A stretch of DNA of 50,673 nucleotides. It comes from a virus. Positions 1 to 50,673 of the stretch are shown one piece after another. The position numbers and the translations under genes were made by a program. Below the pieces are notes generated by a model. It saw only the letters and a list, made by a program, of their open reading frames with translations. It was not told where the DNA came from and ran no database searches. The stretch is taken from the IMG/VR virus record IMGVR_UViG_3300020194_001075, positions 1 to 50,673 of that record; one strand, written 5' to 3'. Positions within the stretch are counted from its first letter, which is position 1, and each line of letters starts with the position of its first letter.

Positions 1-2579
1 GAATTACCTGAAATTACAGTAACATTTGGACCTGATGTAAATGTAAGTGCTTGATCAACATCTATGTTTAATGATGCTGATGTAAAGTTAACTTGTCCTG
101 TATTTTGATTTACATGAAATTGATCACCAACTCTAAAGTCACCTTTATGGTCAACAGATGAATAATAAATTTTAGCATTGTTAGATGTAACCACTTCATT
201 GGCTTGAATAACTGTAACTTCATCATTATCTGTTTCGTAGTCGTTACCAATATAGGCAAAATTGTGAGATATCAAATACATTTTTACACCGACACCATCT
301 CCTACTGCTCCATATGTTCCGTAGATTGATGCTGATGCTATTGATCTTACTTCTGCACCAAAGTCTGTATAATCAACCAATGTGAAGTTGGTTGCTGTTG
401 CTCCTGTTGAAAATCTAATATCTTGAACAGCAATGTTTGTGTCTAATAAAACAGTTGATCCATTTGGTCCATTAAATCTAGAAACTAAAACTGTGTCTGG
501 ATTTCCAATAGCCTCTGTTGTTGGAGGAGTAAAGTTTGCTGTTCTAATTGCTGAACCTTTGTAAATTACAAAGTCGTCTATGTTACCAATAAAGCCATTG
601 TTGTTGTCATAGTTGTTACCCATCACAAGAGGTTTTGCCGCACCTAAATCATTTGCTAGAGTTGTACTTCCAACATTTTGTCCAGCAATGTACATTGTAA
701 CTGTTGATCCATTTCTCACAATTGAACAATGTGTCCAAGTGTTTAAATTAAATCCTTGAGAACCTGTAATAACGTTAGCACCATTTACATATAATTTTGG
801 TGCGTTGTTTGTGAGATACAACATCAAAGAATATTCAATCGACTGATTGTTTCTAAAATCAAACAGTGTTGTAGATTGTAATTGAGTTGCGTATGCCCAG
901 AATTCAATAGTGAAATTACCAGTGCCGAATCCAAAGTCTGCTGTGGTTGAAATAGAAGCACTATCTCCTATTCCATCCAACAGCAAACTAGCCTGTCCAA
1001 ACTTCTTAACATTGGTATCTAATTGTGCATCACCATTGGCAGTTATTTGTTTGCCAGTGGTTTCAGGTGGTAAAGCAAAACCAGTTGACTTACCATCTAT
1101 AATAATTTTTCCATTGTCTACAGATTCAACTGTGCCGGTACCTAATACAGTAACACCATCCACATCATAATATGTGATCACGTGTCCAGGTGCTATAGGT
1201 GTACCTGTAAATCCAGAAACTCTTAATTGTGTTTTTCCATCTTCTGCTAAACCAGATACACCATCTACTGCGTAGATACTTCTTGCCGCAAAATAAGTGA
1301 ACGAGTTTAACCATTCAATACGCACACCGTTTGTTAATGTGATTGCATCCACACCTGGTGTTATAAATGTTGCATTTTGAAACAAACAACTTGCTTCGTT
1401 TGAAGCCGGAGTTGCTACTGCACCATCTAATAGAGCACCTTTACCAGCATCTCCGGATCCAAATCCTCTTGGATCTTGTGCTGTGGTTATTGAACCTTGT
1501 GTGATTACAGATACGTTTCTAATGTAAGGTGATCTTGAACTGATCTGAAAGCCTGTTGAATCATCTGCACCTGTTGAATTAAATCTAAATGCGTGTCCTG
1601 TATTAGCAACACTGTTGTAATAAAATCCTGTAACTGTTAAATCTTCGATCGTCACTTCACCATTAAGAATGAAAGCATCTTGACTATTTGTTAAGGCACT
1701 GGGTTGAATTGTTACTGCTCTTATTCCGTCACCTCTGATTGAAACTCCTGTTGGAACAACCAAAGGAAAATCTTCTGTGTATGTGCCTGGATATATGTAA
1801 ATGTGATCTCCTGCCACTGCCACTGATAATGCTTGTTCAATAGAAGCATAAGGATCGTTTTGGTGCGTTCCTGATTTAGCATCATCGCCGTTGGTTGCAA
1901 CATATATCACCTTTCCAGGACGTGCTGTTAAGTCAAGTCCTTGTACTGTGATGTTGCCAGAAAGTGTTAGATTATCTACAATTAAGTTGTTGGCATATGC
2001 ATTGTTCCAACGTTTTGTAGGTGTACCTAAATTATAAGTGTCTGATTGATCTGGTGTTAAATTAGATGTGATATCAGCATTGATCGTGATTGAATCTGTG
2101 TCTGAATCTCCAATGGTAATGTTACCATCTGCTCTAATATTACCAGTTGCGTGAATATTTCCGTTTACTCTAGTGTTACCGTGTACTTCGACGATACCCG
2201 TTCCGCTTGTTACTATTTCAAAATTTTGATTAGAATCTGTTGCTGTGATGGAATTTCCATCGATTATTAAATCATTAACAAATATCCTATTGTTGTAAAT
2301 GATGCCATCAGCGGCTGAAAAATTTAATTGTGGTGCTGTGGTACTGATTGTGTTGCCAGATACTCTGACATTGCCCACATCTAATTGTCCTGTAACTTCT
2401 GCATTTACTGTACGTGCTGTTCCATTTACGTCTAATGGATACTGCGGAGTAGCGGTTTTTATGCCGATCCTGTTGTTATTAACATCAATGTATAACAGGT
2501 TAGTCTCAAAAGCCAAGTCTGCTCCATTACGCAGAAGATTGGACTTTAAGAGCTGACCCGAAATTCGACCAACGGCCAT
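1..2579 (-). CDS. Tail fibre/adhesin-like virion protein with inserted LamG-like domain (3' end outside window)
   Basis: About 859 codons are visible; the frame is open from the ATG at 2579 to the window edge, so the C-terminus is missing. The start follows AAAAGGAG at a good distance. The N-terminus (MAVGRISGQLLKSNL) matches the start of the neighbouring gene at 2755-5598, and the two share a pectin-lyase-like right-handed beta-helix region (IYPGTYTEDFPL; SGDAGKGALLDG; ISHNFAYIG). Between the shared TYF and SIASAS motifs this copy has about 270 extra residues, including a LamG/concanavalin-like module (FGFGTGNFTIEFWAYA; TWTHCSIVRNGSTVTMYIAG) encoded at about 505-1055. LamG folds often bind glycans or proteins, so a host-surface adhesin is inferred. 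Expression is probably late, from the GATAAATA element at 2710-2717. Confidence 0.75.
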   Translation of the reverse strand, partial: MAVGRISGQLLKSNLLRNGADLAFETNLLYIDVNNNRIGIKTATPQYPLDVNGTARTVNAEVTGQLDVGNVRVSGNTISTTAPQLNFSAADGIIYNNRIFVNDLIIDGNSITATDSNQNFEIVTSGTGIVEVHGNTRVNGNIHATGNIRADGNITIGDSDTDSITINADITSNLTPDQSDTYNLGTPTKRWNNAYANNLIVDNLTLSGNITVQGLDLTARPGKVIYVATNGDDAKSGTHQNDPYASIEQALSVAVAGDHIYIYPGTYTEDFPLVVPTGVSIRGDGIRAVTIQPSALTNSQDAFILNGEVTIEDLTVTGFYYNSVANTGHAFRFNSTGADDSTGFQISSRSPYIRNVSVITQGSITTAQDPRGFGSGDAGKGALLDGAVATPASNEASCLFQNATFITPGVDAITLTNGVRIEWLNSFTYFAARSIYAVDGVSGLAEDGKTQLRVSGFTGTPIAPGHVITYYDVDGVTVLGTGTVESVDNGKIIIDGKSTGFALPPETTGKQITANGDAQLDTNVKKFGQASLLLDGIGDSASISTTADFGFGTGNFTIEFWAYATQLQSTTLFDFRNNQSIEYSLMLYLTNNAPKLYVNGANVITGSQGFNLNTWTHCSIVRNGSTVTMYIAGQNVGSTTLANDLGAAKPLVMGNNYDNNNGFIGNIDDFVIYKGSAIRTANFTPPTTEAIGNPDTVLVSRFNGPNGSTVLLDTNIAVQDIRFSTGATATNFTLVDYTDFGAEVRSIASASIYGTYGAVGDGVGVKMYLISHNFAYIGNDYETDNDEVTVIQANEVVTSNNAKIYYSSVDHKGDFRVGDQFHVNQNTGQVNFTSASLNIDVDQALTFTSGPNVTVISGN

Positions 2580-2592
2580 TGTTTACTCCTTT

Positions 2593-2703
2593 TTAAGCAC
2601 GGGGATCTTGTCCCACCAACCTGATTTTCACCTTGCGTTGTTCACAAGTTCTTCGTCGGTTGTACCACGGTTTGTCCTGCTGAATCTGGTCGGATAACAG
2701 CAT
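2593..2703 (-). CDS. Candidate 36-codon leader ORF
   Basis: This small ORF fills almost the whole leader between the late promoter at 2710-2717 and the fibre gene. It runs from an ATG at 2703 to TAA at 2593-2595, and the fibre Shine-Dalgarno follows at once. Its product (MLLSDQIQQDKPWYNRRR...) is basic and rich in Arg, Gln and Lys. It has no Shine-Dalgarno; the ATG lies six bases after the late element, so it would start at about +2 of the transcript. It could be a real small protein, a leader peptide coupling translation to the fibre gene, or chance. No homologue is recognised. Confidence 0.35.
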   Translation of the reverse strand: MLLSDQIQQDKPWYNRRRTCEQRKVKIRLVGQDPRA

Positions 2704-2709
2704 TAATGT

Positions 2710-2717
2710 TATTTATC
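2710..2717 (-). promoter_or_regulatory. Late promoter element GATAAATA
   Basis: GATAAATA on the minus strand differs from the T4 late consensus TATAAATA only at the first base. It lies in the gap between two fibre genes and would give a leader of about 125 bases before the ATG at 2579. The same GATAAATA form occurs at 8326-8333. Confidence 0.6.
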
Positions 2718-2754
2718 GAGGTTTTGGTATTATATTGTACAAGGTTAATTTATA

Positions 2755-5598
2755 CTAGTTTAATATCAGGTTATAAATGGTATTCAAATCGTTGGCTAGT
2801 TCTCTGGTCACTGTGACCTCTTGTACACCAATGGATTGAACCCATCCATCTGCCGCGCCAGCATACACCTGTAACTCCTTATTGTCTGTGTTGAACCACA
2901 AGGCTCCCAATCTTGGTACTGTTGCGTTTCTTTGTGCTTCAGTTCCATATGGTCCTACGTAACCGTTTGTGGTGTCAAATTGAACTGTTCTGTTCTGTTT
3001 TAAGCCTGTTCCAGTAATGGTAATATCAGCATCAACAACTGTGTTTTCTATCAAACCACCAGTTATTTCAAGGTTTGCTGTGTCCAGCACAACTTTACCT
3101 GCACCGTTGGCTATCAATGCGGCTTGCCCACCTATACTGCCCACAGTTACAGTGTTGTTATCCAGTGCAAACTGATTTTGACTGGAAAATCTAGTAACCC
3201 TTAAATTACCCAAGCCGTCTATTTCACCTATATTATTCGATCCTGCGTAAAAAGTAAATTTATTATTGTTTAATTCTATTGCAGTATTTCTATCACCATC
3301 TTTAATTCCATTCAGTGCTATTTTGCCTGTGGAGAACATTTCAAATTCGTTCAAAGATGTATCATATCTAATGGCATTTCCTTCAGCAGGATCTTGAGCA
3401 GTTGTACCTTTAGGAATTTCAATGTTGGATAATCCTACAAATTGTAAACTGTTTCCACTGACCCCAAATCCTAGATCTCCTTGTGATGATGTGATTGTTG
3501 TTTTAAATCCAATATCTTCTAAATTAACTTTACCTGTGCCACTGCCTCTTAATTCTATGTCAGAGTTTGTGTCTGTGGCTTGTATGATGTTGTTGTGAAC
3601 TTCTAAACTGCCTGTTGAAAATCTTGTGCTTTCTAGATTCTGCCAACGCTTTGTGCTGGATCCTATATTACTTTGAGTATCTTGACTTGGTAATAAATCT
3701 TGTTGAAAGTCCATAGCAAAATCCACAGTGTCACCTGCTTCATTTCCAAAATTAATTGCAGATCCTCCAATAGTTACATTGCCTGTAACATCAACGTTTG
3801 GCATCAATACATTTGAATTTAAATTTACATTATTAGATCCAGCCGCACTAATTGTTAATCCGCCTTGTAAAGTTTGTATTTTGTTGTTTGAAATTCTAAA
3901 ATTGGGAACATCTATTTTTGTAGCATCTATTAAAGTTGTTGTACCAGCCACACCAACAGTAAGTGTTGAAGCACCTAAATCTCCATCATTTACAGCAATT
4001 GATGTTGTGCCTTTGCCAAAGTCAATTATAAAATTGTCACCAACTCTAAAGTCTCCTCCTTGATCTTGACTGACATAATAGATTCTACCGCTGTTAGTTT
4101 CTTCTGTTTCGTTATTTTGATCAATTAAAGATTCATCGTTTTCGACATCTTTACCTGAACCAACATAAGCAAAATTATGAGATATAGCATAGCCTTTTGT
4201 GTTTAATCCATCTGCTGTGATACCTTTATTACCGTACACACTGGCAGAAGCAATTATTCTTGCTTCAGAACCACTTAATAATTTTATACTGGTATCGGAA
4301 AAATATGTAAAACAATCTATAATTTCTGCTCTGGCTTGATTTTTTAGTGTTATACCGTCTGCCCCTGGTGTAATAAAAGTGACTGCGTTGAACAACATTG
4401 ATGCTCTTGGAGAGGCATTGTCTAATACCGATCCATCTACCAATGCGCCTTTACCAGCATCACCTGAATCAAAACCTCTTGGATCATCTACAGTTCTTGT
4501 TTCTCCTTGCGTAAGAACTGTAACGTTTTGTATGTATGGAGATTTTGTAACAATACCGGCATTTGGTGCAAATCTAAAAGCATAACCTTTATCATTTACA
4601 GCATCATATTGAAAATCTTTAATAGTTAATTCTGAAACCATGGACGCATCATTTAACAAAAATGCATCTTGAAATCTTACTGGTACTTTTGGTTTAATAA
4701 TTACCGATCTGATGCCGGCACCTTTAACAGTTACGTTTGCTGGTACTTCTAATGGAAATTCTTCTATGTAAGTGCCGGGTAAAATGTGTACTTCATGTGG
4801 ACCATTTGTGCTTTCTTCTAACTGTTGAAGTGCGTGTTTGATTGTGCCAAAAGCAAAGTTAGGATGATTTCCTGTTAATAAATCTGTTCCGTTAGTACTC
4901 ACATACCACTTGTTCTCTATACCTAAGTTTACTCTTACACCTGCTAGTGAGATTGTATTATCAACAACAATATCATTCAATCCAGTCATTGCTTGAACAT
5001 TTACTTGTCCCCAACGTTGATCCGTTTGTCCAATATTGTATATTCCTGTTTGATCTGGAATTAGATCAGATTCTATATCTCCTTCAAAACTTAATGTGTC
5101 GTCTTGACTGTCTCCACCGATAAAAATATTTCCATCAAATGTGATATCGCCTGTGGCTCGAATATTTCCATAAGTTTTTAAATCTGATGGAATGTTAAAA
5201 ATACCTGTGCCTGGACCTGGGTGGATATTGATATTATCATTGTTGTATGCTCTAATTCCGCTGTTTGTAAATGCTAAATTGTCTGTTCGCAATTCAGTCA
5301 TTTGAAAACTAGAACCTGCAATCATATTGATTGGACCTGTCAGTGTTGAAACAGTTTGTGTAGGACCGTCAATATCGATATTACCTACCGATGCAGAATT
5401 AGTTGCTATTAGATTTCCTCTGTAAATAGCATCTCCGCTTACTTGTAAATCTCTTGTAGGAGCGTCATTTCTTACACCAATTTTACCATTAGTGTGTCCA
5501 ATAAACAATAAGTCTGTTTCAAAAGCCAAATCACTATTTCTAGTTAGATTTGCTTTCAATAATGGACCTGATATCCTACCTACATTGGTTACTGGCAT
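2755..5598 (-). CDS. Tail fibre/adhesin-like virion protein, pectin-lyase-like beta-helix
   Basis: A 947-residue protein, paralogous to the gene at 1-2579 but without the LamG insertion. The N-terminus (VGRISGPLLKANLTRNSDLAFE) is shared. A pectin-lyase-like stretch lies at about residues 230-480 (WYVSTNGTD...; HILPGTYIEEFPLEVP; VKGAGIRSVIIKP). A module of about 50 residues ending in RW occurs twice: around 155-205 (GGDSQDDTLSFEGDIESDL...QRW) and 605-655 (FGNEAGDTVDFAMDFQQDL...KRW). The C-terminus has the short fibre motif AQRNATVPRLGALWFNT. The start has a strong AGGAG and a late element 17 bases upstream. No endosialidase or lyase catalytic motif is recognised, so a structural or adhesin role is most likely. 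Confidence 0.75.
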   Translation of the reverse strand: MPVTNVGRISGPLLKANLTRNSDLAFETDLLFIGHTNGKIGVRNDAPTRDLQVSGDAIYRGNLIATNSASVGNIDIDGPTQTVSTLTGPINMIAGSSFQMTELRTDNLAFTNSGIRAYNNDNINIHPGPGTGIFNIPSDLKTYGNIRATGDITFDGNIFIGGDSQDDTLSFEGDIESDLIPDQTGIYNIGQTDQRWGQVNVQAMTGLNDIVVDNTISLAGVRVNLGIENKWYVSTNGTDLLTGNHPNFAFGTIKHALQQLEESTNGPHEVHILPGTYIEEFPLEVPANVTVKGAGIRSVIIKPKVPVRFQDAFLLNDASMVSELTIKDFQYDAVNDKGYAFRFAPNAGIVTKSPYIQNVTVLTQGETRTVDDPRGFDSGDAGKGALVDGSVLDNASPRASMLFNAVTFITPGADGITLKNQARAEIIDCFTYFSDTSIKLLSGSEARIIASASVYGNKGITADGLNTKGYAISHNFAYVGSGKDVENDESLIDQNNETEETNSGRIYYVSQDQGGDFRVGDNFIIDFGKGTTSIAVNDGDLGASTLTVGVAGTTTLIDATKIDVPNFRISNNKIQTLQGGLTISAAGSNNVNLNSNVLMPNVDVTGNVTIGGSAINFGNEAGDTVDFAMDFQQDLLPSQDTQSNIGSSTKRWQNLESTRFSTGSLEVHNNIIQATDTNSDIELRGSGTGKVNLEDIGFKTTITSSQGDLGFGVSGNSLQFVGLSNIEIPKGTTAQDPAEGNAIRYDTSLNEFEMFSTGKIALNGIKDGDRNTAIELNNNKFTFYAGSNNIGEIDGLGNLRVTRFSSQNQFALDNNTVTVGSIGGQAALIANGAGKVVLDTANLEITGGLIENTVVDADITITGTGLKQNRTVQFDTTNGYVGPYGTEAQRNATVPRLGALWFNTDNKELQVYAGAADGWVQSIGVQEVTVTRELANDLNTIYNLILN

Positions 5599-5614
5599 AA
5601 TACTCCTTTTTTAG

Positions 5615-5622
5615 TATTTATT
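5615..5622 (-). promoter_or_regulatory. Late promoter element AATAAATA
   Basis: AATAAATA on the minus strand lies just upstream of AAAAAAGGAG and the ATG at 5598. The predicted start site leaves a leader of about a dozen bases containing only the ribosome binding site, the same layout as at 25266-25273. Confidence 0.6.
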
Positions 5623-5639
5623 GAATTTTTGAAAAGGTA

Positions 5640-6437
5640 TTATTTGTCAAAATTATGTAAAATTGTGATCGGCTTGCCTGTGGGCACTGCTGTACCGAAT
5701 GTGATGTATTGTCCTGATGGATATGCTAATCCTGTTATAGAACTTCTTCCATCCATTCTGAATGTGTTTCCGCCACCTAAATTTGCTTCATCAAACATCA
5801 ATCGATTTACACTTAGATGTGAAGGTGTAACTGCTGTAACTGTGTATGTTCCGTTGTTAGTTGCTGAGCCTGTTACTATGAGAGTTTGATCCACGTGATA
5901 ACCTTTTGATTGCCAATCTACTAACTGTGTGTTACCACTTACAAATGCTCCAACACCTGTTGAATTGTAATCTCTCACAGCAGAAATAATATTGCTGTTT
6001 ACATCACAAGGATTCTGTGTTAGTGTGTAGTTGGTGTTAGGAATTTGTAAAACGTTTTCTACCATTACTAAAACGTTTTCTGGAGATGTTGGATACCCTA
6101 AACCTGATCCAAATCCATCATTTAAAACTCCAAAGTTTACTTCTGTGTCATCGCCATTGCCTAAGTTTTGTACCACAATATTTTGTGGTTCTGATAATCT
6201 AAACTGTTTCCAAACAGGAGCACCGCCTTGTAATGATTCATACACTTCTAATTGTCTCAATGTAGTGTTAAATCTTAATTGACCTTCTTGAGGACTTGCA
6301 GGTCTTTGTGCTTGAGTTCCTTTAGGAACTAAAAAAGCACCCGTTGATTGTGCTTCAATCTCTTCGTATTGAGTGTATATTAAACCTTTTCCGTTTAATA
6401 ATCTTTTGTTTGTACTTTGACGTTTTAGATATCTCAT
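5640..6437 (-). CDS. Virion structural protein, fibre/baseplate-associated
   Basis: A 265-residue protein not assigned to a named T4 gene. Its N-terminal third carries GTQAQRPASPQEGQLRFNT, a motif of phage fibre proteins that also occurs in the C-terminus of the 2755-5598 product. The middle (YPTSPENVLVMVENVLQIP) resembles the repeated beta modules of the giant protein at 35500-50151. The start overlaps the upstream stop by one base (TAATG) behind a strong GGAGGTG, so it is translationally coupled to the gene at 6437-6763. A role in the virion periphery is inferred from the motifs and the neighbours. Confidence 0.65.
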   Translation of the reverse strand: MRYLKRQSTNKRLLNGKGLIYTQYEEIEAQSTGAFLVPKGTQAQRPASPQEGQLRFNTTLRQLEVYESLQGGAPVWKQFRLSEPQNIVVQNLGNGDDTEVNFGVLNDGFGSGLGYPTSPENVLVMVENVLQIPNTNYTLTQNPCDVNSNIISAVRDYNSTGVGAFVSGNTQLVDWQSKGYHVDQTLIVTGSATNNGTYTVTAVTPSHLSVNRLMFDEANLGGGNTFRMDGRSSITGLAYPSGQYITFGTAVPTGKPITILHNFDK

Positions 6438-6763
6438 TACACCTCCAAGTAACTGACCACAACTGATAAGTTGTTAGCACCTGATTGAGCAACTCTGATA
6501 AAGTCACCAGCACTCAGAACAATTTTTTCTGAATCTAAAGTGAATGTTTCTGCTCCTGGTAATAATGCGTTGTTCACAATCATCGATCTGTTGGCATTGT
6601 AAGAACCTGTCACAGCGTACAATGTAAAATTACTGTCTTCACCGCCTGTGGCATCTTCTGGTCCAATGTTTGTGATCAATATAGATGTGATAGCATAACT
6701 TTTACCTGCAGGAACTGTTAAAACATCAACTGTACCGTTTACTTCTGTGTTTGTTATTGCCAT
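6437..6763 (-). CDS. Small beta-rich virion protein
   Basis: A 108-residue protein, predicted mainly beta-strand (alternating hydrophobic runs such as SYAITSILITNIG and LSVVVSYLEV), with no cysteine and no signal peptide. It lies in a tight minus-strand run of virion genes, with AAGGAG before its ATG and a one-base overlap with the next gene. Proteins of this size and pattern are common between fibre genes of marine T4-like phages, but no function can be given; a small decoration or adaptor protein is possible. Confidence 0.6.
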   Translation of the reverse strand: MAITNTEVNGTVDVLTVPAGKSYAITSILITNIGPEDATGGEDSNFTLYAVTGSYNANRSMIVNNALLPGAETFTLDSEKIVLSAGDFIRVAQSGANNLSVVVSYLEV

Positions 6764-6772
6764 TGTTTCTCC

Positions 6773-7810
6773 TTAAAATAATAGTCCGAAAAGCAGTGCT
6801 CTGTTCTTACTGATCACTTCTCCTCTTGTGTCGTTTGTATTTACAAAATATAATCCTGTATCGCCACCAGATGGTGATTTCGCATACAATTTAACGCCAT
6901 TGGCGTCGAATAACGGGTCAATTGCAGGATCTTGAATGCTTGGTCTATTGTTGATAACAAACGAGTCATTTACCCTTACAGACCCCGTTCCTGGTGCTAC
7001 CAATTCTAAATCTTGGTTTGAATTCAGACCGCTGATTTTGTCGTCTTCAAATCTAATGCTACCAATATCTGTAGTTTGTTGATATAATTCAAATCTAGTA
7101 GGTTCCCATAATCCTACCAATGTACCATCAATTGTGATTTCAATTTTAGATGTGTTACCTGATGAAGAATTGTCTGTGATTTTTACTTCTGTGTCACCGT
7201 CAACTATTCTCGGAAATGCCGCACCAACAACGATTGCGTTGATTTCATCATCCACATATTTTTTATTTGGAATATCATTGTCATCATTCATTCTGCTGAC
7301 ATAATTTGCTGGAGCAATACTACCACCTAATCTTAGTGTGCCTCCTCCACCAGGTTCAAAATAAATTGCATTTGAGTTGTTAATATTGGCAACTTTTAAT
7401 GCTAACGTATCACCTGAAGCAGAAACTACTTTAAAAGATCCAAAGTTAGGACCTTGTCCTGCTTGTTGTCCAATACCTGGACCTTGTGAAGTTGTTTGTG
7501 TGTTGGGATCATTCCAAGCAATCTTTTCATCGTACACAAAACGTACATCGTCAAGATTTCCTCTGTCTACTCTGATTCCTGATTCTTGATTATTGTCGGT
7601 GATGCTGTAACCAGTTTCACCTTTGTTTAATAAAATTTCGTTATCTTCAATGTCAAGGTTTGCTGTGTTTACTGTGGTTGTTTCTCCTTCCACAATCAAG
7701 TCACCAGTAATTCTTGTGATACCTGTATTACCTGTATCTAAAATAATTTCGTTAGAGTCTGACACTCTAATTTTATAATTACCTGTTTCTAAATAAACTG
7801 TTTTTGACAT
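6773..7810 (-). CDS. Virion structural protein, fibre-like
   Basis: A 345-residue protein. The ATG at 7810 is preferred over a GTG at 7840, because AAGGAAC lies just upstream of the ATG and the longer reading would translate through a strong hairpin. The N-terminal half has repetitive beta-helix-like segments (NEIILDTGNTGITRITGDLIVEGE; NLDIEDNEILLNKGETG) typical of phage fibre shafts and of structural proteins I know from marine T4-like phages. It is rich in Asn, Asp and Gly. The C-terminus is hydrophobic (NRALLFGLLF). It is co-oriented with the small beta protein downstream (10-base gap). Exact role unknown. Confidence 0.65.
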   Translation of the reverse strand: MSKTVYLETGNYKIRVSDSNEIILDTGNTGITRITGDLIVEGETTTVNTANLDIEDNEILLNKGETGYSITDNNQESGIRVDRGNLDDVRFVYDEKIAWNDPNTQTTSQGPGIGQQAGQGPNFGSFKVVSASGDTLALKVANINNSNAIYFEPGGGGTLRLGGSIAPANYVSRMNDDNDIPNKKYVDDEINAIVVGAAFPRIVDGDTEVKITDNSSSGNTSKIEITIDGTLVGLWEPTRFELYQQTTDIGSIRFEDDKISGLNSNQDLELVAPGTGSVRVNDSFVINNRPSIQDPAIDPLFDANGVKLYAKSPSGGDTGLYFVNTNDTRGEVISKNRALLFGLLF

Positions 7811-7821
7811 CTTGTTCCTTA

Positions 7822-7849
7822 TTTTAGGGAGTGTTGCCACTCCCTAAAA
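7822..7849 (-). other. 12-bp intergenic hairpin with GCAA tetraloop
   Basis: TTTTAGGGAGTG and its complement CACTCCCTAAAA (as read on the minus strand) flank a GCAA loop of the GNRA type, between two virion genes and just before the Shine-Dalgarno of the second. There is no T-run after the stem on the minus strand, so it is not a standard terminator. An mRNA stabiliser, processing site or translation-control hairpin is inferred. Confidence 0.6.
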
Positions 7850-7857
7850 AATGATTA

Positions 7858-8235
7858 TTATATTGCAGTTAACACCATAACACTTGATGTTGAGTCATCA
7901 CTCAATGTCCAAGTATATCTGTTGTTAGAAAAATCTCTACAAGTTCTGTTGTAAAGTTTTTTGATATTAACGCCATCACCTGCGCCACCTACATAACCTA
8001 ATAAACTCATTTCATTGTTGCCTAAAGCACCTGCATCTTTATTAACAAGAGTACAGATTCCTTCGTTACCGCCGCCGTTAGCCGCATCGTCAACTTTGAA
8101 TTTGTTTACCGATCTTTGACTTAAGATGATACCTGCATTAGAAATTGAATTTGCACCAACTTTAACGTTCACGTTAAAATTAGCATCAGCGCCATCAATA
8201 GCACCGAAATTTCTTTTGTTTACCGGTCTTCCCAT
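7858..8235 (-). CDS. Conserved virion protein (begins MGRPVNKRNFGA)
   Basis: A 125-residue protein. The ATG at 8235 has a perfect ribosome binding site (AAAAAAGGAGAAAACAA); an in-frame TTG at 8307 would add residues lacking the family's start. The N-terminus MGRPVNKRNFG and the following FNVNVKVG, ISNAGIILSQRSVNKFKV and CTLVNK segments recall a small structural protein I know from marine T4-like myophages, where it lies among neck and tail genes. Predicted beta-rich with the C-terminus ending in a strand (SSVMVLTAI). Function not established. Probably transcribed from the late element at 8326-8333. Confidence 0.65.
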   Translation of the reverse strand: MGRPVNKRNFGAIDGADANFNVNVKVGANSISNAGIILSQRSVNKFKVDDAANGGGNEGICTLVNKDAGALGNNEMSLLGYVGGAGDGVNIKKLYNRTCRDFSNNRYTWTLSDDSTSSVMVLTAI

Positions 8236-8264
8236 TTGTTTTCTCCTTTTTTGACGTTCTAGGT

Positions 8265-8312
8265 CTACGAGGTTGTGTCCCCATAAGTCCAGCCGAAACT
8301 GGCCCAAAACAT
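8265..8312 (-). CDS. Possible 15-codon leader peptide
   Basis: ATG at 8312 to TAG at 8265-8267 encodes MFWASFGWTYGDTTS, inside the leader between the late element at 8326-8333 and the gene starting at 8235. There is no Shine-Dalgarno. It is listed because the other GATAAATA leader (2593-2703) also holds a short ORF; it may be chance. Confidence 0.15.
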   Translation of the reverse strand: MFWASFGWTYGDTTS

Positions 8313-8325
8313 ATGTTTACAAGAG

Positions 8326-8333
8326 TATTTATC
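8326..8333 (-). promoter_or_regulatory. Late promoter element GATAAATA
   Basis: GATAAATA on the minus strand overlaps the stop codon of the gene at 8329-8601 and lies about 90 bases upstream of the ATG at 8235. It would start late transcription of the virion genes from 8235 downward, separating them from the early-type unit upstream. Confidence 0.55.
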
Positions 8334-8601
8334 GTTTGCTGAGTGATGCCAATAGCTCTACTTTTGAGAATTTTTTTGCTAGTTCTAAGGCTTGTACAAG
8401 CACTTGATTGGCTTGTTCTAAATAGTGTTCACGTTTGGTCCTGCGATAATCCACTAGTATGTTGGTGTATTCATCATACATTTTATCCAATGTGCGTTCC
8501 AGTCTTTTGATGTCGTTTATGAATATGCCGTGATTGCGTTTCCACACTTGTAATCTTTCCTGATATTCTTTAAATTCTACAAGCAGTTGTTCATGTTTCA
8601 T
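8329..8601 (-). CDS. Small coiled-coil protein, unknown function
   Basis: A 90-residue, highly charged protein predicted almost wholly alpha-helical, with heptad-like spacing over about residues 5-85 (EFKEYQERLQVWKRNHG; RLERTLDKMYDEYTNILVDY). It has no signal peptide or cysteine. The ATG lies four bases after the stop of the HemB-like gene, so the two are probably co-translated. A TTTAAATA sequence overlaps the end of that gene five bases before this ATG, so a separate late start is possible but uncertain. No homologue is recognised. Confidence 0.6.
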   Translation of the reverse strand: MKHEQLLVEFKEYQERLQVWKRNHGIFINDIKRLERTLDKMYDEYTNILVDYRRTKREHYLEQANQVLVQALELAKKFSKVELLASLSKR

Positions 8602-8605
8602 ACAA

Positions 8606-9409
8606 TTATTTAAAATGTTTTACAAGGTCTCTTGTGCCGTATGACACCAAAAATTTTACTCCTGCTCGCTTGTAAACTTCAGCAATTTCCAGTTGATGTT
8701 GGAATGTGGGCAGTCCTCTATACTCATCAGACACTTGATATAACCCAACAGGTTCATACATACCACACTGTATATTTGAAAACACACCCAGACTGTGCTG
8801 TGCTGGTTTTAACAAAATGTAATCTGCTTTTTGTTTTTGATAATCATTTGCATGAGCAATCATGCTCCAATTGTTGCTGATCGGCAGTTGATAACTTCTG
8901 CCTGTGGTTGGTGTGCTGTTGGCTAGATCTCTGAATGCACTGTAAAACACACTGCGATATTTTACATAAGCCATCACAGGTTTATTGGTTTCTGTTTTTA
9001 AATTTCTTACAGTGTGATCGCCCATGTCCGAAGGAGCCAGTATGTCTGCACCTGCTGACTCTAATTTTTTACCCAAATCAATCAACAGTGCTTCACTGGT
9101 GTCTGGTTTATCCAACACTCTACAATGTCCATCTGGCAGTGTGGAACATAGACACACATCCACAATTAATTCTATATTTGGAAAACGTGTTTTAATTTTA
9201 TTCACAACCTCAGCATTAAAACTCCAATCAGGAGTCCATGTTTTGGTATCAGGAGTTATAAACAACAGGAAACTGTCTACTCCAACATCAACATCTTGTT
9301 GAATTCTATCTAGTATGGTGTCTTGTGAATAACTGGAATTTTCTAAACCTAATCCAGCCGTCTTATTGCTACCAGATTGGTTCACAAAGATTGGCTGGAT
9401 TAAGTCCAT
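8606..9409 (-). CDS. hemB-like: HemB-like porphobilinogen synthase (delta-aminolevulinate dehydratase) homologue
   Basis: 267 residues, against roughly 320-340 for cellular HemB. The family joins two 5-aminolevulinate molecules into porphobilinogen. Visible matches in order: DLIQPIFV (2-9); DVCLC (84-88) with DGHC (93-96), giving the three metal-site cysteines 86, 88 and 96 with family spacing; AGADILAPSDM (119-129); MAYVKYRSVFYSAFRD (146-161) with Schiff-base Lys150; DYILLKPA (196-203) with Lys201; and YQVSDEY (224-230). Lys150 and Lys201 are 51 apart, about as in cellular enzymes. The N-terminal arm that wraps the partner subunit is missing, and SDMMDGRV reads SDMGDHTV. Catalysis is plausible but unproven. 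It starts seven bases after the lipoprotein stop, so it probably shares that gene's sigma70 promoter. Confidence 0.85.
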   Translation of the reverse strand: MDLIQPIFVNQSGSNKTAGLGLENSSYSQDTILDRIQQDVDVGVDSFLLFITPDTKTWTPDWSFNAEVVNKIKTRFPNIELIVDVCLCSTLPDGHCRVLDKPDTSEALLIDLGKKLESAGADILAPSDMGDHTVRNLKTETNKPVMAYVKYRSVFYSAFRDLANSTPTTGRSYQLPISNNWSMIAHANDYQKQKADYILLKPAQHSLGVFSNIQCGMYEPVGLYQVSDEYRGLPTFQHQLEIAEVYKRAGVKFLVSYGTRDLVKHFK

Positions 9410-9415
9410 CGTGTT

Positions 9416-9616
9416 TTACTTCTTGTCTTTTTTAGGAAGTGCCGCACACTGTTCTGTATCTGCTGGTAAGCCAGCATTTTTGTCATAGATCCAAACGTAT
9501 GAGTATGTTACTTTGTCATCACTCACTTGACATTTTTTTCCAAATGCTACTCTTGGTTCTTTGATAGAACAAGCAGACACTAACAACATGGTTAAAAGTA
9601 TCGCGATATATTTCAT
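9416..9616 (-). CDS. Small lipoprotein
   Basis: A 66-residue protein with a classical lipoprotein signal: MKYIAILLTMLLVSAC, lipobox L-V-S-A-C with Cys16 as the predicted lipidation site. The mature part is 51 residues with two further cysteines (29 and 57) that could form a disulfide, and a lysine-rich tail (KKDKK). The ATG at 9616 follows GAGGA. It is the first gene behind an exact-consensus sigma70 promoter, right after the gp23 terminator, so host polymerase alone should express it early. Small phage lipoproteins made early often block superinfection (for example T5 Llp), so exclusion is a reasonable inference; a lysis-related role is the alternative. Confidence 0.75.
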   Translation of the reverse strand: MKYIAILLTMLLVSACSIKEPRVAFGKKCQVSDDKVTYSYVWIYDKNAGLPADTEQCAALPKKDKK

Positions 9617-9648
9617 TTAAGTTCCTCGTTTTAGAGTTTCCAAAGTTA

Positions 9649-9677
9649 ATTATAGCACATTTTGGTTTGGATGTCAA
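9649..9677 (-). promoter_or_regulatory. Exact-consensus sigma70 promoter
   Basis: On the minus strand TTGACA (9672-9677) and TATAAT (9649-9654) are separated by exactly 17 bases. The predicted start near 9642 gives a leader of about 26 bases with GAGGA before the lipoprotein ATG. It drives the lipoprotein, HemB-like and coiled-coil genes. Confidence 0.9.
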
Positions 9678-9704
9678 GATTTGAAAAGGCGACAAAATTG
9701 ACAT

Positions 9705-9730
9705 AAAAAAAGGGGGCCGAAGCCCCCTTT
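9705..9730 (-). terminator. Rho-independent terminator after gp23
   Basis: On the minus strand GGGGGC, a TTCG tetraloop and GCCCCC are followed by seven T residues. It ends the capsid transcript just after gp23 and keeps it apart from the sigma70 promoter at 9649-9677. Confidence 0.93.
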
Positions 9731-9752
9731 AGTGTATTCGTTAACGTTAAGA

Positions 9753-10934
9753 TTAACTGAATGATGTGTTCGATACACCGATCGTTTCAACATAATCAGC
9801 CGCGTTACCTAAAGATGACGCTGTGTTGTTTAACTCTACATAACCATATCTAGTCATGAAAGAAACAACTGGCTCAAAAGTTGATGGATCTAGAACAACA
9901 CCAGAAGACATTAACGGAATGTATGGGCAATAGAATGCCGCCGCATCTGCTTCTGATGATCCTTTGTAACCAACAAGTACATCTGTACTGTCAGCCGCAT
10001 AAGTGTCAACATATACTTTCATCGCACTGTTTAAAGTTCCAACGAATTTTTGGTTAGTTGGTGCTTCAAACGTACCTTCAGTTGTTCTTGCGAACGCTGA
10101 AGTTGTAGCAGACTGAAGTACTGTTAATGCTAATGGAGATACCACTGCAAAATTACCAGCACCACGTCTTGTGTTTTGTGCGATTTTGTTAGCCGCTCTG
10201 TTGATTAATACAGCCAAAGCCGCGTGTTCATCACCTACGAAAGTCGCAGTTCCTGATACAGCCGCTTGGTTGTATGTTCCAGATGATTGAGCACCTGCAA
10301 GTGATCTTAATGAAGTGATGATCTCTTGGTCGATTTCAGCAGTAATTTCTTGTGCTAATGCCGCCATGATTTCAGCCTCTACATCAATACCTTGTTGTGC
10401 TTGTGCATCTTGAGCAGATTCAAATGTCCATCTTGCTTGTAACTTACGAGTTTTTGCTTCAACTGTTTGTTTCAAGATTTGGATTGACATTGCTCTACCA
10501 CCAGTACCTTCTTTAGTTGCTGTTGCATCACCTTTAGCAGTTGTTAAACTACCTGAGTATGCTTGAGCAATTTTGAATGGTGATAGTGCTTCTTCACCTG
10601 CCGCCGTGTCTGTGTTGATAGCAGAAGTGTCGTTTGTTGTTTCTGCGTATCTAACTCTTAGTGTGTGGATTTGACCAACTGGGCCAGTCATTGGTTGAAC
10701 TCCAACCAATTCGTTAGCGATTACAGTAGGCATAACCCTTCTGATCACCGGTAGGATCACTCTGTTTAAAGTAGCAACGTTACCTGCAGATGTAGCACCT
10801 GCTGTCGCAGACTCTGAAAGATACTTTTTAGTATTTTCTAAAGTCGCTTCCATCACGGCTTTTTTATTGCCTGATAGACCTTCTAATAACGCACTCTTTG
10901 TGTCCTGCCAGCGAGTTTCTGTTAGTTCTGACAT
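9753..10934 (-). CDS. 23: Major capsid protein gp23
   Basis: 393 residues, shorter than T4 gp23 (521). The N-terminal region (ATLNRVILPVIRRVMPTVIANELVGVQPM, about 53-81, followed by GPVGQIHTLRVRY) is the signature of T4-like major capsid proteins, and the C-terminal half carries VSPLALTVLQS and YKGSSEADAAAFYCPYIPL. It builds the hexameric shell lattice and is normally trimmed by gp21 after an (L/I)-x-E sequence. Candidate sites are LLE (16-18) and LSE (39-41). It starts behind AAAAAAGGAG, 18 bases after the scaffold gene, and is followed by a strong terminator, fitting its need for very high expression. Confidence 0.95.
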   Translation of the reverse strand: MSELTETRWQDTKSALLEGLSGNKKAVMEATLENTKKYLSESATAGATSAGNVATLNRVILPVIRRVMPTVIANELVGVQPMTGPVGQIHTLRVRYAETTNDTSAINTDTAAGEEALSPFKIAQAYSGSLTTAKGDATATKEGTGGRAMSIQILKQTVEAKTRKLQARWTFESAQDAQAQQGIDVEAEIMAALAQEITAEIDQEIITSLRSLAGAQSSGTYNQAAVSGTATFVGDEHAALAVLINRAANKIAQNTRRGAGNFAVVSPLALTVLQSATTSAFARTTEGTFEAPTNQKFVGTLNSAMKVYVDTYAADSTDVLVGYKGSSEADAAAFYCPYIPLMSSGVVLDPSTFEPVVSFMTRYGYVELNNTASSLGNAADYVETIGVSNTSFS

Positions 10935-10952
10935 TGTTTGTTTTCTCCTTTT

Positions 10953-12041
10953 TTAGATACCCGCCAGTCTTTTTATGTCAACTAGATTTGAGTTGAACTG
11001 ACTGCCGTTTACAATGTTAATTTGTTTGTCGCCTGTTACTTCTGTGCCTTCATTTAACGCCTGTTTTTTCGCTGGAGTCCTACCGTTTAATACAGCCGGT
11101 ATGTACTTTTCGAATTGCTTTCGTAAAGCACCCGTCTGTACACTCTCCAGTAAGTTGTTCATTATATCTTTTTGTTCAGAGTTCAATGGTTTTGTTAACT
11201 CATTGATCACTTTTTCTCTCTCTGCCGCTTCTTTGATTTCTGCAATTTCTTTTTCTTTTGCTTCGATCATTTTTTGTTTCTCTTCGGCAGTCTTTTTCGC
11301 TTCTTCCGCCTGTAGTTTTGTAACATCAACTACTTTAAGAAGTTTGGCTGTTTCACTCTTTTCGTTCAAAAATGATTGTGTGTATTCTTGAGCGTAAGAT
11401 TCAAACAGTCTGCGTCCAAAGTCATTTTTGCGAGCCGCATCGATGTCTTCTTTTAATGAGTTAATCTCTTGTTTAAGAGTTTTGCCCACTATTTCTGACA
11501 CTTTTTCAGCACCTTTTTTCACAAAGTTACTTCTAACTTTTTCAAAATGTGCTTTCGCTTCTCTGATAAGACGTACTTTTGTTTCAGCAACGTCTTGTTT
11601 GTCTTTTTGAAATTCTGCGATTTCTTTAGACAGAGCTTCTACCACAAAGTCCTCAAGTTTAACAAAATTTTCTGCCATAACTTTTTGGTCTGAGTGTAGT
11701 TCAGCAATTTCGCCTTTAAGTTGTTCAAAAACGAATGACTTCAATTTGTCCGAGTGTTCACGGATTTGAGTAGCATACTTCACTTTTTCTTCAGCAAGTG
11801 CTTTCTTGTCTTCCGCAAATTCTGACATTTCTGCTTCGATTCTTTCTGATACCATTTTGTCAACAGCGTCAGTTAAATTTGCCTTGTCGTGTTCATACTT
11901 CTCAGCAAATTCTTTACGAAGATCAGCAGTAGCCGCCAATTTGTTTTCTTCAACTTTTTGGTTCCATGCTTGTTCGATTTCTGCTCTGATCTCTTCCGAA
12001 ATTGCTTGGTTTTCAAAAAGTGATTTCAGTGCTTCTAACAT
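10953..12041 (-). CDS. 22: Prohead scaffolding core protein gp22
   Basis: 362 residues, predicted almost wholly coiled coil, with many Glu, Lys and Ala residues (for example AEEAKKTAEEKQKMIEAKEK). The scaffold fills the prohead core and is degraded by the gp21 protease. Size, composition and position between the protease and the major capsid genes match T4-like gp22. The C-terminus (LNSEQKDIMNNLLESVQTGALRKQFEKYIPAVL) resembles the conserved gp22 tail that contacts the shell. The ATG follows a good AGGAG; the gap to gp21 is 11 bases. Confidence 0.9.
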   Translation of the reverse strand: MLEALKSLFENQAISEEIRAEIEQAWNQKVEENKLAATADLRKEFAEKYEHDKANLTDAVDKMVSERIEAEMSEFAEDKKALAEEKVKYATQIREHSDKLKSFVFEQLKGEIAELHSDQKVMAENFVKLEDFVVEALSKEIAEFQKDKQDVAETKVRLIREAKAHFEKVRSNFVKKGAEKVSEIVGKTLKQEINSLKEDIDAARKNDFGRRLFESYAQEYTQSFLNEKSETAKLLKVVDVTKLQAEEAKKTAEEKQKMIEAKEKEIAEIKEAAEREKVINELTKPLNSEQKDIMNNLLESVQTGALRKQFEKYIPAVLNGRTPAKKQALNEGTEVTGDKQINIVNGSQFNSNLVDIKRLAGI

Positions 12042-12052
12042 TTACATTTCTC

Positions 12053-12676
12053 CTATTTAGATTGGAGTTTTCCAATTATGTTTATTAGTTGTTCTTTTAG
12101 ATATTTTTGTGCCTTTGTGTCCCTTGCTGTGTTAAATGCTTTCATACCACCTCTTGTATTCATTAGATGTTCGTAGATTGGCTCAGGATATGCTCCTGGC
12201 GCCGATGGTTGAGCTACGATGTCTACAGTGATAATTTCAAAATCTGATACTTGTCCGGATCCGTCTTCTTTAACGTTACCTGAACCCCTACTAGACACAC
12301 CCAGTTTAACTCCGCTTTCCAGCATTGTTTTAACCAGTTGTCCCATAGGGGTTGGTAATATTTTTAATTTTCCGTATCCGTTCGGTCCGTCCATCCACAT
12401 TTCATTTACCATGTGGCTGACACGGTCTAGGTTAATATTAAGTCCTTCTGGATGGTCGACTTCGCCTAACACTGAGTATCCACCAGTGATCTGGTCGTTA
12501 AGTGTGCTGACAGCCCTTTGGATTTCGTTAACAGGGTACACTCTCTGGTTGGCGTTTTTAACACCTCCCTGAATGCAGATTCCCTTCATGTAAAGGGATT
12601 TACCGTTGTGCTCATCCTTAGTCTCGACGACTATACCTGCTTGGTCGAAAGTCAGCGTCTCACGTAGTTGTAACAT
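12053..12676 (-). CDS. 21: Prohead maturation protease gp21
   Basis: 207 residues, the usual size for gp21. The herpesvirus-protease-like fold is indicated by GEVDHPEG (histidine region, about residues 72-79), GVKLGVSSRGSG (about 122-133, nucleophile serine) and ITVDIVAQPSAPGA (about 149-162). The zymogen sits in the prohead core, activates on assembly, and cleaves scaffold and capsid proteins after (L/I)-x-E. The order acidic core protein, protease, scaffold, major capsid is that of T4. The ATG at 12676 follows AAGGATAACGG. Confidence 0.93.
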   Translation of the reverse strand: MLQLRETLTFDQAGIVVETKDEHNGKSLYMKGICIQGGVKNANQRVYPVNEIQRAVSTLNDQITGGYSVLGEVDHPEGLNINLDRVSHMVNEMWMDGPNGYGKLKILPTPMGQLVKTMLESGVKLGVSSRGSGNVKEDGSGQVSDFEIITVDIVAQPSAPGAYPEPIYEHLMNTRGGMKAFNTARDTKAQKYLKEQLINIIGKLQSK

Positions 12677-12700
12677 CCGTTATCCTTATACTACCTATTA

Positions 12701-13723
12701 TTAACTGCCAATTGTTGACTTTTTCGCAGAAGCATCATCTTCTACTTTTGTCTTGGCCTTTGGTGCCGCAGTCAATTTTGCTTTGCCACCTGGAACATTG
12801 ATGTTTCCTGCATTCTCTTCTTTAGGAGCAGGTGCTTTACCACCTTTTTCCTCACCGCCTTTAGCGATGTTAGAAGCAGTTCCACCCATGTCGTTTTTAC
12901 CAGCAACTGGTGATTTAGATGAATCTGAACCGTCAGTGTGTGATACACTTACTTTGTTCACATATTCTCTAATTTCTTCACTTGCTGTTTTTGGTGCATT
13001 GCTTTTTGACTCAACTGCTGGTTGGTCACCAAGTTCAGGAGCAACTTCTACAGTTTCTCCCTCTGCATCTTGACTTACGAATGCTTCGTCTTCTTTCTCT
13101 TCGTCGCCTTCAGCGTCATCAGAGTGATCGTCGTCACCTTCGCCCTTGTCGCCCATCATTTTTTCAAATTCGGCTTTAAGGTCGTCAATTGCATCTTCTA
13201 GATCAACTACTCTGTCTTCGATTTCTTCTTCACCTTCTTCAGAGTCGTCGCCATTTTCTTCACCGTTTTCGTCACCTGCTGGCATTTCGATGTCGCCAAC
13301 CATATCGTCAGTTGCGTCACCACCTGCTTCAACCGGTGCTACTTGTGATTGTTCTACGTCTAAGAAAGATTCATCAGTTGCTTCATCATCTTTTGACTCT
13401 TCTTCTTTAGTTTCTTCTTCTTTAGAATCGTCTTTTGATGCTTCTTCTACTGCTTCATCTTCTTTTGACTCGTCTGATGCTTTTTCTTCTACTTTGTCGT
13501 CTTCTTTTTTGTCTTCTTTAGACGCTTCTGTCGTTTCTTCATCTTTTGAGTCTTTTTTTGAAGTTTCGTCTACTTCGATATCTTTAATATCATCTTCTAA
13601 TAGACCTTCATAAATTGATCTTGATTTTTCCACAACGATATCATGGAATATTTCTTCAGCCGCTGTTCTATCGTCAGCAACTAATTTTTCAAGCATTTGC
13701 TCGAATTTGCTTTTATCTGACAT
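12701..13723 (-). CDS. Acidic prohead core protein, gp67-like
   Basis: 340 residues, extremely rich in Glu, Asp, Lys and Ser: about residues 45-120 are repeats of the kind KEDKKEDDKVEEKASDESKED, and 150-215 is mostly Glu and Asp. The N-terminus (DRTAAEEIFHDIVVEKSRSIYEGLLEDDI) resembles the start of T4 gp67, an 80-residue acidic prohead core protein, so this may be an expanded gp67. It has a good AGGAG and a consensus late promoter 43 bases upstream, and is first in the run core protein, gp21, gp22, gp23. The low-complexity body limits the homology call. Confidence 0.7.
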   Translation of the reverse strand: MSDKSKFEQMLEKLVADDRTAAEEIFHDIVVEKSRSIYEGLLEDDIKDIEVDETSKKDSKDEETTEASKEDKKEDDKVEEKASDESKEDEAVEEASKDDSKEEETKEEESKDDEATDESFLDVEQSQVAPVEAGGDATDDMVGDIEMPAGDENGEENGDDSEEGEEEIEDRVVDLEDAIDDLKAEFEKMMGDKGEGDDDHSDDAEGDEEKEDEAFVSQDAEGETVEVAPELGDQPAVESKSNAPKTASEEIREYVNKVSVSHTDGSDSSKSPVAGKNDMGGTASNIAKGGEEKGGKAPAPKEENAGNINVPGGKAKLTAAPKAKTKVEDDASAKKSTIGS

Positions 13724-13765
13724 TATTTTTCTCCTATTAACGTTTTTGATAAGACTGTCATGTAT

Positions 13766-13773
13766 TATTTATA
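13766..13773 (-). promoter_or_regulatory. Late promoter TATAAATA (exact T4 consensus)
   Basis: TATAAATA on the minus strand, preceded by C as in many late promoters, lies 43 bases upstream of the acidic core protein ATG. It should drive the core protein, gp21, gp22, gp23 transcript that ends at the terminator at 9705-9730. Confidence 0.85.
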
Positions 13774-13830
13774 GAACAGGACAAAAAATAGGTAGATAAT
13801 GGGCCGATACAACCCATTTTGACGCCGATT

Positions 13831-14418
13831 TTATAGATGATGGCGTCTTTTGAACTCTTGCACAGTGATTTCACTGTAATTTGTATATTTTTTAAGGTCT
13901 TGGGCCTCAAAAACATCAGTGCCTTCCGGTACTACTCTTATATATCTCTTCTCAGGATTCTTCTGTAATATAATGCTGGTTTGACGATTCCAGTTGCCAT
14001 GATAGGTGGCCACATCTGAATTCTTTTTGTAGTTGAGTGTGTCTCCGAATATGTTGTTCAGTTTGCCCTGAGGTGTTCCTGTGAAGTCGAAACCCAACAA
14101 ATACAGCAGTTGGTGTCCGTTTTTGGATGCTAACCACAGTGCTGTGGGTCCTGATGACCATCCTAGGCTGGGTTCAAAGAAGTTTAGACCTTTATACTTT
14201 TTATATGCTCTATTAGGATTGGTCCAAACAGGCATATTCAGTTGAGCACCTGCTGTGCAGATCTCATTGATCATCTTGGCATCCACTGCCACCAGATAGT
14301 CTGGTGTAAATGTTCTGTAGACTGCGTTGCAGGCATATACTTTTCCCAATGGTTTGAGTGGCTCCAATGGAACAGGCTTACGACTGAGACCATTGCCCAA
14401 TACAAAAGCAACGGACAT
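13831..14418 (-). CDS. DUF115/GT42-like protein of unknown function
   Basis: 195 residues starting MSVAFVLGNGLSRKPV, a Rossmann-like first strand with a G-N-G-x-S motif. YACNAVYRTFTPDYLVAVD (about 29-47) and SSGPTALWLASKNGHQLLYLLGFDF (about 93-117) follow. The GNG(P/L)S start and the later ...YLLGFDF strand recall the fold shared by DUF115 proteins and family-42 glycosyltransferases. Homologues occur in marine T4-like phages as unnamed proteins. A nucleotide-sugar transferase role is possible but not shown. It lies inside the capsid module, between a small core-like gene (3-base gap, AGAGGT before the ATG) and the late promoter of the core genes. Confidence 0.6.
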   Translation of the reverse strand: MSVAFVLGNGLSRKPVPLEPLKPLGKVYACNAVYRTFTPDYLVAVDAKMINEICTAGAQLNMPVWTNPNRAYKKYKGLNFFEPSLGWSSGPTALWLASKNGHQLLYLLGFDFTGTPQGKLNNIFGDTLNYKKNSDVATYHGNWNRQTSIILQKNPEKRYIRVVPEGTDVFEAQDLKKYTNYSEITVQEFKRRHHL

Positions 14419-14421
14419 CTA

Positions 14422-14661
14422 TTATACCTCTGGTTGATTAGCGGCGCCGTACATCTGTCTCACAAATTCTAATTCTTTATGCTGTTCTTCTTTGTGAAAT
14501 TCTCCGGCTTTTCTGGCTTTATTAATCTGTTTAAGAGTTAATCTTGTTTTGCGTGTGTCATCAAGATTCATAATTGATTGATCTTCTGTGGGATCATACT
14601 GTTTTTGCTCACCAGGCTGAGTGGTGATTTGATCATAATAGAATAGTTCACGCAATATCAT
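14422..14661 (-). CDS. Small protein at the gp67/gp68 position
   Basis: A 79-residue charged, helical protein. The central DDTRKTRLTLKQINKARKAGEFHKEEQHKELEFVRQMY resembles a small gene that often follows gene 20 in marine T4-like phages, where T4 has core genes 67 and 68. It is therefore probably a prohead or portal-associated protein. There is no Shine-Dalgarno. A perfect TATAAATA ends five bases before the ATG, which places the predicted +1 on the A of the ATG, so the late transcript would be leaderless unless translation is coupled to gp20 readthrough. Confidence 0.65.
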   Translation of the reverse strand: MILRELFYYDQITTQPGEQKQYDPTEDQSIMNLDDTRKTRLTLKQINKARKAGEFHKEEQHKELEFVRQMYGAANQPEV

Positions 14662-14666
14662 AAAAT

Positions 14667-14674
14667 TATTTATA
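14667..14674 (-). promoter_or_regulatory. Late promoter TATAAATA at the gp20 stop
   Basis: An exact TATAAATA on the minus strand sits in the 14-base gap between the gp20 stop and the ATG at 14661. If T4 spacing holds, transcription starts on that ATG. Confidence 0.75.
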
Positions 14675-14675
14675 C

Positions 14676-16397
14676 TTAGGCGCCCGGAGTTGGAGTTCCG
14701 CCACCTGCTGTTCCACCACCTGTTGGTGGAGTTGTGCCTGCGTCTGGTTCGCCTGCTGTTTCTTCCGGTTCTGCCGCATCTAAATCTGCTTGTATACCTG
14801 CTGTACTAACTCCTGCACTTCTTAATTCTGTTGCAGATGTGGTTGGTTTAGCCTGTACACTGTCATCGTTTTCTTCTCGCCATAATCTTTCATTCTCAGC
14901 CATCTCTTCTGGAGATAATCCTAAGAATCTTGATAGAGCATAACGTTTGCTCACAAATGGTACACCAGCAATCTGAGTGTATGTGGAAATTCTTTGATTG
15001 TCCACTTCTGATTGTCTGTAAGAAGCAAAGTTCATTGGTGGTTGAAACTTGATATCAAACATCGCTGTGTCAATGTTCACACCTTTTTCTATTAGATAAC
15101 GTTTGAACTCTTGATTGAATTCATCCGATACCAAATTTTGTAATCTTTCACAGTATTTGTTGAATCTTAATTCTTGAATGTATGCTGTGCCTACTCTACC
15201 ATCATTATATTGACTGTTGGAATCGTCTGCACCTGTTGGCAAATACGAACTTGGAATACGTAAACCTCTTAATAATTTGTTTGTAAAGTATTTCAAGTCA
15301 TCAATTTCACCTAGATTAGTACCGCCTGGTAATGTTTCAACTTTAGATCCTCTACCTTCTGCTGTTTGTGGGAAGAAGTAATCTTCATTGATTGAAAGCG
15401 GATTGTAACTTGAATCAATTACGTTGGTACCACCGCCTGTTGCTGATGGAATACGTCTTTGATGGATCTCTGTTTTAACTCTTTCTACAAATTGCATTGC
15501 CAAGTGTGATGGCATATTACCCACGTCGATGTAGAACACACGTCTTTCAGGTGCTCTTTGTACACGATAGATAATAATTGCGTCTTCTAGTAATTCTTTT
15601 TGTTTGTAAACTTTAAAAATACTTTCAAGCAATGAATTACCAAATGGAAAATTGTTGTCCAAGCCTTCACTTAAACTTAAATGCATGATGTGTTCAGCAT
15701 CTACGGCAATTTCTCTCATGCCTGTGGCAAATCTTGTGCCAGGAGAGTCCATTGCTCCTGTGCCTGTCATGCCTCTAACACCGCCTGTTAAGTATCCTGA
15801 TCCACCGCCTGTAACATTACCTGTTGTTTGAACTGGAGTTGTGGCTACTAGATTTCTAAAGTTAAAGTTGATGTCTTTTACCACATACTGCTCAGGAGTT
15901 TTACCTGTGCTTTCGTTCACAATAATTTTAGAAACTTTAGTTGCATCCACATAAAATAATTTTTTAGTTTCTGGATCTCTAATAAAGAATGCATCTCCGT
16001 ATTTGAATACGTTACGAATAATTTTAAAAACTCTTTTGCTTAGGTCATTTAATTTGCACCATTGTTGTAGATACTGTTCAATGATCTGTATTTCTGTGTT
16101 GGTTGCTTTTTGTCTGTATTCAAATTTAAATGGTGTGCCGTTCTGCGTGTTGTTCTGTGTGCAGAATTCTGCTAGAATATCCAATGCCGCATTCACTTCA
16201 GAATCAAGATCCATCACATTGTATTGTCCGTAACGTTCTATTCTGTTTGGAGCACCGCTGTACACATCTGGAAGATATGATGAGTAGTTGGATTTTGCTG
16301 GTCCTGGCTTGCCGCCTATTCCACCACCTAAAGGTGAAAACATTCCACCTGTTGCGCCTTCAACTGGCACTTCTGTAAAAAACTTTTTCCAACTCAT
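14676..16397 (-). CDS. 20: Portal vertex protein gp20
   Basis: 573 residues, close to T4 gp20 (524). Conserved T4-like portal blocks are visible: YSSYLPDVYSGAPNRIERYGQYNVMDLDSEVNAALDILAEF (about 38-78), YRVQRAPERRVFYIDVGNMP (about 277-296), EDYFFPQTAEGRGSKVETLPGG (about 333-354) and LRGLRIPSSYLP (about 369-380). It forms the twelve-subunit ring through which DNA is packaged and on which the prohead starts. The C-terminus is a Pro/Gly/Thr-rich tail beyond the conserved core. The ATG overlaps the upstream stop (TAATG) behind GGAG, so it is coupled to the tape-measure-like gene. Confidence 0.95.
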   Translation of the reverse strand: MSWKKFFTEVPVEGATGGMFSPLGGGIGGKPGPAKSNYSSYLPDVYSGAPNRIERYGQYNVMDLDSEVNAALDILAEFCTQNNTQNGTPFKFEYRQKATNTEIQIIEQYLQQWCKLNDLSKRVFKIIRNVFKYGDAFFIRDPETKKLFYVDATKVSKIIVNESTGKTPEQYVVKDINFNFRNLVATTPVQTTGNVTGGGSGYLTGGVRGMTGTGAMDSPGTRFATGMREIAVDAEHIMHLSLSEGLDNNFPFGNSLLESIFKVYKQKELLEDAIIIYRVQRAPERRVFYIDVGNMPSHLAMQFVERVKTEIHQRRIPSATGGGTNVIDSSYNPLSINEDYFFPQTAEGRGSKVETLPGGTNLGEIDDLKYFTNKLLRGLRIPSSYLPTGADDSNSQYNDGRVGTAYIQELRFNKYCERLQNLVSDEFNQEFKRYLIEKGVNIDTAMFDIKFQPPMNFASYRQSEVDNQRISTYTQIAGVPFVSKRYALSRFLGLSPEEMAENERLWREENDDSVQAKPTTSATELRSAGVSTAGIQADLDAAEPEETAGEPDAGTTPPTGGGTAGGGTPTPGA

Positions 16398-18604
16398 TAT
16401 CCGAAATTCTCCGCTGTGTCTTGTGTTGCTTGTGAAGTGATTCTACTGTAACGATTATTATCGTTCATTGTCATTAAAATCTGTTCCATAGTGTTATTTA
16501 ACCTATCCAATTTATCACCTGTTGAACTTGATGATGCTGTGATTGTGCCTGTCATTCCGCTTCTTAAACTTGTCATTGCATTTCCTAAGTTCTCTAAACT
16601 GTTAGCATACATATCTATTTTGTTTTTGTCAAGCTCATCTAGTGTTTTATTCAAGTTTTTGGCAAAGTTTTCTGGTCCTGAACCAAAAATTTTACCAAAG
16701 AAGCCTGTGACCGCACTGGCTGTGGTTCCAACACTCATAACTGCCATTGCTCCTGCCAATGCTGTGGAACCTTTGGCAACTGCCATTAAATTTTTACCGT
16801 CTACTTCTCCAACTGCGCCTAGACCCGACGCAAATTTTTCTAATGCTCCGCCCATCAGCCAAGTTGCCGCGGCTAAACCTGCACCTATAATGGCAATTGA
16901 TGCCGAAAATGCTGTGGCACCTATCACAGTTTGAGGATTAGCAAAGGCTTTCAATCCTCCTGCTAAACCTTTCATGCCTGCGCCTGCACCGCCTAGCAAT
17001 CCGCCTGCACCTGCGCCTGCTTTACCTAATATGCCTGGACCTCCGCCTCCACCTCCCATACCTGGAAGGTATGACATTAATTTTTTTCCACCTTTAGCGG
17101 CTACGCCTACTCCTGCACTTGCCAATTTACCAGTGTACATGGTTGCGAGCACTGCCGTAACTGCACTCAAGCCTGTACCAAACGCTCCTAATTCTTTTTT
17201 TAGAAAATCGAAAAAACTTACCAACTGCTCAATAGCAGAGGCTAGTAATCCTATTGCAGGATTAAGCATATCAACAATAGGAGCCAACAATGCTTGAAAG
17301 GCAGTTCTTAATCTTTGAGTTGATTTGTCAAATAGTAGAGCACTTTTTGCGCCAACTTCTTGTGCTTTCACTTGTTCTTCAGTAGCCACTTCTAAATCGC
17401 CCAATGCATTTTTAAATCCTATTGTTTCAAATCTCACGTCAAAGAAGTCCACACCCAATTGTTTCAATTGAGCATAACGTTGTCTTTCTTCTGCTGACAT
17501 CTGTGCAGTTTCATTTGCCGCACCTTGGAATACTTTCATTAACTGTTGAGCTGATCCCGATTCACCTCTTGCCAAACCATGTAAGGCTTCTCTCATACCA
17601 TCGATTGCCATGATACCTGCTTCTCTGGCATTGGTTGCCACACCGTCTGTAGCAATTAAATTTCTAATGCTCTGTTCCATTTCTTTTGAAACATTACCTG
17701 TCATTGATAAAGCACTGTTGATTTCTCTTTGTTGTTTTTGACTCATGCCTGCCAATTGTAAACTTAATCTTGCGTCCTTGGCACGTTCTTGCATTTCTTG
17801 TTGAAGTGCTTGTCTGTTTTTACCTGTCAGTCTTGATAGTAAATCTAAGTTGTTCAAATAATCTGCAGTTTCACTAGACAGTTCTCGTTCTGTCATTGTT
17901 TGTGTTCTACCTAATTGTGTTTGCAGTTCTAAATATTCTGCGGCGCCGGTGGCTATCTCTTGCATTGTAAAACCTAATGCTGAAAATTTTTCAAATGTTT
18001 CGCCTTGTGCTAAATCTTTTAATGCGTTGGTAAATCTTTTTACACCCACGCCTGTTGTTCCACCTAACAGAGCAAGATTACCGCCTGCTTGAGTTATAGC
18101 ATCAGTCAGTTGTCCCATAGTCAATCCAGTTTCTCCTGCCGCTATTCTAAGATCACTGATGCTCTGTCCTGCTGTGCCGCCTATCTGAGAAATTGATCTA
18201 TAAAAATCTACGTTTTCAGAAAGTCTATCAATCAAATAACCCAATGTGTCGCCAAACGCTTCTCCCACAGTACCAAATTGCTCGCCTACCATTCTTGCCG
18301 ACGATCCCAATCCTGCTAGGTTTGTTGTGACTATGCCTATTCCTATAGACAGTGTGTTGTTGACTTTTTGTAATCTAGTTAATCCTTGTTCGGTATCTTC
18401 CAATTCTTCATTAACATCTTGCAGATAAGATGCCATGGTTTTCATTTCTTTGGCAGTTTTGCCTGTAGCCTGTGCTACCGCTTTCATTCCGGTGTCGCCG
18501 CCCAGTGCTTTTACCAATGCTCTTAATGTGGTTTCGGTGGCAACTCCTGATTGGCCAATGCCTTTTGCCAGTGCTTCCAGTTGATCTCTATCTAATTCTG
18601 CCAT
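16397..18604 (-). CDS. Tail tape measure-like protein (gp29 analogue)
   Basis: 735 residues with tape-measure composition: long amphipathic helices and coiled coil in about 1-330, then a hydrophobic Gly/Ala-rich region at about 470-650 (GILGKAGAGAGGLLGGAGAG; TAFSASIAIIGAGLAAATWLMGG). Such proteins set tail length inside the tube and help DNA pass the host membrane. T4 gp29 has this role; direct similarity to it cannot be seen by eye, so this rests on composition and position beside the gp26-like chaperone and the portal. Two late-type elements lie upstream (18617-18624 and 18700-18707). No strong Shine-Dalgarno precedes the ATG at 18604. Confidence 0.65.
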   Translation of the reverse strand: MAELDRDQLEALAKGIGQSGVATETTLRALVKALGGDTGMKAVAQATGKTAKEMKTMASYLQDVNEELEDTEQGLTRLQKVNNTLSIGIGIVTTNLAGLGSSARMVGEQFGTVGEAFGDTLGYLIDRLSENVDFYRSISQIGGTAGQSISDLRIAAGETGLTMGQLTDAITQAGGNLALLGGTTGVGVKRFTNALKDLAQGETFEKFSALGFTMQEIATGAAEYLELQTQLGRTQTMTERELSSETADYLNNLDLLSRLTGKNRQALQQEMQERAKDARLSLQLAGMSQKQQREINSALSMTGNVSKEMEQSIRNLIATDGVATNAREAGIMAIDGMREALHGLARGESGSAQQLMKVFQGAANETAQMSAEERQRYAQLKQLGVDFFDVRFETIGFKNALGDLEVATEEQVKAQEVGAKSALLFDKSTQRLRTAFQALLAPIVDMLNPAIGLLASAIEQLVSFFDFLKKELGAFGTGLSAVTAVLATMYTGKLASAGVGVAAKGGKKLMSYLPGMGGGGGGPGILGKAGAGAGGLLGGAGAGMKGLAGGLKAFANPQTVIGATAFSASIAIIGAGLAAATWLMGGALEKFASGLGAVGEVDGKNLMAVAKGSTALAGAMAVMSVGTTASAVTGFFGKIFGSGPENFAKNLNKTLDELDKNKIDMYANSLENLGNAMTSLRSGMTGTITASSSSTGDKLDRLNNTMEQILMTMNDNNRYSRITSQATQDTAENFG

Positions 18605-18616
18605 GTTACCAAAATG

Positions 18617-18624
18617 TATTTAAA
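18617..18624 (-). promoter_or_regulatory. Late-like element TTTAAATA
   Basis: TTTAAATA on the minus strand, one base from TATAAATA, ends 12 bases before the ATG at 18604. It would give a leader of only about seven bases, too short for a Shine-Dalgarno. Confidence 0.35.
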
Positions 18625-18656
18625 TCCAATCATTATGTACGCACTTAATCCACTTC

Positions 18657-18664
18657 ACTAAATA
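18657..18664 (+). promoter_or_regulatory. Possible late element ACTAAATA for gp26 operon
   Basis: ACTAAATA on the plus strand differs at one position from the AATAAATA form used elsewhere in the window. It would give a leader of about 48 bases ending in TTGGAG before the ATG at 18717. Confidence 0.3.
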
Positions 18665-18699
18665 TGAGTATATTAAGAACTATTAAAACTTTGTTCTTG

Positions 18700-18707
18700 T
18701 ATTTATT
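18700..18707 (-). promoter_or_regulatory. Late promoter element AATAAATA
   Basis: AATAAATA on the minus strand lies about 95 bases upstream of the tape-measure-like gene, within the leader of the divergent gp26-like gene. It is the same form as at 5615-5622. Confidence 0.5.
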
Positions 18708-18716
18708 GGAGATAAA

Positions 18717-19580
18717 ATGAGCGAAATTCAACCAGGTCCAAGTAATCCTTTAAAAAAGTATTACAGACAACCTAAACAATTTATTAGACTGCCCAGCGGA
18801 TACAAATACTATCCACAAGGATCTATTGAAGTGGGCGAGTCAGGAGAAGTGGCTGTGTACCCTATGACAGCCAAAGACGAACTAATTTTTAAAACACCAG
18901 ACGCATTGTTGAACGGTGAAGCCACAGTGACTGTGATACAGAGTTGTGTGCCAGCCATCAAAAACGCTTGGCAGATGCCCAGCATCGATGTTGATGCTTG
19001 TTTGATAGCAATACGTATGGCAACCTATGGTACCACAATGAATGTGCCCATCACAGTTCCAGGCACAAAGATAGAAAAAGACTATCAATTGGATTTACAA
19101 GGCACATTGGACAAATTACTATCAGCACAATATCAAAGCACAGTGTTTGTGGGCAACATGGAAGTTACCACACAGCCATTGAGTTACGATCAATTCAGCA
19201 AAATGGCAATCAAAAGTTTTGAAGAAGCACGTGTGCAAGAACTTATCAGAAACAATGAAATGACTGATGAGGAAAAACTTCAACGATTCCAAAGAAGTTT
19301 GACCAAACTGACAGATTTAAATGTGAGCATGGTGTCAGACACAGTGGCATCGATAAAAGTAGACGGACAACTGGTCACAGACAAAGCGATGATCAAAGAC
19401 TTTATAGAAAATGCTGAAAAGAATTTTTTCCAAAGCATACTGGATCATTTAGAAATTCAAAGACAGGCATTTGCATTGCCAACAATCACAGTACAGTCTA
19501 GTGAAGAAGAGCGTAAAGAGGGAGCACCAGAGGAATATCAAATTCCAGTACAGTTCGATACTGCAAATTTTTTCGCCTAA
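18717..19580 (+). CDS. 26: Baseplate hub assembly chaperone, gp26-like
   Basis: 287 residues. Segments such as LPSGYKYYPQGSIEV (about 24-38), YPMTAKDELIFKTPDALLNGEATVTVIQSCVPAI (about 47-80) and VDACLIAIRMATYG (about 90-103) match the T4_baseplate family (gp26/gp51-type) seen in marine T4-like phages. T4 gp26 and gp51 are needed to assemble the central hub. The start has TTGGAG six bases upstream. The stop at 19578-19580 lies seven bases after a heptamer A_AAT_TTT in the proper phase, and the -1 frame then stays open for 77 codons, so a longer frameshifted product is expected as well. Confidence 0.8.
   Translation: MSEIQPGPSNPLKKYYRQPKQFIRLPSGYKYYPQGSIEVGESGEVAVYPMTAKDELIFKTPDALLNGEATVTVIQSCVPAIKNAWQMPSIDVDACLIAIRMATYGTTMNVPITVPGTKIEKDYQLDLQGTLDKLLSAQYQSTVFVGNMEVTTQPLSYDQFSKMAIKSFEEARVQELIRNNEMTDEEKLQRFQRSLTKLTDLNVSMVSDTVASIKVDGQLVTDKAMIKDFIENAEKNFFQSILDHLEIQRQAFALPTITVQSSEEERKEGAPEEYQIPVQFDTANFFA
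19565..19571 (+). promoter_or_regulatory. Putative -1 ribosomal frameshift site A_AAT_TTT
   Basis: AAATTTT fits X_XXY_YYZ exactly in the gp26 frame (codons gcA AAT TTT), seven bases before the gp26 stop. The T-run continues for two more bases. A clear downstream stimulating hairpin was not found by eye. Confidence 0.75.
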
Positions 19581-19804
19581 AGATATCAACACTGCCGATT
19601 TCTGACATTATCAAACTTACCACAGACATGGAGAACGAAGTTAAAAACTTCAAAGCAGAACTTGCCAAAATTGCTTGGTTCATGCGTGGCGGAGTCACCA
19701 TGGACGAACTGTATGGCAGTTCACCAGAAGACCGAGAAGTGATGACCAAGGTGATCAAAGACAATCTAGACACTGCCAAAAAAACAGGACAACCGTTCTT
19801 TTAA
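19571..19804 (+). CDS. 51: gp51-like C-terminal extension, reached by -1 frameshift
   Basis: The -1 frame from 19571 is open for 77 codons to TAA at 19802-19804, giving a 362-residue gp26-gp51-like fusion. The extension reads FRLKISTLPISDIIKL and then an acidic helical part with WFMRGGVTMDELYGSSPEDR, like the small hub-assembly protein often called gp51 in marine T4-like phages. An internal ATG at 19628 could make a 58-residue protein, but no Shine-Dalgarno precedes it. That supports frameshifting, by analogy with the lambda G/GT tail chaperones. The extension starts well before the gp26 stop, so the frames overlap without a gap. Confidence 0.7.
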   Translation, partial: FRLKISTLPISDIIKLTTDMENEVKNFKAELAKIAWFMRGGVTMDELYGSSPEDREVMTKVIKDNLDTAKKTGQPFF

Positions 19805-19893
19805 CAGTGTACTCCACATAATATAAAGTATCAAATATTCTGCATCTGTGGTGCCTACAAGCAAATAGCATCATTTAATATTTTTTTTATACA

Positions 19894-19901
19894 TTTAAAT
19901 A
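19894..19901 (+). promoter_or_regulatory. Late-like element TTTAAATA before hemD-like gene
   Basis: TTTAAATA on the plus strand ends eight bases before the ATG at 19910, in an AT-rich gap. No Shine-Dalgarno follows, so a nearly leaderless transcript is predicted if it is used. The match to TATAAATA is one base short. Confidence 0.35.
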
Positions 19902-19909
19902 AATCTTGT

Positions 19910-20479
19910 ATGCAGATATACACACAAATTGTCCGCCCATCGGAGTTGGATGAAGATGACCTGTGGATTCCATGTCTTAAGACATTCCCAGTAAAACATT
20001 CGCCAGCGGCGGAACAACCACTCATCATCACACACATCGAAGCAGTGAATCACTATGCTCACAGTGTTGCCAAACTGTTGGACCAGAAGGTGTATGCAGT
20101 GGGATCTAAAACCTATGACCGACTCGTAGAGGCGGGCTTCGCGGAAAAAAATATTCATTGGAGACATCGTGCGGACGAACTCAAACTGCGTTCAAAAGAA
20201 ATAGGACCAATCACTTGGCTCCGTGGAGACAAGTATGCACGAGATTTTTCACACCTACCAGAATGCACAGTGATACAGACATACGAATCCAAACCAGATC
20301 CAGATGCCATCAGACAGATATTAAAATTAGAACCAGACGTGATACACGTGTATTCAGATGCAGTGTTAAAAGAATTAGAGATTAGAAATTGGAGTCATAC
20401 CAAACTGCGTCATGTAACATCAGCAGATCCTGATAAGAGTTTGTGGTTGGACTGTGAATCATTTGATCCTAGTGTTTAA
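19910..20479 (+). CDS. HemD-like (uroporphyrinogen-III synthase fold) protein
   Basis: 189 residues, against about 240-260 for cellular HemD, which closes hydroxymethylbilane into uroporphyrinogen III. Matches to the weakly conserved family: IVRP near the start (7-10), the domain linker and second-domain entry VYAVGSKTYDRLVEAGF (61-77) against the usual YAVG.kTA..L...GF, ITWLRGDKYARDF (101-113) against ..LRG...R, VIQTYESKP (121-129) against v..v.vYe..., and DVIHVYSDAVLKELE (143-157) against the d.ivftS..av segment. The N-terminal domain is clearly shortened. HemD sequences diverge strongly, so the call is by pattern; the HemB-like gene in the same phage raises it. No Shine-Dalgarno; a TTTAAATA element is eight bases upstream and a hairpin overlaps the stop. 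Confidence 0.65.
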   Translation: MQIYTQIVRPSELDEDDLWIPCLKTFPVKHSPAAEQPLIITHIEAVNHYAHSVAKLLDQKVYAVGSKTYDRLVEAGFAEKNIHWRHRADELKLRSKEIGPITWLRGDKYARDFSHLPECTVIQTYESKPDPDAIRQILKLEPDVIHVYSDAVLKELEIRNWSHTKLRHVTSADPDKSLWLDCESFDPSV

Positions 20480-20504
20480 GAACGACTGCGTCGTTCTGCT
20501 TTTC
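20479..20504 (+). terminator. Terminator-like hairpin at the hemD-like stop
   Basis: AGAACGAC, loop TGC, GTCGTTCT forms a perfect 8-bp stem starting on the last base of the stop codon, followed by GCTTTTC on the plus strand. The T-run is short, so termination may be partial. It faces the minus-strand transcript from 25212. Confidence 0.5.
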
Positions 20505-20868
20505 GCTCACGCTCAAGCATTTAAACAATCACATAACGAAGTTATGTCGTGCATCATGCAGATAGTTGATCCATACTTCACCCAGCAACGGGTAAAGTAT
20601 GTTGCTTCATGCGAGATGAGCCTACCATTGTGTGAGAGGAAATTCCTTGCGGACGGAAGCGGTGACCCGCCAACTCCCTATTCCAGACTTCATTAGTCAC
20701 GGGCAACTGACCCACCCTTCACAAACAAAGTGATCAGTTGTGATGTTGTATCTTTTTCACAGAGCATCTTCTTTTGTGCCTTAGTTAGCACTTGACTTGC
20801 AACTCAGGATTCACCCAACGTCTTATCGACTGCATTTCCTGGATCCGTAGATCAGTTGTGTTGCTATG
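20505..20868 (-). ncRNA. Candidate structured noncoding RNA downstream of the GIY-YIG gene
   Basis: About 364 bases with no convincing ORF, but with many stems. Stems are at 20572-20601 (12 bp, loop GTTGCT read on the minus strand), 20776-20791 (5 bp), 20704-20740 (7-bp outer stem and TCAC/GTGA inner stem), 20531-20547 (perfect 7 bp, loop of 3) and 20659-20670 (4 bp). In the first two, one pair is G-U on the minus strand but C-A on the plus strand, which favours a minus-strand RNA. The loop GTTGCT can also pair with AGCAAC just upstream, a possible pseudoknot. Minus-strand bases around 20803-20842 recall a group I intron P4 helix, but no P7 pair was found. It could be processed from the gp47-gp46 transcript. 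Confidence 0.5.
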
Positions 20869-21300
20869 TTATGCCTTGTTGTACTTTTTTAATTCTTCTT
20901 TAAGGATTCGGGAACCTCCTACCCTGACATTGATGATGCCATTGTAGTAGTCGTCGGATTCTAGTACTCGTCTTTCGAACTGTTCTCGAGCCTCGAGATA
21001 ACTCATTACGCCTCTTGATTTGCAGATGTACAGTATTTCCCTTGTGAATTTGTCTTCGCCTAATTGTGCCACGTCAGCAAGTAGATGATCTGATGAACCC
21101 CAATAGTCCTTCCAGTCCGATTCCACCTTGCTTCTACGTTTGTTTATCCTGCCCTTGAGAGGCGGACGTGTCTTCTTGAATTTCGCTAGTTTTTTACCCA
21201 CATACATTTTACCATTGGTTGTATTTGTAATAAGATATACAAATCCTTCGCAGTCTTCTGGCAGTGTGTCGAGTGTTTTACCTTGATAAGTCCATGGCAT
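20869..21300 (-). CDS. GIY-YIG family nuclease-like protein
   Basis: 143 residues. GFVYLITNTTNGKMYVGKK (19-37) is a GIY-YIG motif variant (F/VY ... YVG), followed by a basic segment (KKTRPPLKGRINKRRSK), YWGSSDHL, FTREIL and a late glutamate in the EAREQFERRVLESDDYYN region (about 105-122), as expected for the active site. Similar small proteins beginning WTYQGKT are frequent in marine T4-like phages and are not always mobile, so it may be a resident repair or host-DNA nuclease or a homing enzyme. It lies 15 bases after the small gene following gp46, with no clear Shine-Dalgarno, and upstream of the structured RNA region on the same strand. Confidence 0.75.
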   Translation of the reverse strand: MPWTYQGKTLDTLPEDCEGFVYLITNTTNGKMYVGKKLAKFKKTRPPLKGRINKRRSKVESDWKDYWGSSDHLLADVAQLGEDKFTREILYICKSRGVMSYLEAREQFERRVLESDDYYNGIINVRVGGSRILKEELKKYNKA

Positions 21301-21315
21301 GAACTTACTTACTGA

Positions 21316-21534
21316 TTATTTTTTTTGCTGTTGCTGTTTTTGAATTCGTGATGTTTTATATTGGTCTTCCAGCTCTTTACGTCTTTGACGTGCCAAAATT
21401 CTAATTTCCGCGAGCGCCTTTCTGGCGGCTACTTTGGTAGCAAGGCTTCGCCTTTCAGCAAACTTTTCGTTTGCCTTGAAGTATGCCATGTATGCTTTGG
21501 TGAGTTTATCGTGAGTATCATCTTGTATGGTCAT
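21316..21534 (-). CDS. Small basic helical protein following gp46
   Basis: A 72-residue protein starting MTIQDDTHDKLTKAY at 21534; an ATG at 21555 is possible but lacks a better ribosome site. It overlaps the end of gp46 by 17 bases. The body AYFKANEKFAERRSLATKVAARKALAEIRILARQRRKELEDQ is a single charged helix followed by a Gln/Lys-rich tail. A protein of this type follows gp46 in marine T4-like phages. Function unknown; a nucleic-acid-binding or gp46/47 accessory role is only a guess from charge and position. Confidence 0.6.
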   Translation of the reverse strand: MTIQDDTHDKLTKAYMAYFKANEKFAERRSLATKVAARKALAEIRILARQRRKELEDQYKTSRIQKQQQQKK

Positions 21535-23302
21535 AAGTTTCCACGTCGTTAGCATATGCTGTGAAGCCGTTTTCTTTGATCACCTTCAACACATTGTTCA
21601 CACGTCCTATTAATTCATCCTTGTGACTGATTAAGAATATGTTTTTGCCTGATTCTCTGCTCATTTTCTTAAGAATAGCCAGAGCACTTTCAACACCTGC
21701 TGAATCCATACCAGAATCTATCAATTCATCCAAGAACAGCAAGTTGATGTTTTGATACAAGTTTTCCCAAACATCTCTAAATGCAAAACTTAAACCCAAT
21801 ATCAATCTATTACGTTCACCTCTGCTCAAATTATCAAAATCTAATTCTTGACCCAGTTGTGTGATCTCCACACTCAAATCATTTTTAAATGTGACCAAGT
21901 GTGGAAGACCCAATTGATCCAAGTAGTGTGTCAACCTGTTGTTCAAGAAGGTTAAGTTTTGATCAATTATCTTTTTCCTTATGAAGGAATCTTTGTTTGT
22001 AAGCAGTTTATACAAAAATTCTTGATGTTCTTTTAATTTTTGTAGTGCATTGGCAGTGTCCCAATTGATTTCTTGTACTGCTTGATTTTTTAATTCTTCT
22101 ATCTGATCCAAATATGGATTAGTTTCTTCTTGTTTGTTGTTCAATGCTGTTTTGATAGATTCCACATACTGTCTGTGATCATATGCTTCTTTTAATGTGT
22201 CATAATATGTGTCCGGTCTTTGTGTCAAATCTCCCACAGTTTTTATATCTTTAAGAGTGGCTTCTAATTGATCTGCCAATTCCATCACATAACTGTTGGC
22301 TTCACCATATTCTTCTTCTAATTTTCTCTGCATTTCTTCAATTTTATCTTGAGGCAGATTCTGTCCACACGCATAACACGTGGCTTTGTGATTTAATTTT
22401 TCTAAATCTGTGTGCAGTTTTTTTGCTGTTTTGTCTGCTTGTTCAATGGTTGCTTCCAAACCAGCACGATCTTTTTGTAATTGTCTCAATGCATCATTTA
22501 ATTTTGTCCAGTCATCCAGTTTTTGATGTGCTTCTAATTCATTGTCAATGTTAATTGCTTCTAATTCTTTTAAATTCTTTTTTAATTTTTCAATGTCTGT
22601 GCTGTTTTGATTTTGCCAAGCACTGCTTTTATTTTGTAAACTGTGTATTGTTTCTTCCACTTTTTCATTGGATATTTTTATTCCTTCTAAACGTGCGGTT
22701 TCTAATGCTATATCTTCTTTTGTGCTTTTGATGTGAGTTTTCAATATCTCTGCTTTTTCAGACAGCAGTTGTATTCCTAACAGTTGTTCGATAATGTCCT
22801 GTTGTTCGTTGGCGTGTAAACTTAAGAATGGTTGTGTGTATGTGTTCAACGCCACAATGTGTTTGAACATCTTAGGATTCATTCCAATCATTCTGTTCAA
22901 ATCTTCCTGTGTTTTACGTGAATCTCCTTGACTTACATCTGAAAGTTCCTGTTCTTCCTCGTCAATAAAATATTTCATCACGTTGGGCTTTCGACCACGC
23001 TCTACTTTATAATTCTTACCGTCTTTTTCAAATGTGATTGTGACCAACATATTTTTACCGTTGGTTTTGTTTACAAGATTGTCTTTACGTATTTTTGTGA
23101 GTGCTTCCCCATACAGTGCATAAGACAACGCATTCACAATGGTTGTTTTACCTGTACCATTACGTGATCCTGCATCATCACCACCCATGTCTAGGTTTTC
23201 ACCCAATACCAATGTTAACAGTTTTTGCTGAAAGTCTATGGCTTGGGTTTGATTACCCACACTCATAAAGTTTTTAACTGTAAGTGTTTTAATTACTATC
23301 AT
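21518..23302 (-). CDS. 46: Recombination endonuclease subunit gp46 (Rad50/SbcC-like)
   Basis: 594 residues, near T4 gp46 (560). Walker A is GSRNGTGKT (45-53), the zinc-hook CYACGQ lies near residue 309 between two coiled-coil arms, the ABC signature LSRGERNR near 495, and Walker B LLFLDELIDSG near 522, followed by an H-loop region (LISHKDE). With gp47 it forms the Mre11-Rad50-type complex that resects DNA ends for recombination-dependent replication and degrades host DNA. The ATG at 23302 overlaps the end of gp47 by 14 bases, so the two are translationally coupled. Confidence 0.96.
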   Translation of the reverse strand: MIVIKTLTVKNFMSVGNQTQAIDFQQKLLTLVLGENLDMGGDDAGSRNGTGKTTIVNALSYALYGEALTKIRKDNLVNKTNGKNMLVTITFEKDGKNYKVERGRKPNVMKYFIDEEEQELSDVSQGDSRKTQEDLNRMIGMNPKMFKHIVALNTYTQPFLSLHANEQQDIIEQLLGIQLLSEKAEILKTHIKSTKEDIALETARLEGIKISNEKVEETIHSLQNKSSAWQNQNSTDIEKLKKNLKELEAINIDNELEAHQKLDDWTKLNDALRQLQKDRAGLEATIEQADKTAKKLHTDLEKLNHKATCYACGQNLPQDKIEEMQRKLEEEYGEANSYVMELADQLEATLKDIKTVGDLTQRPDTYYDTLKEAYDHRQYVESIKTALNNKQEETNPYLDQIEELKNQAVQEINWDTANALQKLKEHQEFLYKLLTNKDSFIRKKIIDQNLTFLNNRLTHYLDQLGLPHLVTFKNDLSVEITQLGQELDFDNLSRGERNRLILGLSFAFRDVWENLYQNINLLFLDELIDSGMDSAGVESALAILKKMSRESGKNIFLISHKDELIGRVNNVLKVIKENGFTAYANDVETYDHTR

Positions 23303-24308
23303 TGTTTAAATCTCTAAATATTTTTAGCAACACTGCTTTATCATAAGCATCTGATTCTATGGTTTCAATTTCTTTGGACACAATCTGATCTACAGATTCA
23401 AACTTTGTGATATCCAATTCTGTATTGATTTCCTCATCTTTTTTGCTTGGAATCAATGTGATTTCTCTACAATCATAATCCTTCATAAAAGTTTCTTTGA
23501 TATAACTGGCTTCTTCAAAACTGATATCAATATCCAATGTGACTCGCAAGTGCATCTTGCTTTTCATTATTTCTTTTGTTTTGTCTAACAGTGTGCTTAA
23601 TTTCACATTTCTATACTTGGGACAGTTTGGCCAATTGAAATACACAGGCTCTTTGTCGTGTTCCAGTATCATCATGCCTCGATCATCATCATCTACATCT
23701 GCGTAATTGTGTGGAAAAGGATTACCCAAGTAATGGATATTGTTTTTGACCTGTCTTTTGTGGAAGTGTCCAGAGAACACATATTCTTGATTGACAAAAT
23801 CACTGCCTCGCAGTTCGCCTGTGTCAGGCATTTCCACCATGGCATTCATAAAAAAGTTTGGCAATTCAAAGTGCCCAAACATATATTTGCATTTCATTTT
23901 ACCCACTTTTTTCCATTCATTGCCTATTAACCAAGGCACCATCACCACATCATCTATCTTTGTGATCTCGTTCACCATGGTGATACCTGGAATAAATCTT
24001 CCAAACTCTGTGGACTGAATGTCTCTGCTGTCTTTGTAGTATAAATCGTGATTACCTGGAAAGAAATAAAAGTTTTCAAATGCTTTGCCTAACTTTTCTA
24101 AACATCTAATGGAAGCATCCATAGTGGTTATGTTCACACTGTTTCTGTTGTGATGCCAGTCACCGCAAAACATTCCTGTTTCGCAACCATGCTCCTTGGC
24201 TAGAGCAATGTACCAATCGATAAATTCTTCGCAATCGTCGTTGTGTAATTTTGAATTGGATTTCAATCCAAAGTGTATATCGGTAAACACCGCTAATTTC
24301 TTGAACAA
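23289..24308 (-). CDS. 47: Recombination endonuclease subunit gp47 (Mre11/SbcD-like)
   Basis: 339 residues, the same length as T4 gp47. Phosphoesterase motifs: FTDIHFG (8-14), GMFCGDWHHN (about 46-55), FFPGNHDLYY (about 77-86), and FGHFE and FSGHFHKR further on. It is the nuclease subunit working with gp46. The start is TTG, chosen because AGTAGGAG lies six bases before it and the protein begins with the conserved first strand (FKKLAVFTDIH). A sigma70-type promoter lies directly upstream, fitting early expression. Confidence 0.95.
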   Translation of the reverse strand: MFKKLAVFTDIHFGLKSNSKLHNDDCEEFIDWYIALAKEHGCETGMFCGDWHHNRNSVNITTMDASIRCLEKLGKAFENFYFFPGNHDLYYKDSRDIQSTEFGRFIPGITMVNEITKIDDVVMVPWLIGNEWKKVGKMKCKYMFGHFELPNFFMNAMVEMPDTGELRGSDFVNQEYVFSGHFHKRQVKNNIHYLGNPFPHNYADVDDDDRGMMILEHDKEPVYFNWPNCPKYRNVKLSTLLDKTKEIMKSKMHLRVTLDIDISFEEASYIKETFMKDYDCREITLIPSKKDEEINTELDITKFESVDQIVSKEIETIESDAYDKAVLLKIFRDLNNDSN

Positions 24309-24329
24309 AATAATCTCCTACTTTCCTAT

Positions 24330-24358
24330 AGAATAAACGAAAAAGTTGTATTTGTCAA
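24330..24358 (-). promoter_or_regulatory. Sigma70 promoter for gp47-gp46
   Basis: On the minus strand TTGACA (24353-24358) and TATTCT (24330-24335) with a 17-base spacer. The -35 is exact and the -10 matches 4 of 6. It lies in the 52-base gap between gp55 and gp47. Confidence 0.75.
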
Positions 24359-24360
24359 CT

Positions 24361-25212
24361 CTATTTTTTACGTTTGTTAACCGTTTTAGTTTTCGGTGCA
24401 GGTTTGGTTGCTTTGTGAGGCATAGATGCGTCTCCAGAAGTTTGTCTGGTCATACTAGGCATCATGTTGTTCAATTCTAAAATGTCATCTCTTATGTTTT
24501 GATTTCTTTTTTCGATATTGATTATTCTCACAAATGAATTGGTCACTGCCGCTGTGTAATAAGCAAATGGATTGTTAGATTTGGATTCATCAAACTGTAA
24601 ACCAATCTGTGCCAATTGCAGTATGGCTTGTCCCTGCATTTCGTCATTGTACGTGTAACCTCTCACGTTACCTCTGGTACCATATCGTTCACACAGTTTC
24701 ATCCACATTTTTGCCAATTCGTTGGTGGCTTTGCCGGCTTCTTTGTTAAAACGACCATTCTGCATTCCACCTTCCCAATGACTTTTGCCCACACAAATCA
24801 AATTGCCTTTTCTATCATATTTCCAATGCTGAAATGGAGGAAAGTTCACTTTGATCTTGCCATCTGCCACTGTTTTAGGATTTCTTTTTCTGCCAGGTTC
24901 ATCTGGCACGTGCTCATAGGTCATCACTCTGAACACCAGATCATCCTTGTCTATTTTACGATAATCTATCTCGCATTCGCTCAGTTTGGTCTTGGGATTA
25001 GCGGCTTTGCGTTTTTCGTACTCTTGCTGTGTTAATTTCTTGGCTTTGTTTCTTTTGGCTTGGGCCACAGATCTTATGTTTATTGCATCTACATTTTTAA
25101 CAATCAGATCATAACTGGAATAAGCATCGTCTGTAAAACTACAAAATGACGTTTTAGACTTGTGAATTTCTTCCAAAAGGTCTTTATTATTAAGATAATT
25201 GACTTTTTTCAT
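24361..25212 (-). CDS. 55: Late-transcription sigma factor gp55
   Basis: 283 residues, longer than T4 gp55 (185). The C-terminal part carries the hallmark block: LAKMWMKLCERYGTRGNVRGYTYNDEM (about 168-194), then LAQIGLQFDESKSNNPFAYYTAAVTNSFVRIINIEKRNQNIRDD. It resembles sigma region 2 and directs host polymerase, with the sliding clamp, to TATAAATA-type late promoters. The N-terminal 160 residues are basic and include segments (FPPFQHWKYDRKGNLICVGKSHW) usual in marine homologues. It has AAAAAGGA before the ATG and an exact-consensus sigma70 promoter, so it should be made early by host polymerase. Confidence 0.95.
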   Translation of the reverse strand: MKKVNYLNNKDLLEEIHKSKTSFCSFTDDAYSSYDLIVKNVDAINIRSVAQAKRNKAKKLTQQEYEKRKAANPKTKLSECEIDYRKIDKDDLVFRVMTYEHVPDEPGRKRNPKTVADGKIKVNFPPFQHWKYDRKGNLICVGKSHWEGGMQNGRFNKEAGKATNELAKMWMKLCERYGTRGNVRGYTYNDEMQGQAILQLAQIGLQFDESKSNNPFAYYTAAVTNSFVRIINIEKRNQNIRDDILELNNMMPSMTRQTSGDASMPHKATKPAPKTKTVNKRKK

Positions 25213-25238
25213 TAGTATTCCTTTTTATATATCTCTTC

Positions 25239-25267
25239 ATTATAAACTACTCAGTTAATTTTGTCAA
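25239..25267 (-). promoter_or_regulatory. 55: Exact-consensus sigma70 promoter for gp55
   Basis: On the minus strand TTGACA (25262-25267), 17 bases, TATAAT (25239-25244). The predicted start is near 25232. The -35 box overlaps the late element of the divergent gp48 gene. Confidence 0.92.
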
Positions 25268-25273
25268 TAAATA
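25266..25273 (+). promoter_or_regulatory. Late promoter element AATAAATA for the baseplate operon
   Basis: AATAAATA on the plus strand, then TAGGAG and the ATG at 25292. It shares two bases with the -35 box of the gp55 promoter on the other strand. It should start the transcript gp48-gp53-hub-gp5. Confidence 0.65.
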
Positions 25274-25291
25274 AATGTAGGAGTATAACAA

Positions 25292-26236
25292 ATGGCTTTT
25301 GGCGACAATTTTCTGAAACAAGCAGTGGACAGCATTAACAATGTTAATGTGTCTGAGTTCACTCAAAAGGGCAAAGACATAGCAAAAAACCTTCAAGGAT
25401 TTCTGGACACAGGAGCAAACACATTAGGTAAAACACTGGACAGTGCTACAAATTTATTGGCAGGCAAAGCCAAAAGAATGAAAAGTCAACTATCAAAGTT
25501 TACTGATGCTAAAATAGATCTAAAAGCAGGTCCAGTTCAAGTAACTTGGAACGCTGGCGGTAAACAACAAGGTCCTGAAGATTTAGATTGGCGTGTGAGT
25601 TTATCGATTCCTCAAAATGTTAAAACTATAATGTCTGGATCATCAACATTGTTAGATCCTTTGAAAACAACAGGCAATAAATTAGTTTTTCCTTATACAC
25701 CAACAGTTTTGGTAGGACACAGTGCTAACTGGAATCCGATGCAACCAGTTCACACCAACTATCCTTTTTATGCTTATGAAAATTCACGTGTGGATCAGAT
25801 GACCATCACAGCAGACTTTTATGTACAAAATCAACAAGAAGCACAATATTGGGTGGCGGCAGTTCATTACTTAAGAACGATGACCAAAATGGCATATGGA
25901 CAATCACCAGACAGAGGACAACCACCACCAGTGGTTTACCTGAATGGTTATGGAGATTTCACTTTTAACAATGTGCCGGTTATAATCACAAACTTTCAGT
26001 TTGATTTGAAAAGAGAAGTTGATTACGTCAGTACAAAATTAAACGTAGGCGGATCCACGGCAGTAGATACTGGTGATGTAACATCAGATACATCTTCGGG
26101 AAAATATGCTTGGGCACCAACAGAAAGTTTATTAACAATTGGTGTTGTTCCGCAGTACAGTAGAACAAAACAAACGCAATTCAATTTGAAAGATTATGTT
26201 AAGAATGGTGGATTGAAAGGAGATGGATTTATTTAA
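25292..26236 (+). CDS. 48: Baseplate tail-tube cap/initiator protein, gp48-like
   Basis: 314 residues, near T4 gp48 (364) and gp54 (320). After an N-terminal helical part (about 1-75) come the tube-like strands: VQVTWNAGGKQ, DWRVSLSIPQNV (about 102-113), LVFPYTPTVLVGHSANWN (about 130-147), AQYWVAAVHYLRTMTKMAYG and PPPVVYLNGYGDFTFNNVPV, a pattern seen in the gp48/gp54 group of marine T4-like phages. It caps the hub and nucleates the tail tube. Assignment to gp48 rather than gp54 is uncertain. First gene of the baseplate run, overlapping gp53 by one base. Confidence 0.75.
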   Translation: MAFGDNFLKQAVDSINNVNVSEFTQKGKDIAKNLQGFLDTGANTLGKTLDSATNLLAGKAKRMKSQLSKFTDAKIDLKAGPVQVTWNAGGKQQGPEDLDWRVSLSIPQNVKTIMSGSSTLLDPLKTTGNKLVFPYTPTVLVGHSANWNPMQPVHTNYPFYAYENSRVDQMTITADFYVQNQQEAQYWVAAVHYLRTMTKMAYGQSPDRGQPPPVVYLNGYGDFTFNNVPVIITNFQFDLKREVDYVSTKLNVGGSTAVDTGDVTSDTSSGKYAWAPTESLLTIGVVPQYSRTKQTQFNLKDYVKNGGLKGDGFI

Positions 26237-26538
26237 TGACAGTTTATAATTCATCAAGTCCGTATGCTTCTACACAAATAGTTGATGATCAATATCTTGA
26301 TCTGTTAACGATCAGACCAATTCCAGCCAAACCAGATGACATACTTTATACAGTAGAACCTCAATACAATCACAGACCAGACTTGTTGGCTTATGATCTT
26401 TACGGCAATCAAAAATTATGGTGGGTATTTGCTCAACGCAACATGGACACTATTTCAGATCCTGTATATGATCTCGTATCGGGCGTAGAAATTTATCTTC
26501 CTCAAGGACCTGCTCTTAGACAAATACTAGGAGTATAA
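26236..26538 (+). CDS. 53: Baseplate wedge protein gp53
   Basis: 100 residues; T4 gp53 is 196, but marine homologues are short. YLDLLTIRPIPAKPDDILYTVEPQYNHRPDLLAYDLYGNQKLWWVFAQRN and the ending VSGVEIYLPQG match the gp53 core, with the W-W-V-F-A-x-R-N motif and an end resembling a LysM-type fold. It joins wedges to each other around the hub. The ATG overlaps the gp48 stop (TTTAATG). Confidence 0.88.
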   Translation: MTVYNSSSPYASTQIVDDQYLDLLTIRPIPAKPDDILYTVEPQYNHRPDLLAYDLYGNQKLWWVFAQRNMDTISDPVYDLVSGVEIYLPQGPALRQILGV

Positions 26539-26539
26539 G

Positions 26540-28999
26540 ATGCCTCTTCCTGATAAAAAAATAAAATCAACAAAGATCAATGATGCTGAAATAACAGTTA
26601 CAAACGGCGGAGGTCAAACCTCAAGTGCTTATACTTCAGTTTCTGGAACTGCTGGTTCTATGGATGCAGAAACACATTTAGATGTAGATAATAAAAAAAC
26701 AACAGACACAGGTACAGGTAAAAAGAAAAAGCATACAATTACAAATTTATTCACAAGAAATTATGTAAGAAATCCTCTGCATGATTTTCAATCATACAAT
26801 GTAATTTTTACAGTGGCGGCACTAACTTTGGAAGAAGTTAATTTTCCAGATGTACTTTATAAAAGAGCTCCGTTATTTCCAGTGGCTCAATCAGCAGGTA
26901 AAACCGGACCAGAAGTTACATTTTATAAAGACGCAGGATTAAATCTTGAATATTTTGTAGATGATGTTGAAATAAACGCAGTGGTAGGACCATCCAAAAA
27001 GAACAAGCACACTCAATTTACAACAATGACATTTAACATCAAGGAACCTTTCAGTATAGGATTATTTTTCCAAACACTTAATATACAAGCCGTAAAAGCA
27101 TCTGGCGATGCAGATGTGAATTATCTTAAAGCACCATATGGTCTAATTGTGGACTTTGTAGGTGTAGATGCTGAAGGAAAAAGTTTCAATAATGAAGAAT
27201 TAAGAAAAGTTATACCTTTTTATTTTAAGTCAGCACAACTTCGAGCAGATACATCAGGAGCGATATATGAATGTTCTGCAGTACCAGTAACCGAGTATGG
27301 TCTTTTAACAGTTAACAACGCAATTAAACACGATATTACACTGTCTGGTAAAACTGTTTATGAAATGTTACAACAAGGTGATCAAAGTTTAATGGGACAA
27401 TTAAACTTTAAAGGAGAGACCGATAAAAAAGCCAAGAAAAAAACAAAAGTAACCACAGTGCCTACTGATGATTATATTGTGTATTTTCCAAACAATCTTT
27501 CTAGAACAATCACTGAACAACAACGTAAAGTGATTACAGAAGATAGAGCAGTGATCGTTGCCGACAACGCAGAGTACAGCTCGAAATTTGAAACAGAGAA
27601 AAGAGACACCGCAGTAGAAACACTTTTAGGTAACGACGTTATAGTTACTAATGAATTCAACGGCACAGGTGGTAAAGGAATAAGAGTTTTTCAAACAGTA
27701 GAAGAAGATGCTGATTCAGGAACAACGTTTTTAGGAAACGAAATTGGAGAAGCCAAAATGGCTATCGCTCCTGGTAATATGGCTATTATAGGAAAAACGT
27801 TTCCAGAATTTGAAGAAAAATATGACAAAAGGAAAAAAACTTTCACTAGAGACAAAATTACTCTTGATTTGAAAAAAATGACTTTAAGTTTTGCCAAAGG
27901 GTCTTATATCACAGACATAATAGAAACAGTGATCTTGTTGTCAGAATACAGTTTAAATTTAACTAAAAACCCAGATGAAATTAAAAATAAGCCCAAAGGT
28001 GGTCATCCTTGGTTTAGAATTGTAACAAAGTGCTTTGAATTAAAAGATTCATACATACAGTCCTTAATAAAACAAAATCCCAAAGTGGCTGTTTACAGTG
28101 TTGTACCATATATTGTACCAGATGAACTGTTTATTGATCCAGGCACTTATTCAGAAGGAACCACACAGATTAGAAATAATATCATCAAAGGTTACAATTA
28201 TCTATACACAGGGTTGAATGAAGACATACTAGATTTTAGACTGGATTATAATTTTGCTTTTTATAATTCTGTTGTGCCTAAAATGGATAAAAGTTCAAAT
28301 ACTTCTGCGGCAGGTAAAGGAAAAACTGCTGAAAACAATGCCACAGTAGAGGTAGAAAAGAATTATGTAATAGAGCCCAGACCAAATGAATTAAAAGGAG
28401 GGGGAGGCAGTCTAACAAACAGACCAGAAGATGATATAATTGCCGGAGAAGAAGGATCAGAAAATGAATCAATTGAATTAAAAATTGCTAGATCCATGAA
28501 CAAAAGAATTATTAATTCAAATGTGGATTTATTAAATTTAGACATGACAATTATAGGTGACCCATATTTTTTACCCAGCAGTGGTATGATGAACACTGAT
28601 GAACCTGTGAGAACATATGTGGATAGGAGAGGATTTCGCAATGCGGACGGTTCACTTACAGCATCAGGATCTGTGTATGGAAACGGTAGAGGTGAACTTA
28701 ATTATGTGGACAGAATGTGCTACATAGAAGTCAATTTTCAAACGCCAATTGATGTGCAAACAGGAGGCAATCATATGATATTTCCTACCACGGGCGGATA
28801 TGTTAACGGTATGAACGAATCTGTGCGTTTGGGAGAATTCAGTGGTTTGTATAGAGTACAAAAAATTGTGAATTCATTCAGACAAGGAAAATTTGAACAA
28901 ACACTCACAGTGATACGAAGTGGCAATATGTCAGTGGATGCTAAAGAAGGATCCAATGAAAATAAAAAAACTATCACTGAAACTGAAGGATCAAACTAA
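26540..28999 (+). CDS. Baseplate hub-like structural protein (gp27 position)
   Basis: 819 residues, much longer than T4 gp27 (391). An N-terminal Lys/Thr-rich linker (1-70) precedes NPLHDFQSYNVIFTVAALTLEEVNFPD and a region of hub-like strands. The end (SGLYRVQKIVNSFRQGKFEQTLTVIRSG, about 772-799) is the pattern of the last strands of contractile-tail hub proteins of the gp27/gpD type. It lies immediately before gp5, overlapping it by one base, where a hub partner is expected. A Lys-rich loop (KKAKKKTKV, about 295) and an Asn/Gly-rich segment (about 590-650) may be insertions. The gp27 assignment is inference; unnamed hub-associated protein is the alternative. Confidence 0.6.
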   Translation: MPLPDKKIKSTKINDAEITVTNGGGQTSSAYTSVSGTAGSMDAETHLDVDNKKTTDTGTGKKKKHTITNLFTRNYVRNPLHDFQSYNVIFTVAALTLEEVNFPDVLYKRAPLFPVAQSAGKTGPEVTFYKDAGLNLEYFVDDVEINAVVGPSKKNKHTQFTTMTFNIKEPFSIGLFFQTLNIQAVKASGDADVNYLKAPYGLIVDFVGVDAEGKSFNNEELRKVIPFYFKSAQLRADTSGAIYECSAVPVTEYGLLTVNNAIKHDITLSGKTVYEMLQQGDQSLMGQLNFKGETDKKAKKKTKVTTVPTDDYIVYFPNNLSRTITEQQRKVITEDRAVIVADNAEYSSKFETEKRDTAVETLLGNDVIVTNEFNGTGGKGIRVFQTVEEDADSGTTFLGNEIGEAKMAIAPGNMAIIGKTFPEFEEKYDKRKKTFTRDKITLDLKKMTLSFAKGSYITDIIETVILLSEYSLNLTKNPDEIKNKPKGGHPWFRIVTKCFELKDSYIQSLIKQNPKVAVYSVVPYIVPDELFIDPGTYSEGTTQIRNNIIKGYNYLYTGLNEDILDFRLDYNFAFYNSVVPKMDKSSNTSAAGKGKTAENNATVEVEKNYVIEPRPNELKGGGGSLTNRPEDDIIAGEEGSENESIELKIARSMNKRIINSNVDLLNLDMTIIGDPYFLPSSGMMNTDEPVRTYVDRRGFRNADGSLTASGSVYGNGRGELNYVDRMCYIEVNFQTPIDVQTGGNHMIFPTTGGYVNGMNESVRLGEFSGLYRVQKIVNSFRQGKFEQTLTVIRSGNMSVDAKEGSNENKKTITETEGSN

Positions 29000-30483
29000 T
29001 GGCAACACCGTCAAAAAGAAAATCATTTGCAGTAGATCCAAAGAAAGATAAAGGACCTTTTGAAGCCATTGTGAGGAATGTGTTGGATCCCAAATACAGC
29101 GGAGCAATTGAAGTTGAATTACTCAAAACACTGTCATCTGGCAATACCACAACCACAGGACAATTTGTCACTGCCAAATATTTAAATCCATTCTATGGCA
29201 CAACCTATGTGGGCGGCTTAACAAAAAACAAAGATCATAGAGACAGCCAACAGAGTTACGGTATGTGGTTTGTGCCACCCGATGTGGGCAACAGAGTACT
29301 GATACAATTTATTGAAGGCAATATCAACAGAGCCTATTGGGTAGGATGTATTCCACAGGAACTGATGAATGTGATGATTCCAGGTTCTACACCTGCCATG
29401 ACCAACACTGACACAACAGATTCTGCACATCAAGAAGATCCTGCTGATGCAGATATCAGAGGCAAAAAAATGCCTGTGGGAGATCACAACAAATTAAAAT
29501 TTTCCGACAAGCCAGTGGACAAACCATTACAGATCAAAAAGCCTATCAACAGATTATTCAAAGCAGTGTTAGAAACACAAGGCTTAATAGCAGATGAAAC
29601 CAGAGGTTTAACCACATCAAGTGCTAGACGTGAAGTGCCTTCCAGTGTGTTTGGAATTAATACACCAGGACCAATAGACAAAGTATTCACACAAAATAAA
29701 GAAGTCGCCACAGCAAGATTGGGCGGAACATCATTTGTGATGGATGACGGTGATGATAAATTTATTAGAAAAACATCTGCAAAAACAGGACCTTTTGATT
29801 ATGTGAATGTTGAAACAACAGAAACAATCACCGAAGGCGAAAAGAATATTCCCCACAATGAATTGTTTAGAATTAGAACACGTACAGGGCATCAAATACT
29901 GTTACACAATTCAGAAGACCTTGTGTATATTGCCAACGCCAATGGCACAGCATGGATAGAAATGACTGCCAACGGCAAGATAGATTTCTTTGCCCAAGAC
30001 AGTGTGAGCATTCACTCTCAAACAGATTTTAATTTCAAAGCAGACAGAGATGTGAATGTGGAGGCAGGACGCAGTATAAATCTTAAAGCAAGAAGCAGTA
30101 TCACAGAAGAATCTCTAGGCAGTCACACAGTGACAGTGGGAACCAATCAAACAATCACAGTTGCTAATTTACAAACTGTGTCGGTGGGAACAACCAATCA
30201 TTATGCCACAGGAAATATCAATCAGGATACTGGTGGAGTGATAAATCTAAACAATGGCTTTGCTGTTGAAACTCCTCCTACACCTTTGAGTACTCATGAA
30301 AATCCAGGTGAGAGTTACGGTAATATCATGAAGAGGGTGCCTCAGCACGAACCATGGAGTCATCATGAAAATTATGATCCACAAGCAGTTTCTACGGCAA
30401 AAACAGATAGAACCACAATTGAACAAGTGTCTGTGAAAGAACCAAACAATATTCCTGACACATTTAAAAATGCGAGAACATAG
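28999..30483 (+). CDS. 5: Baseplate spike protein gp5-like (OB fold plus beta-helix, no lysozyme domain)
   Basis: 494 residues. The N-terminal OB-fold region is visible at about 20-120: FEAIVRNVLDPKYSGAIEVEL, YGMWFVPPDVGNRVLIQFIEGN and AYWVGCIPQE. The middle (about 225-330) includes GTSFVMDDGD and GHQILLHNSEDLVYIANANGTAWIEMTANG, as in VgrG/gp5 needles. The C-terminus carries repeated beta-helix strands (FNFKADRDVNVEAGRSINLKARSS; HTVTVGTNQTITVANLQTVSVG). The T4 lysozyme domain and its E-D-T catalytic set are absent, as in other marine relatives. It forms the membrane-piercing needle capped by the PAAR protein two genes on. Confidence 0.85.
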   Translation: MATPSKRKSFAVDPKKDKGPFEAIVRNVLDPKYSGAIEVELLKTLSSGNTTTTGQFVTAKYLNPFYGTTYVGGLTKNKDHRDSQQSYGMWFVPPDVGNRVLIQFIEGNINRAYWVGCIPQELMNVMIPGSTPAMTNTDTTDSAHQEDPADADIRGKKMPVGDHNKLKFSDKPVDKPLQIKKPINRLFKAVLETQGLIADETRGLTTSSARREVPSSVFGINTPGPIDKVFTQNKEVATARLGGTSFVMDDGDDKFIRKTSAKTGPFDYVNVETTETITEGEKNIPHNELFRIRTRTGHQILLHNSEDLVYIANANGTAWIEMTANGKIDFFAQDSVSIHSQTDFNFKADRDVNVEAGRSINLKARSSITEESLGSHTVTVGTNQTITVANLQTVSVGTTNHYATGNINQDTGGVINLNNGFAVETPPTPLSTHENPGESYGNIMKRVPQHEPWSHHENYDPQAVSTAKTDRTTIEQVSVKEPNNIPDTFKNART

Positions 30484-30494
30484 AGGAGATTGAT

Positions 30495-31241
30495 ATGTCA
30501 TTTAGTATTCCATCATCTGTCACAGATAGTTTATCCGGTATGCAGGCATCTGCAGGTGATCTTACCAAAGTGGGAGGCGAAGCCTGTGATGTGATGGGCA
30601 CACTGGGAGCCAGCGTTGGTGGAGACGCCATAGCCAAAGCCAGAGAAGCAGAACTTCAAATACAAGCCAACATTCCAAAACTCACTGCCAACGCAGGACT
30701 GATGCAGACAGCGATTGCTGATTTAGGACCATTGTTAGAACAAGCAGATTCTTTAATTCCAACAGACTTTGGCGGTAATGCACTATCACCTCAGAACATA
30801 GACGATGATCAGAGACAGATAATATCTGCGAATGCTCAAGCCATAAATGATGCCATGGCACAGTTTGGCAGTGTGGGAGCAAACATTTCAAGTTCGATGG
30901 CATCATCAGTAACTGATATGTCGGCTTCTGTGGAAGCACTTAAACCTCAACTCAACGTTGCTGTGCAGACAATCTCAGCAGGAGGATGTAAAGGTGTAGA
31001 AAATCAATTGTCAGGCATAGCAGAAGGAGTGGCTCCACAACTGGACGCAATTAAAACTCAATTGGAGACAAAAACAATTCCCAGTCTAGAACCACAAGTG
31101 AATGCACTATTAGATCAAGCCAAGGATACAGCCGCTCAGGCAGGCGCGGCATTTGAAGCCAATCAAGGAGCAATCACAGAAGCCGCAGATGCAATGAAGG
31201 CATCAATCACTTCAGCATTACAAGGAGTACAATTACCATAA
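30495..31241 (+). CDS. Alanine-rich helical protein between spike and PAAR genes
   Basis: 248 residues, rich in Ala, Gln and Ser, predicted nearly all helical with coiled-coil stretches (DAIAKAREAELQIQANIPKLTANAGLM; QLDAIKTQLETKTIPSLEPQVNALLDQAKDTAAQAG). Two cysteines (in GEACDVMG and AGGCKGVEN). It has no signal peptide. A very good AGAGGAG precedes the ATG. Its position between gp5 and the PAAR tip suggests a spike- or hub-associated component, or a chaperone, but no family is recognised. Confidence 0.6.
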   Translation: MSFSIPSSVTDSLSGMQASAGDLTKVGGEACDVMGTLGASVGGDAIAKAREAELQIQANIPKLTANAGLMQTAIADLGPLLEQADSLIPTDFGGNALSPQNIDDDQRQIISANAQAINDAMAQFGSVGANISSSMASSVTDMSASVEALKPQLNVAVQTISAGGCKGVENQLSGIAEGVAPQLDAIKTQLETKTIPSLEPQVNALLDQAKDTAAQAGAAFEANQGAITEAADAMKASITSALQGVQLP

Positions 31242-31242
31242 C

Positions 31243-31566
31243 ATGGCAAGGGGAATAGCAAGAATTGGTGACAGAACAGATGGTACTTGTTATCATCCCA
31301 GTCATCTTGTGCCGCTAGCCACAGGAGGCACCATCATCACAGGATCCAGCAAAGTGGTGTGTGATGGCAATAGATTGGCGGCAACACTGGGAGATGAAGT
31401 GGAAACAGATTGTGGTCACATTGCTTATATTATTACAGCAACAGCCAAAGTGTTGATAGGACACAAGGCTCAATTTGTGGCAAGGCTGGGAGATCAGATT
31501 GACGATGGCGCTCCCTACAAAGCCAAAATTGTCACGGCAAGCAATAAGACATTTCCACAAGGTTAA
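31243..31566 (+). CDS. 5.4: PAAR-domain spike tip protein (gp5.4-like)
   Basis: 107 residues, close to T4 gp5.4 (97). The PAAR pattern is clear: ARIGDRTDGTCYHPSH at the start, GGTIITGSSKVVCDGNRLAATLGDEVETDCGH (about 27-58) and a third turn (AKVLIGHKAQFVARLGDQID). Cys and His residues at 16, 18, 21, 44, 56 and 58 provide the metal site that orders the conical tip. It caps the gp5 needle. The ATG follows the previous stop by one base, so it is translationally coupled. Confidence 0.93.
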   Translation: MARGIARIGDRTDGTCYHPSHLVPLATGGTIITGSSKVVCDGNRLAATLGDEVETDCGHIAYIITATAKVLIGHKAQFVARLGDQIDDGAPYKAKIVTASNKTFPQG

Positions 31567-31574
31567 ATATCAAT

Positions 31575-32015
31575 ATGGCACATAAAAAATTATACAAAGA
31601 GATCACAGTAGGACCGAGTATTAGTCCCAAACAACCACCTAGCCAAAGAATTTATAGAGGGATCAGCACAGTTAATCCAGACAACACAAATTTTGCTCTT
31701 AACGATATTGGTTTAATCAAACAAGACTTATTAAATCATTTTCATATCAGTCAAGGCGAAAAGTTGGAGAATCCAGAGTTTGGCACAATCATTTGGGATT
31801 TGATACATGATCCTATGACACCAGACCTACAAGAAGCAATTAAACAAGATGTGGTGAAAATTATAGAAAATGATCCAAGAATTAGAGCTGATTCTGTGAT
31901 TATTACTCCATTTGAAGCAGGCATACAGATTGAAGTTGAATTAACATATGTCAAATATAATGTGTCTGAAAAATTAAGACTAACATTTGACGAGAATAAT
32001 GGATTACTGAATTAA
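31575..32015 (+). CDS. 25: Baseplate wedge protein gp25
   Basis: 146 residues, near T4 gp25 (132). The conserved core NDIGLIKQDLLNHFHISQGEKLENPEFGTIIWDLIHDPMT (about 42-81) and EAIKQDVVKIIENDPRI is typical of gp25/TssE; the usual EPR motif is NPEFG-like here. It joins sheath and wedge and is thought to nucleate sheath assembly. It lies eight bases after the PAAR gene and 49 bases before gp6, with a late element between. Confidence 0.93.
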   Translation: MAHKKLYKEITVGPSISPKQPPSQRIYRGISTVNPDNTNFALNDIGLIKQDLLNHFHISQGEKLENPEFGTIIWDLIHDPMTPDLQEAIKQDVVKIIENDPRIRADSVIITPFEAGIQIEVELTYVKYNVSEKLRLTFDENNGLLN

Positions 32016-32035
32016 ATGCTCACATTATACAAACA

Positions 32036-32043
32036 AATAAATA
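32036..32043 (+). promoter_or_regulatory. Late promoter element AATAAATA before gp6
   Basis: AATAAATA on the plus strand, in the gap between gp25 and gp6, followed by AAAAAGGAAACCA and the ATG at 32065. It gives a leader of about 16 bases. Confidence 0.65.
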
Positions 32044-32064
32044 ACACTATTAAAAAGGAAACCA

Positions 32065-35000
32065 ATGTCATCCACAGATAGACAAAATAGATTATTGTTA
32101 GCAGAAGACTGGAAAAGAGTTTATCAGTCATATAAAAATGCGGAATTCAAAAGTTACGACTTTGATACTATCCGTAGAACAATGATTCAATACATAAGAC
32201 AGAACTATCCAGAAGATTTCAACGATTACATTGAATCATCAGAGTATCTAGCACTGATAGATTTGGTAGCGTTCCTAGGACAAAACTTGGCTTTCAGAAC
32301 AGATTTAAATGCTAGAGAAAATTTTTTAGAAACTGCTGATAGACGTGATTCAATTTTAAGATTAGCAAGACTTATCAGTTACAATCCTACTAGAAATCAA
32401 TGTGCAAATGGTTTGATGAAAATCGTAGGAATAAGCACAACGGAAGATATTGTAGATAGCAATAATTTAAATTTAAGCAATCAAACAATCAGTTGGAACG
32501 ATGCAAGTAACCCAAATTGGTACGAACAATTTGTAAAAGTTTTAAATGCTTCACTTGCCGAAAATGAAAAATTTGGTAGCCCAGTTAAGTCATCAAACAT
32601 AGATGCTATACCAACCAGTCAATACAGAGTCAATGCTAACAACACAGATGTTCCTGTTTACTCTTTTACAAAATCTGTAAACGGACAAAGTTTACCTTTT
32701 GAAATTGTTTCAACATCGTTTGACAACGGTGCTATCATGGAAGAGGCTCCGTTAGTAGGTAGACGTTTCAGTTTACTTCATAGAGACGATGGTAAAGGCA
32801 ATGCTTCAAACAATACAGGATTTTTTGTTCATTTTAGACAAGGTGTATTAGATCAAGGTAATTTTTCAGTTGATGTTCCAAGCAATAATCAATCAGTATC
32901 TATTGAGGCTAGCAATATTAACAATACAGATGTTTGGTTATATCAATTAGATGTGGACACAGGATTAGAAGATACACTTTGGACAAAAGTTGATTCTGTT
33001 ACAGGTAATAATGTAATCTATAATTCAACAGCAAAAAGTGTTAAAAATATTTACACAGTATTGAGTGACACAGACGATTCAATCAGTTTAAAATTTGCTG
33101 ACGGTATATTTGGAAATCTTCCACAAGGAAATTTTAGAACTTACTACAGAAGAAGTAAAAATCAAAATGTTAGAATTGTGCCTGCAGATATGCAGAATGT
33201 TCAAATTGATGTTCAATATGTTTCTGCTAACAATCAAATTGAAGTTTTAACTTTAACAATGGGTCTTCAGTACACAGTGGACAATGCTACAACTTCTGAA
33301 ACAAACAACAACATTAGATTAAACGCTCCAGCAACTTATTACACACAAAATAGAATGATAACAGGAGAAGATTATAATGTTGCTCCGTTGGGAACTAATC
33401 AAGAAATTATAAAAGTAAAAGCAGTTAATAGAACTTCTAGCGGAATTTCAAGATATTATGATTTGATAGATTCAACAGGCAAGTACAGCAACACAAATAT
33501 TTTTGGTGCTGATGGATCAATTTACAAAGAAGAAACAGAAAACTTAGATACATTTAGTTTTTCTACACAAACAGATATAGAAGGTGTTATTATTAATCAA
33601 TTGGAACCTTTGTTATCAAAAAATCAAACAAGAAATTATTACATTGAAAAATTCCCTAAAATATTTTTAAATGATTTGAATCCTGTATGGCAACAGGTTA
33701 CTAAATCAACCAATGAATCAACAGGAAAATTAATCGATGCTGTAAACGTTTTAGATTATCAAGTGGGAACATTCACAGCCAGTCAATTGAAATATGTTGA
33801 ACCAGGTGCTATGATTAAGTTTGTGGCTCCCGCAGGACAACATTTTATGGCTGATAATTCATTGATGACAGGTGTAGCGGATCATCCAGGCGCTAAAGAT
33901 TATATTTGGACATCAGTTGTTAGTGTGTTGAATGATGGTGTTGCTAATTCAAGCACAGGAGAAGGTGCTATAAAATTTAACGATGTTATTCCAACAGGTG
34001 CTATTGCTATACAGATATTACCAAAATTTGCAAAACAGTTCACTAACGATATCAAAACAATCATAATAGATCAAGCATTTGCTTATAATAATTTTGGAAT
34101 AAGGTATGATGTTGCTAGTAGATCATGGCAAGTGATTGATGAAAATAATTTAGATGTTTACGGTACATTTAGTACAGGTAAAACAGGCGACACATCAAAC
34201 CAACAGTTGGACAGCAGTTGGTTAATCAAATGTATTACAAATGGTGCAACATACACCATCACATACAGAGGATTAAGATATGTGTTTGAAAGTAAAAGAG
34301 AAGTAAGATTTTTCTATGATAGTGCTGACAGAAACTTTAATGCTCAAACAGGAGTTACATTACAAGATAAAGTTTCTGTGTTATCGATCAACACAAAACC
34401 TGATGTTGTAGCATCATTTACAAATGATATCAACTTTGCTGTATCAACAGAATACAGAACTTTGAGTGGATATGTAGACAGTTCTAAATTAGAATTAACA
34501 CAGTTTGATTCTGATCAAGATGGTATTGTTGATAATCCAGATGCATTTAACCTTGTTGTAGATCCAGCAACTAATTCTAGCACAAAATATGTTTTCCAAA
34601 AACTTGTGAGTGAATCAGATGGAACACAAAGATATCAATATGTTAATGCTACAGATGAAAAAATTTATATTAGACAAACTTCAGTAGGTGCTATTGGAGA
34701 TTACACAAACGGATCGATTGTTTACCTGATTGACAGTGACAGTTTCAAACAAATAAACTCCACAACTAATACAACATCAAACATTACAAATTATGTGGCT
34801 CACGTGGGTAGAGATAATATCAAATTCCAATATGTTCACACTGTGGATGGTAACACAAGATTGGATCCAAGTTCATCTAACATAATAGATATGTATGTTT
34901 TAACAAGAACATATGATATCAATTTTAGATTATGGTTAGCAGGTGTAACAACTACTAAACCTTTATTGCCTAGTAATGATTCGTTATACACAAATTATAA

Positions 35001-35475
35001 CACACCATTAGCAAAAATTAAATCCATCAGTGATACAATAATATATCATCCTGTCAAATACAAAATATTATTTGGTACACAGGCAACCACTGATGTACAA
35101 GCAACATTCAAAATTGTAAAAAATTCTGATCAAGTTACGAACGATAGTGATATTAAAAGTAGGGTGATTCAAGCAATCAACGAATTTTTTGCTTTAGAAA
35201 ATTGGGATTTCGGTGATACATTTTATTTCACAGAATTAAGCACATACGTGATGAATGAACTAGCACCTGATATCACTACTTTTGTGGTTGTTCCGAAAGA
35301 AGGCACAAAAGCATTTGGCAGTCTTTTTGAAGTTAAATCAGAAAATGATGAAATTTTTATTAGTGGAGCCAAAGTATCTGATGTTGAAATTATTGATGCG
35401 GTGACTGCCTCTAAATTAAAAGCCGACGGTACTATTACCACAAGTTCAACCAGCACTAACACATTGAGCGAGTAG
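32065..35475 (+). CDS. 6: Baseplate wedge protein gp6
   Basis: 1,136 residues, longer than T4 gp6 (660). The N-terminus is diagnostic of marine gp6: DWKRVYQSYKNAEFKSYDFDTIRRTMIQYIRQNYPEDFNDYIESSEYLALIDLVAFLGQNLAFRTDLNARENFLETADRRDSILRLARLISYNPTRN (about 11-113). The C-terminus (VIQAINEFFALENWDFGDTFYFTELSTYVMNELAPDITTFVVVP) matches the J-type wedge end. It forms the inner ring holding six wedges together and rearranges on contraction. The middle 500 residues are Asn/Thr/Ser-rich beta structure, probably extra domains. Good AAAAAGGAAACC before the ATG. Confidence 0.93.
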   Translation: MSSTDRQNRLLLAEDWKRVYQSYKNAEFKSYDFDTIRRTMIQYIRQNYPEDFNDYIESSEYLALIDLVAFLGQNLAFRTDLNARENFLETADRRDSILRLARLISYNPTRNQCANGLMKIVGISTTEDIVDSNNLNLSNQTISWNDASNPNWYEQFVKVLNASLAENEKFGSPVKSSNIDAIPTSQYRVNANNTDVPVYSFTKSVNGQSLPFEIVSTSFDNGAIMEEAPLVGRRFSLLHRDDGKGNASNNTGFFVHFRQGVLDQGNFSVDVPSNNQSVSIEASNINNTDVWLYQLDVDTGLEDTLWTKVDSVTGNNVIYNSTAKSVKNIYTVLSDTDDSISLKFADGIFGNLPQGNFRTYYRRSKNQNVRIVPADMQNVQIDVQYVSANNQIEVLTLTMGLQYTVDNATTSETNNNIRLNAPATYYTQNRMITGEDYNVAPLGTNQEIIKVKAVNRTSSGISRYYDLIDSTGKYSNTNIFGADGSIYKEETENLDTFSFSTQTDIEGVIINQLEPLLSKNQTRNYYIEKFPKIFLNDLNPVWQQVTKSTNESTGKLIDAVNVLDYQVGTFTASQLKYVEPGAMIKFVAPAGQHFMADNSLMTGVADHPGAKDYIWTSVVSVLNDGVANSSTGEGAIKFNDVIPTGAIAIQILPKFAKQFTNDIKTIIIDQAFAYNNFGIRYDVASRSWQVIDENNLDVYGTFSTGKTGDTSNQQLDSSWLIKCITNGATYTITYRGLRYVFESKREVRFFYDSADRNFNAQTGVTLQDKVSVLSINTKPDVVASFTNDINFAVSTEYRTLSGYVDSSKLELTQFDSDQDGIVDNPDAFNLVVDPATNSSTKYVFQKLVSESDGTQRYQYVNATDEKIYIRQTSVGAIGDYTNGSIVYLIDSDSFKQINSTTNTTSNITNYVAHVGRDNIKFQYVHTVDGNTRLDPSSSNIIDMYVLTRTYDINFRLWLAGVTTTKPLLPSNDSLYTNYNTPLAKIKSISDTIIYHPVKYKILFGTQATTDVQATFKIVKNSDQVTNDSDIKSRVIQAINEFFALENWDFGDTFYFTELSTYVMNELAPDITTFVVVPKEGTKAFGSLFEVKSENDEIFISGAKVSDVEIIDAVTASKLKADGTITTSSTSTNTLSE

Positions 35476-35499
35476 ATAGAATAGAGGAAATGAATATTA

Positions 35500-38400
35500 A
35501 TGGCATACGATAATGATCAAAAAGATTTCGAATTGCCCGCAGGCAAAGACAATGGTAAAAGAAAGTCTGCTGAATTCTTACCTAAATATTTTAGAACTCC
35601 AGTAAATCAAAAATTTTTACACAGCACACTTGATCAATTAATTTCTCAAGGAACTCTTGAAAAGTTAAATGCTTATTACGGAAGAAAAGTTACAAGTGCT
35701 TACACTTCAGGTGATTTATATGTGCCTGAAATAAGTGCTGATAGAGAAAACTATAAATTTGAACCATCTGTTGTTCAAAAAGATGATCTAGGAAATGTAA
35801 ATTTTTATTCAGATTATATCGATTTTGTAAATCAAATTGCCAACTATAATGGCGACACATCTAATCACAGTGTTTTGAATGCTCAAGAATATTATGCTTG
35901 GTCTCCTAAAATAGACTGGGACAAGTTTGTAAATTACAGAGAATATTTTTGGATGCCATATGGTGCATCTACAGTATCTATAAACGGACAACAACGAAAT
36001 GTTGTCAGCACATACACAGTTACAAAAAGTGATCAAGGTGACAACTATGCTTACATTTTTACTCCAGATGGTTTAACGGCGAATCCTACATTAAAATTAT
36101 ACAAAGGACAAACATACAAATTTGAAATTGATGCTGAAGGATTACCTTTGGTTTTTAGAACACAAAGAATATTAGACGAAAGTTATAATTTCAATGATGG
36201 TATAGATGTTCAAGCAGTTGAAAAAGGCATAATAACTTTTCAGGTAAAAGATTCAACACCTGAAAAATTATATTATGGTTCATCAAATGATATCAATGCT
36301 TGGGGATTAATCCAAGTGTTTGACATTGAAGAGAATTCAGCCATCGATGTTACCAATGAAGTATTAGGTAAGAAAAATTATACCACTGCTGACGGAGTTG
36401 CTCTTTCTAATGGAATGAAAGTTAATTTCAAAGGCACAGTTACTCCAGCACAATATGCCGAAGGAGATTACTATGTAGAGGGTGTAGGCGAAGCAATTCA
36501 ACTTATTAATTCTCAGAATTTAGAAGTGGTCAGTAGTTTTACAAACAGTGTGCCCATTCCATTTGATTCCCAAAATTTTGATACAGTGGGTTTTGGAACA
36601 GCAACATCATATGCTGTCAATAAAGACTATGTGGTCATTAATAGATCATCACCAGAAGGAAGTCCATGGACAAGACACAATAGATGGATACATCGTTCAG
36701 TTATTGAAGCCAGTGCCAGTGCAAATGGTCAAGTTGCAGACATAGATCAAACTTCAAGAGCACGTAGACCTATTATAGAATTTGAAGCAGGTATTAAACT
36801 ATACAACTTTGGAACATCGAGCAAAGGCAATGTAGATTTAATAGACACAGTGACTAAAGATGTAATGAGCGACATAGAAGGATCTGAAGGATTCTACGTT
36901 GATGGTATTGCTGTTACAAATGGTTTAAAAATATTGTTTACAGCAGATACAGATCCGTTGGTGAAAGATAAAATTTATCAAGTAAAATTTATAGACCTTG
37001 AACTAAATGGAATAAAAACCAACCAAGTAAGTTTAGTAGAAGTTGCAAATGCTTCACCGAAAGAAGGTGAAACAGTTTTAGTTACTAATGGTGTAAAAAA
37101 CCAAGGCAAATGGTATCATTATAACAATGGTTGGAAAACATCACAAGCGAAAACAAAAACTAATCAAGCACCATTGTTTGATCTTTTTGATAGCAATGGC
37201 AACAGTTACACAGATGATATATTATACCCAAACAGTTCGTTTCGGGGAAATAAAATATTTTCATATGCAGTCGGAACAGGCACTAACGATACTGAATTAG
37301 GATTTCCATTAACTTATCAAAACGTTGAAAATATTGGCGATATTGTTTTCAACTTTGATTTATTAAATCAATCATATGTGTATGAATCACAAACATTAAG
37401 TGGAACACTTGCTTCAGAAACAGCATTTTTAAAAAAATACAATGCTCAAGGACAATTTGCCACAGTGAATGGTTGGTCTAAGGCACCAACAAAAAGTTTT
37501 CAAAAAGTAAACAGACAATATGTAGCCAGCACTAATCAATTGAACGATTTTGCTGTAGACGTGTATGACAAAAGTGGTGATTTAAATGATTTAGGAGTAA
37601 AAGTTTTTGTTAACAACAAAAAGAAAACACAAAACGTTGATTGGTATATTTTAAGAGTAGATTCAGTTGCTTATGTAAAATTTTACACAAATCTAAAAGC
37701 CAATGATGTTGTTTTAATTAGAACAACCAGTGCCACTGACAAAAATGCTAATGGACATTATGAATTTCCAACAAATTTACAGTCTAATCCATTAAATGAC
37801 AAAGTAGTTACATTCACAGTTGGACAAGTGACTGATCACGTAAAATCAATCACTAATGAGTTGACAGATATACAAGGTGTCACACCAGGAGTAAGCAATT
37901 TAAGAGATTTTCCAAATGCTACATTGTATGGAAGAAAATTTTTACAACACAGTGGACCAATGGTGTTGTCTTCATATTTGTTGAATAACAAAGAAGTCAA
38001 TTTAATTTCGGCAATATCACAAAGTCAAACAGACTACTACAAATTTAAAAGATCATTTGTGAGTGCTATGGACGATTTGGGATTTGACGGTACATCAGTA
38101 CAAATAGTTGATAAAATTTTAGAAAAACTTAATAAAGACTCCAACGATAATCTTCCTTATTTTCAAACAGATATGTTTGGAGTAGGTGCATATATTAGCA
38201 CAACACACGAAGTATTAGATGTAGACAGTAAATTTTTTGCTTTAAAAAACAGTCATAATCTTTCTACTCTATCAAATAAAGCAGTGTATGTGTATCTGAA
38301 CGGTGATCAATTACTTCACGCACATGACTATATTTTTACTGATGGTTTTGTTCAAGTAACTAAAACTTTAACTTTAGATGACACTATTGTTATTAATGAA

Positions 38401-41400
38401 TTTGAAACAACTAACGGAACATATGTACCACCTACACCGACTAAATTAGGATTATATCCAAAATATGTTCCTAAAAAATATTCAGACACAACCGCTTTAG
38501 AGCCAGTTAATGTTATTCAAGGACATGACGGTAGTATCGTTGTTGCATACAATGATTTTAGAGATGATGTTATTTTAGAACTAGAAAAAAGAATTTACAA
38601 TAATATAAAAGTTGTTTTTGATGAAAATTTATTTGAAATAAAAACTTTTATACCTAGAGCAAATTCAATCAACGAATTTACTGAAGCATCTATCAATAAA
38701 ACATTATTGGGCGATTTTAATGATTGGTTAACATTTATTGGAAACGAAGATTACACAGCCAACACTTACCAGTCTGATGAAAACAGTTTAACTTGGAATT
38801 ATTCTAACATGGTGTCACCGCAAGGGACTAAATTATCAGGATACTGGAGAGGTGTGTACAAATATGCTTATGACACAGACAGACCAAATATTACTCCTTG
38901 GGAAATGTTGGGGTACACAGAAGAACCATCTTGGTGGTCAACAGTGTACGGACCAGCACCATACACCGGAGACAATCTTGTGTTATGGCAGGATTTAGAA
39001 AAAGGAATTGTAAGAGAACCTAATAAAAAAATTATAATCAAAGACAAATATAAAAGACCAGGATTGACATCGCATATTCCAGTGGACAGTAATGGAAATA
39101 TAAAAAGTCCATTTGATAGTGCTTATGCCAGAGGTGCTGTATTACAATTAACTAAAGGAAACTTTAAATTTGGCGATCACGCTCCAATTGAAAATGCTTG
39201 GAGAAGAAGTGCTCATTATCCATTTGCTCTATTAAAAAGTTATATTTTACATAGACCTAATCAAGCAGTTGGTATTGGATTAGACATCAGTAGAACAAAA
39301 AGAAATGCAAGTGGTCAAATTGTTTATAATTCTTTAACAGCAATTAGACCTAAAGACATTGTATTTCCAAGCAGTATTGCAGATAAAACAATAAACTTAA
39401 CAGCAGGATTAATAAACTATATTTTTGAAGTGGTAGAAAACTCACTAACCACCAACTATGCTTCTTACAAAAAACAACTTACTGAATTAACAGTACAGAT
39501 TGGATTTAAAATTAGAGGTTATAGCAACAAAAATAATTTCAAATTATTAATTGATAGTAAGACTCCGCTAAACAGTACGTCGTTGTTTGTACCAGATGAA
39601 AATTATCAATTAATTTACAACGTTTCGGCACCTATCGAAATTTTAACTTATAGTGGACTGATCATAGAAAAATTAGCCAGCGGTTACAGTATAAAAGGTT
39701 ATGATAGAGATGACCCTTATGTAAGATATCACGCAGTGTATGAACAAACCAGTGATCCTGCAATTACAGTGGGAGGCATAAGTGCATCATTTGTAAATTG
39801 GAGCGAAAATAAACGTTACGATAGAGGTGCTTATGTAAAATATTCTGATGAGTTTTATGCTGTAGACGAAACACACGTTTCAGGATCAACATTTGATCTT
39901 TCTAAATTTTTAAAATTAATTGATCTGCCAACAGAAGGTGGCAGAACTGCAATCCTTAGAAAAAAATTCTTAACTGATGCTGTGGTAGAAATTCCATACG
40001 GTACTGTGTTTGATACAATTCAATCAGTTGTTGATGTAATTCTTGGATATGAATCATATCTAAAATCAAAAGGATTTAAATTTGATCAGTTTGATAGTCA
40101 GACGGAATTAGTATCCAACTGGCAATTAAGTATGAAAGAATTTTTATTCTGGACTACACAAAATTGGGATGAAGGTGCAGTAATCAGTTTAAGTCCAGCC
40201 AGTAAAAAACTTGTATTAGAATCGAAATACTCTACAACTGACAATGTTGTGGATAATTTCTATTCATATGGTGTATTAAAAGAAGATGGAAAAAATTTAG
40301 ACAAAGAAAATTTAAGAATTACTAGAGAATCAAACACATTTGAATTGTTTACAAAAAACACTGTTAATGGAATTTACTTTGCTAAAATTCCTTTAGTACA
40401 AAAAGAACACGTGTGTTTAGTGGATAACTCAACGGACTTTAATGATTTAATCTACGATCCAGCAAGTGGTTACAAGCAAGATAGAATTAAAATGCTTGGT
40501 TACATCACAGAGTGGGACGGCAGTTTAAATATTCCAGGATTTATCTATGACGAAGCCAAAGTAGTTGAATGGCAACCATACACAGATTATGCTATGAGCG
40601 ATGTGGTTAAACACAAAGAATTTTATTACACAGCCAATACAAAACTTAAAGGCACACAAGAATTTAATGACAATGACTGGCGAAGATTGGATGATAAACC
40701 ACGAAGTAGTTTATTGTCAAATTTTGATTACAAAACTAATCAGTTTGCTGATTTTTATGATCTTGACACAGACAACTTTGATAGTCAACAACAAAAACTA
40801 GCACAACATTTAATTGGGTATCAACCAAGAGAATATTTACGTAATATCATTAACGATGATGTGAGTCAATACAAATTTTATCAAGGTTTTATTAGAGAAA
40901 AAGGAACATCAAATGCTCTTAATAAATTATTTGATGCTTTAGCAAGTGCTGATAAAGAGAGTTTAGATTTCTATGAAGAATGGGCAATACGAAAAGGGCA
41001 ATATGGTGCTGTAGATACATTTGACGAAATAGAATACAATCTTGATGAATCTAAGTTTAGATTGAACCCACAACCTATTTTGTTAACAGATGACTCGGCA
41101 AACACAGCATCTGATTTGGTTTATAGAATACAGTCTGGACAAACATATCTAGCACCCAAGGATTATACACACACGCCTTTTGCCATTAAGTATGACAAGA
41201 ATACTTACATTAAGACAGCAGGACCAGTTAATCCAATAGATATTTCTCTCACATTATCTCAGTATGAAGATATATTAACAAATTCTAATGTTAAAAATTT
41301 ACTTGAAGGACAATATGTTTGGATTGGAAATTACAATAAAAGTTGGACTGTTTTAAAATATACCAAAACAGAACAGCAAACAGTTTCAGTAGTAAAAACT

Positions 41401-44400
41401 GGATCAACAATCACAGTTAACACATTGAACACTGCTGTTATGAATGTAGGCGAAATTTTTGTAGTAAGTATTGACGGTGAAGATTATGTATTAAAATGTA
41501 CAACAGCAAATTCAACAACAATTCAATGTGAAGATAAAGAAGGATTTGTTTCAATAGATCCAGGAGTTGGTTACATTACACGATTTATAGAATATAGATT
41601 AGGTTCTATTGATGACATCAACACAGTAATAAACAATCAAGGATTAACAGATAATGAAAAATTCTGGATTGATGAAAGTAATGATGGCAAATGGAAAATA
41701 GTGAACAATAAATTTGTTTATAAAACACACAATGAAATAAGTTCAACAAGTACATCAGGCGATGAAAGTTTTGGCACAGTTATAGCCGCTAATAAACAAA
41801 ATTCTATAGTATTAGTAAGTCAACCATCAGATGGTGATGGAAAAATTTATGTTTTTTCTAGAGGATCGGAAAGCGGTTCATTAAAATTATTACAGACTAT
41901 TGAAGCACCAACATCAGATTTATTACTAAATTCAGACTTGTTTAGTTCAAACAGTAGTTTTGGAAAAGCAGTGGATATTTCACCAGATGGAAATTTTGTA
42001 ATTATTGGTGCTCCTAATGCCGGAGATTTGAAAACGGAATACAAAGGAGTATACAATCCTGCTTCAAATTACAATGTAGGTAATATTGTTCAATACAAAC
42101 AACAACTTTGGAGAGCAACTAATCAAATAGAAGGTGCAGTGGCATCTGATTTATTTTCAACTTTTGACGCTTCAGCATTTTACAAAGAAAATATTGGTTT
42201 CTCAACAACCTCGCTGTTAATAGGTGACAGTGTATTTTCAAACGAAACCACAGATCACTTACTAATTAGAGGATCAGCAGATCAGTATTCAGCAACAAAA
42301 ATTGGTGACAAATTAATATTAAAATATCTTGATTTCAGTACAGAATATCCTATTGATAGAAACAATTACAACAAATCTGCTAATCAACCATTCAATGGAA
42401 TAGGTGCTCCTACTATTAAAAACAATGTGTTTAGTGGTGCTGAAATTTCAATTCAAGCAAAAGTAGATGAAATACTTCAAGTATCATTGACACTCAGAGA
42501 TGCTCCAGTGTCCAGTGTTGTAAGTACAAGCACAGCACAAGGTACTGTTGTGTACTCGAGAAAAATAGCAGGAAAGACTTTATTGTATTTGAAAGATGTT
42601 AGAGGTGTATTTTCTGCCAGTGGTAGTTTGTTATTGGATACTTTACCGATAGGAGATTACACTAGAGTAAACACAGAAGATTATGATCATCTTGGTGGAT
42701 GGTGGAAAGTTGGCATAGGTGCTAGTGTATCCACTGGTGCAGGTGCTGATATATCAACGAACGTTGTAATTCAAGATATTAAATTATTAAATGAAACTAG
42801 AGATAGCAATTTGTTTTTCAGTTCTTTTGAACAACCAATTGTTCCTATAACACCACAAACTCCTTTAGTAAAAGCACAGTTTGGGTTAGGAACATACTAT
42901 CAAAGATATTACATTAATCCAGCAAATAATTCTTGGCAAAGTAATTCAACTCCACAAGGAATATTAAGTAACAAATGGTTTGTTAGAACAGGATATGATA
43001 TTGCTCATGATGGTGGACTAAATTCTAGTAATTCAGCCAACAATGTAAGTGTTTGGTTCAATAACGTGGATCAAAATGCATTTGATTTTTCTGGGTTAAA
43101 CATTGACAGCGATGACACTAACGGTATAAAAGAAGTTGTAGACATTTGGGAAGGTTATATTGATATAGATTCCCAACCAGACAATAATGCAAATTATTAT
43201 TATCCGGAAGCAGGTGTACACACTATATATGATCCTATAAAATTTGTTCAAGCAGATGTTACATTTGTACAGTTTATTGCTTTAGAAAAAATAAGAGTTT
43301 ATTTTAGAAATGCTAGAAACACAGTGGATCCAAATGGTTCAACGTTGTTCAGTCTAGGATCGAATGCAGGACAATCTGCAACCATTCAAAGACTGGGAGG
43401 CGGAGTTGATAGATTAATAGGATCTATTGAACAAGCAGTTCAATCAGGACCCAATGATGGAGATATTTTAGTATTTGAACACACAACACCAATCACAGCA
43501 TCAGGTGATCCTGCCGCATACACTGTGAATGATATAGAGTACTGGATATGGGACGAGTTTGAAAATGTTGCAGGTATTCAGCAACTTGCAAATATTCCTA
43601 GCAGTCAAAATAGAGATTGGTTACAGGTACACAATATTCCTATTGGTGAAGGAACAGCCAGCGGATTAACAAACCAAGGTGCATTTTTAGTTTATAAAAA
43701 GAACACAGCAGGACAATATGCATACAATTCAGCATTCACAGTACCGGACACACAATCTGGATTACGTTTAGGTTCAAAAATTCAAATACGCGATGTTGGG
43801 GACACAACAGTTGCATTTATCAGTGCTGAAGGAAATGGTTCAAACGCTTTACCAGGTAAAGTTTATTTTATCAAATACAGTTCTACTAAAAATTGGTGGT
43901 TAGGTGTAGATGAAAACTACATGGGGCAGTTTGATCAAGATGCTGATTATTTAAAAGACGAATTAGTAATTTATAATAATCAACTGTACAAGGCAAAAAC
44001 AAATATTAGTTCAGGTGCATGGACCAGCGACGTTTGGGAGTTACAAGATAGTCATGCAGATTATTTAGGTTATGTGCCTAACGATAGCGGAATAGAATTA
44101 CAAGGAGATTCAACATTAGATCAAAGTAAATTAATAAAATTTGCAAACACATTTGATGTTGATACAAATGGAGTTAATTTAGTTGTAACAAATCAATACA
44201 ATGACTCGAAACAAGATGTTATTGTTTACAGATTAGATAACAATCATTACACATACAAACAAACTATTTTACCACCGCAAGACTCTACTCCTGTAATTGA
44301 TTTTGGTGCAGATATCAGTATATCAGAAGACGGCGAATTAATTGCTGTAGGATCTCCATTGAAAGATTTAACAAATATTGATATGGGTGTGGTTTATGTT

Positions 44401-47400
44401 TACAAAAAAGCCAGCAACGATACAGGTCTATACAATCTAAATCAAACACTAGTCAGCCCAGACAAAGAAACATCAGAACAATTTGGAAATACACTGTCAT
44501 TCAGTGGCAATGTACTTGCTGTTTGTTCGTTAAAAGGTGATCAACAGGTAGATGATGGATCTACAGTTTTAGATGAAAGATATGATGTTGGTTCTGTACA
44601 TTTATTTGAAAAATTTGAAAGCACTTTACTATATGCTGAAAAATTCAGTTATGACAATTCTTTTACTCAATTTGGTACAAATTTATTAGTCAATAAAAAC
44701 CATGTATACATAGGTTTACCTAAATTACAAATAAATGGAAAACAAATGGGTACTGTGGTTGATTTTAGAAAATCTCCATTAGAGAATAATTGGAACAGTG
44801 TGCATGAAAGCAGTGACGGAATAGATCAACCAGATTTATCAAAAATACAAGGAATTTTCTTATACAACAAACGAACAAATACACTGTTAACAAGATTAGA
44901 TTATGTTGATCCTGTATTTGGTAAAATACCTGGACCAGCAGAATCAGAAATTTATTACAAAACTAATTATGATCCAGCAGTATACAATTCAAATTCAGCA
45001 GTTGGAAATATTGATACAACAAATCATTGGAACAGCAATCAAATAGGAAGACTGTGGTGGAACATCAGCACAGCACAATATTATTATCCTTATCAAAGTA
45101 ATATAATCTTTAATAATTCATACTGGAACAAACTTTTTGTAGGTGCTAGTATTGATGTGCATGAATGGGTTGAATCGGTCTACACACCATCTCAATACAA
45201 CATTATCAGTCAGTCAGAAGAAGGTGAAGCATTAGGTATTACAGGAACAGTTGTTAATCCAACTGATTATGTAACCACAAAAGTTTATGATGATGTTGCT
45301 AAAGTTTTATCAAACAAATATTATTTCTGGGTTAAAGGCAAAACCACTGTGCCTGAAATGGAATCACGAACATTAAGTGCCAACGCTGTTGAAAATTTAA
45401 TAAAAGATCCAAAAGGTCAAGGATACAAATATGTAACTATTTTTGGCAAAAACAAATTTGCTATTGTTAACTGTGATGAATTTATACAGGACAAAGATAC
45501 AGTTATCAGTTTTAGAATCAAAAGAATTGATAGTAAAAATAATGTTCATAAAGAATATGCTTTATTAACTGAAGGTTTAGGAACAAGTACACTACCTAAA
45601 GAAATTGAAACAGTTTGGTTTAACAGTCTAATAGGATATGATGCTCAATACAATCCAGTGCCTGATCCAACATTGAGTGAAAAATTAAGATACGGAACAC
45701 TGCAATATCCAAGACAGAGTTGGTTTATAAACAAACAAGAAGCACTAAAACAAACAGTGGAAAGAATTAATTCTGTTTTACTACAAAATCTAATTGTAGA
45801 TGAGGTTGATCTTTCATCGCTTACACAATCAGATCCTGCACCAAAAATAAACACAGGATTATTTGATGTTGCAATTGACACAGAAAAAGATTTAGATTTT
45901 GTAGGTGTTGGATCAGTAAAAACTGCTTCAATTAATATTACAGTTGAAAACGGAAAAATAATTAATGTAACAATCGCAGATCCTGGCAAAGGATACAAAT
46001 CTATTCCAACGTACAAAATAAAAAGTATCACAGGAGAAGGTGCTGTAATTGGTTTGACTATAGATATAAATGGTTCAATCAACAGTGCTAGAATATTGTC
46101 GCAAGGTAAAAATTATGCAGATACTACAACAGTTGAAATTAGAAATTACAGTGCTCTTGTACAAGCAGACAGCACAGTTGATGGCAAATGGGCAATTTAT
46201 AGTTACAGTGCAACTGATGGTTGGCAAAAATCAAAAATACAAGCCTACAATGTAAATTTATATTGGAACTATGCTGATTGGTATGCAACAGGATACAATC
46301 AATTCACAGCAATAGACCATGTGATATCTCAAAGTTATGAAATAACCGCAATAGATGATACAATAGGACAAATAGTTAAGATTCAAAACATTGGAGCAGG
46401 TGGTTGGTTACTACTGAAAAAAATCGGTAATCAAGCAGATGTCGATTACACAGTTAATTATGAAACTGTTGGAAGACAAAACGGAACAATTCAGTTCACA
46501 GATAAACTTTATGTTTACAGTGGAAATGTTGGATTTGATTCTAATAGTTTCGATATTCAATTGTACGATAGACAACCGATTCAAGAAACTAGAACAATAT
46601 TAGAAACTGTAAGAGACAAAATATTTGTTGAAGAACTGGCAGTTGAATACAATAAATTATATTTTGCTGGCATTCATTACGCACTATCAGAAAACAAATT
46701 AAATGATTTTGTTTTTAAAACAAGTTTTGTAAAAGCACAACACAATGTGGGCGAACTGGAACAGAAAATAACATTTAAAAATGATAATCTATCTAACTAT
46801 GAAGATTATGTTCAAGAAGTAAAACCTTATAAAACTAAAATTAGAGAATATGTAAGTTCATATCAAAAAACAGAACCTACCAATTCTGTAATCACAGACT
46901 TTGATTATCCACCTAAATATGTAAATGGTATAATCACACCGTCAAAAGTTACAGTTGTAAATGACACATTGGTTGGTGCTGAGAATGTTAAGACTTATCC
47001 AGATAAAAACTGGAAAGACAATGTTGGTTTTAAAATTACAGCAATTAATATAGCCAATCCTGGTACATTATATACTAACCCACCTACTGTTAATATTACA
47101 GGTGGCGGTGGAACAGGTGCAACTGCTAGAGCATACATCAAAAATGGTTCAGTGAACAGAATAGTTGTGATCAACACAGGATCTGGTTATATATCGGCTC
47201 CTACAATTACATTGAGTGGATCAACAACAGGCGTTACAGCCAAGGCAAGTGCTGTATTGGGTGAAAGTTTACCTCGTACTACTCACATTGGAATTAAGTT
47301 TGATAGAAACACTGGAACAACATTAATTAGTAATTTACAAAGAACAGAAACATTTGTTGGCAATAACAGTCAGTTAAAGTTCAAATTAAAATGGCCGATG

Positions 47401-50151
47401 GACTTGCGTACTAATACAATATCAATTTTAATTAATAGTACTCAACAATTAAAAAGCACATTCACGTATGGCAATGAGAAAGATATATCTAAAACATATG
47501 AAAGACAGACAGGATATGTTCAATTTGTATTACCGCCAGCAAATTTATCTAACATTTCAATCACATACAAAATTAATGAAGATACATTAAACACTGCTGA
47601 TAGATTTGATTTATACAAACCTACTGCTGGTATGCCAGGTAAAGAACTTGCTCAAGTGATAGACGGAATTGATTACGGTGGAGTAGAAGTAAGAAGCATA
47701 GGATTTGAAGATACATCAGGCTGGGGTAACGAACCTTTCATGCAAGGTGAATGGGATACCTATGATGAAAGTTACGAAGATGAAGTTTTCTATTTAGACG
47801 GAAGCACACTCACGTTAAATCTTGCTAAAACATTAACACAAGGTGTGGAATACCATGTGTATCAAAATGGTATAAGAGTTGATGATCCTGCTTTTGATGT
47901 AGGAAATCCTACCAATGCGTTAGCACAAATGAATTCAATTGCTGGAGACGGTTCTACAAAAATTGTTGATATCAGTAATCTTGAAACAGAAGACGGTGAC
48001 GTTATTATTGTAAGAAAATCCACAAGCGATGGATCATTTTTACCTGATCCAAATGCTGTTGATACATTGATTAAAGGTGGAGATTTAGCATACTCAACAG
48101 CACAAGGACTTAACGCAGAAGACATCAACATAGATGGCGATGGATTTGTAACACCTACGTCTGCTAAAGGACCGGAGGAGTTTGTGCCAGGACAAGTATT
48201 AGACACATTAGACATTCAAGTTTACGATAGAGGTCCTAACACAGGATCGAAAATTAACAGTTACAATTACATAGGTGATGGAAACACTGTTGAATACTCT
48301 TTTGTTGATAATCCGCAAAGCAACACAGCAATATTTTTAAGTGTTAATAACATTTTAAAAGACAGTAATACATTCCAGGTTGATTATCAAAACAAAAAAA
48401 TAATATTCAATCAAGCACCATTAGTAGGTGAAAAAATAAACTTTATCACAATGGGCAACAATGGTGAATCTATTTTAGATGTTGATACATTTACAGGTGA
48501 CGGTAGCACAATTGAATATGTTACTAGAGCAAAATATACACAAGGAAACATTCAAACATTTGTAAAAGTAAATGGTGTAAATCAAGACTACACAGTGGTT
48601 GAGACTGATTCAGCGTATGCAGTTGCTAATAGAGTAGCAGTAAGATTTGATTCAGCACCTGCTCAAGACAGTGTGATCAATATTGTGGTTTATGAAAGTA
48701 CGTCACAGTCGTTCAGTGAAGTTACACAAAACACTTACACAGGTGACGGTAGTACAACACAATATCAATTGAACCCGACACCTTTTACACAAACACCTTT
48801 CACAAACAATGTGATTGTTAAAGTTAACGATTCAGTTTTAAGAAGTGGTTTTCATAAAAAATTTACTGTAAGTGTTTTGAGAGAATACGAATTTGAAAAT
48901 TGGCAAGTATTACCAGGCACAGTTAATACCACAGATGTAAGAGCATATCTAAACAAAATTGAATTGACATCTGCTGAATACACTTGGAACCCAGGCAATT
49001 CAAGTGTAACATTAACAGGCGGTATAGGAGTTGTTGGAGATGTGTTAGATGTTTATATTGCGAATGGAGAATATTCAGTAACTGATGCTGGTGTATTAAG
49101 TTTAAGTGTTGCTCCTGTTCAAGGTTCAACAATCACATCATATCAATTCAGCAAACACGATGTTCAAGATATAGATAGAACACAATATGATGTGGTGGCT
49201 AAATTATCAATCACAGTGAACACTGATGATTATTATCAGTACAATCAATTAACAAATGGTGTGGTTCAATTGAACAAGCCGGCAGTTGATGCCCAATATG
49301 TTTGGGTAAGTGTGAATGGTGATTGGTTAGCCCCTAGTATTGATTACACAGTTTCAAACAATCAGATGTATTTAAAAATTAATAGAACACTTTCACAAAA
49401 TGATACAATTGATGTGATTCACTTCACAGCACCATCGTTTGTAGGAAAATTTGCTTACCGACAATTTAAAGATGTTATGAACAGAACACACTTTAAGCGT
49501 ATTGGTGATGACAGACAATACTCTTTAGCACAAAATTTAAACTGGTATGACAAGGAAATTGTGTTGTCCGATGCCACAGGTATCACAGTACCGAGTGTTG
49601 CTTCGCAACTGCCAGGTATAATTTTTATAGATGGCGAAAGAATAGAATACTATCAAAAGGATGGCAACAGTTTACAACAATTAAGAAGAGGAACATTTGG
49701 AACAGGTATTGCAGAAGTACATCTTGCTAATACAGATGTTTACGATCAAAGTGCTTTCCAAAATGTGCCTTATCAAGATCAGTTCATATCTGAGACATAC
49801 ACTGGCGCAGATGTGGTAAACAATGTACTGAACATAGGCTTTGTGCCTAACAATGTGAATGAATTTGAACTGTTTGTTGGTGGTAAGAGATTGCGTAAAA
49901 ACGCAATCAGTGTGTACAATCCTACATTGGGACAAGATAGTCCTGAAGCAGATGCAACTGCACCTGCTGAATTCAGTGTGAACGGTACCACAGCCGCAAT
50001 AACATTCACAGTTACACCAGCCGAAAATGCCAAAATAGTGCTGGTACGAAAACAAGGAAGAATATGGCAATCAGGCACAAATCCACTCAGTCAGACGGAA
50101 AATGATATAGCAAGATTCATACGTCAAAAAGAAGTGGCTTTGCCGCAATAA
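35500..50151 (+). CDS. Giant multi-domain virion protein at the gp7 position (4,883 residues)
   Basis: A single open frame of 4,884 codons, far larger than T4 gp7 (1,032). The N-terminus (FLPKYFRTPVNQKFLHSTLDQLISQG; WSPKIDWDKFVNYREYFWMPYG, to about 150) is the hallmark of the very large post-gp6 protein of marine T4-like phages, so a wedge-attached role is inferred. Four W/Y modules resembling carbohydrate-binding folds lie near 1430, 1690, 2185 and 2810. FG-GAP-like blades occur at 2087-2180 and 2785-3075. A GxGYxxxP beta module occurs near 3490-3560 and again at 3845-3925. GDGxTxxY repeats follow at 4256, 4330 and 4412. The end (QQLRRGTFGTGIAEVH) is a common phage fibre motif. No catalytic site was recognised. 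GAGGAAATGAATATTA precedes the ATG. Confidence 0.85.
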   Translation: MAYDNDQKDFELPAGKDNGKRKSAEFLPKYFRTPVNQKFLHSTLDQLISQGTLEKLNAYYGRKVTSAYTSGDLYVPEISADRENYKFEPSVVQKDDLGNVNFYSDYIDFVNQIANYNGDTSNHSVLNAQEYYAWSPKIDWDKFVNYREYFWMPYGASTVSINGQQRNVVSTYTVTKSDQGDNYAYIFTPDGLTANPTLKLYKGQTYKFEIDAEGLPLVFRTQRILDESYNFNDGIDVQAVEKGIITFQVKDSTPEKLYYGSSNDINAWGLIQVFDIEENSAIDVTNEVLGKKNYTTADGVALSNGMKVNFKGTVTPAQYAEGDYYVEGVGEAIQLINSQNLEVVSSFTNSVPIPFDSQNFDTVGFGTATSYAVNKDYVVINRSSPEGSPWTRHNRWIHRSVIEASASANGQVADIDQTSRARRPIIEFEAGIKLYNFGTSSKGNVDLIDTVTKDVMSDIEGSEGFYVDGIAVTNGLKILFTADTDPLVKDKIYQVKFIDLELNGIKTNQVSLVEVANASPKEGETVLVTNGVKNQGKWYHYNNGWKTSQAKTKTNQAPLFDLFDSNGNSYTDDILYPNSSFRGNKIFSYAVGTGTNDTELGFPLTYQNVENIGDIVFNFDLLNQSYVYESQTLSGTLASETAFLKKYNAQGQFATVNGWSKAPTKSFQKVNRQYVASTNQLNDFAVDVYDKSGDLNDLGVKVFVNNKKKTQNVDWYILRVDSVAYVKFYTNLKANDVVLIRTTSATDKNANGHYEFPTNLQSNPLNDKVVTFTVGQVTDHVKSITNELTDIQGVTPGVSNLRDFPNATLYGRKFLQHSGPMVLSSYLLNNKEVNLISAISQSQTDYYKFKRSFVSAMDDLGFDGTSVQIVDKILEKLNKDSNDNLPYFQTDMFGVGAYISTTHEVLDVDSKFFALKNSHNLSTLSNKAVYVYLNGDQLLHAHDYIFTDGFVQVTKTLTLDDTIVINEFETTNGTYVPPTPTKLGLYPKYVPKKYSDTTALEPVNVIQGHDGSIVVAYNDFRDDVILELEKRIYNNIKVVFDENLFEIKTFIPRANSINEFTEASINKTLLGDFNDWLTFIGNEDYTANTYQSDENSLTWNYSNMVSPQGTKLSGYWRGVYKYAYDTDRPNITPWEMLGYTEEPSWWSTVYGPAPYTGDNLVLWQDLEKGIVREPNKKIIIKDKYKRPGLTSHIPVDSNGNIKSPFDSAYARGAVLQLTKGNFKFGDHAPIENAWRRSAHYPFALLKSYILHRPNQAVGIGLDISRTKRNASGQIVYNSLTAIRPKDIVFPSSIADKTINLTAGLINYIFEVVENSLTTNYASYKKQLTELTVQIGFKIRGYSNKNNFKLLIDSKTPLNSTSLFVPDENYQLIYNVSAPIEILTYSGLIIEKLASGYSIKGYDRDDPYVRYHAVYEQTSDPAITVGGISASFVNWSENKRYDRGAYVKYSDEFYAVDETHVSGSTFDLSKFLKLIDLPTEGGRTAILRKKFLTDAVVEIPYGTVFDTIQSVVDVILGYESYLKSKGFKFDQFDSQTELVSNWQLSMKEFLFWTTQNWDEGAVISLSPASKKLVLESKYSTTDNVVDNFYSYGVLKEDGKNLDKENLRITRESNTFELFTKNTVNGIYFAKIPLVQKEHVCLVDNSTDFNDLIYDPASGYKQDRIKMLGYITEWDGSLNIPGFIYDEAKVVEWQPYTDYAMSDVVKHKEFYYTANTKLKGTQEFNDNDWRRLDDKPRSSLLSNFDYKTNQFADFYDLDTDNFDSQQQKLAQHLIGYQPREYLRNIINDDVSQYKFYQGFIREKGTSNALNKLFDALASADKESLDFYEEWAIRKGQYGAVDTFDEIEYNLDESKFRLNPQPILLTDDSANTASDLVYRIQSGQTYLAPKDYTHTPFAIKYDKNTYIKTAGPVNPIDISLTLSQYEDILTNSNVKNLLEGQYVWIGNYNKSWTVLKYTKTEQQTVSVVKTGSTITVNTLNTAVMNVGEIFVVSIDGEDYVLKCTTANSTTIQCEDKEGFVSIDPGVGYITRFIEYRLGSIDDINTVINNQGLTDNEKFWIDESNDGKWKIVNNKFVYKTHNEISSTSTSGDESFGTVIAANKQNSIVLVSQPSDGDGKIYVFSRGSESGSLKLLQTIEAPTSDLLLNSDLFSSNSSFGKAVDISPDGNFVIIGAPNAGDLKTEYKGVYNPASNYNVGNIVQYKQQLWRATNQIEGAVASDLFSTFDASAFYKENIGFSTTSLLIGDSVFSNETTDHLLIRGSADQYSATKIGDKLILKYLDFSTEYPIDRNNYNKSANQPFNGIGAPTIKNNVFSGAEISIQAKVDEILQVSLTLRDAPVSSVVSTSTAQGTVVYSRKIAGKTLLYLKDVRGVFSASGSLLLDTLPIGDYTRVNTEDYDHLGGWWKVGIGASVSTGAGADISTNVVIQDIKLLNETRDSNLFFSSFEQPIVPITPQTPLVKAQFGLGTYYQRYYINPANNSWQSNSTPQGILSNKWFVRTGYDIAHDGGLNSSNSANNVSVWFNNVDQNAFDFSGLNIDSDDTNGIKEVVDIWEGYIDIDSQPDNNANYYYPEAGVHTIYDPIKFVQADVTFVQFIALEKIRVYFRNARNTVDPNGSTLFSLGSNAGQSATIQRLGGGVDRLIGSIEQAVQSGPNDGDILVFEHTTPITASGDPAAYTVNDIEYWIWDEFENVAGIQQLANIPSSQNRDWLQVHNIPIGEGTASGLTNQGAFLVYKKNTAGQYAYNSAFTVPDTQSGLRLGSKIQIRDVGDTTVAFISAEGNGSNALPGKVYFIKYSSTKNWWLGVDENYMGQFDQDADYLKDELVIYNNQLYKAKTNISSGAWTSDVWELQDSHADYLGYVPNDSGIELQGDSTLDQSKLIKFANTFDVDTNGVNLVVTNQYNDSKQDVIVYRLDNNHYTYKQTILPPQDSTPVIDFGADISISEDGELIAVGSPLKDLTNIDMGVVYVYKKASNDTGLYNLNQTLVSPDKETSEQFGNTLSFSGNVLAVCSLKGDQQVDDGSTVLDERYDVGSVHLFEKFESTLLYAEKFSYDNSFTQFGTNLLVNKNHVYIGLPKLQINGKQMGTVVDFRKSPLENNWNSVHESSDGIDQPDLSKIQGIFLYNKRTNTLLTRLDYVDPVFGKIPGPAESEIYYKTNYDPAVYNSNSAVGNIDTTNHWNSNQIGRLWWNISTAQYYYPYQSNIIFNNSYWNKLFVGASIDVHEWVESVYTPSQYNIISQSEEGEALGITGTVVNPTDYVTTKVYDDVAKVLSNKYYFWVKGKTTVPEMESRTLSANAVENLIKDPKGQGYKYVTIFGKNKFAIVNCDEFIQDKDTVISFRIKRIDSKNNVHKEYALLTEGLGTSTLPKEIETVWFNSLIGYDAQYNPVPDPTLSEKLRYGTLQYPRQSWFINKQEALKQTVERINSVLLQNLIVDEVDLSSLTQSDPAPKINTGLFDVAIDTEKDLDFVGVGSVKTASINITVENGKIINVTIADPGKGYKSIPTYKIKSITGEGAVIGLTIDINGSINSARILSQGKNYADTTTVEIRNYSALVQADSTVDGKWAIYSYSATDGWQKSKIQAYNVNLYWNYADWYATGYNQFTAIDHVISQSYEITAIDDTIGQIVKIQNIGAGGWLLLKKIGNQADVDYTVNYETVGRQNGTIQFTDKLYVYSGNVGFDSNSFDIQLYDRQPIQETRTILETVRDKIFVEELAVEYNKLYFAGIHYALSENKLNDFVFKTSFVKAQHNVGELEQKITFKNDNLSNYEDYVQEVKPYKTKIREYVSSYQKTEPTNSVITDFDYPPKYVNGIITPSKVTVVNDTLVGAENVKTYPDKNWKDNVGFKITAINIANPGTLYTNPPTVNITGGGGTGATARAYIKNGSVNRIVVINTGSGYISAPTITLSGSTTGVTAKASAVLGESLPRTTHIGIKFDRNTGTTLISNLQRTETFVGNNSQLKFKLKWPMDLRTNTISILINSTQQLKSTFTYGNEKDISKTYERQTGYVQFVLPPANLSNISITYKINEDTLNTADRFDLYKPTAGMPGKELAQVIDGIDYGGVEVRSIGFEDTSGWGNEPFMQGEWDTYDESYEDEVFYLDGSTLTLNLAKTLTQGVEYHVYQNGIRVDDPAFDVGNPTNALAQMNSIAGDGSTKIVDISNLETEDGDVIIVRKSTSDGSFLPDPNAVDTLIKGGDLAYSTAQGLNAEDINIDGDGFVTPTSAKGPEEFVPGQVLDTLDIQVYDRGPNTGSKINSYNYIGDGNTVEYSFVDNPQSNTAIFLSVNNILKDSNTFQVDYQNKKIIFNQAPLVGEKINFITMGNNGESILDVDTFTGDGSTIEYVTRAKYTQGNIQTFVKVNGVNQDYTVVETDSAYAVANRVAVRFDSAPAQDSVINIVVYESTSQSFSEVTQNTYTGDGSTTQYQLNPTPFTQTPFTNNVIVKVNDSVLRSGFHKKFTVSVLREYEFENWQVLPGTVNTTDVRAYLNKIELTSAEYTWNPGNSSVTLTGGIGVVGDVLDVYIANGEYSVTDAGVLSLSVAPVQGSTITSYQFSKHDVQDIDRTQYDVVAKLSITVNTDDYYQYNQLTNGVVQLNKPAVDAQYVWVSVNGDWLAPSIDYTVSNNQMYLKINRTLSQNDTIDVIHFTAPSFVGKFAYRQFKDVMNRTHFKRIGDDRQYSLAQNLNWYDKEIVLSDATGITVPSVASQLPGIIFIDGERIEYYQKDGNSLQQLRRGTFGTGIAEVHLANTDVYDQSAFQNVPYQDQFISETYTGADVVNNVLNIGFVPNNVNEFELFVGGKRLRKNAISVYNPTLGQDSPEADATAPAEFSVNGTTAAITFTVTPAENAKIVLVRKQGRIWQSGTNPLSQTENDIARFIRQKEVALPQ
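48240..49150 (+). repeat. Protein-level repeats of about 75-95 residues near the C-terminus of the giant protein
   Basis: Three units begin YIGDGNTVEY, FTGDGSTIEY and YTGDGSTTQY and continue with strand patterns such as IFLSVNNILK, TFVKVNGVNQ and VIVKVNDSVL. They look like tandem beta-sandwich domains. The DNA has diverged, so the duplication is old. Confidence 0.75.
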
Positions 50152-50154
50152 ATA
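50147..50154 (+). promoter_or_regulatory. Late promoter element AATAAATA
   Basis: AATAAATA overlaps the stop codon of the giant gene. ACGGAG and the ATG at 50176 follow, giving a leader of about 16 bases. Confidence 0.65.
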
Positions 50155-50175
50155 CAATGGTAGAACGGAGCAAAA

Positions 50176-50673
50176 ATGAGTAAAATTAACGAAAACAGCG
50201 GTGTACTAATACAAGGACACATTAAGATACACGATCCAGAATCTAAGACGATTTTTGTAAACAAACGCAATGCTATTCATTATGAAAACATGAGTGTAGC
50301 ATTAGCAGAAAGTGTAGCCAACCAAGGTCAAGGATTTATTAATTCAATGGCATTTGGTAATGGTGGTACATCAGTTGATCCAACAGGAATTATCACATAT
50401 CTAACTCCGAACAGTACAGGTACAAATGCTACACTGTACAATCAAACCTACAGCAAAATTGTTGATGACAGATCAGTTTCTAATTTGGATCCACAAAGAA
50501 ATAAAATTGAAACAAGACACGTGAATGGAACAAACTACACAGATGTTCTTGTAACTTGTTTGTTAGATTACGGTGAACCAAATGGACAAGATGCTGTTGA
50601 TGCCGCAAGTGCTTCAAACAGTTTATATGTTTTTGATGAACTAGGACTTGTAAGTTATTCACCATCAGGCACA
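50176..50673 (+). CDS. Virion structural protein (C-terminus outside window)
   Basis: 166 codons are visible, with no stop before the window edge. The N-terminus (SKINENSGVLIQGHIKIHDPESKTIFVNKRNAIHYENMSVALAES) and SMAFGNGGTSVDPTGIITYL, then VTCLLDYGEP and LYVFDELGLVSYSPSG, closely resemble a conserved structural protein I know from the baseplate/fibre region of marine T4-like phages. Exact role not known; a baseplate or short-tail-fibre adaptor is likely. ACGGAG lies five bases before the ATG, and the late element at 50147-50154 should drive it. Confidence 0.8.
   Translation, partial: MSKINENSGVLIQGHIKIHDPESKTIFVNKRNAIHYENMSVALAESVANQGQGFINSMAFGNGGTSVDPTGIITYLTPNSTGTNATLYNQTYSKIVDDRSVSNLDPQRNKIETRHVNGTNYTDVLVTCLLDYGEPNGQDAVDAASASNSLYVFDELGLVSYSPSGT

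Follow-up and report, generated by a model that had tools for sequence, protein, structure and literature searches.

Porphobilinogen synthase (HemB, or ALAD) supplies the precursor from which heme and related pigments are built, and it is a textbook example of an enzyme in which activity depends on the state of assembly, by way of an N-terminal arm. A gene for a HemB-like protein that lacks this arm lies at positions 8606-9409 (minus strand) of an IMG/VR fragment (record IMGVR_UViG_3300020194_001075), whose full 50,673 nucleotides are referred to here as the window. The question raised by this locus is whether a virus encodes a working enzyme of tetrapyrrole synthesis, perhaps in an altered oligomeric state, or uses the HemB fold for another purpose.

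Family and fold of the window protein

The hemB reading frame starts with ATG and encodes 267 amino acids. A profile search matched residues 1-262 to the Pfam ALAD family (PF00490) at E 1.2e-42 and 146.7 bits, above the curated cut-off of 24.6 bits and far beyond chance. ALAD was the sole Pfam match up to E 1, no PHROG family was found for the protein, and the 24 solved-structure sequences that matched it were HemBs. The NCBIfam equivalog for porphobilinogen synthase (PRK09283) scored 129 bits, below its cut-off of 297. An AlphaFold2 model built from 34 viral sequences had a mean pLDDT of 95.7 and a pTM of 0.93, and 266 of its 267 residues aligned with E. coli HemB (1b4e) at 1.6 Å and Z 36.6. 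Among the best 50 rows of this fold comparison, HemB entries had Z values of 29.8-36.6 and other folds reached at most 17.5; a Foldseek comparison was also run on the model. The window protein is predicted to have a HemB-type barrel, in which K150 falls inside strand 145-151 and K201 at the end of strand 197-201. The 267-residue HemB homologue of the original prediction is borne out by reading frame, profile match and fold, and both of the checks named with it, an ALAD-family profile search and, at the level of the fold, an overlay on a HemB structure, came out in its favor.

The catalytic residues on which that prediction was based were present. The two Schiff-base lysines are K150 in MAYVKYRS (E. 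coli K195; codon 8960-8962, minus strand) and K201 in LLKPA (E. coli K247; codon 8807-8809, minus strand), separated by 51 residues compared with 52 in E. coli HemB, and the three metal-site cysteines of DVCLC...DGHC are C86, C88 and C96 (E. coli C120, C122 and C130; 9122-9154, minus strand). The context of K150 had been called intact, which holds for the motif and the lysine, but compared with the cellular MSYSTK or MAYSAK a single residue is missing between Y148 and K150. The motifs described as changed, SDMMDGRV and YQVSGEY, do differ, reading SDMGDHTV and YQVSDEY in the window protein. Shorter loops follow C130 and YQVSGEY, and another precedes the first lysine.

The window protein was about 22-30% identical to the HemBs compared. 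Viral and cellular HemB (PF00490, E. coli 1b4e) share the fold over 266 residues, the Schiff-base lysines, the zinc-site cysteines and the substrate Arg, Gln, Ser and Tyr, whereas the viral proteins have lost the arm (E. coli residues 1-28) and a glutamate that we take to belong to the allosteric magnesium site, have several shorter loops, and carry invariant residues of their own such as G258 and R260. Residue 1 of the model aligns with E. coli residue 29, so the missing part is the arm. The codons TAA-AAC-ACG-ATG place an in-frame stop three codons 5' of the start, so that a longer N-terminus in the same frame is impossible for the window gene, and the predicted absence of the arm was confirmed on both counts.

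Conserved and lost residues in the viral lineage

Scans of IMG/VR for viral hemB returned overlapping sets of 26, 56 and 67 loci, from which 39 distinct full-length viral proteins were drawn, the window's included. In an alignment of the window protein with 33 other rows, these had 37-82% identity to it. The non-viral comparison comprised 80 rows, E. coli and 79 cellular loci, with one truncated locus (L228) left out. The equivalents of D118, C120, C122, C130, K195, R205, Q220, K247 and Y312 (E. coli numbering, with functional roles that we assume for these residues) were found in all 39 viral proteins, and that of S273 in 38. L035-type proteins have G in place of this substrate Ser. The three zinc-site cysteines that define the zinc-dependent subclass of porphobilinogen synthases are thus present throughout, and the viral proteins are candidate members of that subclass. 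Ratios of dN/dS (NG86) were 0.05-0.22 in 12 of 12 pairs of viral hemB genes, which are under purifying selection.

Other positions set the viral proteins apart. Residues conserved in cells are altered at MDG after APSDM and at H127, G131, N225, D236 and P203, and the lid residue Arg216 appears displaced by one alignment column. Seven residues that differ from the usual cellular letter (Q5, N24, W62, D93, T133, G258 and R260) were invariant in the 39 viral proteins, and R152 was found in 38. Of these virus-specific residues, R152 near the lysine and G258 and R260 near the C-terminus might compensate for the lost arm.

The arm residues R10 and R12 were found in all 80 non-viral rows, and the Glu of E232, presumably a ligand of the allosteric magnesium together with Met1, was shared by 79 of the 80 non-viral rows and by none of the 39 viral ones. 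The viral proteins had been aligned from the start of the barrel onward, and their absent arm columns are partly a product of that construction, hence a separate check for upstream stops. An in-frame stop lay at most 28 codons upstream in 33 of the 39 viral genes. The other six had longer open upstream frames (L035, L016, L017, L020 and L038, 37 codons; L060, 49 codons) and no arm-like Arg motif within them; in L035 and L038 the 37 codons are the 66-amino-acid gene described below, read in another frame. Nine viral genes, L060 among them, could start at an upstream ATG and so gain 11-13 residues. Judged by sequence, the two marks of the arm-bearing allosteric enzyme that switches between octamer and hexamer, the arm and E232, are both lacking in the viral proteins.

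Cellular HemBs without an arm were sought in scans that sample cellular HemB, and none was present among the 79 untruncated loci of 80 (L228 is cut by a contig end). In the Pseudomonadota, 277 of 299 genomes matched the viral profile, the best at 167 bits, and the matches listed lay in open frames of at least 325 amino acids save one of 193. A genome scan with viral patterns gave 42 stretches, none of them a close cellular relative, and, with viral L059 as the query, the best 80 of 579 confirmed cellular loci shared 30-37% identity with it. A tree was made by a quick method from 45 cellular proteins (bacteria and archaea) and 21 viral ones; in it, all viral rows fell on one side of a branch with SH-aLRT support of 100, whose halves measured 1.42 and 0.97 changes per column. 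On this tree the viral HemBs are one deep clade apart from the 45 cellular HemBs.

A tblastn search with the window protein identified nine GenBank phage records, all 27-30% identical to it and none with the viral type of HemB. In the record of Acinetobacter phage MD-2021a, hemB sits among bacterial genes; two further records are unverified, unannotated assembly pieces; and we infer that the remaining six are host sequence. Cellular-type HemB is encoded in the 'phage' records CAKLQF020000028.1, CAKLQH020000030.1 and the OR84/OR85 series, and some GenBank entries labelled as phage appear to be of host origin.

The missing arm and the lost glutamate, shared by all 39 viral proteins, strengthen the predicted idea of an altered oligomeric state. 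With both gone, the viral protein would probably function as a dimer or some smaller oligomer and not be subject to octamer/hexamer control. Because the regulation of cellular HemB depends on assembly, an armless enzyme should escape it. Its activity could be poor, since secure closing of the active-site lid depends on octamer-only contacts, according to the portion of PMC7729013 available, and an armless protein may not make these. A different expectation comes from Rhodobacter capsulatus, whose hexameric HemB, as presented in the available part of PMC535902, lacks the magnesium site and is yet highly active, showing that a non-octameric HemB without that site can be so. The Rhodobacter enzyme differs in being metal-independent, in lacking the zinc site and in having been modelled by its authors with N-terminal arms.

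Genomic setting of viral hemB

The window carries the markers of a T4-like myovirus: the major capsid protein gp23 (PF07068), the portal gp20 (PF07230) and a prohead protease (PF03420). The listed matches of its gp23 (66-69% identity) and its gp20 (47-52%) were to phage records of about 285-490 kb, including Phosso, PA5oct, GAP32 and Atu_ph07, and the window is probably derived from a jumbo-related phage. Elsewhere in the window, a single plus-strand ORF at 35500-50151 encodes 4883 amino acids, and two large minus-strand ORFs at 3-2579 and 2755-5598 share 42% identity; a Laminin_G_3 domain is present in the first, and the pair may be tail-fibre paralogues.

All features around hemB lie on the minus strand. 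Downstream of gp23 (9753-10934; PF07068, E 5.9e-101) are a terminator-like hairpin with a 9-bp stem, TTCG loop and T tail (9709-9730), a match to a sigma-70-type promoter (TTGACA-17-TATAAT, 12 of 12 positions, with TG before the -10; 9649-9677), an ORF of 66 amino acids with a lipoprotein-like signal identified by eye (9416-9616), hemB itself and, as its fixed downstream neighbor, a gene of 90 amino acids and unknown function (8329-8601). The promoter match thus stands upstream of both the 66-amino-acid ORF and hemB. The expectation of hemB beside gp23 was right in that gp23 is the conserved upstream neighbor, but the two are not directly adjacent, the 66-amino-acid ORF lying between them; homologs of this ORF occur in only part of the lineage.

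On the gp23-bearing contigs compared, hemB followed gp23 and preceded a gene of 89-107 amino acids (the L096 copy is incomplete), and gp23 was 78-100% identical within the set of gp23-to-hemB regions. The 90-amino-acid gene had no match in GenBank phages at E 0.1. Used as a query, it identified 72 viral loci, and in 70 of these a hemB match lay just upstream on the same strand, ending 8-63 bases before it. The two exceptions were L313, which begins at a contig end, and L314, which lacks hemB. In L314 the 90-amino-acid gene lies 88 bases beyond gp23 (81% identical), and the gap holds a terminator and a TTGACA/TATAAT pair with a spacing of 15 bases by eye. Both elements are therefore independent of hemB, and a moron, in which promoter and terminator would have arrived with the gene, was rejected because the hemB-less L314 has them at the same place. 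From this arrangement, hemB looks dispensable for the gp23-linked operon. Its position, flanked by gp23 and phage genes with a natural relative without it, is that of a phage auxiliary metabolic gene; L314 fell outside the hemB carriers in a tree with support of only 74. Distances between hemB genes tracked those of gp23 (Spearman 0.89) and of a neighboring capsid-region gene (0.82) over 15 related taxa and 105 non-independent pairs, as expected if hemB was inherited with the capsid-region genes.

Exact TTGACA-17-TATAAT sites occurred twice in the window compared with 0.10 expected, the second at 25239-25267 (minus strand). Promoter-like sites overall were not enriched near hemB (11 compared with 8.9 expected), and the 12 of 12 site there is remarkable for its quality alone. 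In 42 distinct gp23-to-hemB regions, 41 with hemB plus L314, 35 had an 11- or 12-match site compared with 0.54 expected from shuffles; the regions are related and so are not 42 independent tests. In L078, L081 and L086, an 11 of 12 match lies so close to the start of hemB, ending about six bases before its ATG, that the message would be leaderless. The T4 late promoter TATAAATA was considered and rejected, as its two occurrences in the window were no more than chance and neither was near hemB.

A second setting was found in relatives outside the gp23-linked arrangement. In L059 (48 kb) and G006/L094 (82 kb), hemB abuts or overlaps a preceding gene for HemF, coproporphyrinogen III oxidase (PF01218, E 1.2e-78 and 6.5e-78). 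In L059 a gene of the OMP-decarboxylase family precedes hemF, and the last 8 bases of hemB are shared with a heme oxygenase gene (PF01126, E 6.5e-17), giving a cluster of pyrF-like gene, hemF, hemB and heme oxygenase gene in which each overlaps or abuts the next (L059:8564-11372). The L059 helicase was 52% identical to those of PA5oct-type jumbo phages. A viral HemF query identified three contigs with hemB adjacent in all three, two of them with near-identical hemB, and hence two lineages. HemF was found in 2 and heme oxygenase in 1 of the 31 records tested, and HemC in none of 30, all of these records being fragments; on the gp23-linked fragments searched, hemC, hemF and heme oxygenase were not found. 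These neighbors provide independent evidence for a tetrapyrrole role, and the suggestion that the phage boosts or redirects host tetrapyrrole synthesis gains from viral relatives that lie directly after hemF and, in one case, before a heme oxygenase gene.

Another 84 proteins from four relatives were surveyed, covering the best 25 of 101 NCBIfam and the best 25 of 43 Pfam families. Genes resembling bL12 (named by eye) and GMP reductase were located at G002:94186-95621 and at G006:68186-68551 and 2783-3832, and so in both a gp23-linked and a hemF-linked hemB phage; they do no more than hint at an alphaproteobacterial host. An alternative oxidase gene (PF01786, E 5.1e-82; L115:15913-16524, matching G001:129910-130491) belongs to a 134-kb relative of the window phage and was seen in 1 of 31 records.

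Proposed function and its alternatives

The best explanation, to which we assign a probability of roughly 70%, is that the gene encodes an active and unregulated HemB by which tetrapyrrole synthesis is maintained while the infection proceeds. It rests on homology, the model fold, the conserved active site, the missing arm, purifying selection, the conserved place of the gene and the hemF and heme oxygenase neighbors of viral relatives; from these we infer activity, oligomeric state, promoter use and timing, and benefit to the phage. The conserved chemistry and the same-pathway neighbors argue for an active porphobilinogen synthase. The protein would convert two molecules of 5-aminolevulinate to porphobilinogen by the usual mechanism of two lysines assisted by zinc, and would probably do so as a dimer or smaller oligomer that, without arm and magnesium glutamate, would be beyond the octamer/hexamer switch. 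hemB would be transcribed from the strong sigma-70-type promoter, at the front of an operon that directly follows the capsid gene, and tetrapyrrole synthesis, heme first, would be kept running in the infected cell. Against this stand the equivalog score of less than half its cut-off, the changes at cell-conserved residues with the deletion beside K150, and the gp23-linked fragments on which no other gene of the pathway was seen; moreover, HemB is not usually the limiting step. For the fuller picture the odds seem about even: a virus-only HemB lineage that has shed arm and allosteric site and still catalyzes as a dimer or monomer, freed from the switch, in jumbo-related myoviruses, and forming a phage tetrapyrrole operon in two contig lineages, where it adjoins hemF and, in one of them, heme oxygenase as well.

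It is improbable, but the least so of the alternatives, that an active HemB mainly serves products other than heme (siroheme, cobalamin or bilins), or heme turnover and iron release with heme oxygenase. The overlap of hemB and heme oxygenase genes in L059 would fit this, as would published phage cassettes (PMC11480375, main text) in which heme oxygenase and bilin reductase accompany ALA synthase, but heme oxygenase was seen in that single record. Slightly less probable is a HemB-like protein without activity that would lower heme synthesis in the host, either by associating with subunits of the host enzyme or by binding 5-aminolevulinate or zinc. Loss of the arm and presumed allosteric site, loop changes near the active site and the low equivalog score could each mark such a protein, but its catalytic residues are kept down to 37% identity to the window protein, its genes are under purifying selection and have hemF and heme oxygenase neighbors, and the arm that mediates the hugging of subunits is the very part that is missing. 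A virion or assembly protein that reuses the barrel is very unlikely, for its fixed place in the capsid/tail-fibre region between gp23 and further conserved phage genes, adjoining the 90-amino-acid gene at nearly all loci, is outweighed by the same site without hemB in L314, by homologs in the metabolic cluster of L059 and beside hemF in G006, and by the intact active site. The invariant catalytic residues and purifying selection thus disfavor the other use of the fold that had been raised at the outset, and an active HemB remains the preferred reading.

Related phage genes have been described. The phage ALA synthase (vAlaS) cassettes of PMC11480375 likewise supply an early tetrapyrrole step, sometimes with heme oxygenase, and regulation is argued there to have been lost, with no heme-binding site; vAlaS is a different enzyme, acting at the step before HemB. 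In the main text of that paper hemB does not occur and porphobilinogen appears only in the title of a reference. One sentence of PMC7029224 names marine myophages with coproporphyrinogen oxidase, porphobilinogen deaminase and GMP reductase. These 'deep ecotype' pelagimyophages resemble G006, which likewise has hemF and a GMP-reductase-gene homolog, but in the text available it is the deaminase (HemC) that is named and not the synthase, and hemB is not mentioned. In the parts available, PMC13390420 names ahbD and alaS as viral heme genes, and PMC13184970 and PMC13188868 refer to viral genes for heme biosynthesis but do not name hemB. PMC9123017 contained none of the heme terms sought, and in PMC12926485 the letters 'hemB' occur once, within the name of an author. 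No published phage HemB was found among the matches listed, in a search mainly of open-access literature and of main texts without supplements. Phage ALA synthase and heme oxygenase genes are therefore already published, while phage hemB was not found in the literature searched.

The viral genes add the second step of tetrapyrrole synthesis, and a cluster of hemF, hemB and heme oxygenase genes, to the short list of phage tetrapyrrole genes. With an armless viral clade, the dependence of HemB activity on arm-mediated assembly becomes directly testable, and an armless HemB that still catalyzes, if that is what these genes encode, would offer a naturally occurring case in which to ask if lid closure and activity require the arm. 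For the phages themselves, the findings point to tetrapyrrole supply as something that these viruses may keep up during infection.
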